From positions 558,001-622,000 of the forward strand of contig WLXD01000001.1 of the NCBI GenBank assembly GCA_012103255.1: a stretch of 64,000 nucleotides of DNA, given 5' to 3'. Below are positions 1 through 64,000 of this stretch, piece after piece. The stretch comes from Acidobacteriota bacterium. Its GTDB lineage: Bacteria > Acidobacteriota > UBA890 > WLXD01. A model generated the notes under the pieces. It searched no databases. It saw nothing but the letters and a program-made list of their open reading frames with translations, and had not been told where the DNA came from. Position numbers and translations under genes: made by a program. Positions within the stretch are counted from its first letter, which is position 1; every line of letters starts with the position of its first letter.

Positions 1-411
1 CTGGCCCGTCCGGTAGCCGAGCGGCTTCAGCAGTTCGGCGATCGTCGGATCCTCTGCCTGCAGCCCCTGCTCGGCGCCCGGCATCCCGACCTTCGTCAGG
101 CCGGTACGAACCGGGATCTGGCCGGTGATGAATGAGGCGCGACCCGCGGTGCAACTCTGCTCCGCGTAGTAGTCGGTGAAGTAGATGCCCTCGTTGGCGA
201 TTCGATCGATGTTGGGCGTCCGGTAGCCCATCATCCCGTGGTTCATCTTGCTGATGTTCCAGAAGCCGACATCATCGCCAAAGATAACCAGGATGTTGGG
301 GCGCTCGTCCTGCTGGGCGGTTGCGGTGCTGCCGGCTCCGCCGGAAGCGAGGATCAGCGCAACCAGCGCGAATACCATTGCTCCTGCGCGCCACGGTGTC
401 TGATGACTCAT
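1..411 (-). CDS. Sulfatase (arylsulfatase family), N-terminal part cut by window edge
   Basis: The minus-strand frame opens at ATG 411-409 and runs off the window, so only about 137 N-terminal residues are visible. A Sec-type signal (residues 1-33, ending near AQQ) is followed by the first sulfatase strand PNILVIFGDDVG, whose paired Asp residues bind the metal. The formylglycine motif C87-T-A89-G-R91 matches the bacterial CxAxR type. The product should therefore be an exported sulfate-ester hydrolase that needs an FGE-type maturase, which is not in this window. TPNIDRIANEGI is the usual conserved sulfatase segment. The substrate cannot be read from this fragment. Confidence 0.88.
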   Translation of the reverse strand, partial: MSHQTPWRAGAMVFALVALILASGGAGSTATAQQDERPNILVIFGDDVGFWNISKMNHGMMGYRTPNIDRIANEGIYFTDYYAEQSCTAGRASFITGQIPVRTGLTKVGMPGAEQGLQAEDPTIAELLKPLGYRTGQ

Positions 412-504
412 CGTGAAGCCTCCTGTCGTGTCTGGGCGGGGTTTTCGGGACGTGTCAGGCCGGATGGCCTAATCCCGTGCGGTTCGGGCAAGGTCCCCGG
501 TCGT

Positions 505-1422
505 CTAGAACGCCGGGATGGCACGGGTGATGTTGAAACGAAAAGAGTTCTCTACGGCCGAGCCCGGGTAGTCGCTGTAGATCAGGCTTGTCTGGTACTC
601 GGCGTAGATGTTCCACGTCGATCCATCCGGCTTGACGATGACCTTGCCCGTTCGGAGTCCGACCGGCATGTAGAACTTCTTGGAGTCCCAGTCGTACTTG
701 GCGACCATGTCGCCGTTGCCCACATACCAGCCGTTGCCGAGCTTGTAGTTGAGGAACGGAGCGATGCCGAGCGGGTTGGTGTCAGAGCTTCCGGTCGGGA
801 GCGTGTTCGGGTCGACGCCGCGCCAGGACTGGGTCAGGAGGACACCGTAGAACCAGTTGCCGCTTCCGTTGACCACCGCCGCGGCAAGCCCGTAGCCGAA
901 TTCATCGCGGGCGACCTTGCTGCTTCCCGGCAGCGTCACCAGCGGGCCAATGCCCATGCGGCCCGAACCCCAGTCCCAGGACTTGGGAATGACCAGGGCG
1001 AACAACTCTGTGTTGCCAATGCCGCTTTCCTTGGTTCGGAGATTCTCGTAGTGCCTCAACGTGAGTCGCGGCAGGAGCGTGAACCCCTTCAGCGGCACAG
1101 GCGCCACCACGCGCATCTGCACGTAGTTGTCCAGTCCGGGCGCGCGCGTGGATCCGTCCGGCAGGGTGTCCGCGTGGTAGCTGGGCATGGATTGGTAGGC
1201 GAACTGGAATGACCACTGCGTGGCAGTGGAGTCCAGGGCGCGCGTCTCCGCGTCCTGGCCGTCATCGCTGGCTTCGGTCGCCTCGCCCTCTTCCTGATCT
1301 ATGGATTGCGCGACCAGGGTGCCGGCCGGCACCGCAACTAAGAATGCGGTGGCAAGCCACAAGGCCAGCGATCCGGGGAAGGGGACAATCGGTCTTTGAA
1401 TGCGCACGGATCTACTCCTCAT
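505..1422 (-). CDS. Outer-membrane beta-barrel protein (transporter-like)
   Basis: The 305-residue product has a signal peptide (about 1-39, ending LVAQ), a short acidic linker (EEGEATEASDDGQDAE), and then about 240 residues of alternating polar/aromatic beta strands with glycine turns. It ends in ...ITRAIPAF; a terminal Phe on an amphipathic strand is the usual BAM recognition signal. This fits a small barrel of the putative transporter/phenol-degradation MetA-like kind, and the substrate is unknown. Its ATG overlaps the stop of the 88-residue gene upstream (ATGA), so the two are probably co-translated. No close family is recognised with certainty. Confidence 0.72.
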   Translation of the reverse strand: MRSRSVRIQRPIVPFPGSLALWLATAFLVAVPAGTLVAQSIDQEEGEATEASDDGQDAETRALDSTATQWSFQFAYQSMPSYHADTLPDGSTRAPGLDNYVQMRVVAPVPLKGFTLLPRLTLRHYENLRTKESGIGNTELFALVIPKSWDWGSGRMGIGPLVTLPGSSKVARDEFGYGLAAAVVNGSGNWFYGVLLTQSWRGVDPNTLPTGSSDTNPLGIAPFLNYKLGNGWYVGNGDMVAKYDWDSKKFYMPVGLRTGKVIVKPDGSTWNIYAEYQTSLIYSDYPGSAVENSFRFNITRAIPAF

Positions 1423-1685
1423 CGGCGGGCGTCATTGCCGAGGCGTTCGGCAATCTCCGCCACCAGGTCGCGCCGCAGCGCGGTGTATTCGGTCCAGAGA
1501 CGGCTATTTGCGTCAGCTTCGAGCTCGTCGAGCCTTGCTTCGACACGTTCCAGGTCGCCGCAGATCTCCCGGAATTCCCGGTCCGAGGCGTAGAGCCTTT
1601 CCAGCGCAAGGGCCGACTCGGGAAAGCTCTTGAGCAGCCTGGCTGCAGGGCGGCCCTGGAAACGAAGGACATTGTCTGGGCTCAT
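1419..1685 (-). CDS. Small charged helical protein, function unknown
   Basis: This 88-residue protein is rich in Glu, Arg and Leu. Residues 30-80 form a probable continuous helix or coiled coil (FREICGDLERVEARLDELEA). The reading is preferred to the shifted frame on the same strand because composition and codon use look like real coding sequence and because its stop overlaps the barrel gene start by ATGA. No signal peptide is visible, so it is probably cytoplasmic. No clear Shine-Dalgarno sequence precedes the ATG. It may be a scaffold or accessory of the barrel protein, but that is a guess from position alone. Confidence 0.55.
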   Translation of the reverse strand: MSPDNVLRFQGRPAARLLKSFPESALALERLYASDREFREICGDLERVEARLDELEADANSRLWTEYTALRRDLVAEIAERLGNDARR

Positions 1686-1754
1686 GAAGTCAGTGGATTG
1701 CTGGGGAACGGCCTAGGGTTGGAGCATCTTGCAAGTGCGCGAGGAGTCCGCGGA

Positions 1755-1770
1755 GTTACGTACCGGTAAC
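1755..1770. promoter_or_regulatory. GTTAC-N6-GTAAC inverted repeat upstream of TPR regulator
   Basis: A GTTAC/GTAAC palindrome lies 25 bases before the ATG at 1796, and a further GTTAC follows at about 1781. The position suggests an operator for the gene at 1796. No regulator can be assigned. Confidence 0.3.
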
Positions 1771-1795
1771 AGGGGCGGGTGTTACCTTCCTGCCG

Positions 1796-3358
1796 ATGAA
1801 TGAACTCGATCACTACGCCTCCGATCAGGCGACCGGCGGGCCCACCGAGGCCGCGGTCAGGTCGGCTCTTGAACGCCTGCTCGACAGCGCCCGATTCCGG
1901 GGTGCGCCTCGCGTGCGCGAGTTCCTGGAGTTCGTCGTCACCGAGACGCTTGCGGGCAACCGGAGCGACCTGAAGGCCTATTCGATTGCAACGGGCGCGT
2001 TCCGCTACGCCAGTGATTTCGACCCCACCAACGACCCATACGTCCGGATCGTCGCGGGCCGCGTGCGGCGTACCCTGGCGAAGTACTACGAGGCCGAGGG
2101 GGCGAAGGACCCTGTGAGGATCGAGGTGCCAAAGGGCACGTACGTGCCCCGCTTCACTCGAGCCTCACTCGAACAGATCGTGAACCCGGTAGCCACCGTC
2201 GAACCAACGCAAACGACGCTTGTCGTCCACGAGTTCAGCTATGAAGGGCAGCCTGGTCGGGAGTGGTTGGCGAGCGGTCTGACTGAAGAACTGATTCGAG
2301 GACTTGGCCACCTCGAAGAACTGCGCGTCGTGGGACCGCTGCGCGGCGACACTCGTATCGACTCTGCGGACTTCTACCTCGAAGGTTCAATTCAGGTTGC
2401 CGGCGAGCAACTTCGGGCCGGCATCCGGCTTGCCGATGCTGAACGCGCCAACCGCTGGGCGGACCGTTTCGACGCCGAACTCGAGGGCGACCTGTTCGCC
2501 CTGCAAGACGACATCGCGCGGCGCACCGTGGGCGCGATCGGCGGCATGGCGGGTGCAATCAGTCGTACGCTCAGCGATGCCGCTCGCCAGGTGCGCCCCG
2601 AGGAGGCCAGCAGCTACGAGGCCGTGCTGAAGGCGTACCATTGGGGGAATGTCCTCTCGGACGCCGCGTTTCGCGATGCCAGCAAAGCTCTTCACGCGGT
2701 CGTCGGGCGTTCGCCGGACTACGCGCTCGCACGTGCGCTCTTGTCGGACCTCTACTTCAGTGATTGGCTCAGCGGCATGGGTGTTCTCGAGGGCGGACTC
2801 GATGAAGCAGAACGCCTCGCACGCGAAGCCGTCGATCTCGAACCACGTTCGGCACAGAGCCGCTGGTCGCTCGGGCAGGTGCACTTCGGGCGGCGCCGGG
2901 CTCAACTGATGCGCAGCGAGTACGAGCTCGCGGTCGACATCGCGCCAGAACGCGCGCTTACCCTCGCGTCGTACGCGATGTGGCTCGTAGGGATGCGCGA
3001 GTGGGAGTTTGCCGCAGTTGCGCAGCGACGAGCCAGAGGACTGAATCCAGAGCTGCCGGCGTGGACGCACTACACGGACTTCATGCTGAGCGCATCGCGG
3101 GAAGAGTGGAGCGACGCGCTCGATGCTGCGCTGCGTTTCGATTCGTCGGGTTTGATCTGGGGTCCAGCTTGCAGAGCGGTTGCCGTGAGCGAACTCGGCG
3201 ACGAGGCAGGTCTCGCCGCCGAAATCGAGACGCTGCTCGAAATCGAACCTGACCTTGCCGACGTTGGACGTGAACGTCTCGGTCGACTCCTGTGGGATCC
3301 GCGCAATGTCGCGATGTTCGCCGACAGCCTCGCCCGGGCCGGCGTCACGCTGGCATAG
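1796..3358 (+). CDS. TPR signalling protein with N-terminal DNA-binding-like and TolB-like segments
   Basis: The 520-residue product begins with a conserved segment found in bacterial TPR/'adenylate cyclase-like' regulators: LLDSARFRGAPRVREFLEFVVTETL, then SDFDPTNDPYVRIVAGRVRRTLAKYY and VPKGTYVPRF (about 25-125). This region resembles a winged-helix-like DNA-binding module. A TolB/FlgO-like alpha-beta stretch (FSYEGQPGREWLASGLTEELIRGL) follows, and the C-terminal half is helical TPR-type sequence. There is no signal peptide. I infer a cytoplasmic transcriptional or signalling regulator; the ligand and targets are unknown. It is transcribed alone, converging on the EamA gene with a 2-base gap. 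Confidence 0.62.
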   Translation: MNELDHYASDQATGGPTEAAVRSALERLLDSARFRGAPRVREFLEFVVTETLAGNRSDLKAYSIATGAFRYASDFDPTNDPYVRIVAGRVRRTLAKYYEAEGAKDPVRIEVPKGTYVPRFTRASLEQIVNPVATVEPTQTTLVVHEFSYEGQPGREWLASGLTEELIRGLGHLEELRVVGPLRGDTRIDSADFYLEGSIQVAGEQLRAGIRLADAERANRWADRFDAELEGDLFALQDDIARRTVGAIGGMAGAISRTLSDAARQVRPEEASSYEAVLKAYHWGNVLSDAAFRDASKALHAVVGRSPDYALARALLSDLYFSDWLSGMGVLEGGLDEAERLAREAVDLEPRSAQSRWSLGQVHFGRRRAQLMRSEYELAVDIAPERALTLASYAMWLVGMREWEFAAVAQRRARGLNPELPAWTHYTDFMLSASREEWSDALDAALRFDSSGLIWGPACRAVAVSELGDEAGLAAEIETLLEIEPDLADVGRERLGRLLWDPRNVAMFADSLARAGVTLA

Positions 3359-3360
3359 CC

Positions 3361-3789
3361 TTATTCGCCGGCGGTCCCGAGCATCACCGCGCCCGCCGCG
3401 ACCAGCGCGATTCCTGCCAACTTGGTTCCGGACAGCTGGTCGCCCAGTGCCGGGCCGATGATGGTGGTCACCAGGATTGCGCCTCCGAGAAAGATCGGGG
3501 CTCCGGTGCTCACGGCGAGTCCTGTTCCGTAGGCCCGCACCGTGAAGTAGTCGACCGAGAACACGCAAACGCCCGCTAGCAGCAGCAGACCAACTCCCCG
3601 CGAAGTCCACTCAAGCTGAACATCTCGGTAGCGTGTGACCAGGATTGTCAGCGCGATGAACACACCGGTCGCTTCCGCGATCATCGGCGCCAGCAAGGGG
3701 TTGGTGTCGGCCGCGGCACGGTTCATCAACGCCGACCAGCAACCGCCAGCCAGCGCGGCAACACCGATAAACATGACTCCATTCGACAT
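3361..3789 (-). CDS. Half-size EamA/DMT-family membrane transporter
   Basis: The 142-residue protein is almost entirely hydrophobic with about five membrane spans, which is one EamA repeat rather than the two found in full-length drug/metabolite transporters. Such single-repeat proteins usually act as dimers, like SMR/YnfA-sized transporters. Conserved small-residue helices (GVALLAGVC, GTGLAVSTGAPIFLGGAIL) support the family. It is divergent from PadR gene 1, and the 98 bases between them hold that repressor's probable operator, so the two transcripts could be co-regulated. The substrate is unknown. Confidence 0.72.
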   Translation of the reverse strand: MSNGVMFIGVAALAGGCWSALMNRAAADTNPLLAPMIAEATGVFIALTILVTRYRDVQLEWTSRGVGLLLLAGVCVFSVDYFTVRAYGTGLAVSTGAPIFLGGAILVTTIIGPALGDQLSGTKLAGIALVAAGAVMLGTAGE

Positions 3790-3815
3790 TGGGTGCTCCG
3801 ACGTGTGTGGCTATT

Positions 3816-3872
3816 TTGCCTACAGTGTTGTCTTCGATTGCCTACAGTGTTATCTATATGGAGAACACTCTA
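3816..3872. promoter_or_regulatory. PadR-1 operator/promoter region
   Basis: TTGCCTACAGTGTT occurs twice in direct orientation (3816-3829 and 3838-3851), spaced 22 bp, two helical turns. The second copy also forms a palindrome, TACAGTGTT (3843-3851), N12, AACACTCTA (3864-3872), with 8 of 9 positions matching. A possible -35 TTGTCT (3827-3832) and -10 TATCTA (3850s) lie inside it, which places the start of transcription just after 3858 and argues for a translation start downstream at 3882 or 3888. Confidence 0.5.
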
Positions 3873-3887
3873 CACGGAGCAGTGACT

Positions 3888-4217
3888 TTGGCCAGCAAGA
3901 GTCTCGGTGAATTCGAACAGATGGTTCTCCTGGCCGTGCTACGGCGCGGCGACGATGCGTACGGCGCAGCTGTGCGGGATGAACTCACGGAGAACACCAG
4001 CCGCCAGATCGCGCGTGGCGCCATGTATGTGACTCTCGATCGACTCGAACGTAAGGGTCTGCTGCGATCCCGCATGGGGGAGCCCACGCCTGAACGTGGT
4101 GGTCGGGCGAAGCGCTACTACGAGCTCTCGGACGACGGCCGCGTACTGCTGCGTCAGGCCGGTCGCGACCTGATGAATCTCTGGCAGGGACAGGAGTCCC
4201 TGATCGACGACGCATGA
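3888..4217 (+). CDS. PadR-family transcriptional regulator (cassette 1)
   Basis: This small winged-helix repressor of about 109 residues contains the family core LGEFEQMVLLAVLRRGDDAYG, then TSRQIARGAMYVTLDRLERKGLLRSRMG (recognition helix and wing) and RYYELSDDGRVLLRQ. The frame is open from 3789, but the TTG at 3888 is chosen because GGAG lies 8 bases upstream, it gives the usual short leader before LGEFEQ, and the palindromic operator covers 3843-3872. GTG 3882 and ATG 3858 are alternatives. Its stop overlaps the ADOP start (ATGA at 4214-4217), so the repressor and permease are translationally coupled. Autoregulation through the upstream repeats is likely. Confidence 0.85.
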   Translation: MASKSLGEFEQMVLLAVLRRGDDAYGAAVRDELTENTSRQIARGAMYVTLDRLERKGLLRSRMGEPTPERGGRAKRYYELSDDGRVLLRQAGRDLMNLWQGQESLIDDA

Positions 4218-6832
4218 ACAGGTTGCTGGAGTTCGTACTGGCGCTTGCGACGGGGAGTCGGGCCCAGGCCGAGGGGCTGCTTGGCGATATCGCCGAGGAA
4301 AACAGCATTCCCGGCACCACCAACGCATTGAGCGTTGGCGCCGTGCTCGCCGCGCTCACCGTGGCCGCAACGTTTGCCGTAGCGAGAATTACAAGACCGG
4401 TCCACCGAGATCTTCCCCGCCCAGGATCACGTGACGCGATGATGACAGTACTGACACAGGAGCTACGCAGCGCTCTGCGATTGCCATGGCGAGCCCCGGG
4501 CTTCGCCACTGCGGCGGTGCTCACGCTTGCTCTTGGCATCGGCGCGAATACCGCGATTTTCTCCCTGGTAAATGCCGTGGTACTTCGCCCCCTGCCTTTC
4601 CCGGACTCGGAGCAACTGGTTCGCGTGTGGCCGGGCGAAGCGATGACCAAGGGCTGGGTGATGGCGTTCGAAAACACCGAATCCTTCTCCGCTCTGGCCG
4701 GGGTGAGTTGGGCGTCCGCCACGTTGTCCGGGACCGGCCGGCCAATCGAGCTCCGCGGCGGCGAGGTCAGCGAGCAGTTCTTCGCCGTTACCGGCGTGGC
4801 GCCCGCCCACGGCAGGCACTTCGCCGCGGAGGACCACGCTGTTGGAGCGGAACCGACCGTCCTGCTGAGTCACGAGTTGTGGATGCGCGCGTTTGGAGGG
4901 GACACCAGCGTCGTAGGCCAACTCGTGGAGCTGGCAGATGACGACGTGGGGCAACGCCGTGTCGTCGGTGTGATGCCCGCGGGCTATCAGCCTCTGTACG
5001 CGCAGTGGGAGTTCTGGACGCCGGTGGTCATCGACCCGCAATGGGACTACCCGGGCTCGCAGATGAGTGCGACGGCGTGGAACATGGTCGGGCGACTGCG
5101 TGACGAAGCCACGATCGACAGCGCCACCGCGGAGGTCGCGGTTATCGGCGCCCAGATTCAGGAGAGCGCCCCGGACCGAATGGCCGAGTCGGCACTGGCG
5201 CGCGCTGTCACAGTGCCCCTGCTGGCCGACATGGTGGACGATGAGCGCCAGCCGTTGATCTTGATGCTGGGCGCAGTCGCGTTACTCCTGTTGATCGCCT
5301 GCACCAATGTGGCCAATTTGCTGCTGGCTCGGGGCGAGGCGCGTCGGAGAGAGCTGTCCATCCGTTCGGCGCTCGGTGCATCACGCCGTCGCCTGGCCGC
5401 TCAGTTGCTATCTGAAAGCCTCGTATTGGCCCTTCTCGGCGGCGCCCTGGGTGTTGCTGCAGCCTATGGCGCGATTCACTACTTCCGCCGCGACTTGATC
5501 AATCTGATGCCGCGCGGAGGCGAGGTCGCGCTGGACGTCAACACGTTGCTCTTTGCCCTCGCGGTTAGCGTCTTGGCAAGCGTCGTCTTCGGGATGCTGC
5601 CGGCGATCCGGGCACAGCGGCCGACGGCGGACGCGCGACACGGCGACAGTTCCGAACAGCGCCGCGCGAATCGCGTGCTCGTCGCGGTGGAGGTCGCGTT
5701 GGCGATCGTCTTCCTGGCGGGTGCTGGACTGATGCTCCGCACGCTCAGCGCGTTCGGCGACGTTGACCCTGGCTTCGATACCAACGGCGTGGTCGCGGTT
5801 GGAGTGAATGCTGTCGGCGACAACTACGACGACCCGTATGCGCTCCACGGCTTCTTCGTGGAGGTCGAGGAAGAGGTGGCGGCGATCCCCGGCATTCCTG
5901 CTCCGGCGTTCGCGATGTCGTTGCCGTTTGGTGACGGGAGCTGGGGTTGGAACTACACGATCGATTCGGACTCCTATGCAGAAGGCGCCCCAATGCCGAA
6001 TGCCGGATTCCGTGTGGTTTCGACGAGCTACTTCGACACCCTCGGGATTCCCCTTCTCGCCGGCCGACTGCTCGACGCCGATGACGTGCACGGAGCCGAG
6101 GAAGTCGTGGTGGTAAACGACGCGTTCGCCCGCCCGCACTTCGAGCGCGCCGAGGATGCGGTGGGCCGGGTCATCACCCTGAACACCGACGACAGCTTCA
6201 GAATCGTGGGCGTGGTGCAGGGGATACGTCACCTTGGTTTCCGGTCCGATCCGGTGCCGGAGATGTATCGGTCGTTCAACCAGCACCCCACGCGCATGCG
6301 ACACGTGGTTGCCAGGACCGCGATGGACGCCGAGTCGCTTGGTGAAGCGATTCAGGCTGTTGTGTGGGACATAGACCCCGACGTTCCAGTGCGCGATGCC
6401 ATCACGATGGACGAGATCATGCGGACGTCCGTGCATGAGGCGCGCTTGTTCGCTCAGCTACTGAGCGCCTTCGCAGCCCTTGGCGCGGTTCTCGCCGGCA
6501 TCGGGGTGTACGGCGTCGTGGCATATACAGTGAGTCGCAGCCGCCGTGCCCTGGCGATCCGGATGGCGCTGGGCGCGTCAGCCTCGAGCGTGATCCGACG
6601 CTCGCTGCGCGAGGCACTGGCGCCGGTTGCGGTCGGTGCTGTTGCTGGGTTGGCAGGGGCTGCCGCGGCCGGCGAGCTTCTGGCCAGCCTGCTCTTCGGC
6701 GTCACCCCACGCGACCCGGTAACGCCGGCCGCGGTGCCGCTTCTCTTGATAGCTCTCGCCAGCGCGGCGGCTTGGTTGCCATCGCGCCGGGCCGCTCGTG
6801 TCGACCCGGCAGAGGTTCTCAGGCAGGAGTAG
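4214..6832 (+). CDS. ADOP-type duplicated MacB/FtsX-like permease (cassette 1)
   Basis: The 872-residue product has the ADOP layout. A short cytoplasmic prefix (1-60, with GLLGDIAEE) and an amphipathic start of the core (MTVLTQELRSALRLPW, from 76) come first. Then follow one membrane span, a periplasmic MacB_PCD domain (about 120-350), an FtsX bundle (LILMLGAVALLLLIACTNVANLLLA), a second span, a second MacB_PCD and a final FtsX bundle ending in the ALGAS-type motif. No MacB-like ATPase is adjacent, so it is an orphan permease, as is typical of this family. A role in export or envelope stress is inferred. It ends 4 bases from the convergent M1 peptidase gene. Confidence 0.9.
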   Translation: MNRLLEFVLALATGSRAQAEGLLGDIAEENSIPGTTNALSVGAVLAALTVAATFAVARITRPVHRDLPRPGSRDAMMTVLTQELRSALRLPWRAPGFATAAVLTLALGIGANTAIFSLVNAVVLRPLPFPDSEQLVRVWPGEAMTKGWVMAFENTESFSALAGVSWASATLSGTGRPIELRGGEVSEQFFAVTGVAPAHGRHFAAEDHAVGAEPTVLLSHELWMRAFGGDTSVVGQLVELADDDVGQRRVVGVMPAGYQPLYAQWEFWTPVVIDPQWDYPGSQMSATAWNMVGRLRDEATIDSATAEVAVIGAQIQESAPDRMAESALARAVTVPLLADMVDDERQPLILMLGAVALLLLIACTNVANLLLARGEARRRELSIRSALGASRRRLAAQLLSESLVLALLGGALGVAAAYGAIHYFRRDLINLMPRGGEVALDVNTLLFALAVSVLASVVFGMLPAIRAQRPTADARHGDSSEQRRANRVLVAVEVALAIVFLAGAGLMLRTLSAFGDVDPGFDTNGVVAVGVNAVGDNYDDPYALHGFFVEVEEEVAAIPGIPAPAFAMSLPFGDGSWGWNYTIDSDSYAEGAPMPNAGFRVVSTSYFDTLGIPLLAGRLLDADDVHGAEEVVVVNDAFARPHFERAEDAVGRVITLNTDDSFRIVGVVQGIRHLGFRSDPVPEMYRSFNQHPTRMRHVVARTAMDAESLGEAIQAVVWDIDPDVPVRDAITMDEIMRTSVHEARLFAQLLSAFAALGAVLAGIGVYGVVAYTVSRSRRALAIRMALGASASSVIRRSLREALAPVAVGAVAGLAGAAAAGELLASLLFGVTPRDPVTPAAVPLLLIALASAAAWLPSRRAARVDPAEVLRQE

Positions 6833-6836
6833 CTGT

Positions 6837-8546
6837 CTAGCGTCGCTGCACGTTGGCCTGCATCAGCAACCAGGTGTCGGGATCGACGACGATCTCGGCG
6901 GGCTCGAAGGAAACAGGAATCGAGAAGGACTGGGTGGTGTCGGTCATCTCGATGTCGACGCGCTCAGTGCCGCCTTCGGCATCCACGAACTCGATGGTGA
7001 CGGGCATGCGGTACGTCGTGCCGCCTGCCTGCACCTGTTCGAGGTTGAGCCGGACCGCGCTGTTCTCATACGCCCATAGCCCTTCGAGCCTCAATCCGGC
7101 ACTTCCCTGGTAGAGCCACTGCTGGAAGAACGCTTCGAGATCCTGACCGGAAACCTCTTCCATCACCGCGCGGAAGTCATCCGTAGTCGCGTGGCTGTTG
7201 TAGTAGCGCTCGTAGTAGCGACGAATGCCTTCCCAGTACGTCTCGGTGCCGATGCGGTGGCGCAGCATGTGCAACACCCAGGAGCCCTTGGCGTACTGCA
7301 TCCCGGTTGTGACCTGCCCCATGTCGGCCAGGTTGTCGTGGATGATCCGGTATTCCGGACGGGTGTCGTAGAAGTCGAAGATGCGGTCGCGGGCGCGTTG
7401 CATCGTGTTGACGAATTCATCGCGCCCGTACGCGTGTTCGATGTACAGCGACGTGAAGTAGGTGGCAAAGCCTTCGCTGAGCCACACGTCGTCCCAGTCT
7501 GCTTCGGTCACGGCGTTGCCAAACCACTGGTGCGCGATCTCGTGAATGATCACGTTGCGCCAGCGCGTGCTGCGCGTGCCTGTCACGGAATTCTCGCCGC
7601 AGAGGATCGCGGTGGCCGCTTCCATGCCGCCGCCCACGCTGGCCGACTGGATGTTGGCGAGCTTTTCGTACGCATACGGCCCCACCCACTCGGAGTAGAA
7701 GTCGAGGGCCTCGCGTGTCGGGTAGGAGAAGTCGTAGAAGCCCGCGTCACGATCCTGGTGATAGACCCAGGTCTGAATCGGCACGCCGCGGTGCACACCG
7801 AGGTGGTCGACGGCAAATCGGGCCACGCCGACCATGTACAGCCAGGGCACGATCGGCACCGACTGTTTCCAGTGGGTGCGGCGCAGTTCCGGCGTCACGT
7901 CGGTCTCCTCCATGAGAAGTCCGTTCGAGACCACCTGATAGTGGCTGGGCGCCGTCACGACCATCTGCATGCGCGCCTTCTCGTAGACGTGATCTACCGT
8001 GGGTAGCCAGTTGCGCGCTTTGCTCGGCCAGTTGTCCGAGAAGAAGGTACGTTCGTCGTAGCGGTTCGGGCCGGTGATCAGGCCGGTCGCGGCCTGCCCT
8101 TCATACGCGACTGTGATGAAGCGACGCTCGCCCGCGGCGGGCGCTTCGGCCAGTCGGATACGCAGTCGTTCGCCTACATGCGAGTGGTTTGCCGCAGCGC
8201 CGACGGTTTCAGCGGTCGCGTTGGGATTCATGGCTGCCCACTCGGCGTCGCTATCGGCGACCCACACGCCGGCCACTTCCATGCCGGTCTCTGCGCCGCC
8301 ACTGCGCCCAACCAGATCCAGGAAGACCTCTTCCACACCGTCTTGAACGAACCGGATCTGGGCCGTTGCCAGCCCGCCGATCGCATCGGTATCATCGCGC
8401 AGCGAAATCCGGAATACGTACTCTTCGACGTCGATCCCCGTTTGACGCGGCCAGGTGTCGGCTGCGACTCCCACCGAGAGTGCGAGTACCAGCCCGCTAG
8501 CGAGAGTGACTGCGATCGCGCGCGAAAGCATCGAGAGCTTCGTCAT
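6837..8546 (-). CDS. M1-family zinc metallopeptidase, exported
   Basis: The 569-residue protein has a signal peptide (1-29, ending VAADT) and an N-terminal beta saddle. The thermolysin-like domain carries H335-E-I-A-H339 and the third zinc ligand E358 in WLSEGFATY, the exact HExxH-x18-E spacing of M1. The exopeptidase loop, normally GxMEN, reads GGGMEAAT, so N-terminal anchoring may differ from classical aminopeptidase N. It is shorter than PepN and lacks the large helical C-terminal domain; the end is a beta-rich segment. The start ATG overlaps the stop of the upstream sulfatase (ATGA), making it the last gene of a four-gene minus-strand run. Confidence 0.9.
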   Translation of the reverse strand: MTKLSMLSRAIAVTLASGLVLALSVGVAADTWPRQTGIDVEEYVFRISLRDDTDAIGGLATAQIRFVQDGVEEVFLDLVGRSGGAETGMEVAGVWVADSDAEWAAMNPNATAETVGAAANHSHVGERLRIRLAEAPAAGERRFITVAYEGQAATGLITGPNRYDERTFFSDNWPSKARNWLPTVDHVYEKARMQMVVTAPSHYQVVSNGLLMEETDVTPELRRTHWKQSVPIVPWLYMVGVARFAVDHLGVHRGVPIQTWVYHQDRDAGFYDFSYPTREALDFYSEWVGPYAYEKLANIQSASVGGGMEAATAILCGENSVTGTRSTRWRNVIIHEIAHQWFGNAVTEADWDDVWLSEGFATYFTSLYIEHAYGRDEFVNTMQRARDRIFDFYDTRPEYRIIHDNLADMGQVTTGMQYAKGSWVLHMLRHRIGTETYWEGIRRYYERYYNSHATTDDFRAVMEEVSGQDLEAFFQQWLYQGSAGLRLEGLWAYENSAVRLNLEQVQAGGTTYRMPVTIEFVDAEGGTERVDIEMTDTTQSFSIPVSFEPAEIVVDPDTWLLMQANVQRR

Positions 8547-10097
8547 CGGTTGGCTCCTGAAATCTGGTCGTCGGGAACATCGAGTTCGGAACGGAGGCGC
8601 TCAAGTTCGGATTCGAGTCGCGCCCGAGTCGCCGACATGGCCGGGTCATCGTAGCGATTCGTGACCTCGTGAGGGTCGGTGGCGATCTCGAAGAGCTCCC
8701 ACGCGCCCAGCTCTGGATAGTGGATCAGTTTGTGATCCGCCGTCACGACACCGTAGTGCACGGGCACTGCGTGCGGGCCGTCGGACTCGTAGTAGTGGTA
8801 GTAGAAGGAGTCCCGCAGCGCGCTGCTTTCACCGGACACGAGGTCGACCAGGCTGAGGCCCTGCATGTCGCCCGGCACCGACGCACCGGCCACTTCGAGG
8901 AACGTTGGCGCCAGGTCCAGGTTGGCAGCGAGTGCGGATGTGGCCGAGGAGGCCTCGATGTGACCAGGCCAGCGCATCACCATGGGCGTGCGCAGCGACT
9001 CCTCGTAGATCCAGCGCTTGTCATACCAGCCGTGCTCGCCCAGGTAGAAGCCCTGATCTGATGTGTAGACGATCAGCGTGTTGTCCGCGAGGCCTGACGT
9101 ATCGAGGTAGTCCAGCACGCGGCCAACGTTGTCGTCGATGGACGCAATCGTGCGCAGGTAGTCCTTCAGGTACTCCTGGTACTTCCATCGAACGAGGTCT
9201 TCGCCGATCGGAAGGTCTGCGAGAAACGCCTCGTTGCGCGCGCCGTAGGCACGGTCCCACGCGGATTGCTGGGCAACCGAGAGACGTCCGTCCATCCCGT
9301 TCCAGAAGTTCACTTCCCACTCGAGCATGCCGGGCGGCGTCGGTCGCACCTTGAGGTCGTAGCTCAAGGTCATTGTGCCGATCGATTTCCATTTCCTGGG
9401 TGGCAGCGCCGGGGGCGCGCGTGGCGTAGTCGTCGAAGAGCGTGGGCGGCTCGGGGAAGACGGTGTCCGCAAACGTCGTGAGGTGGTCCGGGCCCGGCAT
9501 CCAGTTGCGATGTGGCGCTTTGTGCCCGAGCCACATGAAGAACGGACGTTCTTGGTCGCGGCCGTTGCCCATCCAGTCGATCGCCAGATCCGTGACGATG
9601 TCGCTGACGTAGCCCTCGCGGCGAATCGTGCCGTCCGGCGTACGCAGGTCGGGGTTGTAGTAGTGGCCCTGTCCGGGCAGCACTTCCCAGGTATCGAACC
9701 CAACGGGTTCGCTCTTGAGGTGCCACTTTCCAAACGCCGCAGTTTGATAGCCGGCCGCCTGCAGCATCCTCGGAAGCGTGGGCTGCGTGGCGTCGAACTC
9801 ATCGACGTTGTCGAGCACCCCGTTGGTGTGGCTGTATTTTCCGGTGATGATCACCGCGCGGGCTGGAGCGCATATGGAGTTGGTCACCAGCGCGCGATCG
9901 AAGCGAATTCCTTCTGCCGCGATCCGGTCGATGTTCGGCGTCTCGTTCAGAATCGAGCCGTAGGCCCCGATGGCCTGATAGGCGTGATCGTCCGCGATGA
10001 TCAGCAGAATGTTGGGTGCCGCCGGGGCGGCCGCCTGGTTGCAGGCGACGCCTGCGAGGAGGCCCGCCAAGAGGAGCGCACGCGGGGATCGATTCAT
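8543..10097 (-). pseudogene. Sulfatase with apparent single-base frameshift
   Basis: The first part (10097 to about 9375) reads a signal/lipoprotein-like N-terminus, PNILLIIADDHAY, and the formylglycine motif C76-A-P78-A-R80 (CxPxR). The second part (about 9374 to 8543) is in the next frame and reads MTLSYDLKV, YTSDQGFYLGEHGWYDKRW and the ordinary C-terminus. Removing one A at about 9374 joins them as ...EIDRH-MTLSYDLKV..., the natural continuation in this family, giving about 517 residues. Ends and couplings are intact: ATGA with rimK upstream and ATGA with the M1 gene downstream. Either the gene is recently inactivated or one base is a consensus error. Confidence 0.82.
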
Positions 10098-11008
10098 CGG
10101 CGGCGGCGTTTGCGGCGCTTGCGGCGTCGCCGTTGTGCATGGCGGCGCTCGAGGTGGGCGTAGATTTCCGCGGCGACGTCGATGCTGCTGGCCGTCTCGA
10201 TGCCTTCGAGGCCGGGGGAGGAATTGACCTCCAGCACCAGCGGGCCCCGGTCGGAGCGCAGCAAGTCGACACCAGCGACCTTGAGCCCAAGGGCCTCCAC
10301 GGCTTCGACAGCTGTCCGTCGTTCCTTCTTGGTCAGGAGAACCGGTTCGGCCGATCCGCCGCGATGCAGGTTCGAACGGAACTCGCCGGGCGCACCCTGG
10401 CGCCGTATTGCAGCGACAACCTTCGTACCCACCACGAGAGCGCGCACGTCCGCACCCTCTGACTCCGCAATGAACTCCTGCACCAGGATGTTGGCATCGA
10501 GAGCGCGGAACGCCTCGATGACCGACGTCGCGGCCTTGTTGGTTTCCGCGAGAACGACGCCCAGGCCCTGGGTTCCCTCGAGGAGCTTGATCACGAGCGG
10601 CGTGCCGCCCACGACCTTGATCAGGCTGTCCACGTCTTTCGTGGAGTGGGCAAAGCTGGTGATCGGGAGTCCGACGCCCTTCTGGGCGAGAATCTGCATC
10701 GCTTTGAGTTTGTCGCGCGAACGCGCAATCGGGTCCGACTCGTTGGCGCAGAGCACACCCATGGCCTCGAACTGCCGCACCACCGCGGCACCGTAGAACG
10801 TGTAGCTGGCGCCAATTCGAGGAATGACGGCGTCGACACCCGTGATCGATTCGCCGGCGTACATCACCTGGGGTCGGCGCGACGTGATGTTCATGTAGCA
10901 GCGCAGGTAGTCCACCACCACGACGTCGTGTCCGCGTTCGCGGCCGGCTTCGACCAGGCGGTTCGTCGAGTAGAGGGTCCGCTTCCGCGACATGATCAGG
11001 ACGCGCAT
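10094..11008 (-). CDS. rimK: RimK-like ATP-grasp ligase with poly-basic tail
   Basis: The 304-residue ATP-grasp enzyme of the RimK family adds glutamate to a protein or small-molecule acceptor; the known E. coli target is the C-terminus of ribosomal protein S6. Recognisable segments are [60 protein letters not shown] and the metal/ATP site [14 protein letters not shown]. The catalytic features look complete. The last residues ([14 protein letters not shown]) form an unusual basic tail encoded by a low-complexity GCG/GCC-rich stretch. The RimB-like gene lies immediately upstream, the usual partner. The TGA stop overlaps the sulfatase ATG. Confidence 0.88.
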
Positions 11009-11020
11009 AGCTGCCTCAGC

Positions 11021-11473
11021 CTACTGACGTTCGGACGCGAGCCAGGAACGGCCCGGATCCACGAGAAAACGTCGACGAATCGCACGCCGACCGAGCAGGA
11101 GTCGAAACCCCATCATCGCCCGATCGGTGAGCGTGAGTTCGATGGTCCAGGCATCGTCGCCCAGTTGGATCGTGGTTTCCACCACCGGCCGCAATTCACG
11201 GGTGCCGTCCGAGCTCCGCACGTAGCGTTCGTCGATAAGCGCCGCCTCGCAGCGAACGCTGGGCCGAGTCTTCCGCTGTTGCGGGTGAACGCTGAAACGG
11301 ATGAAGTCGATCCCACCCTTGCGCGCGGTGGCAACACGAACTGCGTGCAACGCGGACGTGCGAGCGCCGGTATCGACCTTCGCTTTCACGGCATCTATGC
11401 CGAGGTCGGGCAGTGCCACCCATTCGCGCCAGCCGATCGGCTTCGGGCTACGCTTGCGGCGCTTTCGGGTCAT
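11021..11473 (-). CDS. RimB-like retropepsin-fold protein ('ATP-dependent zinc protease' family)
   Basis: This is a 150-residue protein of the COG4067 family, members of which have an aspartic-protease (retropepsin-like) fold and sit beside rimK. The motif VDTGARTSALHA carries the putative catalytic Asp, and LTDRAMMGFRLLLGRRAI is the conserved C-terminal segment. The ATG at 11473 (MTRKRRKRSPKPIGWREWVALPD) is chosen over a longer frame because the longer version would run into the tRNA gene at 11507-11579. In other bacteria the RimB/RimK pair controls poly-glutamylation; the same pairing is inferred here. rimK starts 12 bases downstream. Confidence 0.82.
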   Translation of the reverse strand: MTRKRRKRSPKPIGWREWVALPDLGIDAVKAKVDTGARTSALHAVRVATARKGGIDFIRFSVHPQQRKTRPSVRCEAALIDERYVRSSDGTRELRPVVETTIQLGDDAWTIELTLTDRAMMGFRLLLGRRAIRRRFLVDPGRSWLASERQ

Positions 11474-11498
11474 GACGCGCTCCGGGAGCTGCGGCCAT

Positions 11499-11505
11499 AA
11501 AAAAA
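11499..11505 (-). terminator. T-run directly after tRNA-Asn
   Basis: Seven consecutive T residues on the minus strand begin one base past the tRNA discriminator region. The tRNA acceptor structure followed by this tract could act as the transcription end. No separate hairpin is present. Confidence 0.4.
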
Positions 11506-11506
11506 G

Positions 11507-11579
11507 CTCCTGAGGCAGGACTTGAACCTGCAACCCTCCGGTTAACAGCCGGATGCTCTGCCAATTGAGCTACTCAGGA
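11507..11579 (-). tRNA. tRNA-Asn (anticodon GTT)
   Basis: The minus strand folds into a full cloverleaf: acceptor TCCTGAG/CTCAGGA, D stem GCTC/GAGC, anticodon stem TCCGG/CCGGA around loop CTGTTAA (anticodon GTT, Asn), variable GGGTT, and T arm GCAGG-TTCAAGT-CCTGC. The discriminator base is G and no CCA is encoded. The nearby integrative element did not use this tRNA as its target. Confidence 0.95.
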
Positions 11580-11692
11580 ACCAGAAAATAGGCCAGCCCG
11601 ACACGTGTTTCACCGCGCCCGGCCGCGAAGGAAAAGGTAGCACCGAGGGGCGACGTCGACAAGAACTTCTAGTAGCGATCTCGGCGGTTCGG

Positions 11693-12295
11693 CTAGAGCT
11701 CGCGACGGCCTTCGAGCGCACGCGACATGGTCACCTCGTCGACATACTCGATGTCGCCACCCACCGGGATCCCCGCAGCGATCCGTGTTACCGCCACGCC
11801 TAGCGGCTTGAGGAGCCGCGCGAGGTAGGCGGCAGTGGCTTCGCCTTCCACCGTGGGATTCGTCGCGACGATAACCTCACGAATCGAACCCTCGCGGACG
11901 CGACGTTCGAGTTGCCCGAGGTGCAGTTCGTCGGGCCCCACGCCGTCGAGCGGAGACAGCGATCCACCGAGCACGTGGTAGCGGCCCCGGAAGTGACTCG
12001 TGCGCTCGATGGTGGCCAGATCATGGCCTTCCTCGACCACGCACAGAACCGAGTCGTCTCGGCCCGTGTCGGCGCAGTAGCGGCAGGGATCGTCATCCGT
12101 GAGGAGATTGCATTCGCCGCAGGGCTTGATCCGGCGCCGTACTTCGAGGATCGCGTCGGCGAGTTCCTGAGCTTCGGTGGCCGGCGCCTTCAGCAGATAG
12201 AAGGCAAGCCGCTGGGCGGTCTTGCGGCCGACGGTTGGGAGCCGCTGCAGGCGTTCGATCAGGTCAGCAAGCGATCCGGATTCGGTGAAGCTCAA
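11693..12295 (-). CDS. recR: Recombination protein RecR
   Basis: The 200-residue protein has the RecR layout: N-terminal helix-hairpin-helix (LPTVGRKTAQRLAFYLL), a C4 zinc finger CGECNLLTDDDPCRYC, and a Toprim domain (ILCVVEEGHDLATIERT ... VIVATNPTVEGEATAAYLARLL). RecR works with RecF/RecO in loading RecA at single-strand gaps. The start is TTG at 12295, three bases after the ybaB TAG, so it is the second gene of the ybaB-recR unit. Both are severed from dnaX by the inserted element, so their transcription now depends on sequence at the element's left end or on internal promoters. Confidence 0.96.
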   Translation of the reverse strand: MSFTESGSLADLIERLQRLPTVGRKTAQRLAFYLLKAPATEAQELADAILEVRRRIKPCGECNLLTDDDPCRYCADTGRDDSVLCVVEEGHDLATIERTSHFRGRYHVLGGSLSPLDGVGPDELHLGQLERRVREGSIREVIVATNPTVEGEATAAYLARLLKPLGVAVTRIAAGIPVGGDIEYVDEVTMSRALEGRREL

Positions 12296-12298
12296 TGT

Positions 12299-12601
12299 CT
12301 AGCCGAGCATTCCGCCGAGGCCCGGAGGCATCATGCCGCTCATCTTGCTCTGTACTTCCTCGTCCACGCGCCGGGAGGCTTCGTTTACGGCGGCGACCAC
12401 CAGGTCCTGAAGCATCTCGACCTCTTCCGGGTCGACGACGGCCGGGTCGATCGCCAGTTCGATGAGGTCCTTCTGCCCGTTGAGGGTCGCCGTGACCACG
12501 CTGCCGCCGGCGGAGGCGCTCACGCGCAGGTCGGCGAGATCAGCCGCCAGCTTGTCCTGCATCTGCTGCGCCTGCTGCATCATCCGCTTCATGTTGACCA
12601 T
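12299..12601 (-). CDS. ybaB: YbaB/EbfC-family nucleoid-associated protein, rebuilt at element junction
   Basis: The 100-residue DNA-binding protein (MVNMKRMMQQAQQMQDKLAADLADL..., ending PPGLGGMLG) has the standard YbaB length and sequence and forms a tweezer-shaped dimer. The ATG at 12601 sits inside the left 37-bp att repeat: the ribosome binding site GAGG and the first codons belong to the repeat, and dnaX is no longer upstream. Comparison with the copy behind dnaX (MVNMKKM...) shows that the first codons are duplicated and differ at codon 6 (Arg versus Lys). The protein appears intact, so integration preserves the gene. Confidence 0.95.
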   Translation of the reverse strand: MVNMKRMMQQAQQMQDKLAADLADLRVSASAGGSVVTATLNGQKDLIELAIDPAVVDPEEVEMLQDLVVAAVNEASRRVDEEVQSKMSGMMPPGLGGMLG

Positions 12602-12617
12602 CGGAGTTCCTCTACCG
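12581..12617. repeat. Left attachment-site repeat (ybaB side)
   Basis: This copy overlaps codons 1-7 of ybaB and its ribosome binding site. It shares CTTCATGTTGACCATC and GAGTTCCTCTACCG with the copy at 27054-27090; mismatches are at two bases in codon 6 and one base just before the start codon. Sharing a protein-coding 5' end rather than a tRNA 3' end is unusual for tyrosine integrases. Confidence 0.85.
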
Positions 12618-12620
12618 CTA

Positions 12621-12626
12621 ATTATC
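12621..12626 (-). promoter_or_regulatory. Possible -10 for ybaB-recR supplied by the element
   Basis: The minus strand reads GATAAT 20-25 bases upstream of the ybaB start codon within an AT-rich stretch (12618-12650), unlike the surrounding GC-rich DNA. The -35 is weak. It could replace transcription formerly arriving from dnaX. Confidence 0.3.
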
Positions 12627-12673
12627 TGAAAACAAAGAATTTACGTAGTATCACCCTACCGGTGTTCCGGCCA

Positions 12674-12701
12674 TGGGTGCGTGGCGGGTGCGTCTGGGTG
12701 C
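12674..12701 (+). repeat. Arm-type integrase sites, left end (three GGGTGC copies)
   Basis: GGGTGC occurs at 12675, 12686 and 12696, that is every 10-11 bp, on one face of the helix. The first two sit in TGGGTGCGTGGCGGGTGCGT, which is repeated with two mismatches at 26825-26844 near the other end. Position and phasing match arm-type binding sites of a tyrosine integrase. Confidence 0.55.
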
Positions 12702-13486
12702 AAGAAAGAGAGGTGCGTTCGACCATCCGCACATCGGTCGAGACCGTCCTTGTTGTCAGGGTACGACACAGCCCGCGCCTAGGCTACGCGGCGGGGTACC
12801 GGTGGGCTCTGGAGCTGCCGGGTGGGGGGTATCGGAGTCCCGAGGTGGCCGTGGCCGATCCCGCGCGCCCGATACTCCTGGAATTGCGCCCCTACCGGGC
12901 GGGGGCGATTCGCCGGGTCAGGCGCGTTCGTGCACGTCTCCACACGTTCGGCTCCAGAAGGACTCGACTCACTCGACGACAGGATCCGATCCGCGCTCCT
13001 TCTTCAATGTCAGGAATCAAACCTGGACCTGTCACTATGAGTGACATATAGTTGGCCTATGCCGAGACACGATCCTGATGAGAGCGAAGTAATTGTGGTG
13101 CCTGGCCCAGGATTCTTGGGAAAGGCACTGGGCGCGCGAGTAGCTGCGGAACTACCGGACCTCGAGGTGCTCGTCGTGATGTACGCGCACCACGGGTGCG
13201 TCGCTTCGCCGCGTCGGCGATGGTTGCTTGCCGCACGATCGTTCTCTCTGAGATCGTCTCGTTCGGAGCTCGTTTTCAGGTTCCCGGGTCTGCCTGTCGC
13301 AGATCCGGCGCCGCGTCGGTGGCCTGTTCCCAGCTCGGATCAGCCGCCTCAGTCCGTCCCGGCCATCCTCACGCAGGCGTGGCCAGTCAACTCCTCCTCT
13401 TGCGGCAGACCGCTCGGGCTAGACCAGCAATCGCTGGACTATTTCGAGGACGGTTTTGCAATCCCAAGAAAGGAAGGAGGAGTGAC
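12702..13486. other. Element left-end region without a convincing gene
   Basis: Nearly 800 bases separate the arm sites from the first supported gene. Frames open here (for example 13059-13580, beginning with a plausible VIVVPGPGFLGKALGARVAAELPDLEVLVV stretch) lose coding character after about 45 residues and become Arg/Ser-rich, so at most a gene fragment is present. A TGTCACT-ATG-AGTGACA palindrome lies at 13030-13046. The rest is GC-rich sequence in which I see nothing further. Confidence 0.45.
13030..13046. promoter_or_regulatory. Perfect 7-bp palindrome, candidate HTH operator
   Basis: TGTCACT and AGTGACA flank a 3-base centre, forming a 17-bp perfect inverted repeat followed by ATAGTT. 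It is upstream of the small ORF and XRE gene at 13487-13951 and could be the binding site of that XRE protein. Confidence 0.4.
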
Positions 13487-13675
13487 GTGGACCGACAATG
13501 GAAGCGCCTCGTCGAGTTGCTCGATCGCGCTCGCAAGGAGCTGGGAGACCCTGCATTCAATGCAATCCGCGCGGCCCTAGGCCAGGCGGTACTGCGCAAG
13601 GCAGCGCGCTCGTCGCGCGAGCTGTTCGCGGTGGTGTGGGACATATTGGTGGACCTTCAGGGACCGCCCGAATAG
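13487..13675 (+). CDS. Small helical protein with strong ribosome binding site
   Basis: This 62-residue protein starts at GTG (VDRQWKRLVELLDRARKELGDPAFNAI...) and is preceded at 6-7 bases by AAAGGAAGGAGG, one of the strongest Shine-Dalgarno sequences in the window. It is predicted fully helical with amphipathic repeats and no membrane span. The frame extends upstream, but that part has no coding character, and the ribosome site fixes the start. It is followed 33 bases later by the XRE gene. A toxin, antitoxin or regulator role is possible; nothing in the sequence decides. Confidence 0.55.
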   Translation: MDRQWKRLVELLDRARKELGDPAFNAIRAALGQAVLRKAARSSRELFAVVWDILVDLQGPPE

Positions 13676-13708
13676 ATCGGAGACTGATCAATCGAATATC
13701 GCGCCGCG

Positions 13709-13951
13709 TTGGGCGAAGTTCTGCGGGCCTACCGGGAGGAAGCTCAACTTAGCCAGCGAGCGCTCGCTGACCGAGCAGTGCTCGCCCGAAGCTACGTGAT
13801 TCACATCGAGCAGGGCGAGAGGCTTCCGAGCTTCAAGACGCTCGCCCGAATAGCCGACGTGCTCGGCGTACGAATGGGTGAGGTTCTCGATCGAGTCGAT
13901 CGAGATCATCCGACAGCCCTCAGCGCCTTCCTGGCGGCGCTACACGACTAG
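13709..13951 (+). CDS. XRE-family helix-turn-helix regulator
   Basis: The 80-residue protein is essentially one HTH_3 domain: LGEVLRAYREEAQLSQRALADRAVLARSYVIHIEQGERLPSFKTLARIADVLGV. The start is uncertain: TTG 13709 is the first standard start codon, but residues encoded just upstream (EYRAA) also look native. It sits directly behind the small protein gene and upstream of the membrane protein/DUF3761/KAP genes, so it is the natural candidate regulator of that cargo, perhaps acting at the 13030 palindrome. Confidence 0.78.
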   Translation: MGEVLRAYREEAQLSQRALADRAVLARSYVIHIEQGERLPSFKTLARIADVLGVRMGEVLDRVDRDHPTALSAFLAALHD

Positions 13952-14202
13952 CCACGTTCCGGGGCGACGGGCGCCGTGTGGACGGAGTCCCCACCCCGAA
14001 CCGGCGGGTTGCGACCGGTCCGGCGATCCATTGACATCGCGAAGCCGCCATGGCGGACACGGAGGAGAAGTAGCACGGTAGACCGCACCAACCTCCGCTT
14101 CCGTTCGGTCGCGCGCCGAGGAGATTTCCGAACGCAGCTTCGCAAACCGCGACTCCGCTCGGTTCTCCTAGGCGACGGAGCCGCGACCTACGGAGGAAGT
14201 AG

Positions 14203-15331
14203 ATGGAAACGGGGCCAGCCCAGAAAGAGCCAGCGGTGGGGCGCTTCTTCAGACTCCTACGATCTCACTGGCTGGCGATCACGACGATTTACATCGTGCT
14301 TAGCGGCGCAACTTACTTGGTTTTTGAGTTTCAGCGGGCGAGCGACATCGCCTTCACGATGCGCGCTTCCACCGAAATGTTGGATGGTCTCGACCAACTG
14401 AGCTCACTACTAGATCGGATCGCCTTCCAAGCAACGGTCCTCGTGGCGGGCTTGTCGGCAATCGCCCTAACCGCAGCGCTGGTGAAGTATCTGAATATGC
14501 CCGGAAGCTCGGCCATGCGGGCGGGCGACCGGACGGGGGGGGGGCCAGCGCGTCTCTCAGAACATGCGCGTCATGTTCGAACGCTATCGCGCTTCCGCCG
14601 ACGTGCGACTGGACGCGCTCGACCAGAAGCTGGACGCGTTGCGGGCGCGAACGGAGGCGCAGTCGGCCACGGTTCCGGAAGTTATCTCAGAGAGCGCACG
14701 AGCTCAGATTGTCGAGGCGCTTCGGGCCAGGCTCTCGGCGGAAGTGACCGGCGACATGCTAGCCGAAATAGAAGCCCGATACGGCGATCCGATCCGGCAG
14801 GCTGCGAGTGTGGATGCGATCGATGATCGTATCGGGCAGATGCGAGACCGGCTGGTGGACGAAATCGAAGCACTTAGGCGGCGAGGGAACTTAAACCTGA
14901 TACTCGGAACGCTCGCCACCAGCGCGGCACTCGCGATAACCCTTTGGTATGTGACCAACACCGACCTTGGTTCGGTCGAGATCACGCTGGCAGGAATCTC
15001 CGCCTACTACTTACCGCGCGTGTCGGTTGCGATCTTCGTGCAAGTATTTGCGTTTTTCTTCTTGCGTTTGTATCGATACAGCCTCACGGAGATCAAGTAC
15101 TTCCAAAACGAACTCACGAATGTTGAGGCTCGTTGGGTGGCCTTGCGAGCCTCCGTCGAGCAGGACGAGGAGACTCGGCGCGAGGTGGTTCGTTCGCTCG
15201 CCACGACCGAGCGTAACTTCGTCCTGAAGAAGGGCGAGACCACGGTCCCCCATGGGCCTGCCGTGGACCCCGGCGAGACCAAGGGGATTATCGAGGCGAT
15301 CTCCGGACTGATCACCAGTGCGAAGAAGTAG
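14203..15331 (+). pseudogene. Four-helix membrane coiled-coil protein, frameshifted at a G10 tract
   Basis: The first frame (from ATG 14203, after GGAGGAAG) encodes two membrane spans (WLAITTIYIVLSGATYLVF; FQATVLVAGLSAIALTAAL). The second frame, to 15331, encodes a coiled coil (LDALDQKLDALRART), two further spans (LILGTLATSAALAITLWYV; SVAIFVQVFAFFFL) and a charged tail. They are offset by one base at a run of ten G (14535-14544); nine G would give one protein of about 375 residues. The tract could be a sequencing artefact, a phase-variable switch or a slippage site. The downstream DUF3761 gene overlaps its end by 14 bases. I do not recognise the family. Confidence 0.68.
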
Positions 15332-16661
15332 CCGCCGGACCATCGTAGTCATCGCGGTCCTAGCGGTGATAGGCGGCGCATCAGCTCCAGTGGCCGACGC
15401 ACAGAACTTGAGCCGTCAAGTTCTGTATTCGGGAAGTCACAACGGCACGGAAATCCTAGCGCTGTCCGTCGGAAGTGTGCCTACACAAGCGCAGCTCGAC
15501 GCCATCGCAGAGGAGTTACTCGCCTCTGATACACGGTTGTTGATCTACCGGGGATATCCGAGCCTTTCGGAAGCGCGCCCGATCGCCGTCTACCAGGATG
15601 GCCAAAGGGCTCTGATCGACCTGGAGGCACCGGTCACGCGCTCGGGGACCACGGTCCAGAGCGAGATCTCGAGTGCGGTTCGCTCCAGCGGTCGTCGGAC
15701 GGGCGCGACGTGCAAGGACGGAAGTAGCAGCAGTGCGACCGGGCGAGGTGCCTGCAGCCACCATGGTGGTGTCCGCCGGTGGCGCTACGGAACGACGCGC
15801 GACACGAACAAGGTAGTCGCGTCGATATGCGCCGACTTGAAGCTGGTTGCCGGCGAGAGATGCGGACGTATGCCGTCGATCGCGAAGGTTCGGAACACTC
15901 GGTACGCGGTTCCATCGAAAGTGCGCGGGGTTTCCTTCTTGCCGGAACCTTCAACGAGTCCCGCCGCTGGGGCGACGCTCGGAGTCGGCGCGATCTCCGG
16001 CGCCGCCGTGGCGCGCGTCCCGGCACTACCGCCTTTCGATCAGACTGCTGCCGAGGTCGACGGAACCGCCGAAGTGACCGATGTGAACGTCAAATGGGGA
16101 TCCGTTGGCCAGGGTCTCGCAGCCTCGTCGAGGTGGGAGATCTCCATTTCGCGGCGATCAATGCGATCCGCTGAAGCAGGCGTCGAGCTACAGCTCGTCG
16201 ATGCCGCCGGCGAGACAGTCTGGCGTCAGGTGGTGGCGGCGCGGCTAGGCGGAGGCAACGAAATGGTCCGGGCCGAGGCCGTGGTTCCCAGGAATGCCGT
16301 AGCTGCTGCGGTTGACTACTCGGCAGATCTTCTTTGGGTACATCACCAAGGTCCGGAGCCGGTTGTAGCGCCCAACGAGCGGGGCACAACCGGTCCGGAT
16401 CCGGCGACCGTGGAGTACTGGGGGATGACCGCGACGACTCACTTCCCCGGACGTCGCGGACTTACGAGCGGGACAGTCGACTGTTTCTTGCAGCTTCCCG
16501 TCGTTGAGGATTCCGATAGTGGTGTGTTGGTGCCGGAGACATCCTTCACTACGATTGAACGTCGTAGGAATGCTGCGGGCGTGGAGATGCTTCGTGTGGA
16601 GTTGAGCGGCGGGACCAGGTGCTGGCTTGAGGCGTCTCGAGTAGCGACAGTTGATCGCTGA
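15318..16661 (+). CDS. Secreted protein with DUF3761-like motif
   Basis: The 447-residue product has a signal peptide (1-29, ending ADAQ). Around residues 131-153 it carries CKDGSSSSATGRGACSHHGG, the two-Cys, HHGG-containing pattern of DUF3761, a domain often attached to secreted or envelope proteins. The C-terminal half has beta-rich sequence with two further Cys (DCFLQL, TRCWLE) that may form a disulfide. GTG 15318 overlaps the end of the membrane protein gene by 14 bases, so the two are probably expressed together. The KAP NTPase gene follows 93 bases later. The function is unknown; an envelope sensor for the KAP module is a guess. Confidence 0.62.
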   Translation: MRRSSRRTIVVIAVLAVIGGASAPVADAQNLSRQVLYSGSHNGTEILALSVGSVPTQAQLDAIAEELLASDTRLLIYRGYPSLSEARPIAVYQDGQRALIDLEAPVTRSGTTVQSEISSAVRSSGRRTGATCKDGSSSSATGRGACSHHGGVRRWRYGTTRDTNKVVASICADLKLVAGERCGRMPSIAKVRNTRYAVPSKVRGVSFLPEPSTSPAAGATLGVGAISGAAVARVPALPPFDQTAAEVDGTAEVTDVNVKWGSVGQGLAASSRWEISISRRSMRSAEAGVELQLVDAAGETVWRQVVAARLGGGNEMVRAEAVVPRNAVAAAVDYSADLLWVHHQGPEPVVAPNERGTTGPDPATVEYWGMTATTHFPGRRGLTSGTVDCFLQLPVVEDSDSGVLVPETSFTTIERRRNAAGVEMLRVELSGGTRCWLEASRVATVDR

Positions 16662-16754
16662 GAGGACCTGCGCGCGCGCCAAGCCAAACTGACGACGACC
16701 ACCTTGTCGCCAATATGTCGGCGTTCAAAGGCCGGCGCAGATGGACGAATAGTC

Positions 16755-18773
16755 ATGGCCATGCGTGAGGAGCCTGCCGCGGACCTGCCTCAGGTACTGG
16801 TTGCCCACACCAAGGAGCTCGACACCTGGGTGGGGAGCCTACGCGGCGTTGACGCGAGCGATCTACGGCTGATCAGCGGATCTCTGCCGCACATTACGGG
16901 TTGGGCGCCCGAGCAATTTCGAGCGTTGATCATTGTCGCGTCATCCCGGCGGTTTATCCGGTCATCTACATTTATCGAGTTGCTCCGTGCCTTCGAGAAC
17001 ATGCCCGTCGGTTTCGTCATGACCGAACCGGCAATGTCTCTCGCTGATACCTACGCTTCCGTGATGTTTCAGGTCGCGGAGCACAGTCTGCCGCCACGCG
17101 AGCTCCGTGCTAGGAAGGCCAGCACGTCGGAGGACTTCGAGCCGATCGCTCTCGACTTGGCGCGAGAGCTCATCTCCCTCGGACGGCCTGATACGCCGCC
17201 AGTCCAAACCAAGAGTCAGACGGTCGATCAATCCGATGATCTCGTCCTGGTAGAAATGCCCGGCCCACGTCTGGGTTGGTGGGTCCCGGAAGAGCTCCTC
17301 GGGTCGCCCGAGGGAGTCGACTACGAGACGGATGTCCCGTCGAAACTCGATCACCTAGGTCGGGATGCGGTGGCCCTTTCAGTCGCGCAGCTCTTGAACG
17401 ATGTTCACGGCAAGTTGGAAGGTGCCTTCCTTGTGCAGCTCCATGGTCGCTGGGGGTCTGGCAAATCGACACTCCTCGAGCTGATCCGCCCGCGCCTCAC
17501 GACCGAACCTCCTTCCAGACGCTGGATTGTCGTCGACTTCAACGCCTGGCGTGAGCACGACGCGCCGTCCGCCTGGTGGGCCCTCGTGGAAGCCGTCTAC
17601 CGTCAGTCGAGGCAGCAGCTCGACAACTCAATCGATTTCTTTCGAGGCACCCGCCTTGGCGTCTGGCGCCGAGTGTGGCGAGCGCGCAATCTGTGGTCGG
17701 GCCAGCTCGTCGCGACCGTCATCGTCACGGTTCTCTTCTGGCTCGCTGCGGGTCGAGTGGAGCAGGCCTGGATTGCCGACAGCATGAAAGGAGCGACCGC
17801 GGTCGTGGCGTCATTTGGCGGGGCGATGGCGATTGTGAGGAGCCTGCGCCCGTCCGGTGCGCGGGCCGATGCGCTATTGCGAGACTCGATGACCGACCCG
17901 CGCGGTACCCTGCGCAGCTACTTCAGCGAGCTCGTCCGCCGGATCGGCCAACCGATGGTCATCTTCATCGATGACCTCGATCGTTGCGGAAGCAGTTTTG
18001 TTGTCGGTTTTCTCCAGTCGATCCTGACTACCTTGCGCGACGCGCCCGTCGTCTACGTCGTTGCGGCGGATGGCGATTGGCTCCGCAACAGCTACGAGCA
18101 GGAGTACGCGACCTACAAGGGCGTGGGCGATACAGGCCCCCATGCGACACTGGGAGATCGTTTCATGGAGAAGGTCTTTCAGGTTTCGATTTCGTTGCCT
18201 CGCGTGCCGGATGAGACACGGTCCGAGTTCTGGGCCCATCTTCTGGGTGCGGACGCCGGACGAGAAGAGCCCAGCGACGAAGAACTGGAAGCCGCTCGAG
18301 GGGCTTTCGAAGATGCGCCTTCTGAGCAGGCTGTTCTCGACGATATCGCTGAGGCAGACGAGGACGGCGGGAGCCAAGCACGGGCGGCACGCCGAGCGGG
18401 GTTTGAGCGGCTAGCTGCGCGGGATCTCGTCGCTTCTACGGAGCACTTCCTGCTGCAGTTTGCGGATCTGGTGGGACGCAACCCGCGCCAGATGAAGCGT
18501 CTGTTGAACGCGTACCGATTGAATCGCGGCGTCCGAATCTTGCTCGGGTACGACATCAACCGTGCTCACCTGGCCCTATGGAGTGTCTTGCAGATGCGCT
18601 GGCCTCGACTCGCCGAATATCTGCGAGAGAACCCGGACGCGATCCTGACCGACCATGATCATCCCGAGGGTGCGCCGGTGGCCGTGTTGGAAACCCAGGA
18701 AGTGCAGGAGGTGATCGACCGGTTCGGCGTAAACAGTAGAGACCTCGCGGAAGCCATTCGGCGGTGCACCTGA
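16755..18773 (+). CDS. KAP-family P-loop NTPase with membrane spans
   Basis: The 672-residue protein has Walker A GRWGSGKST (231-239) and Walker B MVIFIDDLDRC (401-411). Two predicted membrane spans (about 318-333 and 346-363) are inserted between them, the defining KAP arrangement. RNPRQMKRLLNAYRL is a typical C-terminal KAP motif. Residues 1-120 form a separate alpha/beta domain I cannot name (APEQFRALIIVASSRRF), possibly an adaptor or effector-associated domain. ATG 16755 is chosen; TTG 16704 is an alternative. KAP proteins include PifA, which excludes phage T7, and the ATPase QatA, so a defence role is plausible. It ends 17 bases from the convergent EEP gene. Confidence 0.86.
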   Translation: MAMREEPAADLPQVLVAHTKELDTWVGSLRGVDASDLRLISGSLPHITGWAPEQFRALIIVASSRRFIRSSTFIELLRAFENMPVGFVMTEPAMSLADTYASVMFQVAEHSLPPRELRARKASTSEDFEPIALDLARELISLGRPDTPPVQTKSQTVDQSDDLVLVEMPGPRLGWWVPEELLGSPEGVDYETDVPSKLDHLGRDAVALSVAQLLNDVHGKLEGAFLVQLHGRWGSGKSTLLELIRPRLTTEPPSRRWIVVDFNAWREHDAPSAWWALVEAVYRQSRQQLDNSIDFFRGTRLGVWRRVWRARNLWSGQLVATVIVTVLFWLAAGRVEQAWIADSMKGATAVVASFGGAMAIVRSLRPSGARADALLRDSMTDPRGTLRSYFSELVRRIGQPMVIFIDDLDRCGSSFVVGFLQSILTTLRDAPVVYVVAADGDWLRNSYEQEYATYKGVGDTGPHATLGDRFMEKVFQVSISLPRVPDETRSEFWAHLLGADAGREEPSDEELEAARGAFEDAPSEQAVLDDIAEADEDGGSQARAARRAGFERLAARDLVASTEHFLLQFADLVGRNPRQMKRLLNAYRLNRGVRILLGYDINRAHLALWSVLQMRWPRLAEYLRENPDAILTDHDHPEGAPVAVLETQEVQEVIDRFGVNSRDLAEAIRRCT

Positions 18774-18789
18774 TCCCACGAACGGCTGC

Positions 18790-19938
18790 CTACTTGAGCG
18801 TCTCCAGATAGTCCTGTGTGAAGTCGATATCGAGTTCGACCCAGAGCGGGTAGTGGTCGCTCATCTGGAAGGTGCGCCACTCTCCCTCGTAGTACCACCG
18901 CCGCTCCTCGGCATTTCCGAGTTGGCTCTCGATCTTCGCGATGCCCTTGTCGGCCTTTGCAATCTTCTTCGCGCTCGTCGTCGCCGCCTTCTCTTCCTGT
19001 AGGGCGACCTTGCGGCGCTCGAGCGTCTTGATCACCTCGGCGTCGTACGTCTCGAACTGGTCATCCCTGAACACACTCTCGAAGAAGTTCAACACCCCAT
19101 GCGCGCGGTCACCGTCCGCCAAACGCAGCTCGCCCGGTCGAGTCCTGAACGAGATCTGGTCGTAGAACTTGTTCTGCTTCCGGTTGCTGCCGACCTTGTT
19201 CCGGAAGACCTCGAACCCGAACTTGTCGAGCGCGTCGTAGGTCTTGTCTTCGAACTTGTCGATGTTGAAGTCACCGACCAAGACGTAGTTAGCGTCCTCG
19301 TCTTTCGCGCGCTTCGCGAGGAACCTAGCCACCGACTCGATCTCCTTGACGCGTCGGGCATAGGCCGCCGATTTCTTCGAACTTTCCCCGTAGTAGATGT
19401 GCACGGTCGCGAGCACGAAGTTGAACCAGCCTGAACGGAACGAAGCGGCGAAGGGTGTCCGCGAGAACTGCCCCTTTTTCGTCGATTCGCTCATCCGCAG
19501 CCTGTCGGGCAGGACAACCTCGCCAGCGACACCGGTGAACGTGACTTTGCGACGGTTGTAGATCATCCCGAGGCGTTCAGTGTTGCCGGCCCGACCCTCG
19601 GTCACGTCGGTAACTAGATAGCGGTAGTCGGGGCCAAGAACTCGCATTAGTCGCTCGAGGGGCCCGAGGCCTCGATTGAGCTCCTGAATCGCGATCACGT
19701 CGAAGGCCGCGATGATCTCGGCCAAGTAGTAGAACGACTCGGGGAGCCGGGGACCGTGGCCGAACTTGTTGTCGTCAAAGTCTCGAGTGTTGAGCGTGCC
19801 GAGGATGAGCGACCGGTCAGTCGTTTGTTCGGGCAGCGTCGTTCGGATCTGTTCTCTGATCGCTTCCAGTCCGGCAACGACGCGTCTCCGCACCTGGATC
19901 TTTTCTCGTTTCAAACGCCAGTAGCTCGGCACGCGCAC
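18790..19938 (-). CDS. Endonuclease/exonuclease/phosphatase (EEP) fold protein
   Basis: The 382-residue cytoplasmic protein has the full set of EEP catalytic motifs: N50 in LGTLNTRDFDD, E86 in VIAIQELNRG, H in LATVHIYYG, DFN in YVLVGDFNID, and the terminal SDH in MSDHYPLWVELD. Nuclease, phosphodiesterase and phosphatase members share these residues, so the substrate is open. A charged helical insertion (KTLERRKVALQEEKAATTSAKKIAKADKG) near 305-335 is unusual and could mediate binding. It converges on the KAP gene and shares no promoter with it, but both lie in the cargo part of the element. Confidence 0.85.
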   Translation of the reverse strand: MRVPSYWRLKREKIQVRRRVVAGLEAIREQIRTTLPEQTTDRSLILGTLNTRDFDDNKFGHGPRLPESFYYLAEIIAAFDVIAIQELNRGLGPLERLMRVLGPDYRYLVTDVTEGRAGNTERLGMIYNRRKVTFTGVAGEVVLPDRLRMSESTKKGQFSRTPFAASFRSGWFNFVLATVHIYYGESSKKSAAYARRVKEIESVARFLAKRAKDEDANYVLVGDFNIDKFEDKTYDALDKFGFEVFRNKVGSNRKQNKFYDQISFRTRPGELRLADGDRAHGVLNFFESVFRDDQFETYDAEVIKTLERRKVALQEEKAATTSAKKIAKADKGIAKIESQLGNAEERRWYYEGEWRTFQMSDHYPLWVELDIDFTQDYLETLK

Positions 19939-20083
19939 CTACCTTGTTGACGGGTTGCTTCTAGATGTGAACCGGCCCGTGTCGAGTTTTCCGAATGCCG
20001 CGCGCGACGGATTCACCCATGCATCGTTAGACCGTTGCCCTGAACCGCTGTCATGGTGTCCATCTAACCCGGAAGGAGGTTGC

Positions 20084-20485
20084 ATGAACACGAACACACT
20101 GCGGATGAAAATCCAGGACACCTTGGTCGAGCTCCGGAAGCGCAGCGGCTTCGAACTGGTCGTTCTCGGCGAGATCTTCGTTGAGGAAGCTCGCGCGATA
20201 GCAGCGGCTGAAGAAGTACGGCAGGCTGCGGCTCGGGTAGAAGTTGTGGGACCTCCCGTTGTCGCCGAGGTCGTTCCGTACACACCGGCACGCTCGGTCT
20301 CGGATGACGACCCAGAGCGCTTGCTGACATACCGGGAAGTCGCTCGGTATCTCGGGTGTTCCGTGGCCACCGTGAAGCGCTACGTGCGGCTGGGGCGTCT
20401 GACCCCCAAGCGCTTGAGCTCGCGCTTGGTGCGATTCCGGCTGTCGGAAGTTGAAGCGCAGCTGACCGGCGATAGAGAGAGCTGA
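20084..20485 (+). CDS. HTH_17/MerR-like DNA-binding protein (excisionase-like)
   Basis: The 133-residue protein starts at ATG 20084 behind GGAAGGAGG. Residues 1-80 are helical with an acidic/hydrophobic character. Residues 82-130 form a winged helix-turn-helix of the excisionase family: LLTYREVARYLGCSVATVKRYVRLGRLTPKRLSSRLVRFRLSEVEAQL is read across that stretch. Such proteins bend DNA at att sites or regulate element genes. It lies in the middle of the element, away from the ends, so a regulatory role is as likely as excision. Confidence 0.72.
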   Translation: MNTNTLRMKIQDTLVELRKRSGFELVVLGEIFVEEARAIAAAEEVRQAAARVEVVGPPVVAEVVPYTPARSVSDDDPERLLTYREVARYLGCSVATVKRYVRLGRLTPKRLSSRLVRFRLSEVEAQLTGDRES

Positions 20486-20494
20486 TCGCGCGGC

Positions 20495-21205
20495 TCAGCC
20501 GGACTCGACTTCCGAGATATCCGAAAGGACGTGCTCGAGGCAGACGGGGATGACCATCACGTCGTCTTTGAGCTGTTCCGCGAGGAAAAGGGTCTCTGCA
20601 ACGGTCACGCCGGGATCTGAGCCGCCCCCGAAGACGCCCTCGAATAGCGCCTCGTCTGCGCCCAGATAGTGCCCGTCGATCCTGCGTCTAGACGTGGCCG
20701 TTAGGAGCACGAACTCGTCGCCCCGGCGTGCCAACCGCTGCAGGCCCTTGTTCAACAACCCGACATCTACGTGCGCGCCTGCCTTGTGGCGAAGCATTAT
20801 CAAACGCTTGTCTCCCTTCCATCTCTGACGGAGCTGGAGAAGCTCGCCCCACTTCTCCGCGGACTCAGTGAGATGCGTGCCGAGTCCGAGGGCTTCCAGG
20901 TCGTCGATCTTCTCGCACAAGTCGTGAACGTGGTTCGCGGCCCAGGGCACCAATGCCATGATGTTTCGGCTCCCCGCGGTGGCTGAGCGACGGTCGATCC
21001 GGTGGTTCGCTAACACGAACTCCCAGAATGTGGCGAGTCTGTTCGCGGCGACGAGGCACGCAACGATCAACACGAACGCTGGCGCGCTGGGCCCCTTGAT
21101 CGCAAGCGGCAGGTTAACCGTGATGTCAGGTGGTGGGCTCCGGAACAGGGCCCGCCGGATGGCCGCGACGCTCGCGAGCCATAGCCGAGTGAGTTTCTTC
21201 CACAT
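20495..21205 (-). CDS. Unknown protein with one membrane span and R-x5-H motif
   Basis: The 236-residue product starts at ATG 21205, 5 bases after GGAGGAGGAAG. One strong membrane span (about 42-62, APAFVLIVACLVAANRLATF) separates a basic N-terminus from a cytoplasmic helical domain. That domain contains LIMLRHKAGAH, matching the R-x4-6-H spacing of HEPN ribonucleases in a similar local context, but no second HEPN feature was recognised. Its stop lies 10 bases from the convergent stop of the HTH gene. The function is unknown; a membrane-anchored effector is a speculative reading. Confidence 0.52.
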   Translation of the reverse strand: MWKKLTRLWLASVAAIRRALFRSPPPDITVNLPLAIKGPSAPAFVLIVACLVAANRLATFWEFVLANHRIDRRSATAGSRNIMALVPWAANHVHDLCEKIDDLEALGLGTHLTESAEKWGELLQLRQRWKGDKRLIMLRHKAGAHVDVGLLNKGLQRLARRGDEFVLLTATSRRRIDGHYLGADEALFEGVFGGGSDPGVTVAETLFLAEQLKDDVMVIPVCLEHVLSDISEVESG

Positions 21206-21336
21206 GTATACTTCCTCCTCCATGAAGACACCGGCGAGAGGCTCGGCTCGTTGACCCGGTGACCAACCGTATCCTGCGGTGGTCCTGCCGAGACCCATGC
21301 GCCGCCCCGATGGGGCGTTGAATAGGAGAACCGGCA

Positions 21337-21705
21337 ATGTCCTTCACGCGCCGAATGTTCCTCACGATCCTGCCGACCGCCGTGGTCGGCGGCATCGATC
21401 GAGTGCCCGAACGCCCGTCAGAGGGCCGAGCATCCGCGCCCACGAAAGGAATGAAGCGCACGCCGGATGGATGCGTTTACGGGGACTGGTTGATCCAGCG
21501 AGCGAGTCCACGGAGCGGGTGGCGCGCAAGGGTCATCGGCTTTCCTGGGGGTAGCGTCTATTTCGGTCCACGATTGCGCGCCCACAAATTACCGGACATC
21601 CGCTGGATGATCGACCACTGGGGTAAGCCCTTCACTACATGGCCAGAAGGCGCGTCTCGGAGCATGGGCTACGGCAAGAAGTGGACGAAGGCAGCCCCGC
21701 GCTGA
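21337..21705 (+). CDS. Small exported protein with twin-arginine-like leader
   Basis: The 122-residue product begins MSFTRRMFLTILPTAVVGGID, a twin-Arg pair followed by a short hydrophobic stretch as in Tat signals. AGGAG lies 8 bases before the ATG. The remainder is basic and aromatic (VYGDWLIQRASPRSGWRARVIGFPGGSVYFGPRLRAHKLP is the readable core) without known motifs. It is divergent from the membrane protein gene at 21205 and converges on the integrase. It could be a real cargo protein; homologs were not recognised. Confidence 0.45.
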   Translation: MSFTRRMFLTILPTAVVGGIDRVPERPSEGRASAPTKGMKRTPDGCVYGDWLIQRASPRSGWRARVIGFPGGSVYFGPRLRAHKLPDIRWMIDHWGKPFTTWPEGASRSMGYGKKWTKAAPR

Positions 21706-21743
21706 CGGCTCTGCCACAGGTCTCGCTGAGAGGCGACGGGTCG

Positions 21744-22934
21744 CTAGCTCCGAGCCGACAGGGGAGCGGTCCGAGCTGCCTCGCGATCCCGATAGGCCTG
21801 TCCGTATTGCTTGAACAGGTGGCCGGGAGTGGCGTGGCCGGATCGCGCGGCGATCGCGTAGACATTAGTGTCCGCGTCGTCGATCCAGCGGCTGATCGCC
21901 GTGTGCCGGAGCTGGTGTAGCGAGTGATTCTTCGGAAGCGGCACGCCAGCCTTGCGAGCGGCTCTCTTCAGCAGTGCGCGCATAGCGGTCTGGGTGTGCG
22001 GTCGGCCCGTGGTCGCCATCTCGAAGAGCCATTCGCTCGATTGCCTACCTCTCTCGAACGCCCTGGCGTCGTTCGCCGAGCGAAGCCGGCGCAAGCGTTC
22101 AAGTAGCTGTTGGGACACGCGAGATTTCCTCGCCTGGCGTGTCTTCGTCACGTCGCGGTATTCATAGTGGAACTGCCCACGGACAGTAACTTCGCCGGTC
22201 TTCCAGTCGATGTCGACGACCCGGAGTCCAGCGGCTTCTGACGGACGAAGCCCGGCCTCGTCGAGAACGCGGAAATAGCAGGTCACCCGTTCGTTTGGAG
22301 AGATCTCCTCGATCACGGCCAACAAGCGAGATCGCTGACTTTCGGTCCAACCTCGACCGGTCTCACCGTCGTCCTGTGTCTTCAGTGCTTTCGGGAGTAC
22401 TTGTCGTCGAGCTGGGACTCGATCGACCTTGTCCTCTTCGCTCGCATATCTCAGAACGCTCAGGACGTGAGTAGCGATGCAATCGACGGTGCTGGCGGCG
22501 AGCCCCTTGCCGCGAAGCCCGGTCACAAAGTTGCGGAGGATTTCGACCGTCAGTCCATCACGAAGCGGAAGATGGCCGAGGTCGGGCGCGATGTGGGTTC
22601 GTTGATAGGTCGCGTAGGCCGCGCGCGAGTTCGGCGCCCAGATGTCGCGGTGCCGTTCGTTGTAGGTTTGGAGATACTCCGCAAGGGTGATCTCCTCCGA
22701 CGCTGGCGCCAGACCAGCAATCCCCATCGCGTCAGCTAGTTGGGGCAAGGTTGTAATTGTCATGCCGACTGCCGAGTAGTCGCTCACGGCTGAGTTGATC
22801 TTCGACGCGGTCAGGTTGGCTTCCTCCACCGAGTCGAATGTCACCGTCTTCAGTTTGCGGCCTTCGTGGGTGATGACGAGACGCCTCTTCTCGGTCGTCC
22901 GGTCCTTTCGTGGCGCTTCGACGTAGGCTTTCAT
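21744..22934 (-). CDS. Tyrosine-type site-specific integrase
   Basis: The 396-residue recombinase starts at ATG 22934 (MKAYVEAPRKDRTTEKRRL). A SAM-like core-binding domain (EITLAEYLQTYNERHRDIWAPNSRAAY) spans about 105-190. The catalytic domain has Arg I in AGLRPSEAAGLR, the HQLRHTA box (His and Arg II) and SGHATPGHLFKQYG carrying the final His and nucleophilic Tyr. All catalytic residues appear present, so it should be active. It overlaps the upstream XRE gene by ATGA and is therefore probably under its control. It should recombine the 37-bp repeats at the element ends. Confidence 0.95.
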   Translation of the reverse strand: MKAYVEAPRKDRTTEKRRLVITHEGRKLKTVTFDSVEEANLTASKINSAVSDYSAVGMTITTLPQLADAMGIAGLAPASEEITLAEYLQTYNERHRDIWAPNSRAAYATYQRTHIAPDLGHLPLRDGLTVEILRNFVTGLRGKGLAASTVDCIATHVLSVLRYASEEDKVDRVPARRQVLPKALKTQDDGETGRGWTESQRSRLLAVIEEISPNERVTCYFRVLDEAGLRPSEAAGLRVVDIDWKTGEVTVRGQFHYEYRDVTKTRQARKSRVSQQLLERLRRLRSANDARAFERGRQSSEWLFEMATTGRPHTQTAMRALLKRAARKAGVPLPKNHSLHQLRHTAISRWIDDADTNVYAIAARSGHATPGHLFKQYGQAYRDREAARTAPLSARS

Positions 22935-23518
22935 TCGGCGGTCTCCCTCTGGTTCGCGGCGGCATAGTCGAGGGCAAGCATCGCTGCCTTCTCCGCGTAC
23001 TCGAATTCGGTAGCCGGTAGCTCGGCGCCCGCAACGCCCGCAAGGATTCGGTACTGCGATGAGTTCCGGATCTCGTCGATCACGGCCACCCACTCTTCCG
23101 TGCTGACTAGGCGGTGGGCCAATCCTGCTCGGTGGACGTATCGATGCAGCAGCAGTTGCACGATGTCGTCGAGTTCATCGACACGTCGAGCGACAGCCGC
23201 CTCGAACTCCTTCGTGGGGTTCTCCTCGGGATGAGCCTCGCGTGCGATTCGGACGGTGCTTGCGAAGAATCGCGGCAAGGTCGACCCCAGGCCGTCCACG
23301 ACGACCCTCGATAGCAGGGCCACTCCGGAGTCGTGTTCGCCGCTCTCGATACGGGCCACGGTGTTCACGTGAACGCCCGACTTCGCCGCGAGGGCCCGCT
23401 GGGACAACTTCTGGCGCTTGCGCAGAGCCAACACGCGAGCCGCGATTCTCTCAAGCAGGTCGATGTTGTCGGTCACCAGCAGCTTTGCCTTGTAGGGGAA
23501 CGGGTAGTTACCCTGCAT
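22931..23518 (-). CDS. XRE-family regulator coupled to integrase
   Basis: The 195-residue product carries an HTH_3 domain (about 20-80): VLALRKRQKLSQRALAAKSGVHVNTVARIESGEHDSGVALLSRVV. A helical C-terminal domain of about 110 residues follows (EFEAAVARRVDELDDIVQLLLHRY), which might sense a ligand or mediate oligomerisation. Its TGA overlaps the integrase ATG, the arrangement expected of an element switch that links control to integration. It is divergent from the small XRE protein at 23615; both may bind the 96-base space between them. Confidence 0.85.
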   Translation of the reverse strand: MQGNYPFPYKAKLLVTDNIDLLERIAARVLALRKRQKLSQRALAAKSGVHVNTVARIESGEHDSGVALLSRVVVDGLGSTLPRFFASTVRIAREAHPEENPTKEFEAAVARRVDELDDIVQLLLHRYVHRAGLAHRLVSTEEWVAVIDEIRNSSQYRILAGVAGAELPATEFEYAEKAAMLALDYAAANQRETAE

Positions 23519-23614
23519 GGTAGCACCACAGAAGGTTACGTTGCAACCACAAGATCATGGCGCTAATGTTCTCGTCATCTACCGACCCGTAGCCCGACTG
23601 GGATGGAGGAACGA

Positions 23615-23866
23615 ATGGCCAGGAACACCAACCCGCTTTCGAAGCGCGACCAGATGCGGATTCGCAACAACATCGAATCACTGCGACACCGTCAGGAGAT
23701 GACGCGGCAGCAACTCGCCTACCACGCTGGCATCACGGAGAAATTCCTGAGCCGGATCATCAATGGCCAGCAACTGCCCAGCCTCCCAAATGCCTTCGCG
23801 ATCACTCACGCGCTCGGTGTCTCGGATATCGGACGGGTCTTCATCTGCGAACTGGATCTCAAGTAG
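23615..23866 (+). CDS. Small XRE-family regulator (Cro/CI-like)
   Basis: The 83-residue product is a single HTH domain (MRIRNNIESLRHRQEMTRQQLAYHAGITEKFLSRIINGQQLPSLPNAFAITHALGV). ATG 23615 is used because GGAGG lies 7 bases upstream; an ATG at 23603 overlaps that ribosome site. Divergent small and large XRE genes beside an integrase resemble a CI/Cro-type decision switch. It leads into the replication cassette, whose first coupled ORF starts 45 bases downstream. Confidence 0.8.
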   Translation: MARNTNPLSKRDQMRIRNNIESLRHRQEMTRQQLAYHAGITEKFLSRIINGQQLPSLPNAFAITHALGVSDIGRVFICELDLK

Positions 23867-23910
23867 CCGCTGCCCGACGCCGGCAACGCTTCGATCCTGG
23901 GGGAGGCCCC

Positions 23911-24042
23911 GTGTCACGACAAGAAAGAGCCCACGGATCCCGGCGCCAGCCGGGACGGCGACCGCTGCGGGCGACGCTCTGGAGGCCCTCGGCGGTACGC
24001 CTCTTCTGGAGCGACCGATATGTCTGTCAGGTTCCTGACTGA
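23911..24042 (+). CDS. Possible 43-residue leader ORF of the replication cassette
   Basis: A GTG start 5 bases after GGGGGAGG opens a frame of 43 codons that ends in TGATG, sharing a base with the ATPase start. The peptide is very basic (SRQERAHGSRRQPGRRPLRA). The coupling and ribosome site argue for translation; the composition does not suggest a folded protein. Confidence 0.35.
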   Translation: MSRQERAHGSRRQPGRRPLRATLWRPSAVRLFWSDRYVCQVPD

Positions 24043-25058
24043 TGTCTGGGAAGAAGCGGCTGCCGAAGTCCTGGCGGCTCGACGACTTTCTAGAGATGGA
24101 GTTCGGAAAACTGACGCCGATTGTCGAGGGCCTGATGCACCGGGGCGACCGGGTAGTGATCAGCGCTCAAGCCAAGGCGGGAAAGACCACGTTCCTGCAC
24201 AACCTAGTCCGTTGTCTCGCAGATGGCGGCAAGTTTCTCGGAAGGTGGGAAGCGACCCCTGCGCGCGGGACCGTTGCTCTGATTGATACCGAAATGGACC
24301 CGCGGCGCTTGCAGGACTGATTGGGGAAACTCGATATCGCGAATCCCGAGAAGGTCACTCTGTGGTCGATCCGCGACGACAAACGTACGTTCGATATTCG
24401 TGACGACCGAATCAGATCGTGGTGGGCGAAGAAGTTGAGCGAGGCTCGGGTCGAAGTCCTGATTCTTGATTGCGTGCGCCCGGTGCTCGACGTGCTGGGA
24501 CTTGACCAAGATCGGGACGCGGGGAAGTTCCTCGAGCCGCTCGCACAGTTGCTTGCCGAAGCCGGGATAGACGCGGCAATCATCACCCAACACATGGGCC
24601 ACGAGGGCACCCGGACGCGCGGCGACTCACGTTGGCGAGAATGGCCCGATGTCGAGTGGCGCATCAAGAAGCGCCAAAAAGGACAAGATCGATCCCCGCG
24701 CGTGTTCTCGGCTTTCGGTCGAGACGTTGATGTTGACGAGTTCGTCCTCGAATTCGACTCGGATCTGAATACGCTTCTGGCGCGCGGTGCCCCGGTCAAC
24801 TCCGGCGCACGGCGAAAGGCCGAGCGGGCGGCTCGGACGCAAGCCGCGCAACTGACGATCTTGCGCGCGCTGATGGACGCCGCGTCGCCCCTTGGGACAC
24901 GGGCTATCAGGAAGGTCGCAATGGCCGAGGGCCACGCTCAAGACGTTGTTGAGGTGGCTCGCAAGAACGCTATCGCCGACGGTCTGATCACTACCGAGCG
25001 GGGGGCGATGCTCTGGCACTCAATCACCGACAAGGGCAGATCCAGGGTCGGCGAATGA
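24042..25058 (+). pseudogene. RepA-like hexameric ATPase with in-frame TGA
   Basis: Reading through one TGA (24318-24320) gives a 338-residue RecA-fold ATPase of the plasmid/phage RepA type. It has Walker A SAQAKAGKTTFLHNLV (about 46-60), TVALIDTEMDPRRLQD, Walker B-like VLILDCVRPVLDVLG, IITQHMGH, and a C-terminal winged helix (ILRALMDAASPLGTRAIRKVAMAEG). The stop falls in QD-*-LGKL, where a Trp (TGG) would fit, so a single G-to-A change is the simplest explanation. Without read-through the 92-residue product lacks Walker B. It is coupled at both ends (TGATG before, ATGA after), showing that it was one gene. Confidence 0.78.
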
Positions 25059-25258
25059 GTTGTGCGAAACGTGCGGTGAACGTGCGGTCGCACAGTCCGC
25101 ACACCGGAGTTCGGGGGCTGTGCGGATCGTGCGGGGGGTACGTAGTACCCCGCACGTCCGCACACCCAACTTTGCCCCTGTTCTCGGGCTGTCTGAGCGG
25201 GTTCCCACGTCGAGTGTGCGGCGGGGGATCTCGCACGATCGCGGCGAGGTTCGGCTGA
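25055..25258 (+). CDS. Coupled small ORF over GTGCGG-rich repeats (coding or origin-like)
   Basis: A 67-codon frame starts in the ATPase stop (ATGA) and ends in TGATG with the helicase start, so it bridges two coupled genes. The peptide is Cys/Gly/Arg-rich (LCGSCGGYV). The DNA itself is repetitive: GTGCG repeats near 25062-25110 and an inverted repeat TGCGGGG...CCCCGCA around 25131-25160. It could be a real small protein or a replication origin with iteron-like sites beside the initiator gene; the sequence cannot decide. Confidence 0.4.
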   Translation: MSCAKRAVNVRSHSPHTGVRGLCGSCGGYVVPRTSAHPTLPLFSGCLSGFPRRVCGGGSRTIAARFG

Positions 25259-26589
25259 TGACGATCACCGCGACTATTCGGCAGGAGATCGAGCTCCGGG
25301 GACTATCGACTCGTCAGATCGCTCGAGTGAAGCGACGACTCGTCTACAAGAACCCTGCATGGGCCCCGGTCGGCAGAGGCCGGCGGGGTCGTTCCGACGT
25401 GCCGCGAACACTTCCCTTGTATCGCGAGGCCAGTGGCATCGTGGTGGTGCCAAGAGGCTGCTGGCCCGATCTACTACGGGCGCTGGAAGAAGTCGCCGGA
25501 CAAATCGAATACGTCGACGAGACCATACGCACACCTCTCGGCAGAGCGGTTACCCTTACGGGCGAGCTCCGCGAATACCAGATTGAGGCGCTGGACGGGT
25601 TGTTGCAGCGCCGTTGCGCCATGCTGGTAAGCCCCACCGGATCGGGCAAGACGGTCATGCTCGCCGGAATCGTCGCCCGGTTGCAGCTTTCCGCCCTGGT
25701 GCTCGTCCACACATTGGAATTGCTTCGTCAGGCGCGCACCGAGCTGGCGAAATGGCTGGGCGTCGAAGTCGGCGTAATCGGAGGCGGGCAGCACGATGTT
25801 CGAGACGTCACGGTCGCTACTCTGCAGACCCTCGTTCGCCGCGACCTCTCTGACCTCGCTCCGCGATTTGGCGTCGTGCTGGTCGATGAGACTCATCACG
25901 CGCCGGCAAGGTCGTGCTTTCGCGTCCTTGCAGAGTTGCCCGGGGCGCACCGCTACGGCGTGACGGCCACGCCGTGGCGCAAGGACGGTCTCGAAGCGCT
26001 CATGCATGCTGCTGTAGGGCCGGTGGTACACGAGGTGCCCCAGCAAGCACTCGAGGTCGCCGGCGCCTTCGTCCGACCGAAGATCGTCTCGGTTCCAGCG
26101 GATTTCACGTACCAGTTCGCGGACGATTGGCCGGCGATGATCACCGCGCTCACAAACGACGCCGACCGTAACCGGCTCCTCTGCACCCAGGTACGGAAGA
26201 GAGTCGGACCGACGACGCGCGGTCTCGTCTTGACCGATCGCGTGGCTCACGTGCGGCAGTTGGGAGATGACCTGCGGGACATGAATCCAGTTGTTCTCCA
26301 CGGCGATCTGAGTCCGTCTGCTCGGAAGACTGCGATGGAACAGATCCACGCCGGAGCGACTCTCACGATCGCGACCTACTCTCTCCTCGGCGAGTGAATC
26401 GATGTCCCTGGCTGGGACATGCTGCTCTTAGCGACCCCGATCGCAGGCGGCACCAAGACGAGGCAGGCAGTCGGAAGAGTTACCAGACCCGCCTCCGGGA
26501 AAGACCGAGCCATCGTGGTCGATGTCATCGACGGGAACGTGCCGGTCCTCGCCCGAGCTGCGCACAAGCGTCGCAAGGTCTATCCATGA
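25258..26589 (+). pseudogene. SF2 DEAD/DEAH-like helicase with in-frame TGA
   Basis: From ATG 25258 (MTITATIRQEIELRGLSTRQ) the frame encodes LREYQIEALDGLL (Q-like region), Walker A SPTGSGKTVMLAG, motif II VLVDETHHAP, motif III GVTATPWR, and the start of the second RecA domain. A TGA at 26395-26397 interrupts motif V, LLGE-*-IDVPGWDMLLLATP, where Gly (GGA) is expected. Motif VI QAVGRVTRPASGK follows in the same frame, and the gene ends at TGA 26589 in an ATGA overlap with the next HTH gene. Truncation removes the arginine finger, so the 379-residue product should be inactive. It is the second nonsense lesion in this cassette. Confidence 0.8.
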
Positions 26590-26810
26590 ATCGGCTACTC
26601 GGCTCGCGCGACTTGGCCGAGCTTCTCGGCGTGCACCGGAATACCGCTCAGCGGAAGATCAAGTCGGGGAAGTGGGGGAAACCTCTCCGAGATCCCGACA
26701 GCGGGAAGTGCTTCGTGCGTGAGGCCGATGTGCTCGCCCGCCTCGACCCGGAGCTAGGTCTCGAGACCCGCGTCAACGACCGTCTGCGGCAACTATTCCG
26801 CGACACATAG
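26586..26810 (+). CDS. Small HTH protein, excisionase-like
   Basis: The 74-residue product (MNRLLGSRDLAELLGVHRNTAQRKI...) is one HTH_17-type winged helix with an acidic tail. Its ATG overlaps the ancestral helicase stop (ATGA). It is the last gene before the right end, 14 bases from arm-type repeats and about 240 from the att repeat, the usual place of an excisionase. Role by position only. Confidence 0.7.
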   Translation: MNRLLGSRDLAELLGVHRNTAQRKIKSGKWGKPLRDPDSGKCFVREADVLARLDPELGLETRVNDRLRQLFRDT

Positions 26811-26824
26811 ATCCGGTCCGTTTG

Positions 26825-26844
26825 TGGGTGCGTGCCGGGTGCAT
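26825..26844 (+). repeat. Arm-type integrase sites, right end (two GGGTGC copies)
   Basis: GGGTGC at 26826 and 26837 (11-bp phasing) within TGGGTGCGTGCCGGGTGCAT, 18 of 20 bases identical and in the same orientation as the copy at 12674-12693. Its position inside the right end supports an integrase binding role. Confidence 0.55.
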
Positions 26845-26985
26845 GGCCGAGATCGGGTTACGTGCGGCCAGCGGTTCATCAAAACTGAGGTGGCTGCCAG
26901 AAACCTCTGCGCTGCAGCCGCTTTGAGCGGTCTGGGCACCCGAGAGACCTGGAACGCTGCAGCATGTGGCATCTTGCGCGGTGAT

Positions 26986-26997
26986 ACCACGCGTGGT
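26986..26997. promoter_or_regulatory. 12-bp perfect palindrome near right end
   Basis: ACCACGCGTGGT is perfectly self-complementary and lies between the excisionase-like gene and the att repeat, followed by an AT-rich stretch (27001-27020). It could be an operator or an Xis/IHF-like accessory site. No protein can be assigned. Confidence 0.35.
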
Positions 26998-27017
26998 TTC
27001 GGTTAAATCCTTATAAA

Positions 27018-27074
27018 TCAGTCGTTTACGGGAACGTTCTCCGATTGGACGACCATCTTCTTCATGTTGACCAT
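27018..27074 (-). pseudogene. Remnant of ybaB 5' end left behind dnaX
   Basis: The dnaX stop is embedded in TGATG, and the ATG opens MVNMKKMVVQSENVPVND followed by TGA. The first residues match YbaB (MVNMK) and then diverge at the edge of the att repeat. This shows where ybaB began before insertion and that dnaX and ybaB were translationally coupled. It may still be translated as an 18-residue peptide. Confidence 0.75.
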
Positions 27075-27090
27075 CAGAGTTCCTCTACCG
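27054..27090. repeat. Right attachment-site repeat (dnaX side)
   Basis: Direct repeat of 12581-12617 with three mismatches over 37 bp. It spans the last codons and stop of dnaX, the ybaB ribosome site and the first codons of the ybaB remnant. Because dnaX reads through it without damage, this side keeps the ancestral sequence. Confidence 0.85.
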
Positions 27091-29350
27091 ATAGCACGGT
27101 GCCTTTGAGCTCCGTGAGTAATTGTTGAACGCCGGGTTCGTTCTCGACGTGTTGCCGTAGCTCCGGGCTTGCCGGTCGTCCAGCGGGAGGCTTGGGCGCC
27201 GGTTCGGCGGTACCTGTTTCCGTGGCCGAACTCGCCGGTGTGGCGGCCGCCGGTTCCGGGGCAACCGGGGCCGGGGTAGGAGTTGGAGCATTGGGAGCTG
27301 GCGCTGAGGTTCCCGCTGGTGGTCCGGCGGGCGCTGCGTTCTGCGCAGAATAGTTGCCGGCCGTTTCCGCGGGGTGCGGAATGTCGTCCTCGAAGGGCGG
27401 TTCAGCCGACGCCTGGATCGGTGGTGGCGTCGGTGCCACGGGTTCGGGCTTGGGCTTTGGGCGCGCCGGTGTCGGCGCGTTCGGGTCGATTTCGACGCGG
27501 GGCGCCACCGGCCGGCCGAGTGCTGCTTCGCAGGCCGCTCGCAGTGCCGGCAGGATCTCCGGGTCCTTGAATCGATCGGCGAACAGACCGGCTGAGGACG
27601 GGAAACGGAAGACCAGCGCTTCGCCGGCGACATCGATTCCGCAGGTGCGACTGAGCGACTGAGCAACGAGCGGGTGGGTTTCGCCGAGTTTCTCCTGGAC
27701 CTTCGCAAGTACGCTCGATATGGGCGGCTCGGCATCGTTCGCCTCGTCGCCGGGCGCATCAGCCACCGGGGTTTCTGGTGCTGCTGCGGCCGCTTCAGGT
27801 TCCGGATCAGGCTCAGGCTCCGGGGGTGTCGTCGGAAGTGGGGGAGTCGCCGGAGCCGGTGCTACGGGTTCGGGAACCGGCGCAGCTTCGACCGTTACTT
27901 CGGGCTCTGGCGCCGGTGGGGCGGGAGCCGCGGGTGCTGGTGCGAGCTCAGGTGCGGGCGGCTCCGGCGCGATCGGTTTGGCCGGCTCAGGTTCGGGGTC
28001 GGCGGCTACCGCTGGGGTCGGGTCGGGTGTTGCCGGGACAGGTGTTGGTGCCGGCGGCGGTGTGGGTTCCGGTGCGGGCGTGGCCGTGGGCTCCGGCGCC
28101 GCCTGGGGCGGTGCGGGGGCAACATTCTTCGCGGATGCCCGGGGGGCGGGTGCAGCCTTGCGACCCCCGCCACCGGACGGTGGTGCCGAGCTGCCGCCTG
28201 AGGGCTCGCCGCGCAGGGCGGCAATCAGGTCCTCGATTGGCTCTAGGCGCGGCATCCGCGCCAAACGGGCGAGGACCACCTCGAGGTGATAGCGCGGATG
28301 CTCCGCTACCTTGATGCGGTACTCGGTATTGGCCAGGAGAGCGAACGCGCGATCGAGATCGTCGACTTCAAAGTGAGCGGCCTGCGCCGTGAGCGTTTCG
28401 AGGTCAGCGGCCGGCAGGTGCAGGATCGCGCCTGGTTCCGTCACACTGCGGATCACGAGCAGATTACGCAGGTGCCCGATCAGGTCCACAGTGAACTGAT
28501 GCAGGTCGACGCCGTGCTGCACCATCTCGCTGACCAATTCGATGACGCCCGCGACGTTCTGTCCGGCGATCAGGTCGATTGCTCGAAACAGCAGAACGCG
28601 GTCCACCAGGCCGAGCAGGTCCACCACCGTGGCCTCATCGATCTCATCACCGGCGAAGGCATGCAGTTTGTCGAGCAGGCTAAGAGCATCACGCAGGCTG
28701 CCGTCAGCAGCGGTCGCGATGAGCGCGAGCCCGTCCGGGGAAATGGTGATGCCCTGGCCGGCGGCTAGCTTGCCCAGGTGAGCTTCGATCTCGCCCTGGT
28801 TGATGCGTGACAGCTGATAGTGCTGACAGCGCGACAGGATCGTCGGCAGGATCTTGCTCGGCTCGGTAGTGGCCAGTGCAAAGACGATGTACTTCGGAGG
28901 CTCCTCGAGCACCTTCAGAAGCGCGTTCGACGCTTCCTTCGTGAGCATGTGCGCTTCATCAAGAATCAGAACCTTGTAGCGGTCGCCCGACGGCGCGTAG
29001 CGCGCCACGTCGATGAGTTGGCGCATCTCCTCGATGCCACGATCCGATGCCGCATCGCGCTCGATGACGTCGATCGAACGTCCCTCGCGGATCTCGACGC
29101 ATGACTCGCAGGTCCCGCACGGAGTTGCCGTGGGACCTTCAGTCGAGCGGCAGTTCAGGCCCTTGGCGAGCAGCCGGGCAATTGTCGTCTTGCCGACCCC
29201 GCGGATTCCGGAAAAGCAGTACGCATGAGCGAGCCGTTCCTGCTGGAGCGCGTTCGTCAGCGTGCGAATGACCGGCTGCTGGCCGACCACATCGGCGAAC
29301 TGCTGAGGCCGCGAGGTACGGGCGAGAACCTGATGCGTAGACCGTGCCAT
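27074..29350 (-). CDS. dnaX: DNA polymerase III subunit gamma/tau
   Basis: The 758-residue clamp-loader subunit has a complete AAA+ module: Walker A GIRGVGKTT (48-56), zinc ligands C67, C78, C81 and C84, Walker B VLILDEAHML, and sensor 1 ALATTEPSKILPTILSRC. Domain III extends to about residue 370. A Pro/Ala/Glu-rich linker of about 200 residues follows, then a tau-type domain (ISSVLAKVQEKLGETHPLVAQSL) and a second Pro-rich stretch before the end. The extended low-complexity linker is longer than in model bacteria. The SRP RNA gene lies just upstream, a common arrangement. The last codons lie within the right att repeat, and the downstream partner ybaB was displaced. Confidence 0.97.
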   Translation of the reverse strand: MARSTHQVLARTSRPQQFADVVGQQPVIRTLTNALQQERLAHAYCFSGIRGVGKTTIARLLAKGLNCRSTEGPTATPCGTCESCVEIREGRSIDVIERDAASDRGIEEMRQLIDVARYAPSGDRYKVLILDEAHMLTKEASNALLKVLEEPPKYIVFALATTEPSKILPTILSRCQHYQLSRINQGEIEAHLGKLAAGQGITISPDGLALIATAADGSLRDALSLLDKLHAFAGDEIDEATVVDLLGLVDRVLLFRAIDLIAGQNVAGVIELVSEMVQHGVDLHQFTVDLIGHLRNLLVIRSVTEPGAILHLPAADLETLTAQAAHFEVDDLDRAFALLANTEYRIKVAEHPRYHLEVVLARLARMPRLEPIEDLIAALRGEPSGGSSAPPSGGGGRKAAPAPRASAKNVAPAPPQAAPEPTATPAPEPTPPPAPTPVPATPDPTPAVAADPEPEPAKPIAPEPPAPELAPAPAAPAPPAPEPEVTVEAAPVPEPVAPAPATPPLPTTPPEPEPDPEPEAAAAAPETPVADAPGDEANDAEPPISSVLAKVQEKLGETHPLVAQSLSRTCGIDVAGEALVFRFPSSAGLFADRFKDPEILPALRAACEAALGRPVAPRVEIDPNAPTPARPKPKPEPVAPTPPPIQASAEPPFEDDIPHPAETAGNYSAQNAAPAGPPAGTSAPAPNAPTPTPAPVAPEPAAATPASSATETGTAEPAPKPPAGRPASPELRQHVENEPGVQQLLTELKGTVLSVEEL

Positions 29351-29391
29351 TCGATCCTGTGGAGCGCGTTGTCGCTGAGGTCCGGTAATAA

Positions 29392-29503
29392 GGAACGAGC
29401 GCCGGGTTGGCCTGCGGCACCTGCAGGATCCTGCTTAGCGCTGCTCCCTTCCGGGTCTGACGCGGTTCACAAGTCTGCACCGCACAGGGCCCGGCGCCGT
29501 TCC
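29392..29503 (-). ncRNA. ffs: Signal recognition particle RNA (small bacterial type)
   Basis: The minus strand contains the SRP apical domain GTCAGACCCGGAAGGGAGC with its GGAA-type tetraloop, flanked by AGCAG. The two ends pair in a long stem: GGAACG with CGTTCC and GCGCCGGG with CCCGGCGC. The total length of about 112 nt matches the 4.5S form without an Alu domain. It forms the RNA core on which Ffh targets nascent membrane proteins. Location just upstream of dnaX is common in bacteria. Confidence 0.93.
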
Positions 29504-29560
29504 AAAACCGTATGCGCTACGGGAACGCGTTCCGGCGGCGCACAGGCGAGTGTACAACCC

Positions 29561-29590
29561 GGCGCGGGCAACCGTCTGGCTGCCCGCGCC
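29561..29590 (-). terminator. Hairpin after ADOP gene 2
   Basis: GGCGCGGGCA (29561-29570) pairs perfectly with TGCCCGCGCC (29581-29590) around a 10-base loop, 11 bases past the ADOP stop. No T-run follows, so it may act with a factor or protect the mRNA end. Confidence 0.5.
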
Positions 29591-29600
29591 CAGGGTGGAA

Positions 29601-32234
29601 TCACGCGTCGCGCAGCGCCTCGGTGGGATGCACACGGGTCGCCCGAAGTGCCGGAACGACACATGCTACGAGCGCGACGGCCGACAGGAATACGACCGCT
29701 CCTGTGAGGCTCAACGGGTCGAAGGTCTCCACTCCGAATAGCATGCTGGCGAGCTGGCGAGCGGCTCCTATCGATGCAACGGTTCCCACGATGACGCCCG
29801 CCGCAACCACGCCCATACCCTGGCGCACAACCATGCCCAGGACATTGCCGGTGCCCGCGCCGATTGCCATGCGGATGCCGATCTCGTTCGTTCGCTGCGC
29901 CACCGAATAGGCCATCACGCCATACACTCCGGCCGCCGCGAGCACGAGGGCGAGCGCGGCGAAGCACATCAATAGCGATGCGTTGAAGCGTCGCGGGCCG
30001 AGGCTGTCCTCGACGATGGTGCGCAGGGGCAATACCTCGAGAATCGGCTGATCGGGCACGATCGACGTGACCGTTGCCCGGACACTCGGCGCGAGATCGG
30101 ACGGCACCCCGTCCGTCTTGATCACGAAGTACATGTTGCTCCACCAACTCATTTGCAGGTGCGGCATGTAGATCAGGTTGGTGGCTTCGGTTTCAAGATT
30201 CCGCTCGCGAACGTCGCCCACCACGCCAATCACCGTCTTCTGGCGCTCCGGGTCGCGCCACCCGAAGAAGCGCTTGCCGATCGGGTCCTGGTCCGGCCAC
30301 AGGGCGTTTGCCATGCTCTCGCTGATGATGGCGAGGTTGCGACCGTCGGCTTCTTCCGGGAGGAAGTTGCGACCTTTGACGAGGGGGATCCCCATCGTTT
30401 CGAAGTAGTCCGGCGAGGCGAGCCGCCAGAAGGCAGACGGGAAGTTCTCGCCGTGGTCTACGCCTTCCACCTGCATGTCCATGCTTGTGGCGCCGCCGCC
30501 GAACGGAAGGCCGCTGATGGTCGCCGCGCTGGTGACGCCAGGCAGCGCCTGGATCTCGTCCAGCATCTGACGGAACTGCGCATTGACCTGGTTGTATTGC
30601 TCGCCGCCATCGAATGGCATGTTGATGCGGAACGTCAGCACGGGGTCGGACTCCAGGCCTGGGTCGATCGCCTGGACCGACCACAGACTGCGGATGAGCA
30701 ACCCGGCGCCTACCAGCAACACGATCGACAGCGCGACTTCCGCTCCCAGGAGGAGATGGCGAAGACGTCGTGTGCCGGCATTGGCCGAGGCTCCGCGGCC
30801 ACCGTCTTTGAGCGCTTCCTGCGGATCGCCGCTGGTGGCGTGCCACGCGGGTAGCAGGCCGGCCAAGATAGCGGTCAGCATGGTGGCGCCGAGCGCGAAC
30901 GCGAGTACGGCGCCGTCAACTGCGAGCGTTTCGAAACGCGGGAGGCGACCCGGATCCAGGGCGCGGAACCAGCCCACCGCACGGAACGCGAGGGCTGTCC
31001 CAGCCGCTCCGCCAATCAGAGCCAGCAGCGTGGTTTCGGTCAACATCTGCCGGATAATCCGCGCGCGGCCGGCGCCGAGCGCGCCGTAGATCGCGATCTC
31101 GCGCTGACGGGCTGTTGCGCGGGCGAGTAGCAGGCTCGACAGGTTGGCGCAGGCAATGAGCAGCACCATGCCGACGGCTACCGCGACCACCCAGAGAGAT
31201 TCACGCAGTCGTGAGGACACGATCGAGTCGTAGAGCCCCTGCGTCCGCGTATCCCAACCACCGTTCGAGTCCGGGTAGTCCACCGCGAGTTGGGCCGCCA
31301 CTGCGTCAAGGTCGGCCTCAGCCTGTTCCACCGTGACACCGTCGTGCATCCGCCCAAGGATGACCAGGCGGTGATCAGACCTGTTCTCGTTCATTCCCGG
31401 ACGCATCGGCGTGTACACGTCGGCGTCATCGAAGAAGAAATGCCCAGGCGGCATGACGCCGACGACCGTGAAGGCCTCGTCGTTCATGATGATCGACTCG
31501 CCAAGCACACCTTCATCGGCGCCGAAGCGATTACGCCACAAGCGATCTCCGAGAATCGCGAGCCGCGACTCGTTGCCCAACGTGTCCTCGGCCTCGGTGA
31601 ACACCCGTCCGAGTCGCGGTTGAACCCCGAGTACGTCGAAGAACTCCACGGAAACCCGGCGGCCGTCGAGGACGACGTATTCGTCGTCGATTTGCAGCGT
31701 GTACGACCCGGCGTTGAAGTCGCCAAAGCCGATCGCCGTCAGCGCCGCAAAGGTTTCGTTGGCGTCGCGGAAGTCGATGTAGTTGAGTTCGGACACCGAG
31801 AAGAAGTCCCAGCCACGTGCCGGCGAACTCTCCCAAACCTGAACCATCTGGCCAGGATCCTCGTACGGCAGCGGTTGCAACACGACCGTGTTCAGCACGC
31901 TGAAGATCGCGCTGTTCGCGCCGATGCCGAGCGCCAGGATGAGGATGGCAAGGGCGGAGAATCCGGGCGCCTTAATAAGCCGTCGGAAACCGACCTGCAC
32001 GTCCTGTCGGAGTTCGCCCAGGAACTCCCACCGGCGCTCGCTCTTGCGGGCGACATCATCCTCGCGAAGCGTCGCAGCGGTGACTTCACGAACATCGCCA
32101 AACTTGCGGCGGGCCTCGGCGCGAGCCTCGGCCGGGTCCATGCCCTGTTCGATGAGTTCGCGCGTGCGCATTTCCAGATGAAAGGCGACTTCGTCACTAA
32201 CGTTCCCGGGGCGGGTCTTGCGGTCGTCGTTCAT
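29601..32234 (-). CDS. ADOP-type permease (cassette 2)
   Basis: The 877-residue permease has the alternative prefix used in this family: VAFHLEMRTRELIEQGMDPAEARAEARRKFGDVREV (about 12-50), a charged three-helix segment instead of the short GDL-type prefix. The core begins at DVQVGFRRLIKAPGFSALAIL and continues as MacB_PCD, FtsX, MacB_PCD, FtsX, ending in AVVFLSAVALVACVVPALRATRVHPTEALRDA. It starts 4 bases after the PadR-2 stop. No ATPase is adjacent. The substrate is unknown. Confidence 0.9.
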   Translation of the reverse strand: MNDDRKTRPGNVSDEVAFHLEMRTRELIEQGMDPAEARAEARRKFGDVREVTAATLREDDVARKSERRWEFLGELRQDVQVGFRRLIKAPGFSALAILILALGIGANSAIFSVLNTVVLQPLPYEDPGQMVQVWESSPARGWDFFSVSELNYIDFRDANETFAALTAIGFGDFNAGSYTLQIDDEYVVLDGRRVSVEFFDVLGVQPRLGRVFTEAEDTLGNESRLAILGDRLWRNRFGADEGVLGESIIMNDEAFTVVGVMPPGHFFFDDADVYTPMRPGMNENRSDHRLVILGRMHDGVTVEQAEADLDAVAAQLAVDYPDSNGGWDTRTQGLYDSIVSSRLRESLWVVAVAVGMVLLIACANLSSLLLARATARQREIAIYGALGAGRARIIRQMLTETTLLALIGGAAGTALAFRAVGWFRALDPGRLPRFETLAVDGAVLAFALGATMLTAILAGLLPAWHATSGDPQEALKDGGRGASANAGTRRLRHLLLGAEVALSIVLLVGAGLLIRSLWSVQAIDPGLESDPVLTFRINMPFDGGEQYNQVNAQFRQMLDEIQALPGVTSAATISGLPFGGGATSMDMQVEGVDHGENFPSAFWRLASPDYFETMGIPLVKGRNFLPEEADGRNLAIISESMANALWPDQDPIGKRFFGWRDPERQKTVIGVVGDVRERNLETEATNLIYMPHLQMSWWSNMYFVIKTDGVPSDLAPSVRATVTSIVPDQPILEVLPLRTIVEDSLGPRRFNASLLMCFAALALVLAAAGVYGVMAYSVAQRTNEIGIRMAIGAGTGNVLGMVVRQGMGVVAAGVIVGTVASIGAARQLASMLFGVETFDPLSLTGAVVFLSAVALVACVVPALRATRVHPTEALRDA

Positions 32235-32238
32235 CGAT

Positions 32239-32583
32239 CTAGCTCGGCTGCTGGGTGGCGCCGAGGACCTTGTCCATCGCGTCGGAATACCGAGCCCAGT
32301 CTTGTTCCTGATCGCCGAGGCGTTCGGACCCAGCTTCGGTGAGTTCGTAGTGCTTCACCTTGCGGTTCGTGTCCGACATTCCCCATTCAGCCTGTACGAG
32401 TCCCTGTCGCTCGAGTCGATGGAGCGCGGGGTAGAGCACCCCTTCCTGAACGTCCAGGACTTCGCCGCTCACCTGGCGTATCCAGCGGGAAACGGCATAT
32501 CCGTGCAGCGGCCCCCAGTGCAGCGACTTGAGGATCAGCACATCGAGAGTGCCCTTGATCAGTGTCAGTGCGTCCTTGCCCAT
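32239..32583 (-). CDS. PadR-family regulator (cassette 2)
   Basis: The 114-residue repressor of the longer PadR subgroup has MGKDALTLIKGTLDVLILKSLHWGPLHGYAVSRWIRQ, then LDVQEGVLYPALHRLERQGLVQAEWG and KVKHYELTEAGSERL. ATG 32583 is chosen: upstream in-frame sequence (TTG at 32655) is Arg/Pro-rich and would cross the leader. The gene lies downstream of an 11-bp inverted repeat and a sigma70-like promoter (32656-32702). ADOP-2 follows after 4 bases. Confidence 0.88.
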   Translation of the reverse strand: MGKDALTLIKGTLDVLILKSLHWGPLHGYAVSRWIRQVSGEVLDVQEGVLYPALHRLERQGLVQAEWGMSDTNRKVKHYELTEAGSERLGDQEQDWARYSDAMDKVLGATQQPS

Positions 32584-32655
32584 GTCTCGTCTTCCGGGGG
32601 ATTCGCCTCGCGTTGCGCGGCGTCGGTTCGGTGCGGGAAGGTCTATGGTTCCCAT

Positions 32656-32702
32656 CCCTTGTATTCCAAGGGATCATATCCCTATGAATACAAGGGTTGC
32701 AA
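32656..32702 (-). promoter_or_regulatory. PadR-2 promoter and operator
   Basis: CCCTTGTATTC (32656-32666) and GAATACAAGGG (32686-32696) form a perfect 11-bp inverted repeat with a 19-base spacer. On the minus strand TTGCAA (32702-32697), 18 bases and TATGAT (32678-32673) make a promoter lying inside it, so a bound repressor would block RNA polymerase. Confidence 0.6.
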
Positions 32703-32754
32703 GCACCGAGGTTGCCTACCCCGATCCGATGCTTCTCGTTCGCGACTTTCCGGA

Positions 32755-35490
32755 CTAGTCAGCGCGTAGCGCAGTCACGGGGTCGAGGCGCGCGGCGCGG
32801 CGCGCCGGGATCCAGTTGGCGAGCCCAGCCACCAGCGCCAGTACGGCGAAAGCCGTTGCGAAAGCCAGCGGGTCCAGCGCTCCCACACCGTACAGAATCG
32901 ACGACAGCGTCTGACTGAGGACCGCCGCCACCGTCGCTCCTACGAGAGCGCCCACCGCGACGAGACCCATGCCGCGCCGCAGGATCAACGCGAGCACATC
33001 GGTACTCGCCGCACCGACGGCGACGCGGACGCCGATCTCACGGGCTCGTTGTGCCACCGAATACGCGATGACCCCGTAGAGGCCGACCGACACCAGCGCA
33101 AGCGCGAGAGCCCCCGCGCCAGCCAACAACCACGCACCGAACGTCACCGGAAAGAGAGCTTCACCGAGCTGGTTGCGCATGTCGGTGTCCTGGACGAACA
33201 CAAGCTCGGGTTCGATCGCTCGGAGCTCCGCGCGTAGCGCATCGCGGACCTCCGGAGAATCGCGGTCGAGTCGCGCGACGATGGTCATCGAGAGCGGCCG
33301 GCTCTGTTCGCGCGATCGGTAGACGTACGGGCGGGGGGCCTCGCCGACTGTCCGGACTTTCGTGTCGGCTACCACGCCGACGATCTCGTACGCAGGCCCG
33401 GTGAACCCGTCGTTGTGGAAGCGTTGACCTACCGCGCCTTCCGGGAAGTAGGTGCGTTGAAAGGCCTCTGACACAAGGGCGACGGATGCCGTGTCGGGGG
33501 TGTCCTGGGCGCCGAACAGGCGGCCGCGGAGAAGGGGCACGCCGAGCGCTTCGAAGTAGGCCGCATCGACGGTGGTGGTGTCCACCGGATAGCCGGGCTC
33601 GTCGTCGGTGGTCTGATGGCCTTCGATGTAGACGCCGTTCAGATTGAGGCTGAGGCTCAGCGGAACCCGGCCGGCCAGTCCGACCGCGCCTACCCCGGGC
33701 AACGCCGGCAGCCGCTCCGAGACGTCGAGGTAGAACTGATTCGCCTGGGCGCGTTCGTAGCTGTTCTGACGCAGGTCGACAGTGAGAGTAACCAGGCCGT
33801 CGATATCGAACCCGACATCTACCTGTGAGGCCGCGCGCGCGCCGCGCAGGACCAGAGCGGCGCCAACGAGCAGAACCATGCAAACGGCCACCTGTACGAC
33901 GACCAGGCCCCCGCGCAGTCCGAGCTTGCCTCGTGCCCCGGCGCTGCTGCCCCGACCCCCTTCCTTCAGCGCGGTTGTGAGGTCCGTACGCGACCCGCGC
34001 AGGGCGGGGGCCAGACCGAAGGCCAACCCGGCAAGGGCGGAGACCCCGAAGGTGAACGCGATGACCCTCCAGTCCATCGGGAGGTTCCAGGTGAGTGGTA
34101 GCTGAGCCGGCGGCTGAACCTGCAGCAGGAGGCCGCGCAGCCAGTGGGCCAGCAGGATGCCGCCGACTCCACCGAGCAAAGCCAACATCAGGCTCTCGGT
34201 CATCAACTGTCGGACCAGACGCGCCTTGCCGGCACCCAGAGCCAGTCGAACCGCGACCTCCCGACCGCGCGCGGTGGCCCGTGACAGGGTCATCGCGGCG
34301 ATGTTCGTGCAGGCGCTCAAGAGCACGAGTCCGACGAGGCCCAGCACGAGTGCCGAGACCGGCGCGAGGACACCGTCGATCATCGGGTGCACGCGCACGC
34401 TGTCGGCGCGCACGACACGCATCTCCCAACCGCCGTTCGTATCGGGGTGCTCTTCGCCGAGTCGCGCGAAGATGGAGTTGATCTCGGCATTCACCTGCTC
34501 GGTGGTTACGCCTGGCGCCATCCGGCCCTTCACCGACATCCAACGCGTGCCACGTCGATCGATGCGTGTCTCGCCGGGCGAGGGTTCAACGCTCTGCACG
34601 CCGACAGGAGGAATAACCGCGGCCATCATTGCCGGTAGCCAGACCTCGGCGCGAAGAACGTGGGTGAGTCCGTTGAACGAGACCGGCGCAACGCCGATAA
34701 CCGTGTAGGACTGCCCGTTTAGCGTGATGCTCTCCCCGAGTACGCCGGCATCACCTTCGAACCTCTCCTGCCAGAACGAATGGCTGAGCACGGCAACCGG
34801 GTGGCCACCCGGCACGCGATCGTCTTCGGCGGTGATCAGGCGTCCGAGCTGCGGCTGAATGCCGAGGAGTTCGAAGAACCCGCCGCTCGCGAATTCCCCG
34901 AAGATGAGTTCGTTCCGATCTTCCGTCGACAGGCTTGCCGTGAACGCGGAATGTCCGGCCATGCCGCTCAGCGTCGAAGTCGTTTCAGCCAGGTCGAGGA
35001 AGTCGGGGTGCGAGTTAGTGACCGGCGTATCGATCTGGGGGTCGTACGAGTAGATCTCGACCAGCTCTTCCGGCGCAGTCACCGGAAGCGGTCGGAGAAG
35101 CAGCGCATTGACCATCGTGAAGATCGTGGCGTTGATGCCAACGCCAATAGCCAGAGTCAGGACGACGACGGCCACGTACATGGGCGAGCGCGTGAGAGTA
35201 CGGACAGCGAACCGGATGTCTTGCCAGATGGATTCCATGAGGTGTCGTTCTCGCGGGGGGTCGGGGAGAGGACCGTGTCCGGGTGCGAAGGCGCGCCGGT
35301 TGGCCGGACGGAGCATGCGGAGCCAGGTGCCGATGGCGTGGCGGGCGTACCACCAGCGCGCACGCCAACCGCCGTCGCGCTCGGCGCGATAGCTGTAGAG
35401 CTCGCCCAGATCGGCGAGGAGTAGCTCGCGGTCGCGCGATGGGATCACCGCGGCGAGCAGAGCTTCGATGAGGCGAGGCGGGCGATTCAC
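32755..35490 (-). CDS. ADOP-type permease (cassette 3)
   Basis: The GTG at 35490 overlaps the PadR-3 stop (GTGA), giving 911 residues; an upstream start at 35526 would overlap PadR-3 by 40 bases and is less likely. The prefix RPPRLIEALLAAVIPSRDRELLLADLGELYSYRAERDGG is followed by a helical linker. The core starts at MESIWQDIRFAVRTLTRSPM and shows two MacB_PCD/FtsX repeats, ending ARRAARLDPVTALRAD. The extended prefix makes it the longest of the six. No frameshift was seen. Confidence 0.9.
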   Translation of the reverse strand: MNRPPRLIEALLAAVIPSRDRELLLADLGELYSYRAERDGGWRARWWYARHAIGTWLRMLRPANRRAFAPGHGPLPDPPRERHLMESIWQDIRFAVRTLTRSPMYVAVVVLTLAIGVGINATIFTMVNALLLRPLPVTAPEELVEIYSYDPQIDTPVTNSHPDFLDLAETTSTLSGMAGHSAFTASLSTEDRNELIFGEFASGGFFELLGIQPQLGRLITAEDDRVPGGHPVAVLSHSFWQERFEGDAGVLGESITLNGQSYTVIGVAPVSFNGLTHVLRAEVWLPAMMAAVIPPVGVQSVEPSPGETRIDRRGTRWMSVKGRMAPGVTTEQVNAEINSIFARLGEEHPDTNGGWEMRVVRADSVRVHPMIDGVLAPVSALVLGLVGLVLLSACTNIAAMTLSRATARGREVAVRLALGAGKARLVRQLMTESLMLALLGGVGGILLAHWLRGLLLQVQPPAQLPLTWNLPMDWRVIAFTFGVSALAGLAFGLAPALRGSRTDLTTALKEGGRGSSAGARGKLGLRGGLVVVQVAVCMVLLVGAALVLRGARAASQVDVGFDIDGLVTLTVDLRQNSYERAQANQFYLDVSERLPALPGVGAVGLAGRVPLSLSLNLNGVYIEGHQTTDDEPGYPVDTTTVDAAYFEALGVPLLRGRLFGAQDTPDTASVALVSEAFQRTYFPEGAVGQRFHNDGFTGPAYEIVGVVADTKVRTVGEAPRPYVYRSREQSRPLSMTIVARLDRDSPEVRDALRAELRAIEPELVFVQDTDMRNQLGEALFPVTFGAWLLAGAGALALALVSVGLYGVIAYSVAQRAREIGVRVAVGAASTDVLALILRRGMGLVAVGALVGATVAAVLSQTLSSILYGVGALDPLAFATAFAVLALVAGLANWIPARRAARLDPVTALRAD

Positions 35491-35819
35491 TTGAGACCGT
35501 CCAGCCGCTCTTCGACTCCATCCCACAGGGTCACCAGGGAACGACGTGATTCGCGAAGGGCTTCGAGACCGGCCTTGGTGAGAACGACGAGCCGGCGCTT
35601 GCGAGAGCCCTTCGCGCTGGCGCCATCATCGAGACGCGAGGCCACGAGTCCCTTCTTCTCGAGTCGGCGTAGCGCGATGTAGACCGCTGCCGGGGCGGTC
35701 TCGCGCCCCGTTCGCTCCTCGAGTTCGAGAACGATCGGCACCGTGTAGGTCTCTTCGTCGAGCCGAAGGATCGACAGCAATACCTGATGTTCGAAACCGC
35801 CGAGAACGTCCTTGCCCAT
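35487..35819 (-). CDS. PadR-family regulator (cassette 3)
   Basis: The 110-residue winged-helix protein MGKDVLGGFEHQVLLSILRLDEETYTVPIVLELEERTG... has the recognition helix in APAAVYIALRRLEKKGLVASRLD. GGAG lies 6 bases upstream of ATG 35819. The Lys/Arg-rich wing (AKGSRKRRLVVLT) is more basic than in its paralogs. It is coupled to ADOP-3 by GTGA. Two CTAAC-N3-GTTAG palindromes lie just upstream. Confidence 0.88.
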   Translation of the reverse strand: MGKDVLGGFEHQVLLSILRLDEETYTVPIVLELEERTGRETAPAAVYIALRRLEKKGLVASRLDDGASAKGSRKRRLVVLTKAGLEALRESRRSLVTLWDGVEERLDGLK

Positions 35820-35835
35820 GCTCTGCTCCAGTTCG

Positions 35836-35896
35836 ACTAACGTTGTTAGTTCTAGGACGGAAGAGTGCCAGGGAAGGTTTCGCCTAACAACGTTAG
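35836..35896. promoter_or_regulatory. PadR-3 operator pair
   Basis: CTAACGTTGTTAG (35837-35849) and its exact reverse complement CTAACAACGTTAG (35884-35896) are each a CTAAC-N3-GTTAG palindrome. Centres are 47 bp apart. The first lies 18 bases from the PadR-3 start codon, so binding would cover the promoter and leader. Confidence 0.6.
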
Positions 35897-35910
35897 TGCG
35901 AAAAAAAGTG

Positions 35911-37263
35911 TCAGGCGGCCCAGCGGTGCATCGTCTCTACGATCACTGCGACCAGGCGAACGAGATCGTCTTCATCGACCCATTCGTTCGGGCCGTAGAA
36001 GTTGCCGCCGAGAGAGCCGATCCCGAACGCCGGTGCATCGAGCAGCCGGATCGGATAGCGAATGTCGCCCGCGTAGTGGTTCGGGTACGCGTTGGGCGGT
36101 GTGCCGGTAACGTCGCCGATCGCATCGCGCACGCCGCGCGCCCATGTGGAGTCCCACCGGACGGCGCCGAAGTTGGTTGCCAGTCCATCCTGGACAAGCG
36201 TGCCCGAGTAACCAGGTTCGCCCCCGAGGTCGGCCAGATGGCGATCCATGTCTTGCTGGGCGTTGGCCAGCAGTTCACGCCATGTCGCATCGCCCTCGAA
36301 CAGCACCCGGATCCGCGCGCGCGCGGTCTCAGGAACCGCCCCCACACGGTCGCCGCCGCGGAACTCACCGGCGTTCACCAGTTGGCCGGCGAACGCTGTC
36401 TGCCGGAGGCGTTCGATGACGCTCCACGCGGCGCGCACCGCGTCACCGCCGGTGTCGTACGGCGCGGATTCCGGACCGCCCATCTCCAGCGGCTCGCCGC
36501 GCCACCCGGTGACCTCGAGAGTCAGGTCGAGCGAACCTTGAACCACGTTCTTCACGTCGGCCAGGCCGTGCCCCGTTTCTGCCGGATGCGAATAGAGCAT
36601 GGCGTCGAAGCGCGTCCCGCGTCGCGCGAAACGCTCAAACACCGGCAGGCTGCCGCGGCTGCCGCCGCCCTTGCCGTGGAGGCTCATCACGGTCGGTAGC
36701 GGACCCCGTTGCTCAGCGAGGATGGATGCGGCCACCAGCATCGCCGCGATTCCACCCTTGTCGTCGGCACTGCCAAGTCCGTAGAGGCGCTTCCCGACGC
36801 GGGTCATCGCGTAGGGATCGGTCGTCCATCCGTCGTAGACGGCCTCGGTGTCGATGTGCGCGAAGACGCCGAACGGAGCAGGGCGGTTCATGCGCGGCAC
36901 GGCAACGACATTCACGAATGGCCCATCGCCCGGCGGATTCGGCGGCATGAACTCGGGGTGGTCCGACAGGCGGCTGGGCACATCGGCCGATGGCTCCACC
37001 GAGTAGGGGAGTCCGCCGAGGTAGTCCGTGACGATGGCCTGGGCCTCTTCGGCGGACTCGCCGGATTGGCTGCGCACCGCAACCAGGCGTTTCAATAACT
37101 CCACGAGCTCCTCGCGCCGCGCTTCGGAGCGTTCGAGTGTGCTCTGAGCGATCGGAACCGCTGCGAACACGTTACCTGGGACCGCGACGATCCCCACGGC
37201 CGTAGCCGCGGCTGAGCGCTGAAACGCGCGCCGACTGATCCGCTGGGGAGCCCGTCTACTCAT
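35911..37263 (-). CDS. Exported M20-family peptidase homolog with altered metal site
   Basis: The 450-residue protein has a Tat leader (SRRAFQRSAAATAVGIVAVPG), the first M20 ligand motif FAHIDTE (H136, D138) and the second GLGSADDKGG. The normal catalytic Glu pair is missing: the aligned position reads HGKGGGSRGS (196-205). The terminal His is also replaced, in NFYGPNEWV. A dimerisation-like insert (about 235-345) is present. It may therefore be a catalytically altered or inactive paralog. ATG 37263 is preferred over 37341 because it gives a proper Tat leader. It is divergent from PadR-4. Confidence 0.82.
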   Translation of the reverse strand: MSRRAPQRISRRAFQRSAAATAVGIVAVPGNVFAAVPIAQSTLERSEARREELVELLKRLVAVRSQSGESAEEAQAIVTDYLGGLPYSVEPSADVPSRLSDHPEFMPPNPPGDGPFVNVVAVPRMNRPAPFGVFAHIDTEAVYDGWTTDPYAMTRVGKRLYGLGSADDKGGIAAMLVAASILAEQRGPLPTVMSLHGKGGGSRGSLPVFERFARRGTRFDAMLYSHPAETGHGLADVKNVVQGSLDLTLEVTGWRGEPLEMGGPESAPYDTGGDAVRAAWSVIERLRQTAFAGQLVNAGEFRGGDRVGAVPETARARIRVLFEGDATWRELLANAQQDMDRHLADLGGEPGYSGTLVQDGLATNFGAVRWDSTWARGVRDAIGDVTGTPPNAYPNHYAGDIRYPIRLLDAPAFGIGSLGGNFYGPNEWVDEDDLVRLVAVIVETMHRWAA

Positions 37264-37333
37264 GGGCGCGAGCTTAGTGCGCGGCGTGGCGCTGCGCGAA
37301 TTTCGCAACGCGGAACGGTAGCCGCGAGCAGCT

Positions 37334-37370
37334 TTGACCATTATGTAGTCATTGTGGTAATTATGTAGTC
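37334..37370 (+). promoter_or_regulatory. PadR-4 promoter with overlapping direct repeats; leaderless start
   Basis: TTGACC (37334-37339), 18 bases and TAATTA (37358-37363) form a promoter whose +1 would fall on the A of the PadR-4 ATG (37371). TTATGTAGTC is repeated at 37341-37350 and 37361-37370, 20 bp apart, covering the spacer and the start. No Shine-Dalgarno sequence precedes the ATG. Confidence 0.55.
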
Positions 37371-37709
37371 ATGGATAAAGTGACCTACCTCGGCGAACTG
37401 GAACAGATGCTCCTGTGGGCCGTGCTTCGGCTCGATGACAGGGCCTATGGACTCGCGGTGCGCGATGAACTCGAGGCGACGGCGGGTCGCTCGGTGGCGC
37501 GCGGGGCGGTCTACACGACGCTCGATCGCTTGGTTCGGAAGGGCTACCTGGAGTCATGGCTCGCGGATGCCGACGAGAGTCGCGCGGGCCGGCCACGTCG
37601 CTACTTCCGGATCACTCCTGACGGGCAGCGGGCACTCCGCGAAGCGCGCGCCGCGTTCGAGAGCCTCTGGACCGGACTGGAGGACGCCGTCGAGGAGCGT
37701 TCGCGATGA
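37371..37709 (+). CDS. PadR-family regulator (cassette 4)
   Basis: The 112-residue repressor MDKVTYLGELEQMLLWAVLRLDDRAYGLAVRDELEATAG... carries the wing RPRRYFRITPDGQRALREA and is closest in sequence to PadR-1 and PadR-5 (LGE/SFEQ-type start). The start is fixed by conservation and by the promoter geometry, and translation is probably leaderless. The stop overlaps ADOP-4 by ATGA. It probably represses itself through the TTATGTAGTC repeats. Confidence 0.9.
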   Translation: MDKVTYLGELEQMLLWAVLRLDDRAYGLAVRDELEATAGRSVARGAVYTTLDRLVRKGYLESWLADADESRAGRPRRYFRITPDGQRALREARAAFESLWTGLEDAVEERSR

Positions 37710-40300
37710 TTCGCCCGAGCGAGTGGCTGCTACGCCGGGTGGTGGGAGACGCGAGCGCCTACAACGGTCTCGTCGGGGACCTGCGCGAGGAAACCGCCCG
37801 AGCGGGTCGTGGCGGCCTGGCCTACGACCGGGCCGTGCTTGGGATGTGCATCAGCTATCTGACCGACCGGTTTCGTCCTGGCGGAGGGACGCTTCCTGGT
37901 GGACGCGACCACGAGCCGGGCTGGCGCAGCGTGGTCAATGACGTTGTCGCGGCATCTCGTCGCCTACGCCGGCGACCCGCGTTCACGGTCTCTGTTGTCG
38001 GCACTCTGGCGCTCGGTTTCGGAGCAGCGGGCGCAGTCCTCAGCGTTGCCTATGGCGTCTGGTGGAAGCCTCTGCCTTTCGGGAACCCGGCTGAGATCGT
38101 TCGCGTCTACGAGGTGAAGCTCGATGCAGACAGCGGCAGCATTGCGGGCGATGGCGTTGCTAGCCGCTCGCGCATGTCGCCGCCGTTGCTTGCTGACTTG
38201 CGTGCTGCTCGCTGGGATACGGTCGAAGAGTTCGCGTCCGTGTCGGGACTCGCGGTCGACTGGCGCGTCGAAGGGGAATCCCGGCGGCTGAGTGGCGTCA
38301 CCGCGTCACGCGGCGTTTTCGAAGTGTTGCAACTGCGACCTGTCGTCGGGCGCTGGTTCAGTCCCGAGCCGGGCACAAACGAAGTCGTGCTGTCGGCCCA
38401 GTTTTGGGTCGATGCGTTCGGTGGTGACCCGGCTGTCGTCGGCCAGGGAACCATGGAGCTTGATGGCGAGCCGTTCTTGATAGTCGGCGTGGCGAGCGAC
38501 GGGCTTCCGTATCCCCAGGCGGCCGGCCAGGTCTGGCTGCCCAGCGACCCCGATCCGCAGCAGCTGTCGGAAGGCATGCGAGGCGCGCGTTATCTCGACG
38601 TGGTCGCCCGGTTACGTCCGGACGTCACGATTACGAGCGCCGCCGGTGAACTCGACGCGTTCGTACGCAACCTCGGCGATGACCATCCCAATCACCGGGG
38701 CTGGGGCGCGACGGCGATACCCCTGCGGAGCGATTTGATCCGCCCGTTCCTGGGCATCATGCGGCTGCTCGTGACTGCCGCAGCGCTCTTCTTGTTGATT
38801 GCCTGCGCCAACACCGCCGCACTCCTGACGGCGCGTCGCGAGCGTGAGCGCACTGAACTCGCGATACGCCGCGCGCTGGGTGCGAGTCGATGGCGCCTCG
38901 TCCGGGGCGAACTCGCCGAATTGACCTGGCTGGCCGGTAGCGGCGCCGTCTCAGCAGCCGTGTTGGCCTACTGGGTGTTGACGCCACTGCGGCAGTTGGC
39001 CCCGTCCGACGTGCCGCGCATCGCGGGGATTCAGCTCGCACCACTCGTCGTTCTAGCGCTCACCGCAACGCTGTTCGTCGCGGCGTGGGCGAGCGCTTTG
39101 CTCGGCGTCCTGCGACCGGACTCAGCGATCGCGGGGCGCAGTCGATCGGTCGCTGGACGAGCCTCGGGCCTGACCGCACTCACCGTTGTGCAGGTCGCCC
39201 TCACGACGATCCTCCTCATCGGCGGTGCGGCGCTGGCAGATCATTTCCGTGGCCTGGCAGGGGCCGATCCCGGTTTCGACGCCGAGGGGGTAATGACGGC
39301 GCCGGTTGTACTGGGCGCCGAGAGCTACGACGAGGCGCCAAGGCGACTGCAGTTCTTCGACGCCCTGATCGAGCGGCTGGAGCGTGGCGGGCACGCCGTA
39401 GCCGTGGCCACCAATCCTCCGGTCGCCGGAATCAACATGCGCTTTGGCTATCGGGCCGGGGACTGGGAAGAGGAGCAGTTCTGGGGCCAGTACCACACGG
39501 TCTCGGAACGGTACTTCGAGGTCATGGGGATCCCGTTGGTTGCGGGACGGCTTTTCGGTAGCGACGACCATGTCGAAGCAGCGCCCGCCGTGATCATCAG
39601 CGAGAGACTAGCGGAAGAGCATTTCGACACCGACCCGATCGGCCAGGAGATGATCGTGGTGGGCACCTCCCGTGAGATCGTGGGGGTGGTCGGTAGCGTG
39701 CGGCACTTTGGTCCGGACCAGGAAGCGCCGCCAGAGATGTACGTGCCGATGGCGCAGGACACATGGCTACTCGGTCACGTTGTCGTCCGGCCAGGCGCGG
39801 GATTTGCCGCGACTGACGTTCGGAACGCCGTCGCTGCCATCGACACGGAAGTGCCTGTCGACGCGCTATTCCCCTATGACACCTTCGTCCGAACCTGGTT
39901 TGCGCCGCTCCGTTTCCAACTGGTGATCGTGAGCTTGTTGGCGGCTACCGGGACGCTTCTCGCGATCGTCGGTCTGTACGCGCTCATCGCCTACGTCGTG
40001 GCTGGCCGCACGCGAGAGATCGGGATTCGTGTAGCGCTCGGCGAATCCACGCGCTCGGTGTTCTCGAGCGTCGTACGGCGCGGGCTTGTGCTGGCAGTCA
40101 TGGGGCTGGCAACTGGCGGGCTGGCTGCATTCTGGCTACGCGGCTTGATGGGCGCGGCTGGCGTCGATGCGACGCCCGAGAGCCCTCGGGTGCTGTTGGC
40201 AGTCGCCATGCTGGTGCTCGTAGCGACCACGGCCGCATGCAGCTGGCCGGCGCGACGGGCCGCCCGGGTCGATCCGGCGACAGCGCTCAGAGCCGATTGA
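37706..40300 (+). CDS. ADOP-type permease (cassette 4)
   Basis: The 864-residue permease has a prefix PSEWLLRRVVGDASAYNGLVGDLREETARAG (about 4-33) and a core from about 70 with MacB_PCD and FtsX repeats. Its first FtsX bundle reads LLVTAAALFLLIACANTAALLTARRERERTELAIRRALGAS, and the last ends SWPARRAARVDPATALRAD. One difference from its paralogs is fewer periplasmic glycines in the first PCD. It converges on ADOP-5 with 13 bases between stops. Confidence 0.9.
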   Translation: MIRPSEWLLRRVVGDASAYNGLVGDLREETARAGRGGLAYDRAVLGMCISYLTDRFRPGGGTLPGGRDHEPGWRSVVNDVVAASRRLRRRPAFTVSVVGTLALGFGAAGAVLSVAYGVWWKPLPFGNPAEIVRVYEVKLDADSGSIAGDGVASRSRMSPPLLADLRAARWDTVEEFASVSGLAVDWRVEGESRRLSGVTASRGVFEVLQLRPVVGRWFSPEPGTNEVVLSAQFWVDAFGGDPAVVGQGTMELDGEPFLIVGVASDGLPYPQAAGQVWLPSDPDPQQLSEGMRGARYLDVVARLRPDVTITSAAGELDAFVRNLGDDHPNHRGWGATAIPLRSDLIRPFLGIMRLLVTAAALFLLIACANTAALLTARRERERTELAIRRALGASRWRLVRGELAELTWLAGSGAVSAAVLAYWVLTPLRQLAPSDVPRIAGIQLAPLVVLALTATLFVAAWASALLGVLRPDSAIAGRSRSVAGRASGLTALTVVQVALTTILLIGGAALADHFRGLAGADPGFDAEGVMTAPVVLGAESYDEAPRRLQFFDALIERLERGGHAVAVATNPPVAGINMRFGYRAGDWEEEQFWGQYHTVSERYFEVMGIPLVAGRLFGSDDHVEAAPAVIISERLAEEHFDTDPIGQEMIVVGTSREIVGVVGSVRHFGPDQEAPPEMYVPMAQDTWLLGHVVVRPGAGFAATDVRNAVAAIDTEVPVDALFPYDTFVRTWFAPLRFQLVIVSLLAATGTLLAIVGLYALIAYVVAGRTREIGIRVALGESTRSVFSSVVRRGLVLAVMGLATGGLAAFWLRGLMGAAGVDATPESPRVLLAVAMLVLVATTAACSWPARRAARVDPATALRAD

Positions 40301-40313
40301 ACGAGCAGGGTCC

Positions 40314-42960
40314 CTACTCCGCTCGAAGAGCCACAACCGGGTCCGTTCGGACTGCACGCCAGGCTGGCACAAGACACGCTGCAAGCCCGACTGCCCCCAG
40401 CAGGGCCGCGACGGCCGCGTAGGCGAGCGGGTCGGATGGCGGCACTTCGAAGAGCACGGTCTCGAGCGTTCGGCTCGCCAAGGTTGCGATGCCGACGCCT
40501 ACGACAAGGCCCACGCCGACGCGGATCATTCCGCTGCGGACGACGATGCCGAGCACGTCGCGCGAGCTCGCTCCAACCGCCACACGCAGACCGAACTCGC
40601 GCCGCCGCTGCGCCACGGTTTGCGCGAGGAGTCCGTAGAGGCCGATCAACGAGAGCACGAGGGCGGTGGCAGCAAACAACACCATTGCCATCGAGAGGAG
40701 CCGCGGCTGGCCGATCGAGTCGGCGACCAGATCGTCCATCCAACGTACGTCGCTCAGTGGGACGGTGGGGTCGAGTTGCCTCACGACGTCGCGCACTTCC
40801 GCGACCACCCCGGCCTGACCGGCGCGCGTGCGGATGGCGAGGTTCATTCCCGAACCCCCGCGGTACGCGTATGGCGCATAGAAGGTGGGCGCGGCGCCTT
40901 CGCCGACGCCGCTGACACGGACGTCCTCGACAACGCCAACGATCGGCCCCGCGGCATCCTCGCCCCAATCCACGGCAAGCCGGCGGCCGACCGCCGATCC
41001 TTCGGGGAAGAGCGTTGCCGCAAGGCTGCGACTGATCACGAATTCGAGCGAATCGCCGCCGTTGGGGTCGAGACCGCGCCCTTCCAGCAGCGGGATCCGC
41101 ATGGTTTCGAAGTAGCCGGGCTGCACCGTGCGTTGATAGGCGATCGGTCGCTGGCCAGGCTCGGCGGGAGCGTCGGCATCCCACGCACCGATGTTGTTGC
41201 CTGGGTTCCGGATTGGGAGCCGACTGGCCGCGGTGGCAGCGTCGACCTGAGGCAGCGCCTCGATCCGAGTCGTCAGCTGATCGAAGAACACGCGGCGCTC
41301 GTCTGCCGATTCCTGCAGCGAGCCACGCAAGTTAATTCCGGCCGACAGCAGCTGTTCTGAATCGAAGCCAAGGTCCCGTCCACTGAGGGCGGCAAAGCTT
41401 CGAAGGAGGAGCGCTGACCCGATCAGCAACACCACGGCTGTGGCCACCTGGGCGACCACAAGGAATGATCGGAGGCGGTTGCCCTGGCCGATCGTCGTTC
41501 GGCCGCCGCGAAGACTCTCCGAGGGCTGAGTCGGGATGATCCGTAAGACGGGCGCGACACCGAATCCCAGGCTCACCATGACGGTGACACCCAGCCCGAA
41601 GGCTATCGCCGCTGCGGACGTGCCGATTTCCTGGACACCGAAGAGCGACAGCGGAACCACCTGCAGAAGGGCACCACGAAGCACGGCCGCGAGAGCGAGT
41701 CCACCCGTCCCCGCGATGGCACCCAGCACGAGACTCTCGATGGTCAATTGCCGCACGATGCGCGCGCGGCTCGCACCGAGAGCAGCGCGAACGGCGAGCT
41801 CCGCCTGCCGAGTCGAGCCTCGCGCCAGCAGCAGACTTGCGACATTGCTCCCAGCGACGGCGAGCACGAGCGCGGCCGTCGCCAGCATGAGCAACAGCCG
41901 GGTTCGCACCGAAGACGCCATCCATTCGGACAGCGGCGTCAGAGCGAGGGCTTTTGTTTCGTTGGTATCGGGATACTCGGTCTGGAGTGCGAGGCTGATC
42001 GCGTCCGCGTCGGATTGCGCCTGCTGCATCGACACGCCGTCCGAGAGCCGCCCCACCATCAACCAGTTGTGGAATCGGCGGGCACCGGCGAAGGGTCCGC
42101 CGATCTGCATCGGCCGCCACACCTCGATATCGAGCATGAAGTGGAACCCAGCCGGCATCACGCCGACCACGGTGTGATCACTGCCGTCGATCCGGATTGC
42201 AGAGCCGACTGCGCCGCGGTTTTCGCCCATCTGCGTTTGCCAGAAGTCGTGGCTGACGATCGCAACGGTCGCGCCCAGCTGCGCATCCTGCTCGTTGAAG
42301 TTGCGACCGATCTGCGGCGCGACGTCCAGAGTGGCGAAGAGATTCCAGCTCACGTAGATGTGGTTGGCCCGGATCGGTTCGCGCTCCGTCACCACGGGCA
42401 CCGGGACGTAGAACGGCATCAGCGCACCGAACCCCGAGAAGCTGGAATTTCGCGTGCGGTAGTCATCCCAGTCCGGCGCGGAGCCGACGGGATTCGAGCG
42501 GCCGTCGAAGGTCGTGGCGGCAACCACGAGGCGGTCCGCGTCCGGGTAGGGCAGGCCGTTGAGTAGCGCTGCCTCGACGAGCGAGAACGTCGCGACGAGC
42601 GACCCGATTCCCAGAATTAGCACCAGGAGAAGCGCCGCTGTGACACCGGGCGTGGAGCGGAGTGAACGCAGGCCGTACCAGACATCCTGAAAAAGGGTGC
42701 TCATGAAACTCGGTCGATCCGGGGGAGGTTGAGCGCTGAGTGCGTTGCGCGCGGCGAGTCGGCCCGAGAGTCGGGCCCACGCATACCGCGCGGTGATCGC
42801 GCGGGCCGCACGACTGAGCCAGCGCTGTGCGTCGTTGGAGCCGTCGCTCGCAGCGCGGTGTCTCCAGGTCACCCACTAGCGAGCGGGTGGCCCAGCCGTT
42901 GGGCGCGACGCGACGCAGGACGTGCGCGCACCAGCGGGGGAACCTCGGGCCGGACTCCAA
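40314..42960 (-). CDS. ADOP-type permease (cassette 5), prefix frameshifted
   Basis: The intact frame from GTG 42872 encodes 852 residues, with a core starting MSTLFQDVWYGLRSLRSTPGV and two MacB_PCD/FtsX repeats ending CLVPAWRAVRTDPVVALRAE. The normal prefix begins in another frame at TTG 42960, directly after the PadR-5 stop (FPRWCAHVLRRVAPNGWATRSLVGDLE), and joins the main frame if one base near 42862 is removed (...VGDLE-HRAASDGSNDAQRWL). So the prefix domain is probably uncoupled by a single-base insertion, real or technical. The transport core should still be translatable from 42872 or from ATG 42704. Confidence 0.85.
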
Positions 42961-43290
42961 CTAGTCGCCTCGCACGGTGTCGAGACCATCCCAGAGAGCG
43001 TCGAGGTACCCGCGCACCTCCTTGAGCTGGCGAACACCCTCGGGGGTTACCGCAACATGGCGGCGAGGCCGCCCGCCACGTCCCGGCTCGGCCGGCGCGC
43101 TCGTGGAGGCAAGCAGTCCACGCTGTTCGAGCCGATCGAGCGTTACGTACACAGCGCCCCGAGCTACGTTGCGCTGCATCTTCGTTTCCAGACGCTCGCG
43201 TATCGCGGGTGCATAGGCGTCCTCACCGATCTGAAGGACGGCGAGCAAGACGAGCTGTTCGAAGCTGCCGAGGAGGTTTTGGTTACCCAT
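42961..43290 (-). CDS. PadR-family regulator (cassette 5)
   Basis: The 109-residue repressor MGNQNLLGSFEQLVLLAVLQIGEDAYAPAIRERLETKMQ... carries RNVARGAVYVTLDRLEQRGLLAST and the wing RPRRHVAVTPEGVRQL. ATG 43290 is used because the longer frame to 43326 would lie over the promoter; the -10 sits 6 bases before this ATG, so the mRNA is probably leaderless. The stop is adjacent to the TTG of the ADOP-5 prefix. Confidence 0.88.
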   Translation of the reverse strand: MGNQNLLGSFEQLVLLAVLQIGEDAYAPAIRERLETKMQRNVARGAVYVTLDRLEQRGLLASTSAPAEPGRGGRPRRHVAVTPEGVRQLKEVRGYLDALWDGLDTVRGD

Positions 43291-43326
43291 GTCAACAGTG
43301 TAGGCATTGATCATGCGACAGAGCAA
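43291..43326 (-). promoter_or_regulatory. PadR-5 promoter; TGCCTACACTGTT operator-like site
   Basis: On the minus strand TTGCTC (43326-43321), 18 bases and TACACT (43302-43297) precede ATG 43290 by 6 bases, placing +1 at the start codon. The -10 is embedded in TGCCTACACTGTT, which matches TGCCTACAGTGTT upstream of PadR-1 at 12 of 13 positions. Confidence 0.55.
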
Positions 43327-43391
43327 GGTGGCCCCGGTTGCGTCACAGAGCTAGAGTCGCGGCGTTGATGTGACCGACGGAGGGATTCACG

Positions 43392-45056
43392 ATGAGGAAG
43401 CGGCCGGTAGTTCTGGTTCTTGCGTTGGTGATGGCCGCCTGTGCTGCCGAAGCTCCGGCTCCGGAGTCGGGCCCACAGCTCGACGCGCTCGTGGACGACT
43501 ACATCGCCTTGGTGGGTCAGCGCTCTAGCGGGTGGGACCCCACCACATTCCGCGCCGATGGCAGTCCGGATCTTTCGCCAGAGCGTTTTGACGCCGACCT
43601 CGAACCGCGCCGGGCGCTGTTGCGACGTCTCGAAGCGCTGCCCGTCGACGGTCTCGCGCTCCCCGAGCGCACCGACCACACGGCCATGCTCGGGTTTCTC
43701 CGCACCGACCTCTACAGCGCCGAACGCCGGCGCCCGACCGAGAGTGAACCGCTGCTCTATGTGCCGGTGGGCGCGGTGAGCCGGCTGTTCCCAGACCCGG
43801 AACTTGATCTCGCCGTTGACCAGGCCAGGGCCGCTACGTTGCTGGCAGCGATTCCGAGCGCTCTCGATCAAGGCAAGACGCAACTGGGCGAACCGGCGCA
43901 GCGAGTGACCAACGAAGCCATCTTCCAGGTCCGCGCGACGCTGGCCAATCTCGATTCGAACTTGTTGCGTCTCGAAGGAGACGCCGCCACAGCAGGCGCG
44001 GCCGCCAGCGCAGCGCTGACGGAGTACTTGCGGTTCCTCGAAGAGGACCTGTTGCCGCGATCGACCGGAAGCTGGGCGATCGGGAAGCAACACTACGACT
44101 ACATCCTGGAGACCCGGTGGGGAATGTCTGAGGACGCGGACGACATCATCGCCATGGGACGGGCAGCGTTTGCCGAAACGGTTGCGGAGGCGCAGGTTGT
44201 GGCCGAGCGCATCGCACCGGGTAGCGACTGGGTCGAGGTGTACGAGGAGCTGAAGCGCGACCATCCCACCGCCGAAGGGCTCAAGGATGCGTACCAGGAG
44301 CAGATGGATGCAGCCCAGCAGTTCGTCTACGAGCAGCGAGTTCTGACGCTGCCGGAAGGGGAGGCGGTGATCACTGTCGACACCCCGCCGGCCATGCGGC
44401 GCTCGTCGCCATTCGGCACCTTCGACAGTGTCGGACCGGAGGACGACCACCTCCAGGGACGTCTCGTACTCACTCCCATCGAAGAGGGTCTCACCCCAGA
44501 GCAGCATGAGGCGCGGTTGTCGGCCCACCACACCGCATGGGTTCCGATCATCGCTGTGCACGAGGCCTATCCCGGACACCACGCGCAGGCGCTCAAGGTC
44601 TACGAAAACCCACGCCGCCTGCGCCACTACGTGCGCGAGTCGATCTTCTCGGAGGGGTGGGGCCTGTTCACCGAGCAGCTGATGTTCGAGCTCGGTTTCT
44701 TGCAGGGCGACGATGTGAAACTCACCCAGCTACGCAATCGGTTGTGGCGGGCAGCGCGCGTGATCCTCGACGCGAGTCTGCACACGGGCCAGATGACTTT
44801 CGACGAGGCCGTCGACTTCCTGGTGGAAGAGGTGCGCTTCGATCGAGTGGCTGCCGAGCTGGAAGCAGGCATGTACACAGGTCGGCCCACCTACTTCCTC
44901 GGGTATCTCATCGGTTCGATGAAGATCGAGGAGATGCGAGACGACTGGGTGGCCATCCACGGCGAACCGACGGAGCCCCGCGAGCTCTGGGACCGCCTCC
45001 TGACGATCGGCTCCCTGCCGCCGGCACTCGTACGCGCGGAGCTCTTCGCCGAATAG
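43392..45056 (+). CDS. DUF885-family lipoprotein, putative metallopeptidase
   Basis: The 554-residue protein has a lipobox (VMAAC, Cys about 17) and the DUF885 fold. Its active-site motif H390-EAYPGHH (an HExxPGHH variant of HExxH) is followed by VRESIFSEGWGLFTEQLMFELGF, whose Glu residues probably complete the zinc site. Members are exported peptidases; substrate preference is not predictable. The start ATG follows GGAGGG. It is transcribed away from PadR-5, with an independent promoter. Confidence 0.88.
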   Translation: MRKRPVVLVLALVMAACAAEAPAPESGPQLDALVDDYIALVGQRSSGWDPTTFRADGSPDLSPERFDADLEPRRALLRRLEALPVDGLALPERTDHTAMLGFLRTDLYSAERRRPTESEPLLYVPVGAVSRLFPDPELDLAVDQARAATLLAAIPSALDQGKTQLGEPAQRVTNEAIFQVRATLANLDSNLLRLEGDAATAGAAASAALTEYLRFLEEDLLPRSTGSWAIGKQHYDYILETRWGMSEDADDIIAMGRAAFAETVAEAQVVAERIAPGSDWVEVYEELKRDHPTAEGLKDAYQEQMDAAQQFVYEQRVLTLPEGEAVITVDTPPAMRRSSPFGTFDSVGPEDDHLQGRLVLTPIEEGLTPEQHEARLSAHHTAWVPIIAVHEAYPGHHAQALKVYENPRRLRHYVRESIFSEGWGLFTEQLMFELGFLQGDDVKLTQLRNRLWRAARVILDASLHTGQMTFDEAVDFLVEEVRFDRVAAELEAGMYTGRPTYFLGYLIGSMKIEEMRDDWVAIHGEPTEPRELWDRLLTIGSLPPALVRAELFAE

Positions 45057-45108
45057 GACCCGCTCAGCTAGTGGGCAAGTCGCCACAGGGGTTTGTGCGC
45101 CAATCAGG

Positions 45109-45126
45109 TGCTAGCATTTGATAGCA
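45109..45126. promoter_or_regulatory. TGCTA-N8-TAGCA palindrome before antitoxin gene
   Basis: A 5-bp inverted repeat lies 30 bases upstream of the RelB-like start codon, where a toxin-antitoxin operator would be expected. Short, so weak. Confidence 0.35.
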
Positions 45127-45155
45127 ACTGGAATGTGATCGGGAGGAGGCCGTCA

Positions 45156-45380
45156 ATGGCTCTTGTGCAGTTCAACGTAAGCGTAGATGAGGAAGTGAAG
45201 GGTGCCGTGGAGTCGCAATGCGCTCGCAGCGGCGAAACGATTGGCTATTTCGTGCAGGAGGCGATCATCGATCGTCTGGAGGAGCTCGAAGACATCGAGG
45301 ATCTCAAGAAGATCCGACATGAGCCCACGCGTCCCTTCGCCGAGGTTGTGAAGGAGCTCGGCCTGGACAACGACGATTGA
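45156..45380 (+). CDS. RelB/RHH-type antitoxin
   Basis: The 74-residue product starts at ATG 45156, 7 bases after GGGAGGAGG. Residues 1-45 form a ribbon-helix-helix-like segment (ALVQFNVSVDEEVKGAVESQCARSGETIGYFVQEAIIDRL), followed by an acidic toxin-binding tail (LEELEDIEDLKK...ELGLDNDD). Its stop overlaps the toxin start (TTGA). The antitoxin would bind the toxin and repress the operon. Confidence 0.82.
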   Translation: MALVQFNVSVDEEVKGAVESQCARSGETIGYFVQEAIIDRLEELEDIEDLKKIRHEPTRPFAEVVKELGLDNDD

Positions 45381-45640
45381 TCTATCGTCTCGAAATCGCC
45401 CGCATCGCGGAGCGATATTTCGACCGGCTGGAGCGAGCAACACAGCAGCGACTGCGTGCGGCGATCGAAGAGTTGACTGAAGAGCCACGCCCCCGTGGAT
45501 GCCGCAAGTTGCAGGGCTACGACGATGCCTACCGTATCCGCGTCGGTCGATATCGGGTGATCTACAGCGTCGACGACCAAGAAGTCATCGTCCTGATCGT
45601 GAAGCTCGGGCATAGGCGGGCCGTTTACCGGAAACGTTAG
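45377..45640 (+). CDS. RelE/ParE-superfamily toxin
   Basis: The 87-residue protein has the RelE fold pattern: AERYFDRLERATQQRLRAAIEEL (helices), then CRKLQGYDDAYRIRVGRYRVIYSVDDQEVIVLIVKLGHRRAVYRKR, with the characteristic L-x-G-x-x-x-YRIRVG-x-YRVIY core. Basic residues typical of mRNA-cleaving RelE (Lys/Arg near the C-terminus) are present. The TTG start overlaps the antitoxin stop. The toxin would cleave mRNA at the ribosome or, if ParE-like, poison gyrase; the sequence favours RelE. Confidence 0.87.
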   Translation: MIYRLEIARIAERYFDRLERATQQRLRAAIEELTEEPRPRGCRKLQGYDDAYRIRVGRYRVIYSVDDQEVIVLIVKLGHRRAVYRKR

Positions 45641-45648
45641 CGCCGCCG

Positions 45649-47181
45649 CTACTCCACCCGGCGAGAGGCGGCGTCGTCGATGAGCTTCACGATGTTGGTC
45701 TTGAGATTCATCAACTCTTCTTCGTGCACGTACATCATGTGTCCGGCCTCGTAGAAGTTATGGCGCAGGTTGCCCCGTAGCTCGCCCGGCAAGTTCATGT
45801 GGTTGGTGGTCCACTCCATCGCGTAGAAGGGCGTGGCGAGATCGTAGTAGCCGTTCTCCACCTGCACGATCAGGCTGGGGTTCCGGATCATCGCCTGCTC
45901 GAGGTCGCCGGCGACGTATGTGGCTCCTTGCCATCCACCACCGCCCCCGCGGCGGTTCCAGTTCCAGTTGCGCGCTCCGCCGCCGGTAACGTAGTTCGCG
46001 GTTGTCTCGAAGCCGAGCACGTCGCGCAGATACCGGTTGGCAGCAGCGGTGTATGCGCCGCTGATTGCCGTGGATTGCGGGTCGTATTGTGCGTTTTCAC
46101 GCATCAGATCGTTCGTGAACCCGTCGTAGCGGGCATCGAGTCGCGAAACCACCATGCCGGAGGTGCGCTGGAGTTCGGCGCGGAACTGGCCGGCGTTCAC
46201 GCGCAGGTTGGCGCGTTCCAGATAGTCCTCCGACAGACCGGTGTAGGCGGCGAGTTGGCTGCGCACGGCATCGCGCATCGACGCCGGCGCCTCCGAACCC
46301 ATCGCGAGAACCTGCGCGTAGTCGCCGATGGCGAAGGCACGCACCTCGTCGAGCCACGTGCCCAGGTCATCAGGCCACTCCACCGCGCCGTGGTACGCGG
46401 CCGTGATCGCGTAGCTCGGAACGTAGACGACGAACGACGTGTCGTGCCCGGGCGCGAATAGAAGCGTCTCGAAGTCGAGTACCGCCGAGATCAACGACAC
46501 GCCGGAGAAGTGCATACCGGCCCGGCCCTGGAGCTGATTCACCAGCACCGCGGAGCGCGTGGTCCCGTAGCTTTCGCCGAGCATGAACTTGGGCGAGTTC
46601 CAGTGCTGGTTGCGCGTCACGTACTGGGTGATGAACTGCGTCAGTGACGTGGAGTCCTCATCAATGCCCCAGAAGTCCGTGCCCTCGCCCTTGCCAACTA
46701 CGCGGCTGAATCCCGTGCCGATCGGATCGATAAACACCATGTCGGTGACGTCGATGAGGCTGCCGGGATTGTCCACCAGGTCGTACGGCGGTGGCGGGGT
46801 ATGCCCCTGGTCGTTCACAACGACCCGCTGCGGACCGAAGGCGCCCATGTGCAGCCACACGGAGGCCGAGCCCGGTCCGCCGTTGAAGACGAACGACAGT
46901 GGCTGGGTGCTCGAGTCCACATCGGTGCGGCGGTAGGCGGTGTAGTAGAGACTGCCGATCGCGTCGCCATCGTCGTTGACCAGATGCATGGTCGCCGCGG
47001 TGGCCTCGTAGGGGATCTCAACACCGTCGAGCGTGACGCTGTGCTGAGTGACCGACATCTGCTCTTCGGGAACAGCCCGTTCTTCCGTCGCGGCCCCGCG
47101 ATCTTGTCCGAGGAGGTCGCTGGCAGGCGCTGCCACAAGTGCGAGCGTGATCAGCAGAAACACGATGGGGCTACGGCGCAT
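45649..47181 (-). CDS. S10-family serine carboxypeptidase-like protein
   Basis: The 510-residue exported protein has a signal peptide (MRRSPIVFLLITLALVAAP). The oxyanion segment FNGGPGSASVW, nucleophile S204 in GESYGTTR, the Asp in ENGYYDLATPFY and the His in YEAGHMMYVH complete the alpha/beta-hydrolase triad. A Gly/Trp/Arg-rich stretch (NWNWNRRGGGGGWQ) near 400 is unusual. ATG 47181 is chosen because it begins the signal peptide; upstream in-frame codons do not look exported. It likely trims C-terminal residues from peptides in the periplasm. Confidence 0.88.
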   Translation of the reverse strand: MRRSPIVFLLITLALVAAPASDLLGQDRGAATEERAVPEEQMSVTQHSVTLDGVEIPYEATAATMHLVNDDGDAIGSLYYTAYRRTDVDSSTQPLSFVFNGGPGSASVWLHMGAFGPQRVVVNDQGHTPPPPYDLVDNPGSLIDVTDMVFIDPIGTGFSRVVGKGEGTDFWGIDEDSTSLTQFITQYVTRNQHWNSPKFMLGESYGTTRSAVLVNQLQGRAGMHFSGVSLISAVLDFETLLFAPGHDTSFVVYVPSYAITAAYHGAVEWPDDLGTWLDEVRAFAIGDYAQVLAMGSEAPASMRDAVRSQLAAYTGLSEDYLERANLRVNAGQFRAELQRTSGMVVSRLDARYDGFTNDLMRENAQYDPQSTAISGAYTAAANRYLRDVLGFETTANYVTGGGARNWNWNRRGGGGGWQGATYVAGDLEQAMIRNPSLIVQVENGYYDLATPFYAMEWTTNHMNLPGELRGNLRHNFYEAGHMMYVHEEELMNLKTNIVKLIDDAASRRVE

Positions 47182-47260
47182 ATCGACCTCGGAATTCTCG
47201 CCGACACATGTCGTGTCGACCGGTAACGAAGAACCCTCGGATTCTAGGCGATATTCTGCT

Positions 47261-48805
47261 TCAGGACGGATTGATCGACTCGGCACGGATGCGGGCCAGT
47301 GTCGCGGTGATCTCTGACCACGGTGTCGGTGGCAGGTGCATTGCGAAGACGGTCTGGACGTCGAAGCCCTCGCGTTCCACGAGCGCCTCGATCTCGGCGA
47401 GATAGGAGGGCATGAAGAAGTCCGCGTCCGGGCCGCTCCGCTGGATCAGGTCGCTTGCGTAGAGCAGCCGGTGCGCCGGGAAGTAGACGGCAAGCATGCG
47501 CTCACCGCCTTCGCCATGGATCGGCGCAACCAGCATGCGGTTGTTGCCGCTGCCGATCTCTGTGCGTTCGCTGACGGCTTGGAAGTTTGCCGCGAGTGGA
47601 GCGCCGGCGAGTCGGTCCGGGCGCATGGTGCGAGGTGCCCCCACGAAGCGCTCGAGTAGAGGAATCGTCTGCTCGAAGGCAGCGACGGGCACGCCGGCGG
47701 CGACGAACTCGCGCACGCCCGCATGATGCGGCCAGGCATCTGACGTCGAGATCGCTGTCACAATCGGCACACCGTTGAACTCGTTGTCGATCCAGTCGAG
47801 AACCTGCGCGGCGTAGCTCGGAGAGAGAGGTGTTTCAAGGACGACGATGCCCTCGTCCGTCTCAACGACCCCGACGTTCCACATCCCTTGGATCTGGAGA
47901 ACGCCAGGCGCCAGTTCGACCGGTTCGTGCACCGTGCCGCGGAAGTCTCCGCCCAGCTTGGCTGCGTCGGGTGCGCTGGCCTTGCGGGCCGTGAATCCTT
48001 CGCGCAGCGCGTCGCTGACGACGAACGCTTCACCGGCCCCAGGGTTGGCGTCGAATTCGAGAATCGTGGTGTCGCGATAGGGCATCTCGTTGCGTGACTC
48101 GCTCCACTGGCGTGGATACATGAGTCCGCCGGTCTCGAGGTGCCAGAGTGAATACTCGACCCGGGTGCGGACGTCGCCCCATGAAGCCCACATGCCGTAC
48201 GGGTAGTCCTGCGTCCACTCCACGGCGGTCGGAAGCGCCGTGTGGCGGTTGAGATACAGCCGCACTGCACGATCCGCCCATTCGAACTCGACAGTCTGAT
48301 TCTCGACACCCTGGAATTCCGTCGTCGGTCCCATTCGGAGTGAGCCGGATTCGAGTGCCGTCAGGAGGACACGTTCCGGTCCGAGTGCCAGAGATTCGGC
48401 GGCCTCGATAACCGCGTCGCCACCACCGGGCGCTGAGCGTTCACCGAAGAACATCACGGCCACTTCGTCTTGCACGAGTGTGCGCATTTCGAATCCGCCG
48501 GGCGGCATCACGATGGACTGCGCGCGAGCCGTACGGTCGAGCCGACGATTAACGAGGTCGCGGTGCTCGCGCCACTCCTCATAGCTGACGATGTACGGGC
48601 CCTCCGGCCGCTCGGACTGCTCCAGCATGTGCGTGTGCCGGAATCCCGCGATCGACGTGGCCTCGAGCGATTGCAATGTCGACGTTCCGCCCATGGCGTG
48701 GATCGAACGGTCGAGCAGTGCACGCGCGTCGTCCTGGGCGTGCACCGAGGACGCGATCAGCGTCGCGCCTAGAAAGAGAACGGAACGGAGAGGGCGCAAA
48801 CGCAT
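47261..48805 (-). CDS. Exported metallo-beta-lactamase-fold protein with degenerate HxHxDH
   Basis: The 514-residue protein has a signal peptide (MRLRPLRSVLFLGATLIASSVHA). An outer-membrane-lipoprotein-like N-terminal half of about 250 residues (DARALLDRSIHAMGGTSTLQSLEATSIAG) is followed by an MBL-fold half (NVGVVETDEGIVVLETPLSPSYAAQVLDWI). The zinc motif HxHxDH is replaced by STSDAWPHHAG, keeping only the last His. Zinc hydrolase activity is therefore doubtful. It is transcribed toward the S10 gene with an 80-base gap. Confidence 0.75.
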   Translation of the reverse strand: MRLRPLRSVLFLGATLIASSVHAQDDARALLDRSIHAMGGTSTLQSLEATSIAGFRHTHMLEQSERPEGPYIVSYEEWREHRDLVNRRLDRTARAQSIVMPPGGFEMRTLVQDEVAVMFFGERSAPGGGDAVIEAAESLALGPERVLLTALESGSLRMGPTTEFQGVENQTVEFEWADRAVRLYLNRHTALPTAVEWTQDYPYGMWASWGDVRTRVEYSLWHLETGGLMYPRQWSESRNEMPYRDTTILEFDANPGAGEAFVVSDALREGFTARKASAPDAAKLGGDFRGTVHEPVELAPGVLQIQGMWNVGVVETDEGIVVLETPLSPSYAAQVLDWIDNEFNGVPIVTAISTSDAWPHHAGVREFVAAGVPVAAFEQTIPLLERFVGAPRTMRPDRLAGAPLAANFQAVSERTEIGSGNNRMLVAPIHGEGGERMLAVYFPAHRLLYASDLIQRSGPDADFFMPSYLAEIEALVEREGFDVQTVFAMHLPPTPWSEITATLARIRAESINPS

Positions 48806-48932
48806 GGCGTGCTCGCAGAGGGGATCTGGCGACATGCGGCGAGTGTCGCCGGGCTCACCCGAACCGTCCATTGGACGTCAGCCAGTGGCCGAGCGGCGCG
48901 GCGGGCGGTAGGCCAGCGCGGCGAGCGGGGCC

Positions 48933-49700
48933 CTAGATCGCTTGCCCTAGAGCCGCCTCGAGGGCGCTGCGTCGCCGCCGACTCAAGGTGAGCCGCGTGC
49001 CGTCCTGCAGCAGCACGGCATAGCTGCCCCCGCGCCATGGTGCGAGTCGGTCGATGCGATCAAGGTTCACGATCGTGGAGCGATGAATTCGCACGAAGCG
49101 GCTGGGGTCCAACTGCGATTCGAGTCGCGTGAGGCTCGACTTCAACAGGTGCGTGGCATCCGCACTATGGATCCGTGCGTAGTAGTCGACCGCTTCGATC
49201 CAGTCCACCTGATCGACATCAAGAAGACGGGTGGCTTCTCCGTCGGGCACCGCGAGGCGTAGCAAGTAGTCGGTAGCCCCGCTGCGTACTTGATGAACGA
49301 GCGCATCGAAGGATGCCTTGGCATCCTGCCCAAGGCGCTCGCGGGCGCGTTCAAGGGCAGCTCGTAGTCGCGCCTCAGAGAATGGCTTCACGAGATAGTC
49401 CACGGCGTTGGTCTCGAACGCGCGCACCGCGAAGTCGTCGAACGCTGTGACGAAGATCACCGCCGGACTTTCGTTCGCCGGGAGTGCTTCGATGACATCA
49501 AATCCATCGCACTCGGGCATCTGCACATCGAGAACCATGATGTCGGGGCGCAGCGCGTGGACCATGTCGATGGCCTCCTTGCCATCGCGCGCCTCTCCGA
49601 CTACGACGAATTCGCTATCGCCCTCGAGGAGGCTCACGACGTTGGCTCTCGCGGGCGCTTCGTCGTCGACCACCAGAACGCTGATTCGTTGCTTGGTCAC
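48933..49700 (-). CDS. LytTR-family response regulator
   Basis: The 255-residue protein has a receiver domain (1-120) with the acidic pair DDE at 12-14, phosphoacceptor D58 in VLDVQMPECDG, Thr in FVTAFDD and Lys in YLVKPF. The LytTR DNA-binding domain (about 150-253) reads VDWIEAVDYYARIHSADATHLLKSSLTRLESQL and FVRIHRSTIVNLDRI. The GTG start overlaps the kinase stop (GTGA). It is the output of the adjacent LytS-type kinase; target genes may include the GGT gene upstream. Confidence 0.93.
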   Translation of the reverse strand: MTKQRISVLVVDDEAPARANVVSLLEGDSEFVVVGEARDGKEAIDMVHALRPDIMVLDVQMPECDGFDVIEALPANESPAVIFVTAFDDFAVRAFETNAVDYLVKPFSEARLRAALERARERLGQDAKASFDALVHQVRSGATDYLLRLAVPDGEATRLLDVDQVDWIEAVDYYARIHSADATHLLKSSLTRLESQLDPSRFVRIHRSTIVNLDRIDRLAPWRGGSYAVLLQDGTRLTLSRRRRSALEAALGQAI

Positions 49701-50815
49701 GAGTTGAGCTCCGAGCGATATGGGAGAACCATTCTCACCAGGGCGCCGTCGGCCTCCATCGGTCCGAGTTGCCAGTCATCGCCATAGGCCTGGCGCAGTC
49801 GGGCGCGTGTCGACCGGAGTCCGGTGCCATCCTCCGCGTCAGCATGGAAGCCCGGCCCCGTGTCGTGCACTTCGAGGCAAAGTTGTGACTTCTCCCGCCG
49901 CGCGCGCACGGTGACGGTGCCGCGTTGCGAGGTTTCGCCGACGCCGTGCCGGAACGCGTTCTCGACCAACGGTTGGAGGACGAAGTGCGGCAGTAGGCCG
50001 CCGAGTGCGTCGTCATCGAAGTCGAGTTCAATGTCGATGCGGCCGCCAAACCGGGCTCGCTGGATGGCGAGGTACCGCTCGATCGTGTCCCGTTCGTCCG
50101 CCACCGTAACGAGAGTCGGCCGATCGCCGAGGCTGTCGCGCAGGAGATCGCCCAAGTGGACGAGGACATCGGCGGCCGCCTCATTGCGGTCCTCGCGCAA
50201 CAGGCCCGTGGCGGTGTTGAGCGTGTTGAAGAGGAAGTGAGGCTGAAGTTGTGTTGCCAGCGACTGCAGCCGGGCCTCCGCGAGTTCAGTCTCCAATCGG
50301 GCAGCCTCGATTTCCCGCCGTCGCGCACGTTCGTTGGTGGCGACGAGGTGTTCCACGGCGACCACACCGACGTAAACGAGTGCGCCGAGCACCGCGTAGC
50401 CGCCGAGGCGGGCGGTTAGCACCAGCCCCACGCCGGGATCCGTCAGGATCTGTGGTTCGAACGCGACGATCAGGCCCACGTAGAGCAACTCGTGCAGAAG
50501 CACGAAGCCGATCATGGCGAGCGTGTGAAGGACTGTATTGCGAGCGGCGCCCGGCGAACGCAGCGGCAGGCGTCGCGTGACCTCAACGATTCCCGGCACT
50601 AGCAGCAGCCACACCAGCCAGGCGGCAACGGACCAGGCGAGCATCGGGAAGAGTCGGGCAGCCTCATTCTGCATCGCCGACGTCGCGTAGCTACCCGCGC
50701 CCGATAGCAGACCAAGGGCTACGGCTGCGCCTGTATAGAGAGCCGTGCGCCCGGGGGTGGCGCGTGTCTGTGCTGTGACGTCGTTCACGCTGAATCGGTC
50801 GGCGGGGATGATCAC
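49697..50815 (-). CDS. LytS/YehU-type sensor histidine kinase
   Basis: The predicted 372-residue membrane kinase has four spans in residues 20-150 (TALYTGAAVALGLLSGAGSY; MLAWSVAAWLVWLLLVPGI; TVLHTLAMIGFVLLHELLYVGLIV; GGYAVLGALVYVGVVAV). The His_kinase domain has the phosphoacceptor in LQPHFLFNTLNT, the N box LVENAFRHGVG and the G box DTGPGF. GTG 50815 is chosen because it follows an AGG-rich stretch and precedes the first span; GTG 50788 is an alternative. It lies 47 bases after the GGT gene and is coupled to the regulator. Confidence 0.9.
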   Translation of the reverse strand: MIIPADRFSVNDVTAQTRATPGRTALYTGAAVALGLLSGAGSYATSAMQNEAARLFPMLAWSVAAWLVWLLLVPGIVEVTRRLPLRSPGAARNTVLHTLAMIGFVLLHELLYVGLIVAFEPQILTDPGVGLVLTARLGGYAVLGALVYVGVVAVEHLVATNERARRREIEAARLETELAEARLQSLATQLQPHFLFNTLNTATGLLREDRNEAAADVLVHLGDLLRDSLGDRPTLVTVADERDTIERYLAIQRARFGGRIDIELDFDDDALGGLLPHFVLQPLVENAFRHGVGETSQRGTVTVRARREKSQLCLEVHDTGPGFHADAEDGTGLRSTRARLRQAYGDDWQLGPMEADGALVRMVLPYRSELNS

Positions 50816-50862
50816 CCCATCCTGAGCCGCCGTTCCGCGCGGTGCAATGCCGAGCGCGGAGA

Positions 50863-52611
50863 CTAGACCGCCTCGGCCATTGCGTTGCGGCGCGCATCTC
50901 CGCATGCGTGGCGCCGTCCGGTGTCCGGGTCGATATGGATTGCCTCGAAGGAGCCCATGCCCCAGTTCCACTGGTTCACAACGCCCAGGTCCAGGCCGCG
51001 CGCGTTGGCAGCGTTGCGGGTGGCTTCCGGGAAGTCGACCTCCACGGCCGGGTACATCGTGCCGCCTGGCGCGTAGGCGTTGCCAAACCGCGGCAGGTTG
51101 GTCGACGTCTCGATATCCATGCCATGGTCGAGCATGTTCGTGTAGTTCTGCACGATGTTCTGCAGGAGGCTTCCGCTCGGCGAGCCCGACGCAATCACGG
51201 GTTTGCCGTTCTTGAGCACCATGTTGGGCGCCACATACGTGGTGGCGCGCTCTCCGGGTCCGGGCATGACGCGGAAGAAGTGGGCGCCCGATGCGACGAT
51301 CGTGTGGCCGCCCACGAACAGGCCGTTCGTCCACGGCAGCGACATGCAGGAGTGCAGCACGGTGGCAACGTTGCCCGCTGCGTCCACCGCGGTCACATGG
51401 CAACTGCCCGGCGGCGGCATCTCGCCAGTTTCCAGCGGCGCGTCCATCTGGAGTAGTTCGAAACGCGTCTTCGCGTACTCCTTCGACGCGATCATGTCTG
51501 TCGGCACGTCGTGGTACTTCGGGTCGCGGTGGCGTCCGCCGTCTGCGAACACCTGGGCGGCAATGCGATGCATCTGCCAGAGCAGTTCGGCCGATTCCGT
51601 GACCGGGCCGAGCCTCGCGATGTCGAGGAACTCGAGCATCTGCATGATCTCGATCACGTGCAGTCCGCCGTGATCCGGCGCAGGGGAGCCGACGAGGTCG
51701 TAGCCGCGGTAGCTGCCCCGTGCCGGCTCGTCGACGCGGACGTCGTATCGCGCGAAGTCGTCGGGCGTCATCACTCCGCCGGCCCTCTGAACGACGTCGC
51801 AATATTCGCGGGCAAAGTCGCCGAAGTAGAAGTAGTCATTGCCTTCCTCGGCGAGTCGTTCCAGCGTGTCGGCGGCGCGCTTCTGGTAGACCATCTCGCC
51901 TGGATTGATCAGGGCCCCCTCCGGGTACCAGATCTCGCGACCCTGGTCGTTGATGCCGATCATGTGCCCCATCGTGAAGGCCTCGCCCCACAGGAATGGG
52001 TGCACCTCGAAGCCGTCCCGCGCATAGGCGATTGCGGCCGCGCACAGGTCCTTGGAAGACATCGTTCCGTGCATCTCGCGCGACTTTTCGAAGCCCGCCC
52101 AGAATCCGGGAACCGCCGCTCCCATTCCGGTGGCGATCGATGCAGGGCCCCAGCCGGCGAGGTCGGCCATCGGCCGATTCATGCCGCCGCTGATGTAGTC
52201 GATAGAGCCCGTGGCGGCGTCGTAGTAGAGCATCCCCAGCACGCCAGTGATCCCGGTCATGTGGGGTTCGACGATGCACTGCGTCACGGACGTGGCAAGC
52301 GCGGCGTCAGCGGCGTTGCCGCCCGCGCGAAGTGCGTCGGTTCCGGCCCGCGTGGCCAGCGGGTGCGCGCAGACCACCATGCCGCCGTCGCCCTGCACCG
52401 CGTCCTTGCGGCCGAACACAGCCTTGGCGAGAAGCCGGCGCCGTTCCTCGGAATCTACCGATCCGGGCGTTGCGCCGGCCGTGCCGCCGCGCTCCGTGAA
52501 GAGCGTTTCGAGCGAGCGAGCTCCCGCCGTTGCCTGCGCCGGTGCGGCGAGTCCAGCAGCGAAGGCGCCAGTGCCGGCAAGCTTCAGAAAGTCTCGACGT
52601 CGGGTCTGCAT
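50863..52611 (-). CDS. Gamma-glutamyltransferase-family protein, Tat-exported, Ser at nucleophile site
   Basis: The 582-residue Ntn-hydrolase homolog starts at ATG 52611 with a Tat leader (MQTRRRDFLKLAGTGAFAAGLAAPA). Family blocks are present: ATRAGTDALRAGGNAADAAL, TSVTQCIVEPHMTGITG, and the small-subunit region. At the autoprocessing site the usual TTHxSVVD reads S403-C-H405-VTAVDAAGN, so the nucleophilic Thr is Ser. Processing and transfer may be altered. It precedes the LytS/LytTR pair, and all three could form one unit. It is divergent from the DUF4136 gene. Confidence 0.88.
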   Translation of the reverse strand: MQTRRRDFLKLAGTGAFAAGLAAPAQATAGARSLETLFTERGGTAGATPGSVDSEERRRLLAKAVFGRKDAVQGDGGMVVCAHPLATRAGTDALRAGGNAADAALATSVTQCIVEPHMTGITGVLGMLYYDAATGSIDYISGGMNRPMADLAGWGPASIATGMGAAVPGFWAGFEKSREMHGTMSSKDLCAAAIAYARDGFEVHPFLWGEAFTMGHMIGINDQGREIWYPEGALINPGEMVYQKRAADTLERLAEEGNDYFYFGDFAREYCDVVQRAGGVMTPDDFARYDVRVDEPARGSYRGYDLVGSPAPDHGGLHVIEIMQMLEFLDIARLGPVTESAELLWQMHRIAAQVFADGGRHRDPKYHDVPTDMIASKEYAKTRFELLQMDAPLETGEMPPPGSCHVTAVDAAGNVATVLHSCMSLPWTNGLFVGGHTIVASGAHFFRVMPGPGERATTYVAPNMVLKNGKPVIASGSPSGSLLQNIVQNYTNMLDHGMDIETSTNLPRFGNAYAPGGTMYPAVEVDFPEATRNAANARGLDLGVVNQWNWGMGSFEAIHIDPDTGRRHACGDARRNAMAEAV

Positions 52612-52748
52612 GGTGATCTCCGTCTGGTGCGGCGGCGTCCAAGGCCCCTGCTTATCGCCGACTGTCGAGCAGAACTCAAGGGCGGGATCGGTGGACAACG
52701 GGTATCGTTGGCAAGTTCAGAGTTCCGCCCCCCTGGAGAAACCAGACC

Positions 52749-53291
52749 ATGAAGCGTCTTCTAGCACTCGCCATTGCCGGCCTCGTCGTCTCCGCTTGCA
52801 GCAGCGTGAGCACGTCACTGGACTACAACCCCGACGTGGACTTCGCCAAGTACAGAAAGTACGAGTGGATCCCGACCGAGGGTCGCGCCGCCGACAACTT
52901 CGCGCACCTGAGGATCGTGAGTGCGGTCGACCGAATCATGGCGGCCCGCGGAATGACGAAGGTGCAGGAGGGCGGCGATCTCGCCGTCGGCTACCAGGCG
53001 ACTACCGACGAACGCAGCACGTACACCACTGTGAGCGCAGGCTGGGGCGGCTACGGTTGGGGCGGCGGCTGGTACCGCGGCGGCATGGGGATGGGGACCT
53101 CCACGACGACCGAGAATCGCTACCAGGTAGGAACCGTGATCATCGGGATGTTCGACGGCTCGGACAAAGAGCTCGTGTGGACCGGCCAGGCATCCGACAC
53201 GATCCGTCCGAACCTGACACCTGGTGAGCGGCAGGCTCACGTCGACGAGGTTCTGGGTGACCTCATGAGAGATTTTCCGCCCGGCAGCTAG
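52749..53291 (+). CDS. DUF4136 lipoprotein
   Basis: The 180-residue product has a lipobox (LVVSAC, Cys 17) and the DUF4136 pattern: SLDYNPDVDFAKYRKYEWIP at the start and DLAVGYQA in the middle. A Gly/Trp/Tyr-rich loop (GWGGYGWGGGWYRGG, 98-112) is followed by GTVIIGMFDGSDKELVWTGQAS. It is an envelope protein of unknown function. It is divergent from the Tat GGT gene, and the second GGT gene follows 34 bases later on the same strand. Confidence 0.86.
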   Translation: MKRLLALAIAGLVVSACSSVSTSLDYNPDVDFAKYRKYEWIPTEGRAADNFAHLRIVSAVDRIMAARGMTKVQEGGDLAVGYQATTDERSTYTTVSAGWGGYGWGGGWYRGGMGMGTSTTTENRYQVGTVIIGMFDGSDKELVWTGQASDTIRPNLTPGERQAHVDEVLGDLMRDFPPGS

Positions 53292-53325
53292 TCCCGTTCA
53301 GCGCCAGATCGAGGAGCAGATCGCG

Positions 53326-55110
53326 ATGAGAGCGAAGACCCCTTCCATTGTTCTCGCACTCGTCGCGGCGGCGGCCTGCGCCACACCGGAGCCGGCGGCG
53401 CCCGTAGTCGACCTCTCGCCTTCGACATGGCAGGCCGACTACGACACCTTCATGGCGGCACAGCTCGTCGACCGCACGTCTGCCGGGGTTGCGACGGGGA
53501 GCGGCGGTGCCGTCACTGTGGCCTACAACGGGCTGGCGGCGCGCGCCGGGCTCGAAGCGCTGAAGCAGGGTGGTAATGCGATCGATGCGGCGATGACGAC
53601 AGCGCTTGCGCAGGTGGCCCTGACCGCAGGCGCGCCGATCAGCTACTTCGGCATCATGTCGCTCGTGTACTTCGAGGCGGCCACCGGCGAAGTACATACC
53701 ATGAACGCCGAGTGGAACACCGTGCTCGGCGAGGACGACCCGGCGTCCATTCCTGGCGGCGTTGATCTCATGACGCCCGACGGCATTTACGGCAGCGAGG
53801 TGAGCGGTCGCACTGCGCTCGTTGGCGGGTTCATGAAGGGCGTAGGGGCGGCGCACGAACGCTTCGGGGCTTTGCCGTGGGAGCAGGTTTTCGCGCCGTC
53901 GATTCATATCGCCGAAGACGGCATGCCCGTGTCGGCCAAGCTGGCGGCGCAGTTCGCCGGACGCCGCGACGATCTGGCGAGGCTCGACGAGACTCGAGCC
54001 ACGATGCTGCGCGAAGATGGGAGCGCCTGGCAGGAGGGAGATGTCTTCCGCCAGCCGGCGCTCGCCGCGACCCTCCGGTCGGTCGCCGAACAGGGCACGG
54101 ACTACATGTACAACGGCCCGTGGGCCGAGCGGGTGGCCGCCGCCGTACAAGCTGAAGGCGGCAAGATGACCGTCGAGGATCTGGCGGCATACGACGTGCT
54201 CTGGGACGAGCCTCTTCGGGCGCCGCTCGGCGACTTTGAGATCGTCACCAATCGGCCCCCGAATGCCGGCGGCCTGGCTCTGATCGAGGCGCACAACGTG
54301 GCGCTGGCCACCGGGATGGTCGATGACGGCACTTGGTGGGAGTCGGCGGATGCCTTGCGCAAGGCGCTCGATTCCACGCAACTCGGCCTGATCAACTTCA
54401 TCCCGGCCGACACCCTCGCGGTTGTCTATCCCGGGCTGGAGATCACCGATGCAAGTCGGATAACCCCGGAGTATGCGGCCGAGATGTGGGCCCGGATGGA
54501 AGCCGGGGCCCGGCTCACTCAGTGGGCGCCGGCACCGGAGCCTCGTCACTCGGACGACGTCGTCGTGATCGACGGCGAAGGCAACATCGCGGCCATCACC
54601 CACAGCATCAACGCCGTGCTCTGGGGCAAGACGGGAATCGTCGTAGACGGAATCACGGTCGGCGATCCGGGGTCGTTTCAGCAGGCGCAGATCGCCGCCA
54701 CCGAGCCCGGTGGCCGTCTAGCTTCGCCCACCGAGACGGGCATCTTGTTTCGCGACGGCGAGGCCGTGCTCGGCTTCGCCTCGATGGGCTCGGGCCTGCA
54801 TCAGCGGACCTTCGTGGGGCTGATGGGTGTGACGCAGTACGGCATGACCGTGGACGAGGCGATCAATGCGCCGGACTTCTTCTTTCCCCGCATCGATCCG
54901 ACAACGTTCCAGACGACCTTCCGCGTGATCGCCGGAGGCTTCCCTGCCCAGGTACTCGACGGCACCGGTTACGGCTACGAGGAGGTCGATTTCGCCGACG
55001 TGCGCTTCGGCGGCGAGGGCATCTGGGTGGCGATCAGTCGAGACCCGAACACGGGCGAGCTCCGCGCTGCCTCACACAATCGCAACAACAGCGCTGCGGT
55101 GGCTTTCTAG
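53326..55110 (+). CDS. Second gamma-glutamyltransferase-family lipoprotein
   Basis: The 594-residue lipoprotein (lipobox AAAAC) shows GGT blocks: GLAARAGLEALKQGGNAIDAAM, GAAHERFGALPWEQVFAPSI, VEDLAAYDVLWDEPL and MGSGLHQRTFVGLMGV. The processing site reads H408-S409-DDVVVIDGEGN, so, as in the paralog at 50863, the Thr nucleophile is replaced and the following His is Asp. It diverges strongly from its neighbour and is not a recent duplicate. It probably acts on exported peptides or is catalytically altered. Confidence 0.86.
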   Translation: MRAKTPSIVLALVAAAACATPEPAAPVVDLSPSTWQADYDTFMAAQLVDRTSAGVATGSGGAVTVAYNGLAARAGLEALKQGGNAIDAAMTTALAQVALTAGAPISYFGIMSLVYFEAATGEVHTMNAEWNTVLGEDDPASIPGGVDLMTPDGIYGSEVSGRTALVGGFMKGVGAAHERFGALPWEQVFAPSIHIAEDGMPVSAKLAAQFAGRRDDLARLDETRATMLREDGSAWQEGDVFRQPALAATLRSVAEQGTDYMYNGPWAERVAAAVQAEGGKMTVEDLAAYDVLWDEPLRAPLGDFEIVTNRPPNAGGLALIEAHNVALATGMVDDGTWWESADALRKALDSTQLGLINFIPADTLAVVYPGLEITDASRITPEYAAEMWARMEAGARLTQWAPAPEPRHSDDVVVIDGEGNIAAITHSINAVLWGKTGIVVDGITVGDPGSFQQAQIAATEPGGRLASPTETGILFRDGEAVLGFASMGSGLHQRTFVGLMGVTQYGMTVDEAINAPDFFFPRIDPTTFQTTFRVIAGGFPAQVLDGTGYGYEEVDFADVRFGGEGIWVAISRDPNTGELRAASHNRNNSAAVAF

Positions 55111-55147
55111 TCGCCCCGGTGGTCCGCGCAGGATGCGGCGCCAGTCA

Positions 55148-56086
55148 CTAGTTGCTGACAAGCGCCCTTGTCCGGAGCCGACGGGCTGTCGTCTCGTTGG
55201 GTGCTGCGGCAACGACGGCTTCAACCTGATCTGCCGTGAGCGGCCACTGCTCGATCACGTCTCCGAGGCACCAGACGCGCTGGCTCGGAGACTCGACCAG
55301 TTCGACCAGATCCAGCACGGCATCAAGCTCGACCTCGCGACCCCGGATCAGAGCGCCGATCAGTCGACGCCGCTTCCAGTCGGCCTGCAGACCGAGCACC
55401 TGAGCTCTGAGCTGGGCCGCGAGCTCGGTGTTCTCCGGCCGAGAGTCAGGCCGTTCATCCGCCGCGGGGTCGTCGAGCTCCGGGATGGTTTCCGGCGCAG
55501 ATTCCTCGACGGCCTCGGTAGCTAATTCTTCTTCCTCATCCTCCTCGGGAGATTCCTCCGCGGGAGGCGCTTCGTCGCCGGGCTCATCCGACTCCTCGCT
55601 CGGTTCAGACGTCACCTCTGATCGGGGCCGCTCCGACTCGGCGTCGATCTCGGGTTCGGCCTGTTCGGCTTCCAGGTCGGGCTCCGGTTCGGGGTTCCCG
55701 GGCGCCTTCGCGGCGGCCTCCTCGTCGAGGGCTTCGCCCATGGCAACCAGCAAGTCGGACCCGACCTCGTGGTAGTCGCCGGAGCGCATCCGGTCGGCCA
55801 TGATCTGTAGCTCTTTCGGATCCGCCTTGCCGATACGTTCAAGGGTGCGTTTCACCGCCATCTCGCCCTCGGTGAGGTGACCGTCGGCGCCGAACGTTTT
55901 CTCCAGGTGCTTCCAGGCGCTCTGGCTGCCAAGTGCGAGCGCGACGCGCTGCCGGTCTGCCGGCGCCAGGTCACGGACCTGGCGCCAGTAGTGGGCGAGC
56001 AGTCGCACCTTGCGCGGCAGTCCCTTCTCGGCGCGCAGCGCGCCTACGAAGTCATCCAGCGTGCGGAGTTTTGGAATGTCGCTCAT
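55148..56086 (-). CDS. Acidic-linker protein of unknown function, flotillin operon
   Basis: The 312-residue cytoplasmic protein has an N-terminal helical domain (LRTLDDFVGALRAEKGLPRKVRLLAHYWRQVRDLAPADR, 6-130). A highly acidic Ser/Glu/Pro linker (about 130-220) follows, and a C-terminal helical domain (LIGALIRGREVELDAVLDLVELVE). It starts 10 bases after the flotillin stop, so the two are co-transcribed. The architecture suggests a tethered two-domain adaptor for the flotillin scaffold; no family name is recognised. Confidence 0.6.
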   Translation of the reverse strand: MSDIPKLRTLDDFVGALRAEKGLPRKVRLLAHYWRQVRDLAPADRQRVALALGSQSAWKHLEKTFGADGHLTEGEMAVKRTLERIGKADPKELQIMADRMRSGDYHEVGSDLLVAMGEALDEEAAAKAPGNPEPEPDLEAEQAEPEIDAESERPRSEVTSEPSEESDEPGDEAPPAEESPEEDEEEELATEAVEESAPETIPELDDPAADERPDSRPENTELAAQLRAQVLGLQADWKRRRLIGALIRGREVELDAVLDLVELVESPSQRVWCLGDVIEQWPLTADQVEAVVAAAPNETTARRLRTRALVSN

Positions 56087-56096
56087 CGCGGCGTTC

Positions 56097-57521
56097 CTAC
56101 TCTTCGTCGCTGTCGTGCAGCTTCTCGTCTACCGAGCCGCGAAGGTTGGTCGCGGCAGCTCCCGGCAGCGAGGCAACGCCGCGCAGGAAGTCGTCGAGGT
56201 CGACCCCCGACAGCTGCTGCATGATCGGGCCCAGCTGGCTGAGCACCTGCACTACGTCTTCCGTCAGGCGGGAAGCTCCCGTACCGGTGCCATTGCCGCC
56301 CTGGCTGATGATCGTCGTGCTGCCGCCACGCGACAGCGGTTCCGACACTGCAGCGGCGATGTCTGGCAGCACCTTGAGGGCCTCGATCGACAGGCCGGCC
56401 TCGTTGTAGAGCTTCAGCGCCTCGGCGAGCTGGCGCCGCGCTTCCGCCTCGGCCGTACCCTTGGCCTCGATCGCCTCGGCTTCGGCCAGGCCAACGTCGC
56501 GGCGCTGCGCCGCCTCGGCCGCGGCCTCCTCCTCTCGGCGCTTGCGGTCTGCCGCCGCGCTCTGCTCGACCGCATAGCGATCGGCTTCCGCCCGTTCGCG
56601 AACGGTGGCATTGAGCTCGAGCTTCTGGCGTTCCACCTCCTTGGCGGCGATGAGGATGTCCTGTTCCTTCAGCTCCATTTCGCCGGCCTTCGTGGCCTGC
56701 GCCTCGGCGACATCGACTTCCTCGCGGATGTTTGCCTGCTTCAGCGACAGCAGTTTGTCGGCCTCCGCGATCTCTGTATCGACCTGGATCCGCTTCTCTT
56801 CCTTGCCGGATCGCGCCGCCTCTTCTTCAACAGCGGCGTCGCGGTCGGCGCTCGCCGTGGCGATGCGGGCGCGTTTCAGCGCCTCCTGAATCTTCGGCTG
56901 GCCCAGCGCGTCGAGGTAGCCCTGCTGATCCTGGATTTCCTGGAAGACGAAAGACTTGAACTCGAAGCCCATACCGTCGAGGTCACGATGCGCCTCTTCG
57001 CGGATCTTCTCCTGGAATGACTTCTGGTCGCGGTAGAGCTGCTCCACGGTCAGTGTTCCGACGATGCCGCGGAGGTGACCCGCCACGGTTTCCTGGATCG
57101 TTGACTGAACGCCCTTGGGATCGACCCCGAGGAAGCTGCCGGCCGCGCGCCGAATGGCACCGGTGGTGCCCTTCACCTTTACCTGCGCGACGGCCTTCAC
57201 GTTGATCGGGATGCCCTGCTCGGTATAGACGTGCGGCAGGTTCAACTCGAGCGTCATGATCTTGAGCGAGAGGCGCTCGTAGGCTTCCCAACCAGGCCAG
57301 ATGAACGTACCGCCGCCGCGCACGATGCGGTAGCCGGACGGCGCACCGTCTTCATCAACGGCGCCGCGGCCCAGAACTTTCTTGCGACCGTAGACGATCA
57401 GCGCTTCGTCAGGCCCGGCCTTCTTGTAGCGGGCTTTGATGACGATGTAGAGGAGAAGCAGTCCGATCGGGATGGCGAGCAGCAGCACGCCGAGCGACGC
57501 AGCGTCAATGAACGAAGGCAT
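56097..57521 (-). CDS. Flotillin-like SPFH-domain membrane scaffold protein
   Basis: The 474-residue protein has an N-terminal membrane hairpin (SLGVLLLAIPIGLLLLYIVI) and an SPFH domain (ALIVYGRKKVLGRGAV ... LELNLPHVYTEQGIPINVKAVAQVKV ... FLGVDPKGVQSTIQETVAGHLRGIVG). A long Glu/Ala-rich coiled coil (about 210-370) ends in a Gly-rich tail. This matches FloT/YuaG, which organises membrane microdomains. ATG 57521 is chosen because it begins the membrane segment. No NfeD-like gene is adjacent; the acidic protein occupies that place. Confidence 0.92.
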   Translation of the reverse strand: MPSFIDAASLGVLLLAIPIGLLLLYIVIKARYKKAGPDEALIVYGRKKVLGRGAVDEDGAPSGYRIVRGGGTFIWPGWEAYERLSLKIMTLELNLPHVYTEQGIPINVKAVAQVKVKGTTGAIRRAAGSFLGVDPKGVQSTIQETVAGHLRGIVGTLTVEQLYRDQKSFQEKIREEAHRDLDGMGFEFKSFVFQEIQDQQGYLDALGQPKIQEALKRARIATASADRDAAVEEEAARSGKEEKRIQVDTEIAEADKLLSLKQANIREEVDVAEAQATKAGEMELKEQDILIAAKEVERQKLELNATVRERAEADRYAVEQSAAADRKRREEEAAAEAAQRRDVGLAEAEAIEAKGTAEAEARRQLAEALKLYNEAGLSIEALKVLPDIAAAVSEPLSRGGSTTIISQGGNGTGTGASRLTEDVVQVLSQLGPIMQQLSGVDLDDFLRGVASLPGAAATNLRGSVDEKLHDSDEE

Positions 57522-57768
57522 GGGGCGGACCTCCCGTCCTGGGGCGCGGCTGAATTGCCTGCCCGATTCTCTGATTCGAATTGTTCGCCGCAATGTCGCA
57601 TGGCGAACCCCGAATACGCCAGGGTCAGTCTCCCCAATGGGGTGGGTTCCCATTCACTGGGGAGTCCTTCCGTTCAACGGTCGTGAATCGGCGTCCTCGC
57701 GCCGGGTTCGGTGGCCGATTCGGGTAGGATCGCTTGGTGCGACTGCCCCAGAACCGCTATGGAGACAC

Positions 57769-60140
57769 ATGAAGATGCGCCGTTGCCTAGCTGCCGGACT
57801 CATCGCCTTCGCCCTCATACTCGCGCCCGCGGCCGGCGCCCAAGAGGCGTATGACGATGTCGTCACCGCCGAAGCCGAGACGCAGGAAGGACTGTTCAGC
57901 GTCCACCACGTAGGGGACAAGCTCCTCTTCGAGATACCCGATGGCGTGCTCGGGCGCGACATGATCATCATGAGCCGCTACGCCAAGGCGCAGGAAGGGC
58001 TCTCCGGTTCGGGCTCGAACATGGCGCCGAACATGGTCGTGCGCTGGGAGCGCCACGGCGACCGCATCCTGTTGCGCGCGGTGTCCTACCAGCGCACTGC
58101 CGATGAGGGCTCGCCAGTTCAGATGGCCGTCGAGAACACGGCTTACCCGGCGATTCTGCACGCACTTCCGATCGAGGCGGAGGGTGACGGGACCTCAGTG
58201 GTTGATGTCACCGATGTCTATCTCGGCGACGCACCGACGTTCTCGTTACCGCGCCAGACGCGCCAGCGCCTGAGCGTGCGGCGCTTCGATCGCGATCGCA
58301 GCTGGCTCGAGTGGACACGCTCGTTCCCGACCAACGTCGAGGTGCGGGTCGTGCAGACGTATGCGGCGGATCAGCCGCCGTCGAGCGCGCGCGGAGGCTC
58401 GCTCTCGTTCGAGGTCAATCACTCGATGGTGATGCTCCCCGAGGAGCCGATGATGCCGCGCCTCTACGACGAGCGTACCGGACTCATCTCGATGCAGGTG
58501 ACCGACTACTCGAGCGAGTTCCAGGGTGTCCGGCCCCACCGTTACCTGATCCGCTACCGGCTCGAACCGTCAGATCCGGAGGCGTACGCCCGCGGCGAGA
58601 TCGTTGATCCGGTGAAGCCATGGACGTGGTACATCGACCCGGCCACGCCCGAGTGGTGCGGGCACCAACCGAGGAAGAGGACCCGAACTTTTCGTTGCTC
58701 GATGCCCGCTACTCGGTGGTTCGCTACAACGCGACGATGGTTCGTTCGGCCAACGCCGGTGCCGACGTGGTCGACCCGCGCTCCGGCGAAGCGATCCGGG
58801 CGCATATGAACTTCTACCACGGCCTCGCCGAACGGATGCGGTGGCAGCTTGTGTCGCAGGTCGGCGCTGCCAACTTGCACCTGGCCACCAACGAGCTCTC
58901 GCCGGAGGACCTCGGCGAAGCGATTCGGTATGTGGCCTCGCACGAGATCGCGCACGCCGTCGGTCTGCCGCACAACCAGCGCGCGAACTTTGTTTATCCG
59001 CCCGAGTCCCTGCGGGATCCGGAGTTCGTACGGCAGAATGGCCACTCGGCCTCGTCTGTCGGTCGTACGCGCTTCAACTACGTTGCGCAGCCTGGCGACG
59101 GCGTTCCGCCGGAGCGCCGCGTCGGCGTCTGGGACAAGTTCGCCGTTCTCTGGGGTTATCGCGTGATTCCAGGCGCTACCACCCCGGAAGAGGAACTCGA
59201 GACTCTCAACCAGTGGATCGTCGAACGCGCCGACCAGCCCTGGTACCGATTCGGCTCGGCGCTCTTCGGCATGGACGTCGAGTGGGATCCCTACCGCATG
59301 ACCGAGGGCATCTCGTCCGATCCGATTCTTGCGGCGCGTTATGGCATGCGGAATCTGATGGGCGCGTCGGAAAGTCTCATGGAGTGGATCCTCGCTCCGG
59401 GGGACGACTACTACGAGCTCGAAACGCATCACCTGCAGTTGCTCACGCAGTGGAATCGCTACGCCGAGCATGCGGCGGCCGCGGTCGGTGGCTCGTCGAC
59501 GCACCACAAACGCTTCGGCGAGGACGGACCGGTCTACGAGCCGATCCCGCGCGAGTATCAGATCGAGGCGATGGACTTCTACGACGAGTTCATCCTGCAG
59601 ACGCCCGGTTGGGCTCTCGACCTCGCGCAACTACGCCGATTGGAGCATGCGGGCGTAGTGGAGCGCGTACGCGCGTATCAGGAGCTCGGCGTGCAGCGCC
59701 TGCTCAACCACGCGCGACTGGCTCGCCTGATCGAGCAGGAAGCCTTCCTCGGTGACAATGCCTACCGTCCGGCGGACATGCTCGACGACGCGCGCGCCAT
59801 GATCTGGCGCGAGGTGTCCGAGGGCGAGCCCATCGACACGTTCCGTCGCAACATGCAGCGTGCCTACTTGCAGCAGGCGCACCACCTGCTCCACGAGGCG
59901 GAGTCGGAGCACTGGGCACCGCCGCGCTCGGGCAACCTGCGTGTCGGCAACAACAACGATCCGCCGCTGAATGCCGATCTGCACATCGCGCAGTCGGACA
60001 TCCGGCCGTTGATCCGCGATCAGCTGCAGCTACTGCGGGGCGAGCTTCAGGCTGCGTTGGATGCTGGAGTAGGCGACCGCATGACGCGCATCCATCTCGA
60101 AGACGCGATCGTCCGCATCAACGGGACGATCGGCGGCTAG
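57769..60140 (+). pseudogene. Exported zinc metalloprotease (DUF5117/DUF4953-like) with internal deletion and frame change
   Basis: The first frame encodes a signal peptide (MKMRRCLAAGLIAFALILAPAAGAQ), the DUF5117-type region and IVDPVKPWTWYIDPATPEW. The second, overlapping frame continues at APTEEEDPNFSLLDARYSVVRY with the catalytic motif HEIAHAVGLPHNQ (HExxHxxGxxH) and GISSDPILAARYGMRNLMG. In homologs about 25-30 residues lie between PATPE and this point, so sequence of a length not divisible by three is missing near 58655. This is either a real deletion or a misassembly. A strong hairpin follows at 60158. Confidence 0.8.
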
Positions 60141-60157
60141 GCAGTCCGGAAACGACA

Positions 60158-60190
60158 AAGGCCGGGGCAGTATTGCGCTGCCCCGGCCTT
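60158..60190. terminator. Bidirectional intrinsic terminator
   Basis: A perfect 13-bp stem (60158-60170 with 60178-60190) encloses a 7-base loop TATTGCG. A-rich sequence on the left and T-rich on the right let it end both the metalloprotease transcript and the converging ADOP-6 transcript. Confidence 0.85.
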
Positions 60191-60204
60191 CTTGTGTCCA
60201 GCGA

Positions 60205-62847
60205 CTACGAGGCGTCGCGCAACGCCGTCGTCGGATTCGTGCGTGCGGCGCGCTGTGCCGGGATGAAGCCGGCGAGCATCGCTACGGCCAGGAGCATGAA
60301 GCCCATACCCAGGTACGTCACCGGGTCGGTGGCGCCGACTCCGTAGAGCTGTGATGCCATGAGTTGCGTGGCGAGCAGAGCGCTGGCGAGTCCGAGGGCG
60401 AGGCCGATCCCGGCCATGAGCGCGCCTCGCCGCACCTCCTCCATCAGCACGTTGCCGGGTTGCGCACCCAGCGCCAGGCGAATGCCGATTTCTCCGCGAC
60501 GCTGGCCGACCGAATACGAGATCACCCCGTAGATGCCGAGCGACGCGAGCAGCAGGGCAATCCCGGCGAATCCGGTCAGCATGCCCATGAAGAACCGTCG
60601 CGACGACACGGCGCGATCTACAAGTTGTTCGATCGGCCTGAAGTCGGTGAACGGAATCAGCGGATCGACCTCACGTACGGCGTTGCGAACCTGCCCCGTC
60701 ATCGCCTGCGGATTGCCCGCTGTGCGGACCACGAAGCTCGATGAGCGGACGGGTAGCTGGGGCACGAGAAAGTACATCTCCCGGCCGGAAGCCTCGTCCA
60801 TCGCGTTGTGCCGCACGTCGGCCACCACGCCGATGACCCGTGCTTCGTTCTGTCCACCCACGGCGTATTGGCCGACGGCTTCCTTCCCGGGCCAGAGCGC
60901 CTTCGCGGCCGTCTCGTTGATGATTATCACAGGGTCGCCGTCCGCATCGTCTGCGCTGAACGCACGACCTGAGAGCACCGGGATGCCCATCGTGGCGAAG
61001 TAGCCGTCACCCACCAGGCGGACGTAGGCGCTGCCGCTGAGTTCGCCTTCTGTGTCCTCGGCTGGGCGCAGGCCCCAGCTGCGGTTGCCGTCCAGCGGGA
61101 GGTTGTCCGTCAGTGCGACCGACTCGACGCCCGGGATTTCCATCAGCCGATCGCGCAGCTGGCGCTGGAGCGCCACGACGTCCGTGATGTCCGCGTAGCG
61201 GGACCCAGCGTTGACCTGGAAGCTGGCTCGTCCGGTCGGTTCGAAGCCGAGTTCCACGTCGAGAATCTGGCCGAAGCTGCGAATCAGGAGGCCGGCTCCG
61301 ATGAGCAGAGTGCAGGCCAGCGCGACCTCCACCACCACGAGGGACGAGCGCGTTAGAGATTGGGCCCGGCTGCCGGTCGCACCACGGGTGGACGTGCCGA
61401 GATCGGCAAACGGGTCCCGGCGCGTGACCTGGATTGCAGGTAGCGCGCCGATCAGAAGTGCCACTGCGACCGCGAGGCCGGCGGTGAACAGAAACGCGGT
61501 GACGTCAATGCCGGCACGATCGAGCAGAGGCAGAACGACTCCCTGCGACTGGCCGATCCAACGCATGGCGCCGATTGCGAGGCCGAGCCCCACGGCAACG
61601 CCGAGTCCGGCAAGCAACAGGCTCTCGGTAACCAGCTGCCGCACGAGGCGGCTTCGCCCGGCACCGAGAGCAGAGCGCACGGCCATCTCGCGGCGGCGCG
61701 ACACGCCGCGCACGAGCATGAGGTTGGACAGGTTGGCGCACACGATCAGCAGCACCATTCCAACCGCGCCCCAGAGGAGCCAAAGTGCACCGCTAACGCT
61801 CTTGCTAACGTGATGGCTCAGTGGACTGACGAAGCCCCAGTAGGTCCAGCCATCGAGCTCGGGTTCTTCATCGTCCAGCCGGAGATTGATCGCGTTCAGC
61901 TCGGCCTGCGCGGCGGGAATGGTCGCGCCAGGCGCGAGGCGGCCGACGACCGACATGGTGTTGCCCCAGAACGTCATGTTGTCGAGAACCGCCGGGATGA
62001 ACACCTGGACGTTGTACCCGGGCTCGAATACCGAACCGAAGTCGAAGTCGGGTGGGGTCACGCCGACGACGGTCCAATCGTTGTCGTTGAGGTCGATCAT
62101 TCGCCCGACGATCGAAGAGTCGCTCTCGAATCGGCGTTCCCAGAGTCCGTGGCTGAGAATCACTGCTGGCGGGCCGTCGGGCACGACTTCGCCCGGCTCG
62201 AAGAACCTTCCGAGGTGCGGCTCGATGCCGAGCATCGGGAAGAGATTGTCGGTTACACGGACGCCGACCAGACGTTCGGGCTCCTGCCCATCGCCGGTGA
62301 GCGCCCAGCTGCCACGCGTGAAGAACGGGCTGTAGCCGCCGAACTCGTGGATCAAGCCGCTGCTTGCCTGCCAGTGCTGCATCGTGAGAACGCGCGAGGC
62401 GAGCGCCGATGGGTTGGTTGAGCCGGGATTCTCGCGGTCGCCGTTCTCGATCCATATGAGACGGTCGGGCTCCTCGAAAGGCAGGGGGCTCAGCAGGAGC
62501 GCGTCGACCAGACTGAACACGGTTGCGTTGGCGCCGATACCGATGCCGAGAATCGCGACCGCGACGAAAGTGAAGCCGTAGTCACGGCGAAGGTTTCGAA
62601 AGGCGTATTTCAGATCTTGCAAGACACTTTCCAGGGTGGGGAGTCCGCGGGCTTCGCGGTGAAGTTCATGAGCGACGCTCAGATTGCCCACGGCGATGCG
62701 GGCTTCGCGGCGTGCCTGTGTCCGAGACATCCCGGCCGCAACCTTGTCGTCCGTGAGCATCTCGATATGAATCTCGAGCTCGGCCGCCAGATCGTCGTCC
62801 AGCGGCCTCTTCCGAACCACAGCGAGAAGCTTGCGTAGCCACAGCAT
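60205..62847 (-). CDS. ADOP-type permease (cassette 6)
   Basis: The 880-residue permease starts at ATG 62847 (MLWLRKLLAVVRKRPLDDDLAAELEIHIEM), sharing one base with the PadR-6 stop (TGATG). The prefix is the HAAS-like AELEIHIEMLTDDKVAAGMSRTQARREARIAVG type, as in ADOP-2. MacB_PCD and FtsX modules follow, ending GFIPAQRAARTNPTTALRDAS. It ends 15 bases before the shared terminator. A longer upstream frame lies inside PadR-6 and is not used. Confidence 0.9.
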   Translation of the reverse strand: MLWLRKLLAVVRKRPLDDDLAAELEIHIEMLTDDKVAAGMSRTQARREARIAVGNLSVAHELHREARGLPTLESVLQDLKYAFRNLRRDYGFTFVAVAILGIGIGANATVFSLVDALLLSPLPFEEPDRLIWIENGDRENPGSTNPSALASRVLTMQHWQASSGLIHEFGGYSPFFTRGSWALTGDGQEPERLVGVRVTDNLFPMLGIEPHLGRFFEPGEVVPDGPPAVILSHGLWERRFESDSSIVGRMIDLNDNDWTVVGVTPPDFDFGSVFEPGYNVQVFIPAVLDNMTFWGNTMSVVGRLAPGATIPAAQAELNAINLRLDDEEPELDGWTYWGFVSPLSHHVSKSVSGALWLLWGAVGMVLLIVCANLSNLMLVRGVSRRREMAVRSALGAGRSRLVRQLVTESLLLAGLGVAVGLGLAIGAMRWIGQSQGVVLPLLDRAGIDVTAFLFTAGLAVAVALLIGALPAIQVTRRDPFADLGTSTRGATGSRAQSLTRSSLVVVEVALACTLLIGAGLLIRSFGQILDVELGFEPTGRASFQVNAGSRYADITDVVALQRQLRDRLMEIPGVESVALTDNLPLDGNRSWGLRPAEDTEGELSGSAYVRLVGDGYFATMGIPVLSGRAFSADDADGDPVIIINETAAKALWPGKEAVGQYAVGGQNEARVIGVVADVRHNAMDEASGREMYFLVPQLPVRSSSFVVRTAGNPQAMTGQVRNAVREVDPLIPFTDFRPIEQLVDRAVSSRRFFMGMLTGFAGIALLLASLGIYGVISYSVGQRRGEIGIRLALGAQPGNVLMEEVRRGALMAGIGLALGLASALLATQLMASQLYGVGATDPVTYLGMGFMLLAVAMLAGFIPAQRAARTNPTTALRDAS

Positions 62848-63185
62848 CAGTCGGCGTCCTGTGGGCCGAGCACGGCCCCGATCACGTCGGCCAAACGCCA
62901 CCAGGCATCGGACTCTTCGGCGAGCTGCTTTTGCCCCCGCTCGGTGATCTCGTAGAACTTGGCGCGACGGTTGTTGTCGGAAACGCCCCACTCGGCAGCG
63001 ATGAGCTTCTGCTGAGTCAGCCGTACCAGCGATGCGTAGATGGTGCCCTGGTTGAGCATCACCTGATTGCCGCTCACCTGTTCGATGCGCCGTGCAACGC
63101 CGTAGCCGTGCTGGGCGCCGAGGGTGTCGAGCGTGCGGAGCACGAGCAGATCGAGAGTGCCCGGCAACAGATCGAGTTTCGGCAT
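62847..63185 (-). CDS. PadR-family regulator (cassette 6)
   Basis: The 112-residue repressor MPKLDLLPGTLDLLVLRTLDTLGAQHGYGVARRIEQVSG... carries LNQGTIYASLVRLTQQKLIAAEWG and RRAKFYEITERGQKQLAEE, the PadR-2-like subgroup. ATG 63185 is chosen because upstream sequence (to 63455) overlaps the operators and has no coding character. Two palindromes (63193-63245) lie directly upstream. Confidence 0.9.
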   Translation of the reverse strand: MPKLDLLPGTLDLLVLRTLDTLGAQHGYGVARRIEQVSGNQVMLNQGTIYASLVRLTQQKLIAAEWGVSDNNRRAKFYEITERGQKQLAEESDAWWRLADVIGAVLGPQDAD

Positions 63186-63192
63186 GTCATCT

Positions 63193-63245
63193 CCTGTGGT
63201 TATGCCACAGGAACGTAACATACTCCTGTGGCCAGCGCACAGGAG
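63193..63245. promoter_or_regulatory. PadR-6 operator pair
   Basis: CCTGTGG-N5-CCACAGG (63193-63211) and CTCCTGTG-N7-CACAGGAG (63223-63245) share the CCTGTG/CACAGG core and are spaced about 32 bp. The first starts 8 bases from the PadR-6 start codon. A TATGTT between them on the minus strand (63222-63217) could be the -10. Confidence 0.6.
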
Positions 63246-63276
63246 ATTAGATGCAGGATACCGCCGAGAGGTTTGC

Positions 63277-63693
63277 TCAGGCGTCGGCGGGCAGCAGACG
63301 GAACGGCTTGCCGGCGGGTCCCATGACGGCTCGGAAGTGTCTTTCGTCGAGGGTGAGCACCTCGGCGCACCCATGAAGTCGTCCGAGCGAGATGATCGAG
63401 GCATCGGCCAGGCCGAGCCCGAGATCACGGTATTCCGCGACCACATCGCGAGCAACGCTCACCTCGAGCGGTGTGAATTCCGCGAGTTGATAGGCGCCAC
63501 GGGCGACCTCGTCGAGCAGGGCGAGCTCGGCATCGACGCCGGCGAGCTTCCCCACGAGATAGTCGAGTTCGGCCAAGACGAACGGCGAGAGCAAGAACGA
63601 TCCGGTGTGCGACTCAACAATCGCGCGGCAGCTCTCGTGCCGACGTTGATCTTTGAACATCGCCGACAGGAGGCCGCTCGTATCGACGAGCAC
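63277..63693 (-). CDS. VapC-type PIN-domain toxin
   Basis: The 138-residue PIN nuclease has D4 in MLVDTSG, E43 in FVLAELDYLVG, the central Asp in LGLADASIISLGRL and the C-terminal VLTLDERHF. All four acidic metal ligands appear present, so it should be active, cleaving RNA or tRNA. The GTG start overlaps the antitoxin stop by one base (TAGTG). Confidence 0.9.
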   Translation of the reverse strand: MLVDTSGLLSAMFKDQRRHESCRAIVESHTGSFLLSPFVLAELDYLVGKLAGVDAELALLDEVARGAYQLAEFTPLEVSVARDVVAEYRDLGLGLADASIISLGRLHGCAEVLTLDERHFRAVMGPAGKPFRLLPADA

Positions 63694-63929
63694 TAGTTCT
63701 TGCCGAAGTCGCTCAGAAGCTCGTCGACGTGCTCAGCGGCCAGCGGGTTCTCCAGCACGTGGGGCCCGAGTGGCACGTTCGGTCGCGGCCCGGCGGCCCG
63801 GTGCACACGTTCGGCGATCGCTTCGCGGATCAGCTCTGCCTCGCTGCGCCGCTCGGCTCGCGCGCGCATCTTGAGCGCAGCCTTGAGGTCGTCCGGGAGA
63901 TACACCGTCGTTCGTTTCATGACATACAT
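63693..63929 (-). CDS. VapB-type ribbon-helix-helix antitoxin
   Basis: The 78-residue product has a beta strand MKRTTVYLPDDLKAALKMRAR and helix-turn-helix AELIREAIAERV forming an RHH DNA-binding dimer. A Pro-rich linker and a toxin-binding C-terminus (HVDELLSDFGKN) follow. ATG 63929 is used because AGAAGG lies 9 bases upstream; ATG 63920 is an alternative. The region 63930-64000 contains its promoter and no other recognisable feature. Confidence 0.86.
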   Translation of the reverse strand: MYVMKRTTVYLPDDLKAALKMRARAERRSEAELIREAIAERVHRAAGPRPNVPLGPHVLENPLAAEHVDELLSDFGKN

Positions 63930-64000
63930 AGTGCCATACCTTCTTTCGTGCCCACATATCGGTGGCCTTCTTTGATGTGAGACGGCCTGCGGAGTAGCTC

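What the first reader, a model, noticed from the sequence alone, without database searches (positions are those of the whole stretch)
14525..14570. G10 tract frameshift inside the membrane coiled-coil gene
Ten consecutive G break one predicted 375-residue protein into two frames; nine G restore it. Poly-G tracts of this length are classic phase-variation switches in bacteria and are also prone to sequencing error or transcriptional slippage. In a possible effector gene next to a KAP NTPase, on/off switching would be biologically meaningful.
Basis: partly seen in the sequence, partly recalled or inferred. Interest (0 to 1): 0.65.

Follow-up and report, generated by a model that had tools for sequence, protein, structure and literature searches.

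The report
Poly-G frameshift in prophage-type membrane gene
A run of ten Gs really does break one membrane-protein gene into two frames, but the same assembly shows this breakage in several other genes with long G runs (including nusA), so it is most likely a miscalled or ordinary slippage-prone repeat in a mobile-element cargo gene rather than a proven on/off switch.

Summary
Observation confirmed. G10 lies at 14535-14544, the only G/C run of 7 or more in the window. It separates ORF A (14203-14826) from ORF B (14564-15331). The two halves form one family: 111 homologous loci were found, and nearly all encode both halves in one ORF. The family is PHROG 5157 (function unknown), a four-helix membrane protein carried by prophages and islands; in two E. 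coli strains it sits at the P2 fun(Z) locus, a known defence spot. Here it is cargo of a ~14.5 kb island that splits dnaX from ybaB-recR, contiguous in four relatives.

The switch reading is not established. In this assembly, G/C runs of 4-7 change frame no more often than random positions, but runs of 8 or more inside genes are frame-broken in 5 of 13 cases, including nusA. Contig ends carry G24-C76 runs. Seven of ten internal tracts of 10 or more lie outside genes, unlike Campylobacter contingency loci. No homolog has the tract at this place, and no sister allele was found among 396 phylum genomes. Best reading: an otherwise intact cargo gene with a slippage-prone tract of uncertain length in a loose hinge. 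Evolved phase variation remains possible (about 0.16); reads would decide.

The parts
14535..14544 (+). G10 homopolymer; encodes Gly 112-114 in frame A
   Evidence: sequence
14203..14826 (+). ORF A: N-terminal half (two hydrophobic helices, from about residues 23 and 79) plus about 93 out-of-frame residues after the tract
   Evidence: N-half aligned to homologs
14495..15331 (+). Frame B, open from 14495, first ATG 14564: coiled coil, two further hydrophobic helices, conserved C-terminal motif (FFLRLYR..EIKYFQNE..TERNFVLKKGETT)
14192..14197 (+). GGAGGA ribosome-binding-site-like sequence before ATG 14203; none before ATG 14564
   Evidence: read by eye
15318..16661 (+). Predicted secreted protein with DUF3761; GTG start overlaps the end of frame B by 14 nt with no clear ribosome-binding site (possible translational coupling, inferred)
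16704..18773 (+). KAP P-loop NTPase, weakly QatA-like (79.5 bits against a cutoff of 600)
21744..23093 (-). Tyrosine recombinase/phage integrase of the island
12602..27073 (.). About 14.5 kb island inserted between dnaX and ybaB; dnaX-ybaB-recR are contiguous in four relatives
12299..12601 (-). ybaB, left flank of the island (recR follows at 11693-12295)
   Evidence: identified by protein sequence and gene order
27074..29350 (-). dnaX, right flank of the island
   Evidence: identified by protein sequence and gene order

Best explanation
14203-15331 is one gene for a four-helix membrane protein of the PHROG 5157 family, carried as cargo by a mobile island. It holds a slippage-prone run of about ten Gs in codons for a variable, loosely structured hinge between the N-terminal helix pair and the coiled coil. 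In the assembled sequence the run is one base off frame, so a ribosome would make a 207-residue truncated product. The most likely cause is not an evolved switch. Either the assembly miscalled the run length (about 0.35), or this is an ordinary slippage variant or mixture in the sampled population (about 0.27). Shown: tract, frames, family, single ORF in homologs, island, and the same breakage at other long G runs of this genome. Inferred: which of the two causes applies, and that the protein acts in exclusion of or defence against phages.
For: Homologs carry both halves in one ORF and all 37 aligned members hit one PHROG. The tract sits at a weak stretch of the model (mean pLDDT 54-57 over residues 101-120) and at residues that the family does not conserve. 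Frame breakage rises with run length in this assembly: G/C4 29 of 1835, G/C5 5 of 277, G/C6 1 of 36, G/C7 0 of 3, random positions 113 of 4405; then G8 1 of 7, G9 1 of 3 (nusA), 10 or more 3 of 3. That is 5 of 13 against background, Fisher p about 1e-5. nusA is broken here but intact (481 and 476 aa) in two same-genus genomes. Contig ends and C9:266.1 kb carry G24, C27, C34 and C76 runs that look like assembly artefacts. [quoted passage not shown]
Against: Sequencing technology is unknown; long reads are inferred from the nine large contigs and the contig-end runs. Runs up to 7 are called well, so the assembly is not generally poor. Seven of ten internal tracts of 10 or more lie between genes (binomial p about 1e-5 if 10% of the genome is intergenic), which a position-blind artefact would not give; the tracts themselves are probably real even if their exact length is not. 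Four of the five broken genes are of dispensable types, and the nusA break costs only an acidic tail that the relatives do not share.
Confidence: 0.62

Rival explanations
1. Evolved phase variation: the tract is a contingency switch. Slippage changes its length by one and turns the membrane protein on or off, and by translational coupling perhaps the DUF3761 gene too.
For: Poly-G of 8 or more drives phase variation in Campylobacter, where 9G and 10G are the commonest lengths (PMC6321876). The genome has an excess of runs of 10 or more, three of them inside genes and all frame-breaking. A homolog in another viral contig (L146) is broken at a G8 and another (L140) carries an in-frame G9; G8 or longer is marginally enriched in the family (3 against 0.81 expected, P 0.037). 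The family sits at a phage-defence locus in E. coli, where switching would make sense.
Against: No length variant was seen for any allele. The tract is not at the same site in homologs. Most long tracts of this genome are outside genes (7 of 10), the reverse of Campylobacter. nusA shows the same breakage. The enrichment is marginal and rests on few genes.
Confidence: 0.16
2. Fixed pseudogene: the cargo gene is decaying in its new host, and the G10 is simply its first inactivating lesion.
For: The gene is a horizontal acquisition with no relative in 396 genomes of the phylum. About 8 of 111 homologs are disrupted by frameshifts or a stop (L019, L038, L039, L053, L055, L061, L146, L151). Another gene of the window, a sulfatase near 9361-9380, is frame-split without a homopolymer.
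Against: No second lesion is seen in either half, the conserved C-terminal motif is intact, and both sides of the tract keep coding character.
Confidence: 0.15
3. Programmed recoding: polymerase slippage or a +1 ribosomal frameshift on the G run yields the full protein from the G10 allele.
For: Long homopolymers are slippery in general (own knowledge); the two frames overlap for a long stretch, 14495-14826.
Against: Homologs have no overlapping-frame arrangement, so recoding is not a family feature; no stimulatory element was looked for.
Confidence: 0.03
4. Two genes: the helix pair and the coiled-coil half are made separately, ORF B starting at ATG 14564.
For: ATG at 14564 directly after the tract; L019 shows a similar overlapping layout.
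Against: No ribosome-binding site before 14564; nearly all homologs are fused; L019 is one MAG and may itself be a frameshift.
Confidence: 0.02

Closest known systems
PHROG 5157 (phage protein family, function unknown)
   Same: Window protein matches with E 2.3e-28 and all 37 aligned members match; same C-terminal motif and helix layout.
   Different: Frame-broken by G10 here; G+C-rich (0.60) while the family median is 0.35; lies on an island with an integrase, not in a recognisable complete prophage.
Campylobacter-type poly-G contingency loci
   Same: G run of 9-10 inside a gene, on/off by reading frame in silico.
   Different: No length variants seen, tract not conserved in homologs, and most long tracts of this genome lie outside genes.
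P2 fun(Z) locus cargo (anti-phage lysogenic conversion genes)
   Same: Family members lie between the tail fibre assembly and tail sheath genes of two E. coli P2-like prophages, the place of fun(Z) in P2.
   Different: Only two E. coli strains plus viral contigs L117 and L102 show this place; activity untested; the window copy is not in a P2-like phage.
Homopolymer indel errors of long-read assemblies
   Same: Homopolymer-linked frame breakage is confined to G/C runs of 8 or more, and runaway G/C runs stand at contig ends.
   Different: Technology unknown; long tracts are concentrated between genes, so they are not random artefacts.

Membership tests
PHROG 5157 | Profile match | tested here: met
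   E 2.3e-28, residues 138-348; 37 of 37 family members match
PHROG 5157 | Helix layout and C-terminal motif of the family (not a formal criterion of the PHROG) | tested here: met
   Alignment, hydropathy and model; the present frame is broken at G10 in the assembled sequence
Poly-G phase-variable locus | G/C run of 8 or more in or next to a gene, length changing the frame | tested here: met
   G10 at 14535-14544
Poly-G phase-variable locus | Length variation between cells or strains | not testable with these tools
   No reads; no second allele among 396 phylum genomes
Poly-G phase-variable locus | Tract kept at the same site in orthologs | tested here: not met
   No homolog has a G/C run of 7 or more in the hinge; only L123 has a G6 just after helix 2. 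Homologs are distant, so close orthologs remain untested
Poly-G phase-variable locus | Genome-wide set of long tracts concentrated in genes | tested here: not met
   3 of 10 internal tracts of 10 or more are in genes; about 82% of poly-G in ORFs in Campylobacter per PMC6321876
Anti-phage defence gene | Match to known defence models | tested here: not met
   No PADLOC match for the window protein
Anti-phage defence gene | Location in prophage cargo or defence loci | tested here: met
   66 loci in viral contigs, integrases commonest among neighbours, P2 fun locus in E. coli
Anti-phage defence gene | Protects cells from phage | not testable with these tools
   Needs an assay
Qat system (for the KAP neighbour) | QatA model at its curated cutoff | tested here: not met
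   79.5 bits against 600
Programmed frameshift gene | Overlapping frames conserved in homologs | tested here: not met
   Homologs are fused

The most novel reading that the evidence does not exclude
A poly-G contingency switch controls a phage-exclusion membrane protein of the PHROG 5157 family on a mobile island of a free-living, ADOP-rich (Acidobacteriota-like) bacterium, as part of a set of poly-G switches in that genome (TonB receptor, ADOP permease, several promoters).
Probability: 0.1. Interest if true: 0.62.

Novelty: new member of a known kind. Interest (0 to 1): 0.3.

Why it matters
The G10 itself is a caution: in this assembly genes with G/C runs of 8 or more should be read as 'frame uncertain', nusA included. 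The useful by-product is a widespread prophage-cargo membrane family without a Pfam or NCBIfam model (PHROG 5157) that occupies the P2 fun(Z) locus in E. coli, so a simple lab test for phage exclusion is at hand. If reads did show real length mixtures, this would be an example of poly-G switching of phage-exclusion cargo in an environmental bacterium.

Tried and rejected
KAP partnership: no KAP-like or other gene recurs beside homologs. Neighbour scans with PADLOC and Pfam: scattered defence, transposase and metabolic hits, no fixed partner. Known family: no Pfam or NCBIfam model. Fold search against PDB and BFVD: nothing at E 0.001 or better; weak coiled-coil and ExbB/TolQ matches are not used. 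PDB sequence search: only coiled-coil noise. Sister alleles by DNA pattern around the G runs of L146 and L140: only themselves. tblastn in phage records: none. Relatives (60, then 396 phylum genomes): none. att repeats of the island: none convincing. Four-letter-word codes GGGC and ACGG misread other codons and were dropped for CGTC. Long G tracts of relatives: mixed coding and intergenic, not conclusive. Close relatives of L038 within its genus could not be searched. Papers naming PHROG 5157: none.

Full report
CHECK. The window has exactly ten G at 14535-14544, and no other G or C run of 7 or more. ORF A runs 14203-14826 with a GGAGGA site before its ATG. Frame B is open from 14495 to 15331; its first ATG (14564) has no such site. 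By dinucleotide shuffling a G10 appears in 11 of 100 windows. By the real run spectrum of the genome (G7 60, G8 8, G9 3 internal) about 0.2-0.4 internal runs of ten or more are expected and ten are seen; contig ends and one junk region hold the remaining nine of the 19 starts counted.

THE PROTEIN. The downstream half finds 45 loci in reference genomes from Proteobacteria, Bacteroidota, Verrucomicrobia, Planctomycetes and others, at 27-51% identity, and a family profile finds 66 loci in viral contigs. An HMM of the family shows both halves in one ORF in nearly all 111 loci; exceptions are L019, L038, L039, L053, L055, L061, L146 and L151, which look disrupted. There is no Pfam or NCBIfam model, but every aligned member matches PHROG 5157, function unknown. 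Four hydrophobic helices, starting near residues 23, 79, 232 and 269, flank a long coiled coil. The tract encodes residues 112-114, in a stretch of low model confidence where the family is not conserved. Fold searches gave nothing significant.

CONTEXT. dnaX, ybaB and recR are contiguous in four relatives, but here 14.5 kb lie between dnaX and ybaB, with an integrase at 21744-23093, HTH regulators, a KAP NTPase, an endonuclease/exonuclease/phosphatase-fold protein and a helicase-like protein. The gene has no relative in 396 genomes of its phylum. More than a hundred ADOP permease matches suggest Acidobacteriota (inference). In viral contigs integrases are the commonest neighbours. In two E. 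coli strains the homolog lies between tail fibre assembly and tail sheath genes of a P2-like prophage; in P2 itself that place holds fun(Z), annotated as blocking T5 growth, and Vassallo et al. describe the locus containing fun as defence-enriched (PMC9519451). Phage exclusion is therefore a reasonable, untested guess. No gene, KAP included, recurs beside homologs.

IS IT A SWITCH? I surveyed 864 kb of the same genome for frame changes across homopolymers. Runs of 4-7 G/C change frame as rarely as random positions do. Among runs of 8 or more inside genes, five of thirteen do: a Ser/Thr kinase with PD40 repeats (G8), nusA (G9), this gene (G10), an ADOP permease (C11) and a TonB-dependent receptor (G14); Fisher p about 1e-5. 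nusA is intact in two same-genus genomes, though with a different tail. Contig ends bear G24, C27 and C76 and one internal spot is low-complexity junk. Runs of ten or more are said to remain problematic in long-read assemblies (PMC9262707). This points to miscalled or unstable run length in general, not to a switch of this gene. Against pure artefact, seven of ten internal long tracts lie between genes, so the tracts are likely real.

For a switch one would want length variants or conservation of the tract. Neither is there: no second allele is available, and homologs lack the tract at this place. Two homologs do carry long G runs elsewhere in the gene: L140 an in-frame G9, and L146 a G8 that breaks the frame in helix 3. 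Synonymous codon shuffling makes G8 or longer only marginally enriched in the family (3 against 0.81, P 0.037). This keeps the switch alive at about 0.16.

CAVEATS. The sequencing technology is not known. The frame survey uses a codon-usage score and sees only positions that are clearly coding on both sides. The 13 intragenic runs of 8 or more are few. The homologs are distant (at best about 50% identity over short stretches), so absence of the tract in them says little about close orthologs, which were not found.

VERDICT. Observation right; interpretation half right. One gene, prophage-type cargo, with a slippage-prone tract of uncertain true length. Ordinary until reads say otherwise.

Noticed in passing
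window 8543-10097 (-): A sulfatase gene is split into two frames near 9361-9380 with no homopolymer nearby; both parts match the Sulfatase Pfam model.
   Followed up: partly
window 12602-27073: A ~14.5 kb integrase-bearing island splits the dnaX-ybaB-recR gene order that is contiguous in four relatives; no att repeats found.
   Followed up: partly
window 16704-18773: KAP NTPase weakly similar to QatA (79.5 bits, cutoff 600), with a secreted DUF3761 protein just upstream.
   Followed up: partly
L069 1997-3094 (own genome C2:144539): nusA ends early at a G9 run in its acidic tail; same-genus relatives have 476-481 residues.
   Followed up: yes
L010, L011, L012, L013, L014, L016, L064: Runs of 10-14 G/C lie outside genes, often just upstream of a start (e.g. 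between a sigma factor and a sigma-54 activator, upstream of Hsp20 and bactofilin); possible promoter tracts.
   Followed up: no
L146 2685-2692: A PHROG 5157 homolog in another viral contig is frame-broken at a G8 in helix 3; L140 has an in-frame G9.
   Followed up: partly
L253 9683-10720; L255 2683-3720: PHROG 5157 homologs occupy the P2 fun(Z) locus in E. coli prophages.
   Followed up: partly
L019 4697-4945; L038 4342-4794: Two homologs are frame-split just after helix 2 next to T7 and A7 runs, the same structural place as the window's G10.
   Followed up: partly
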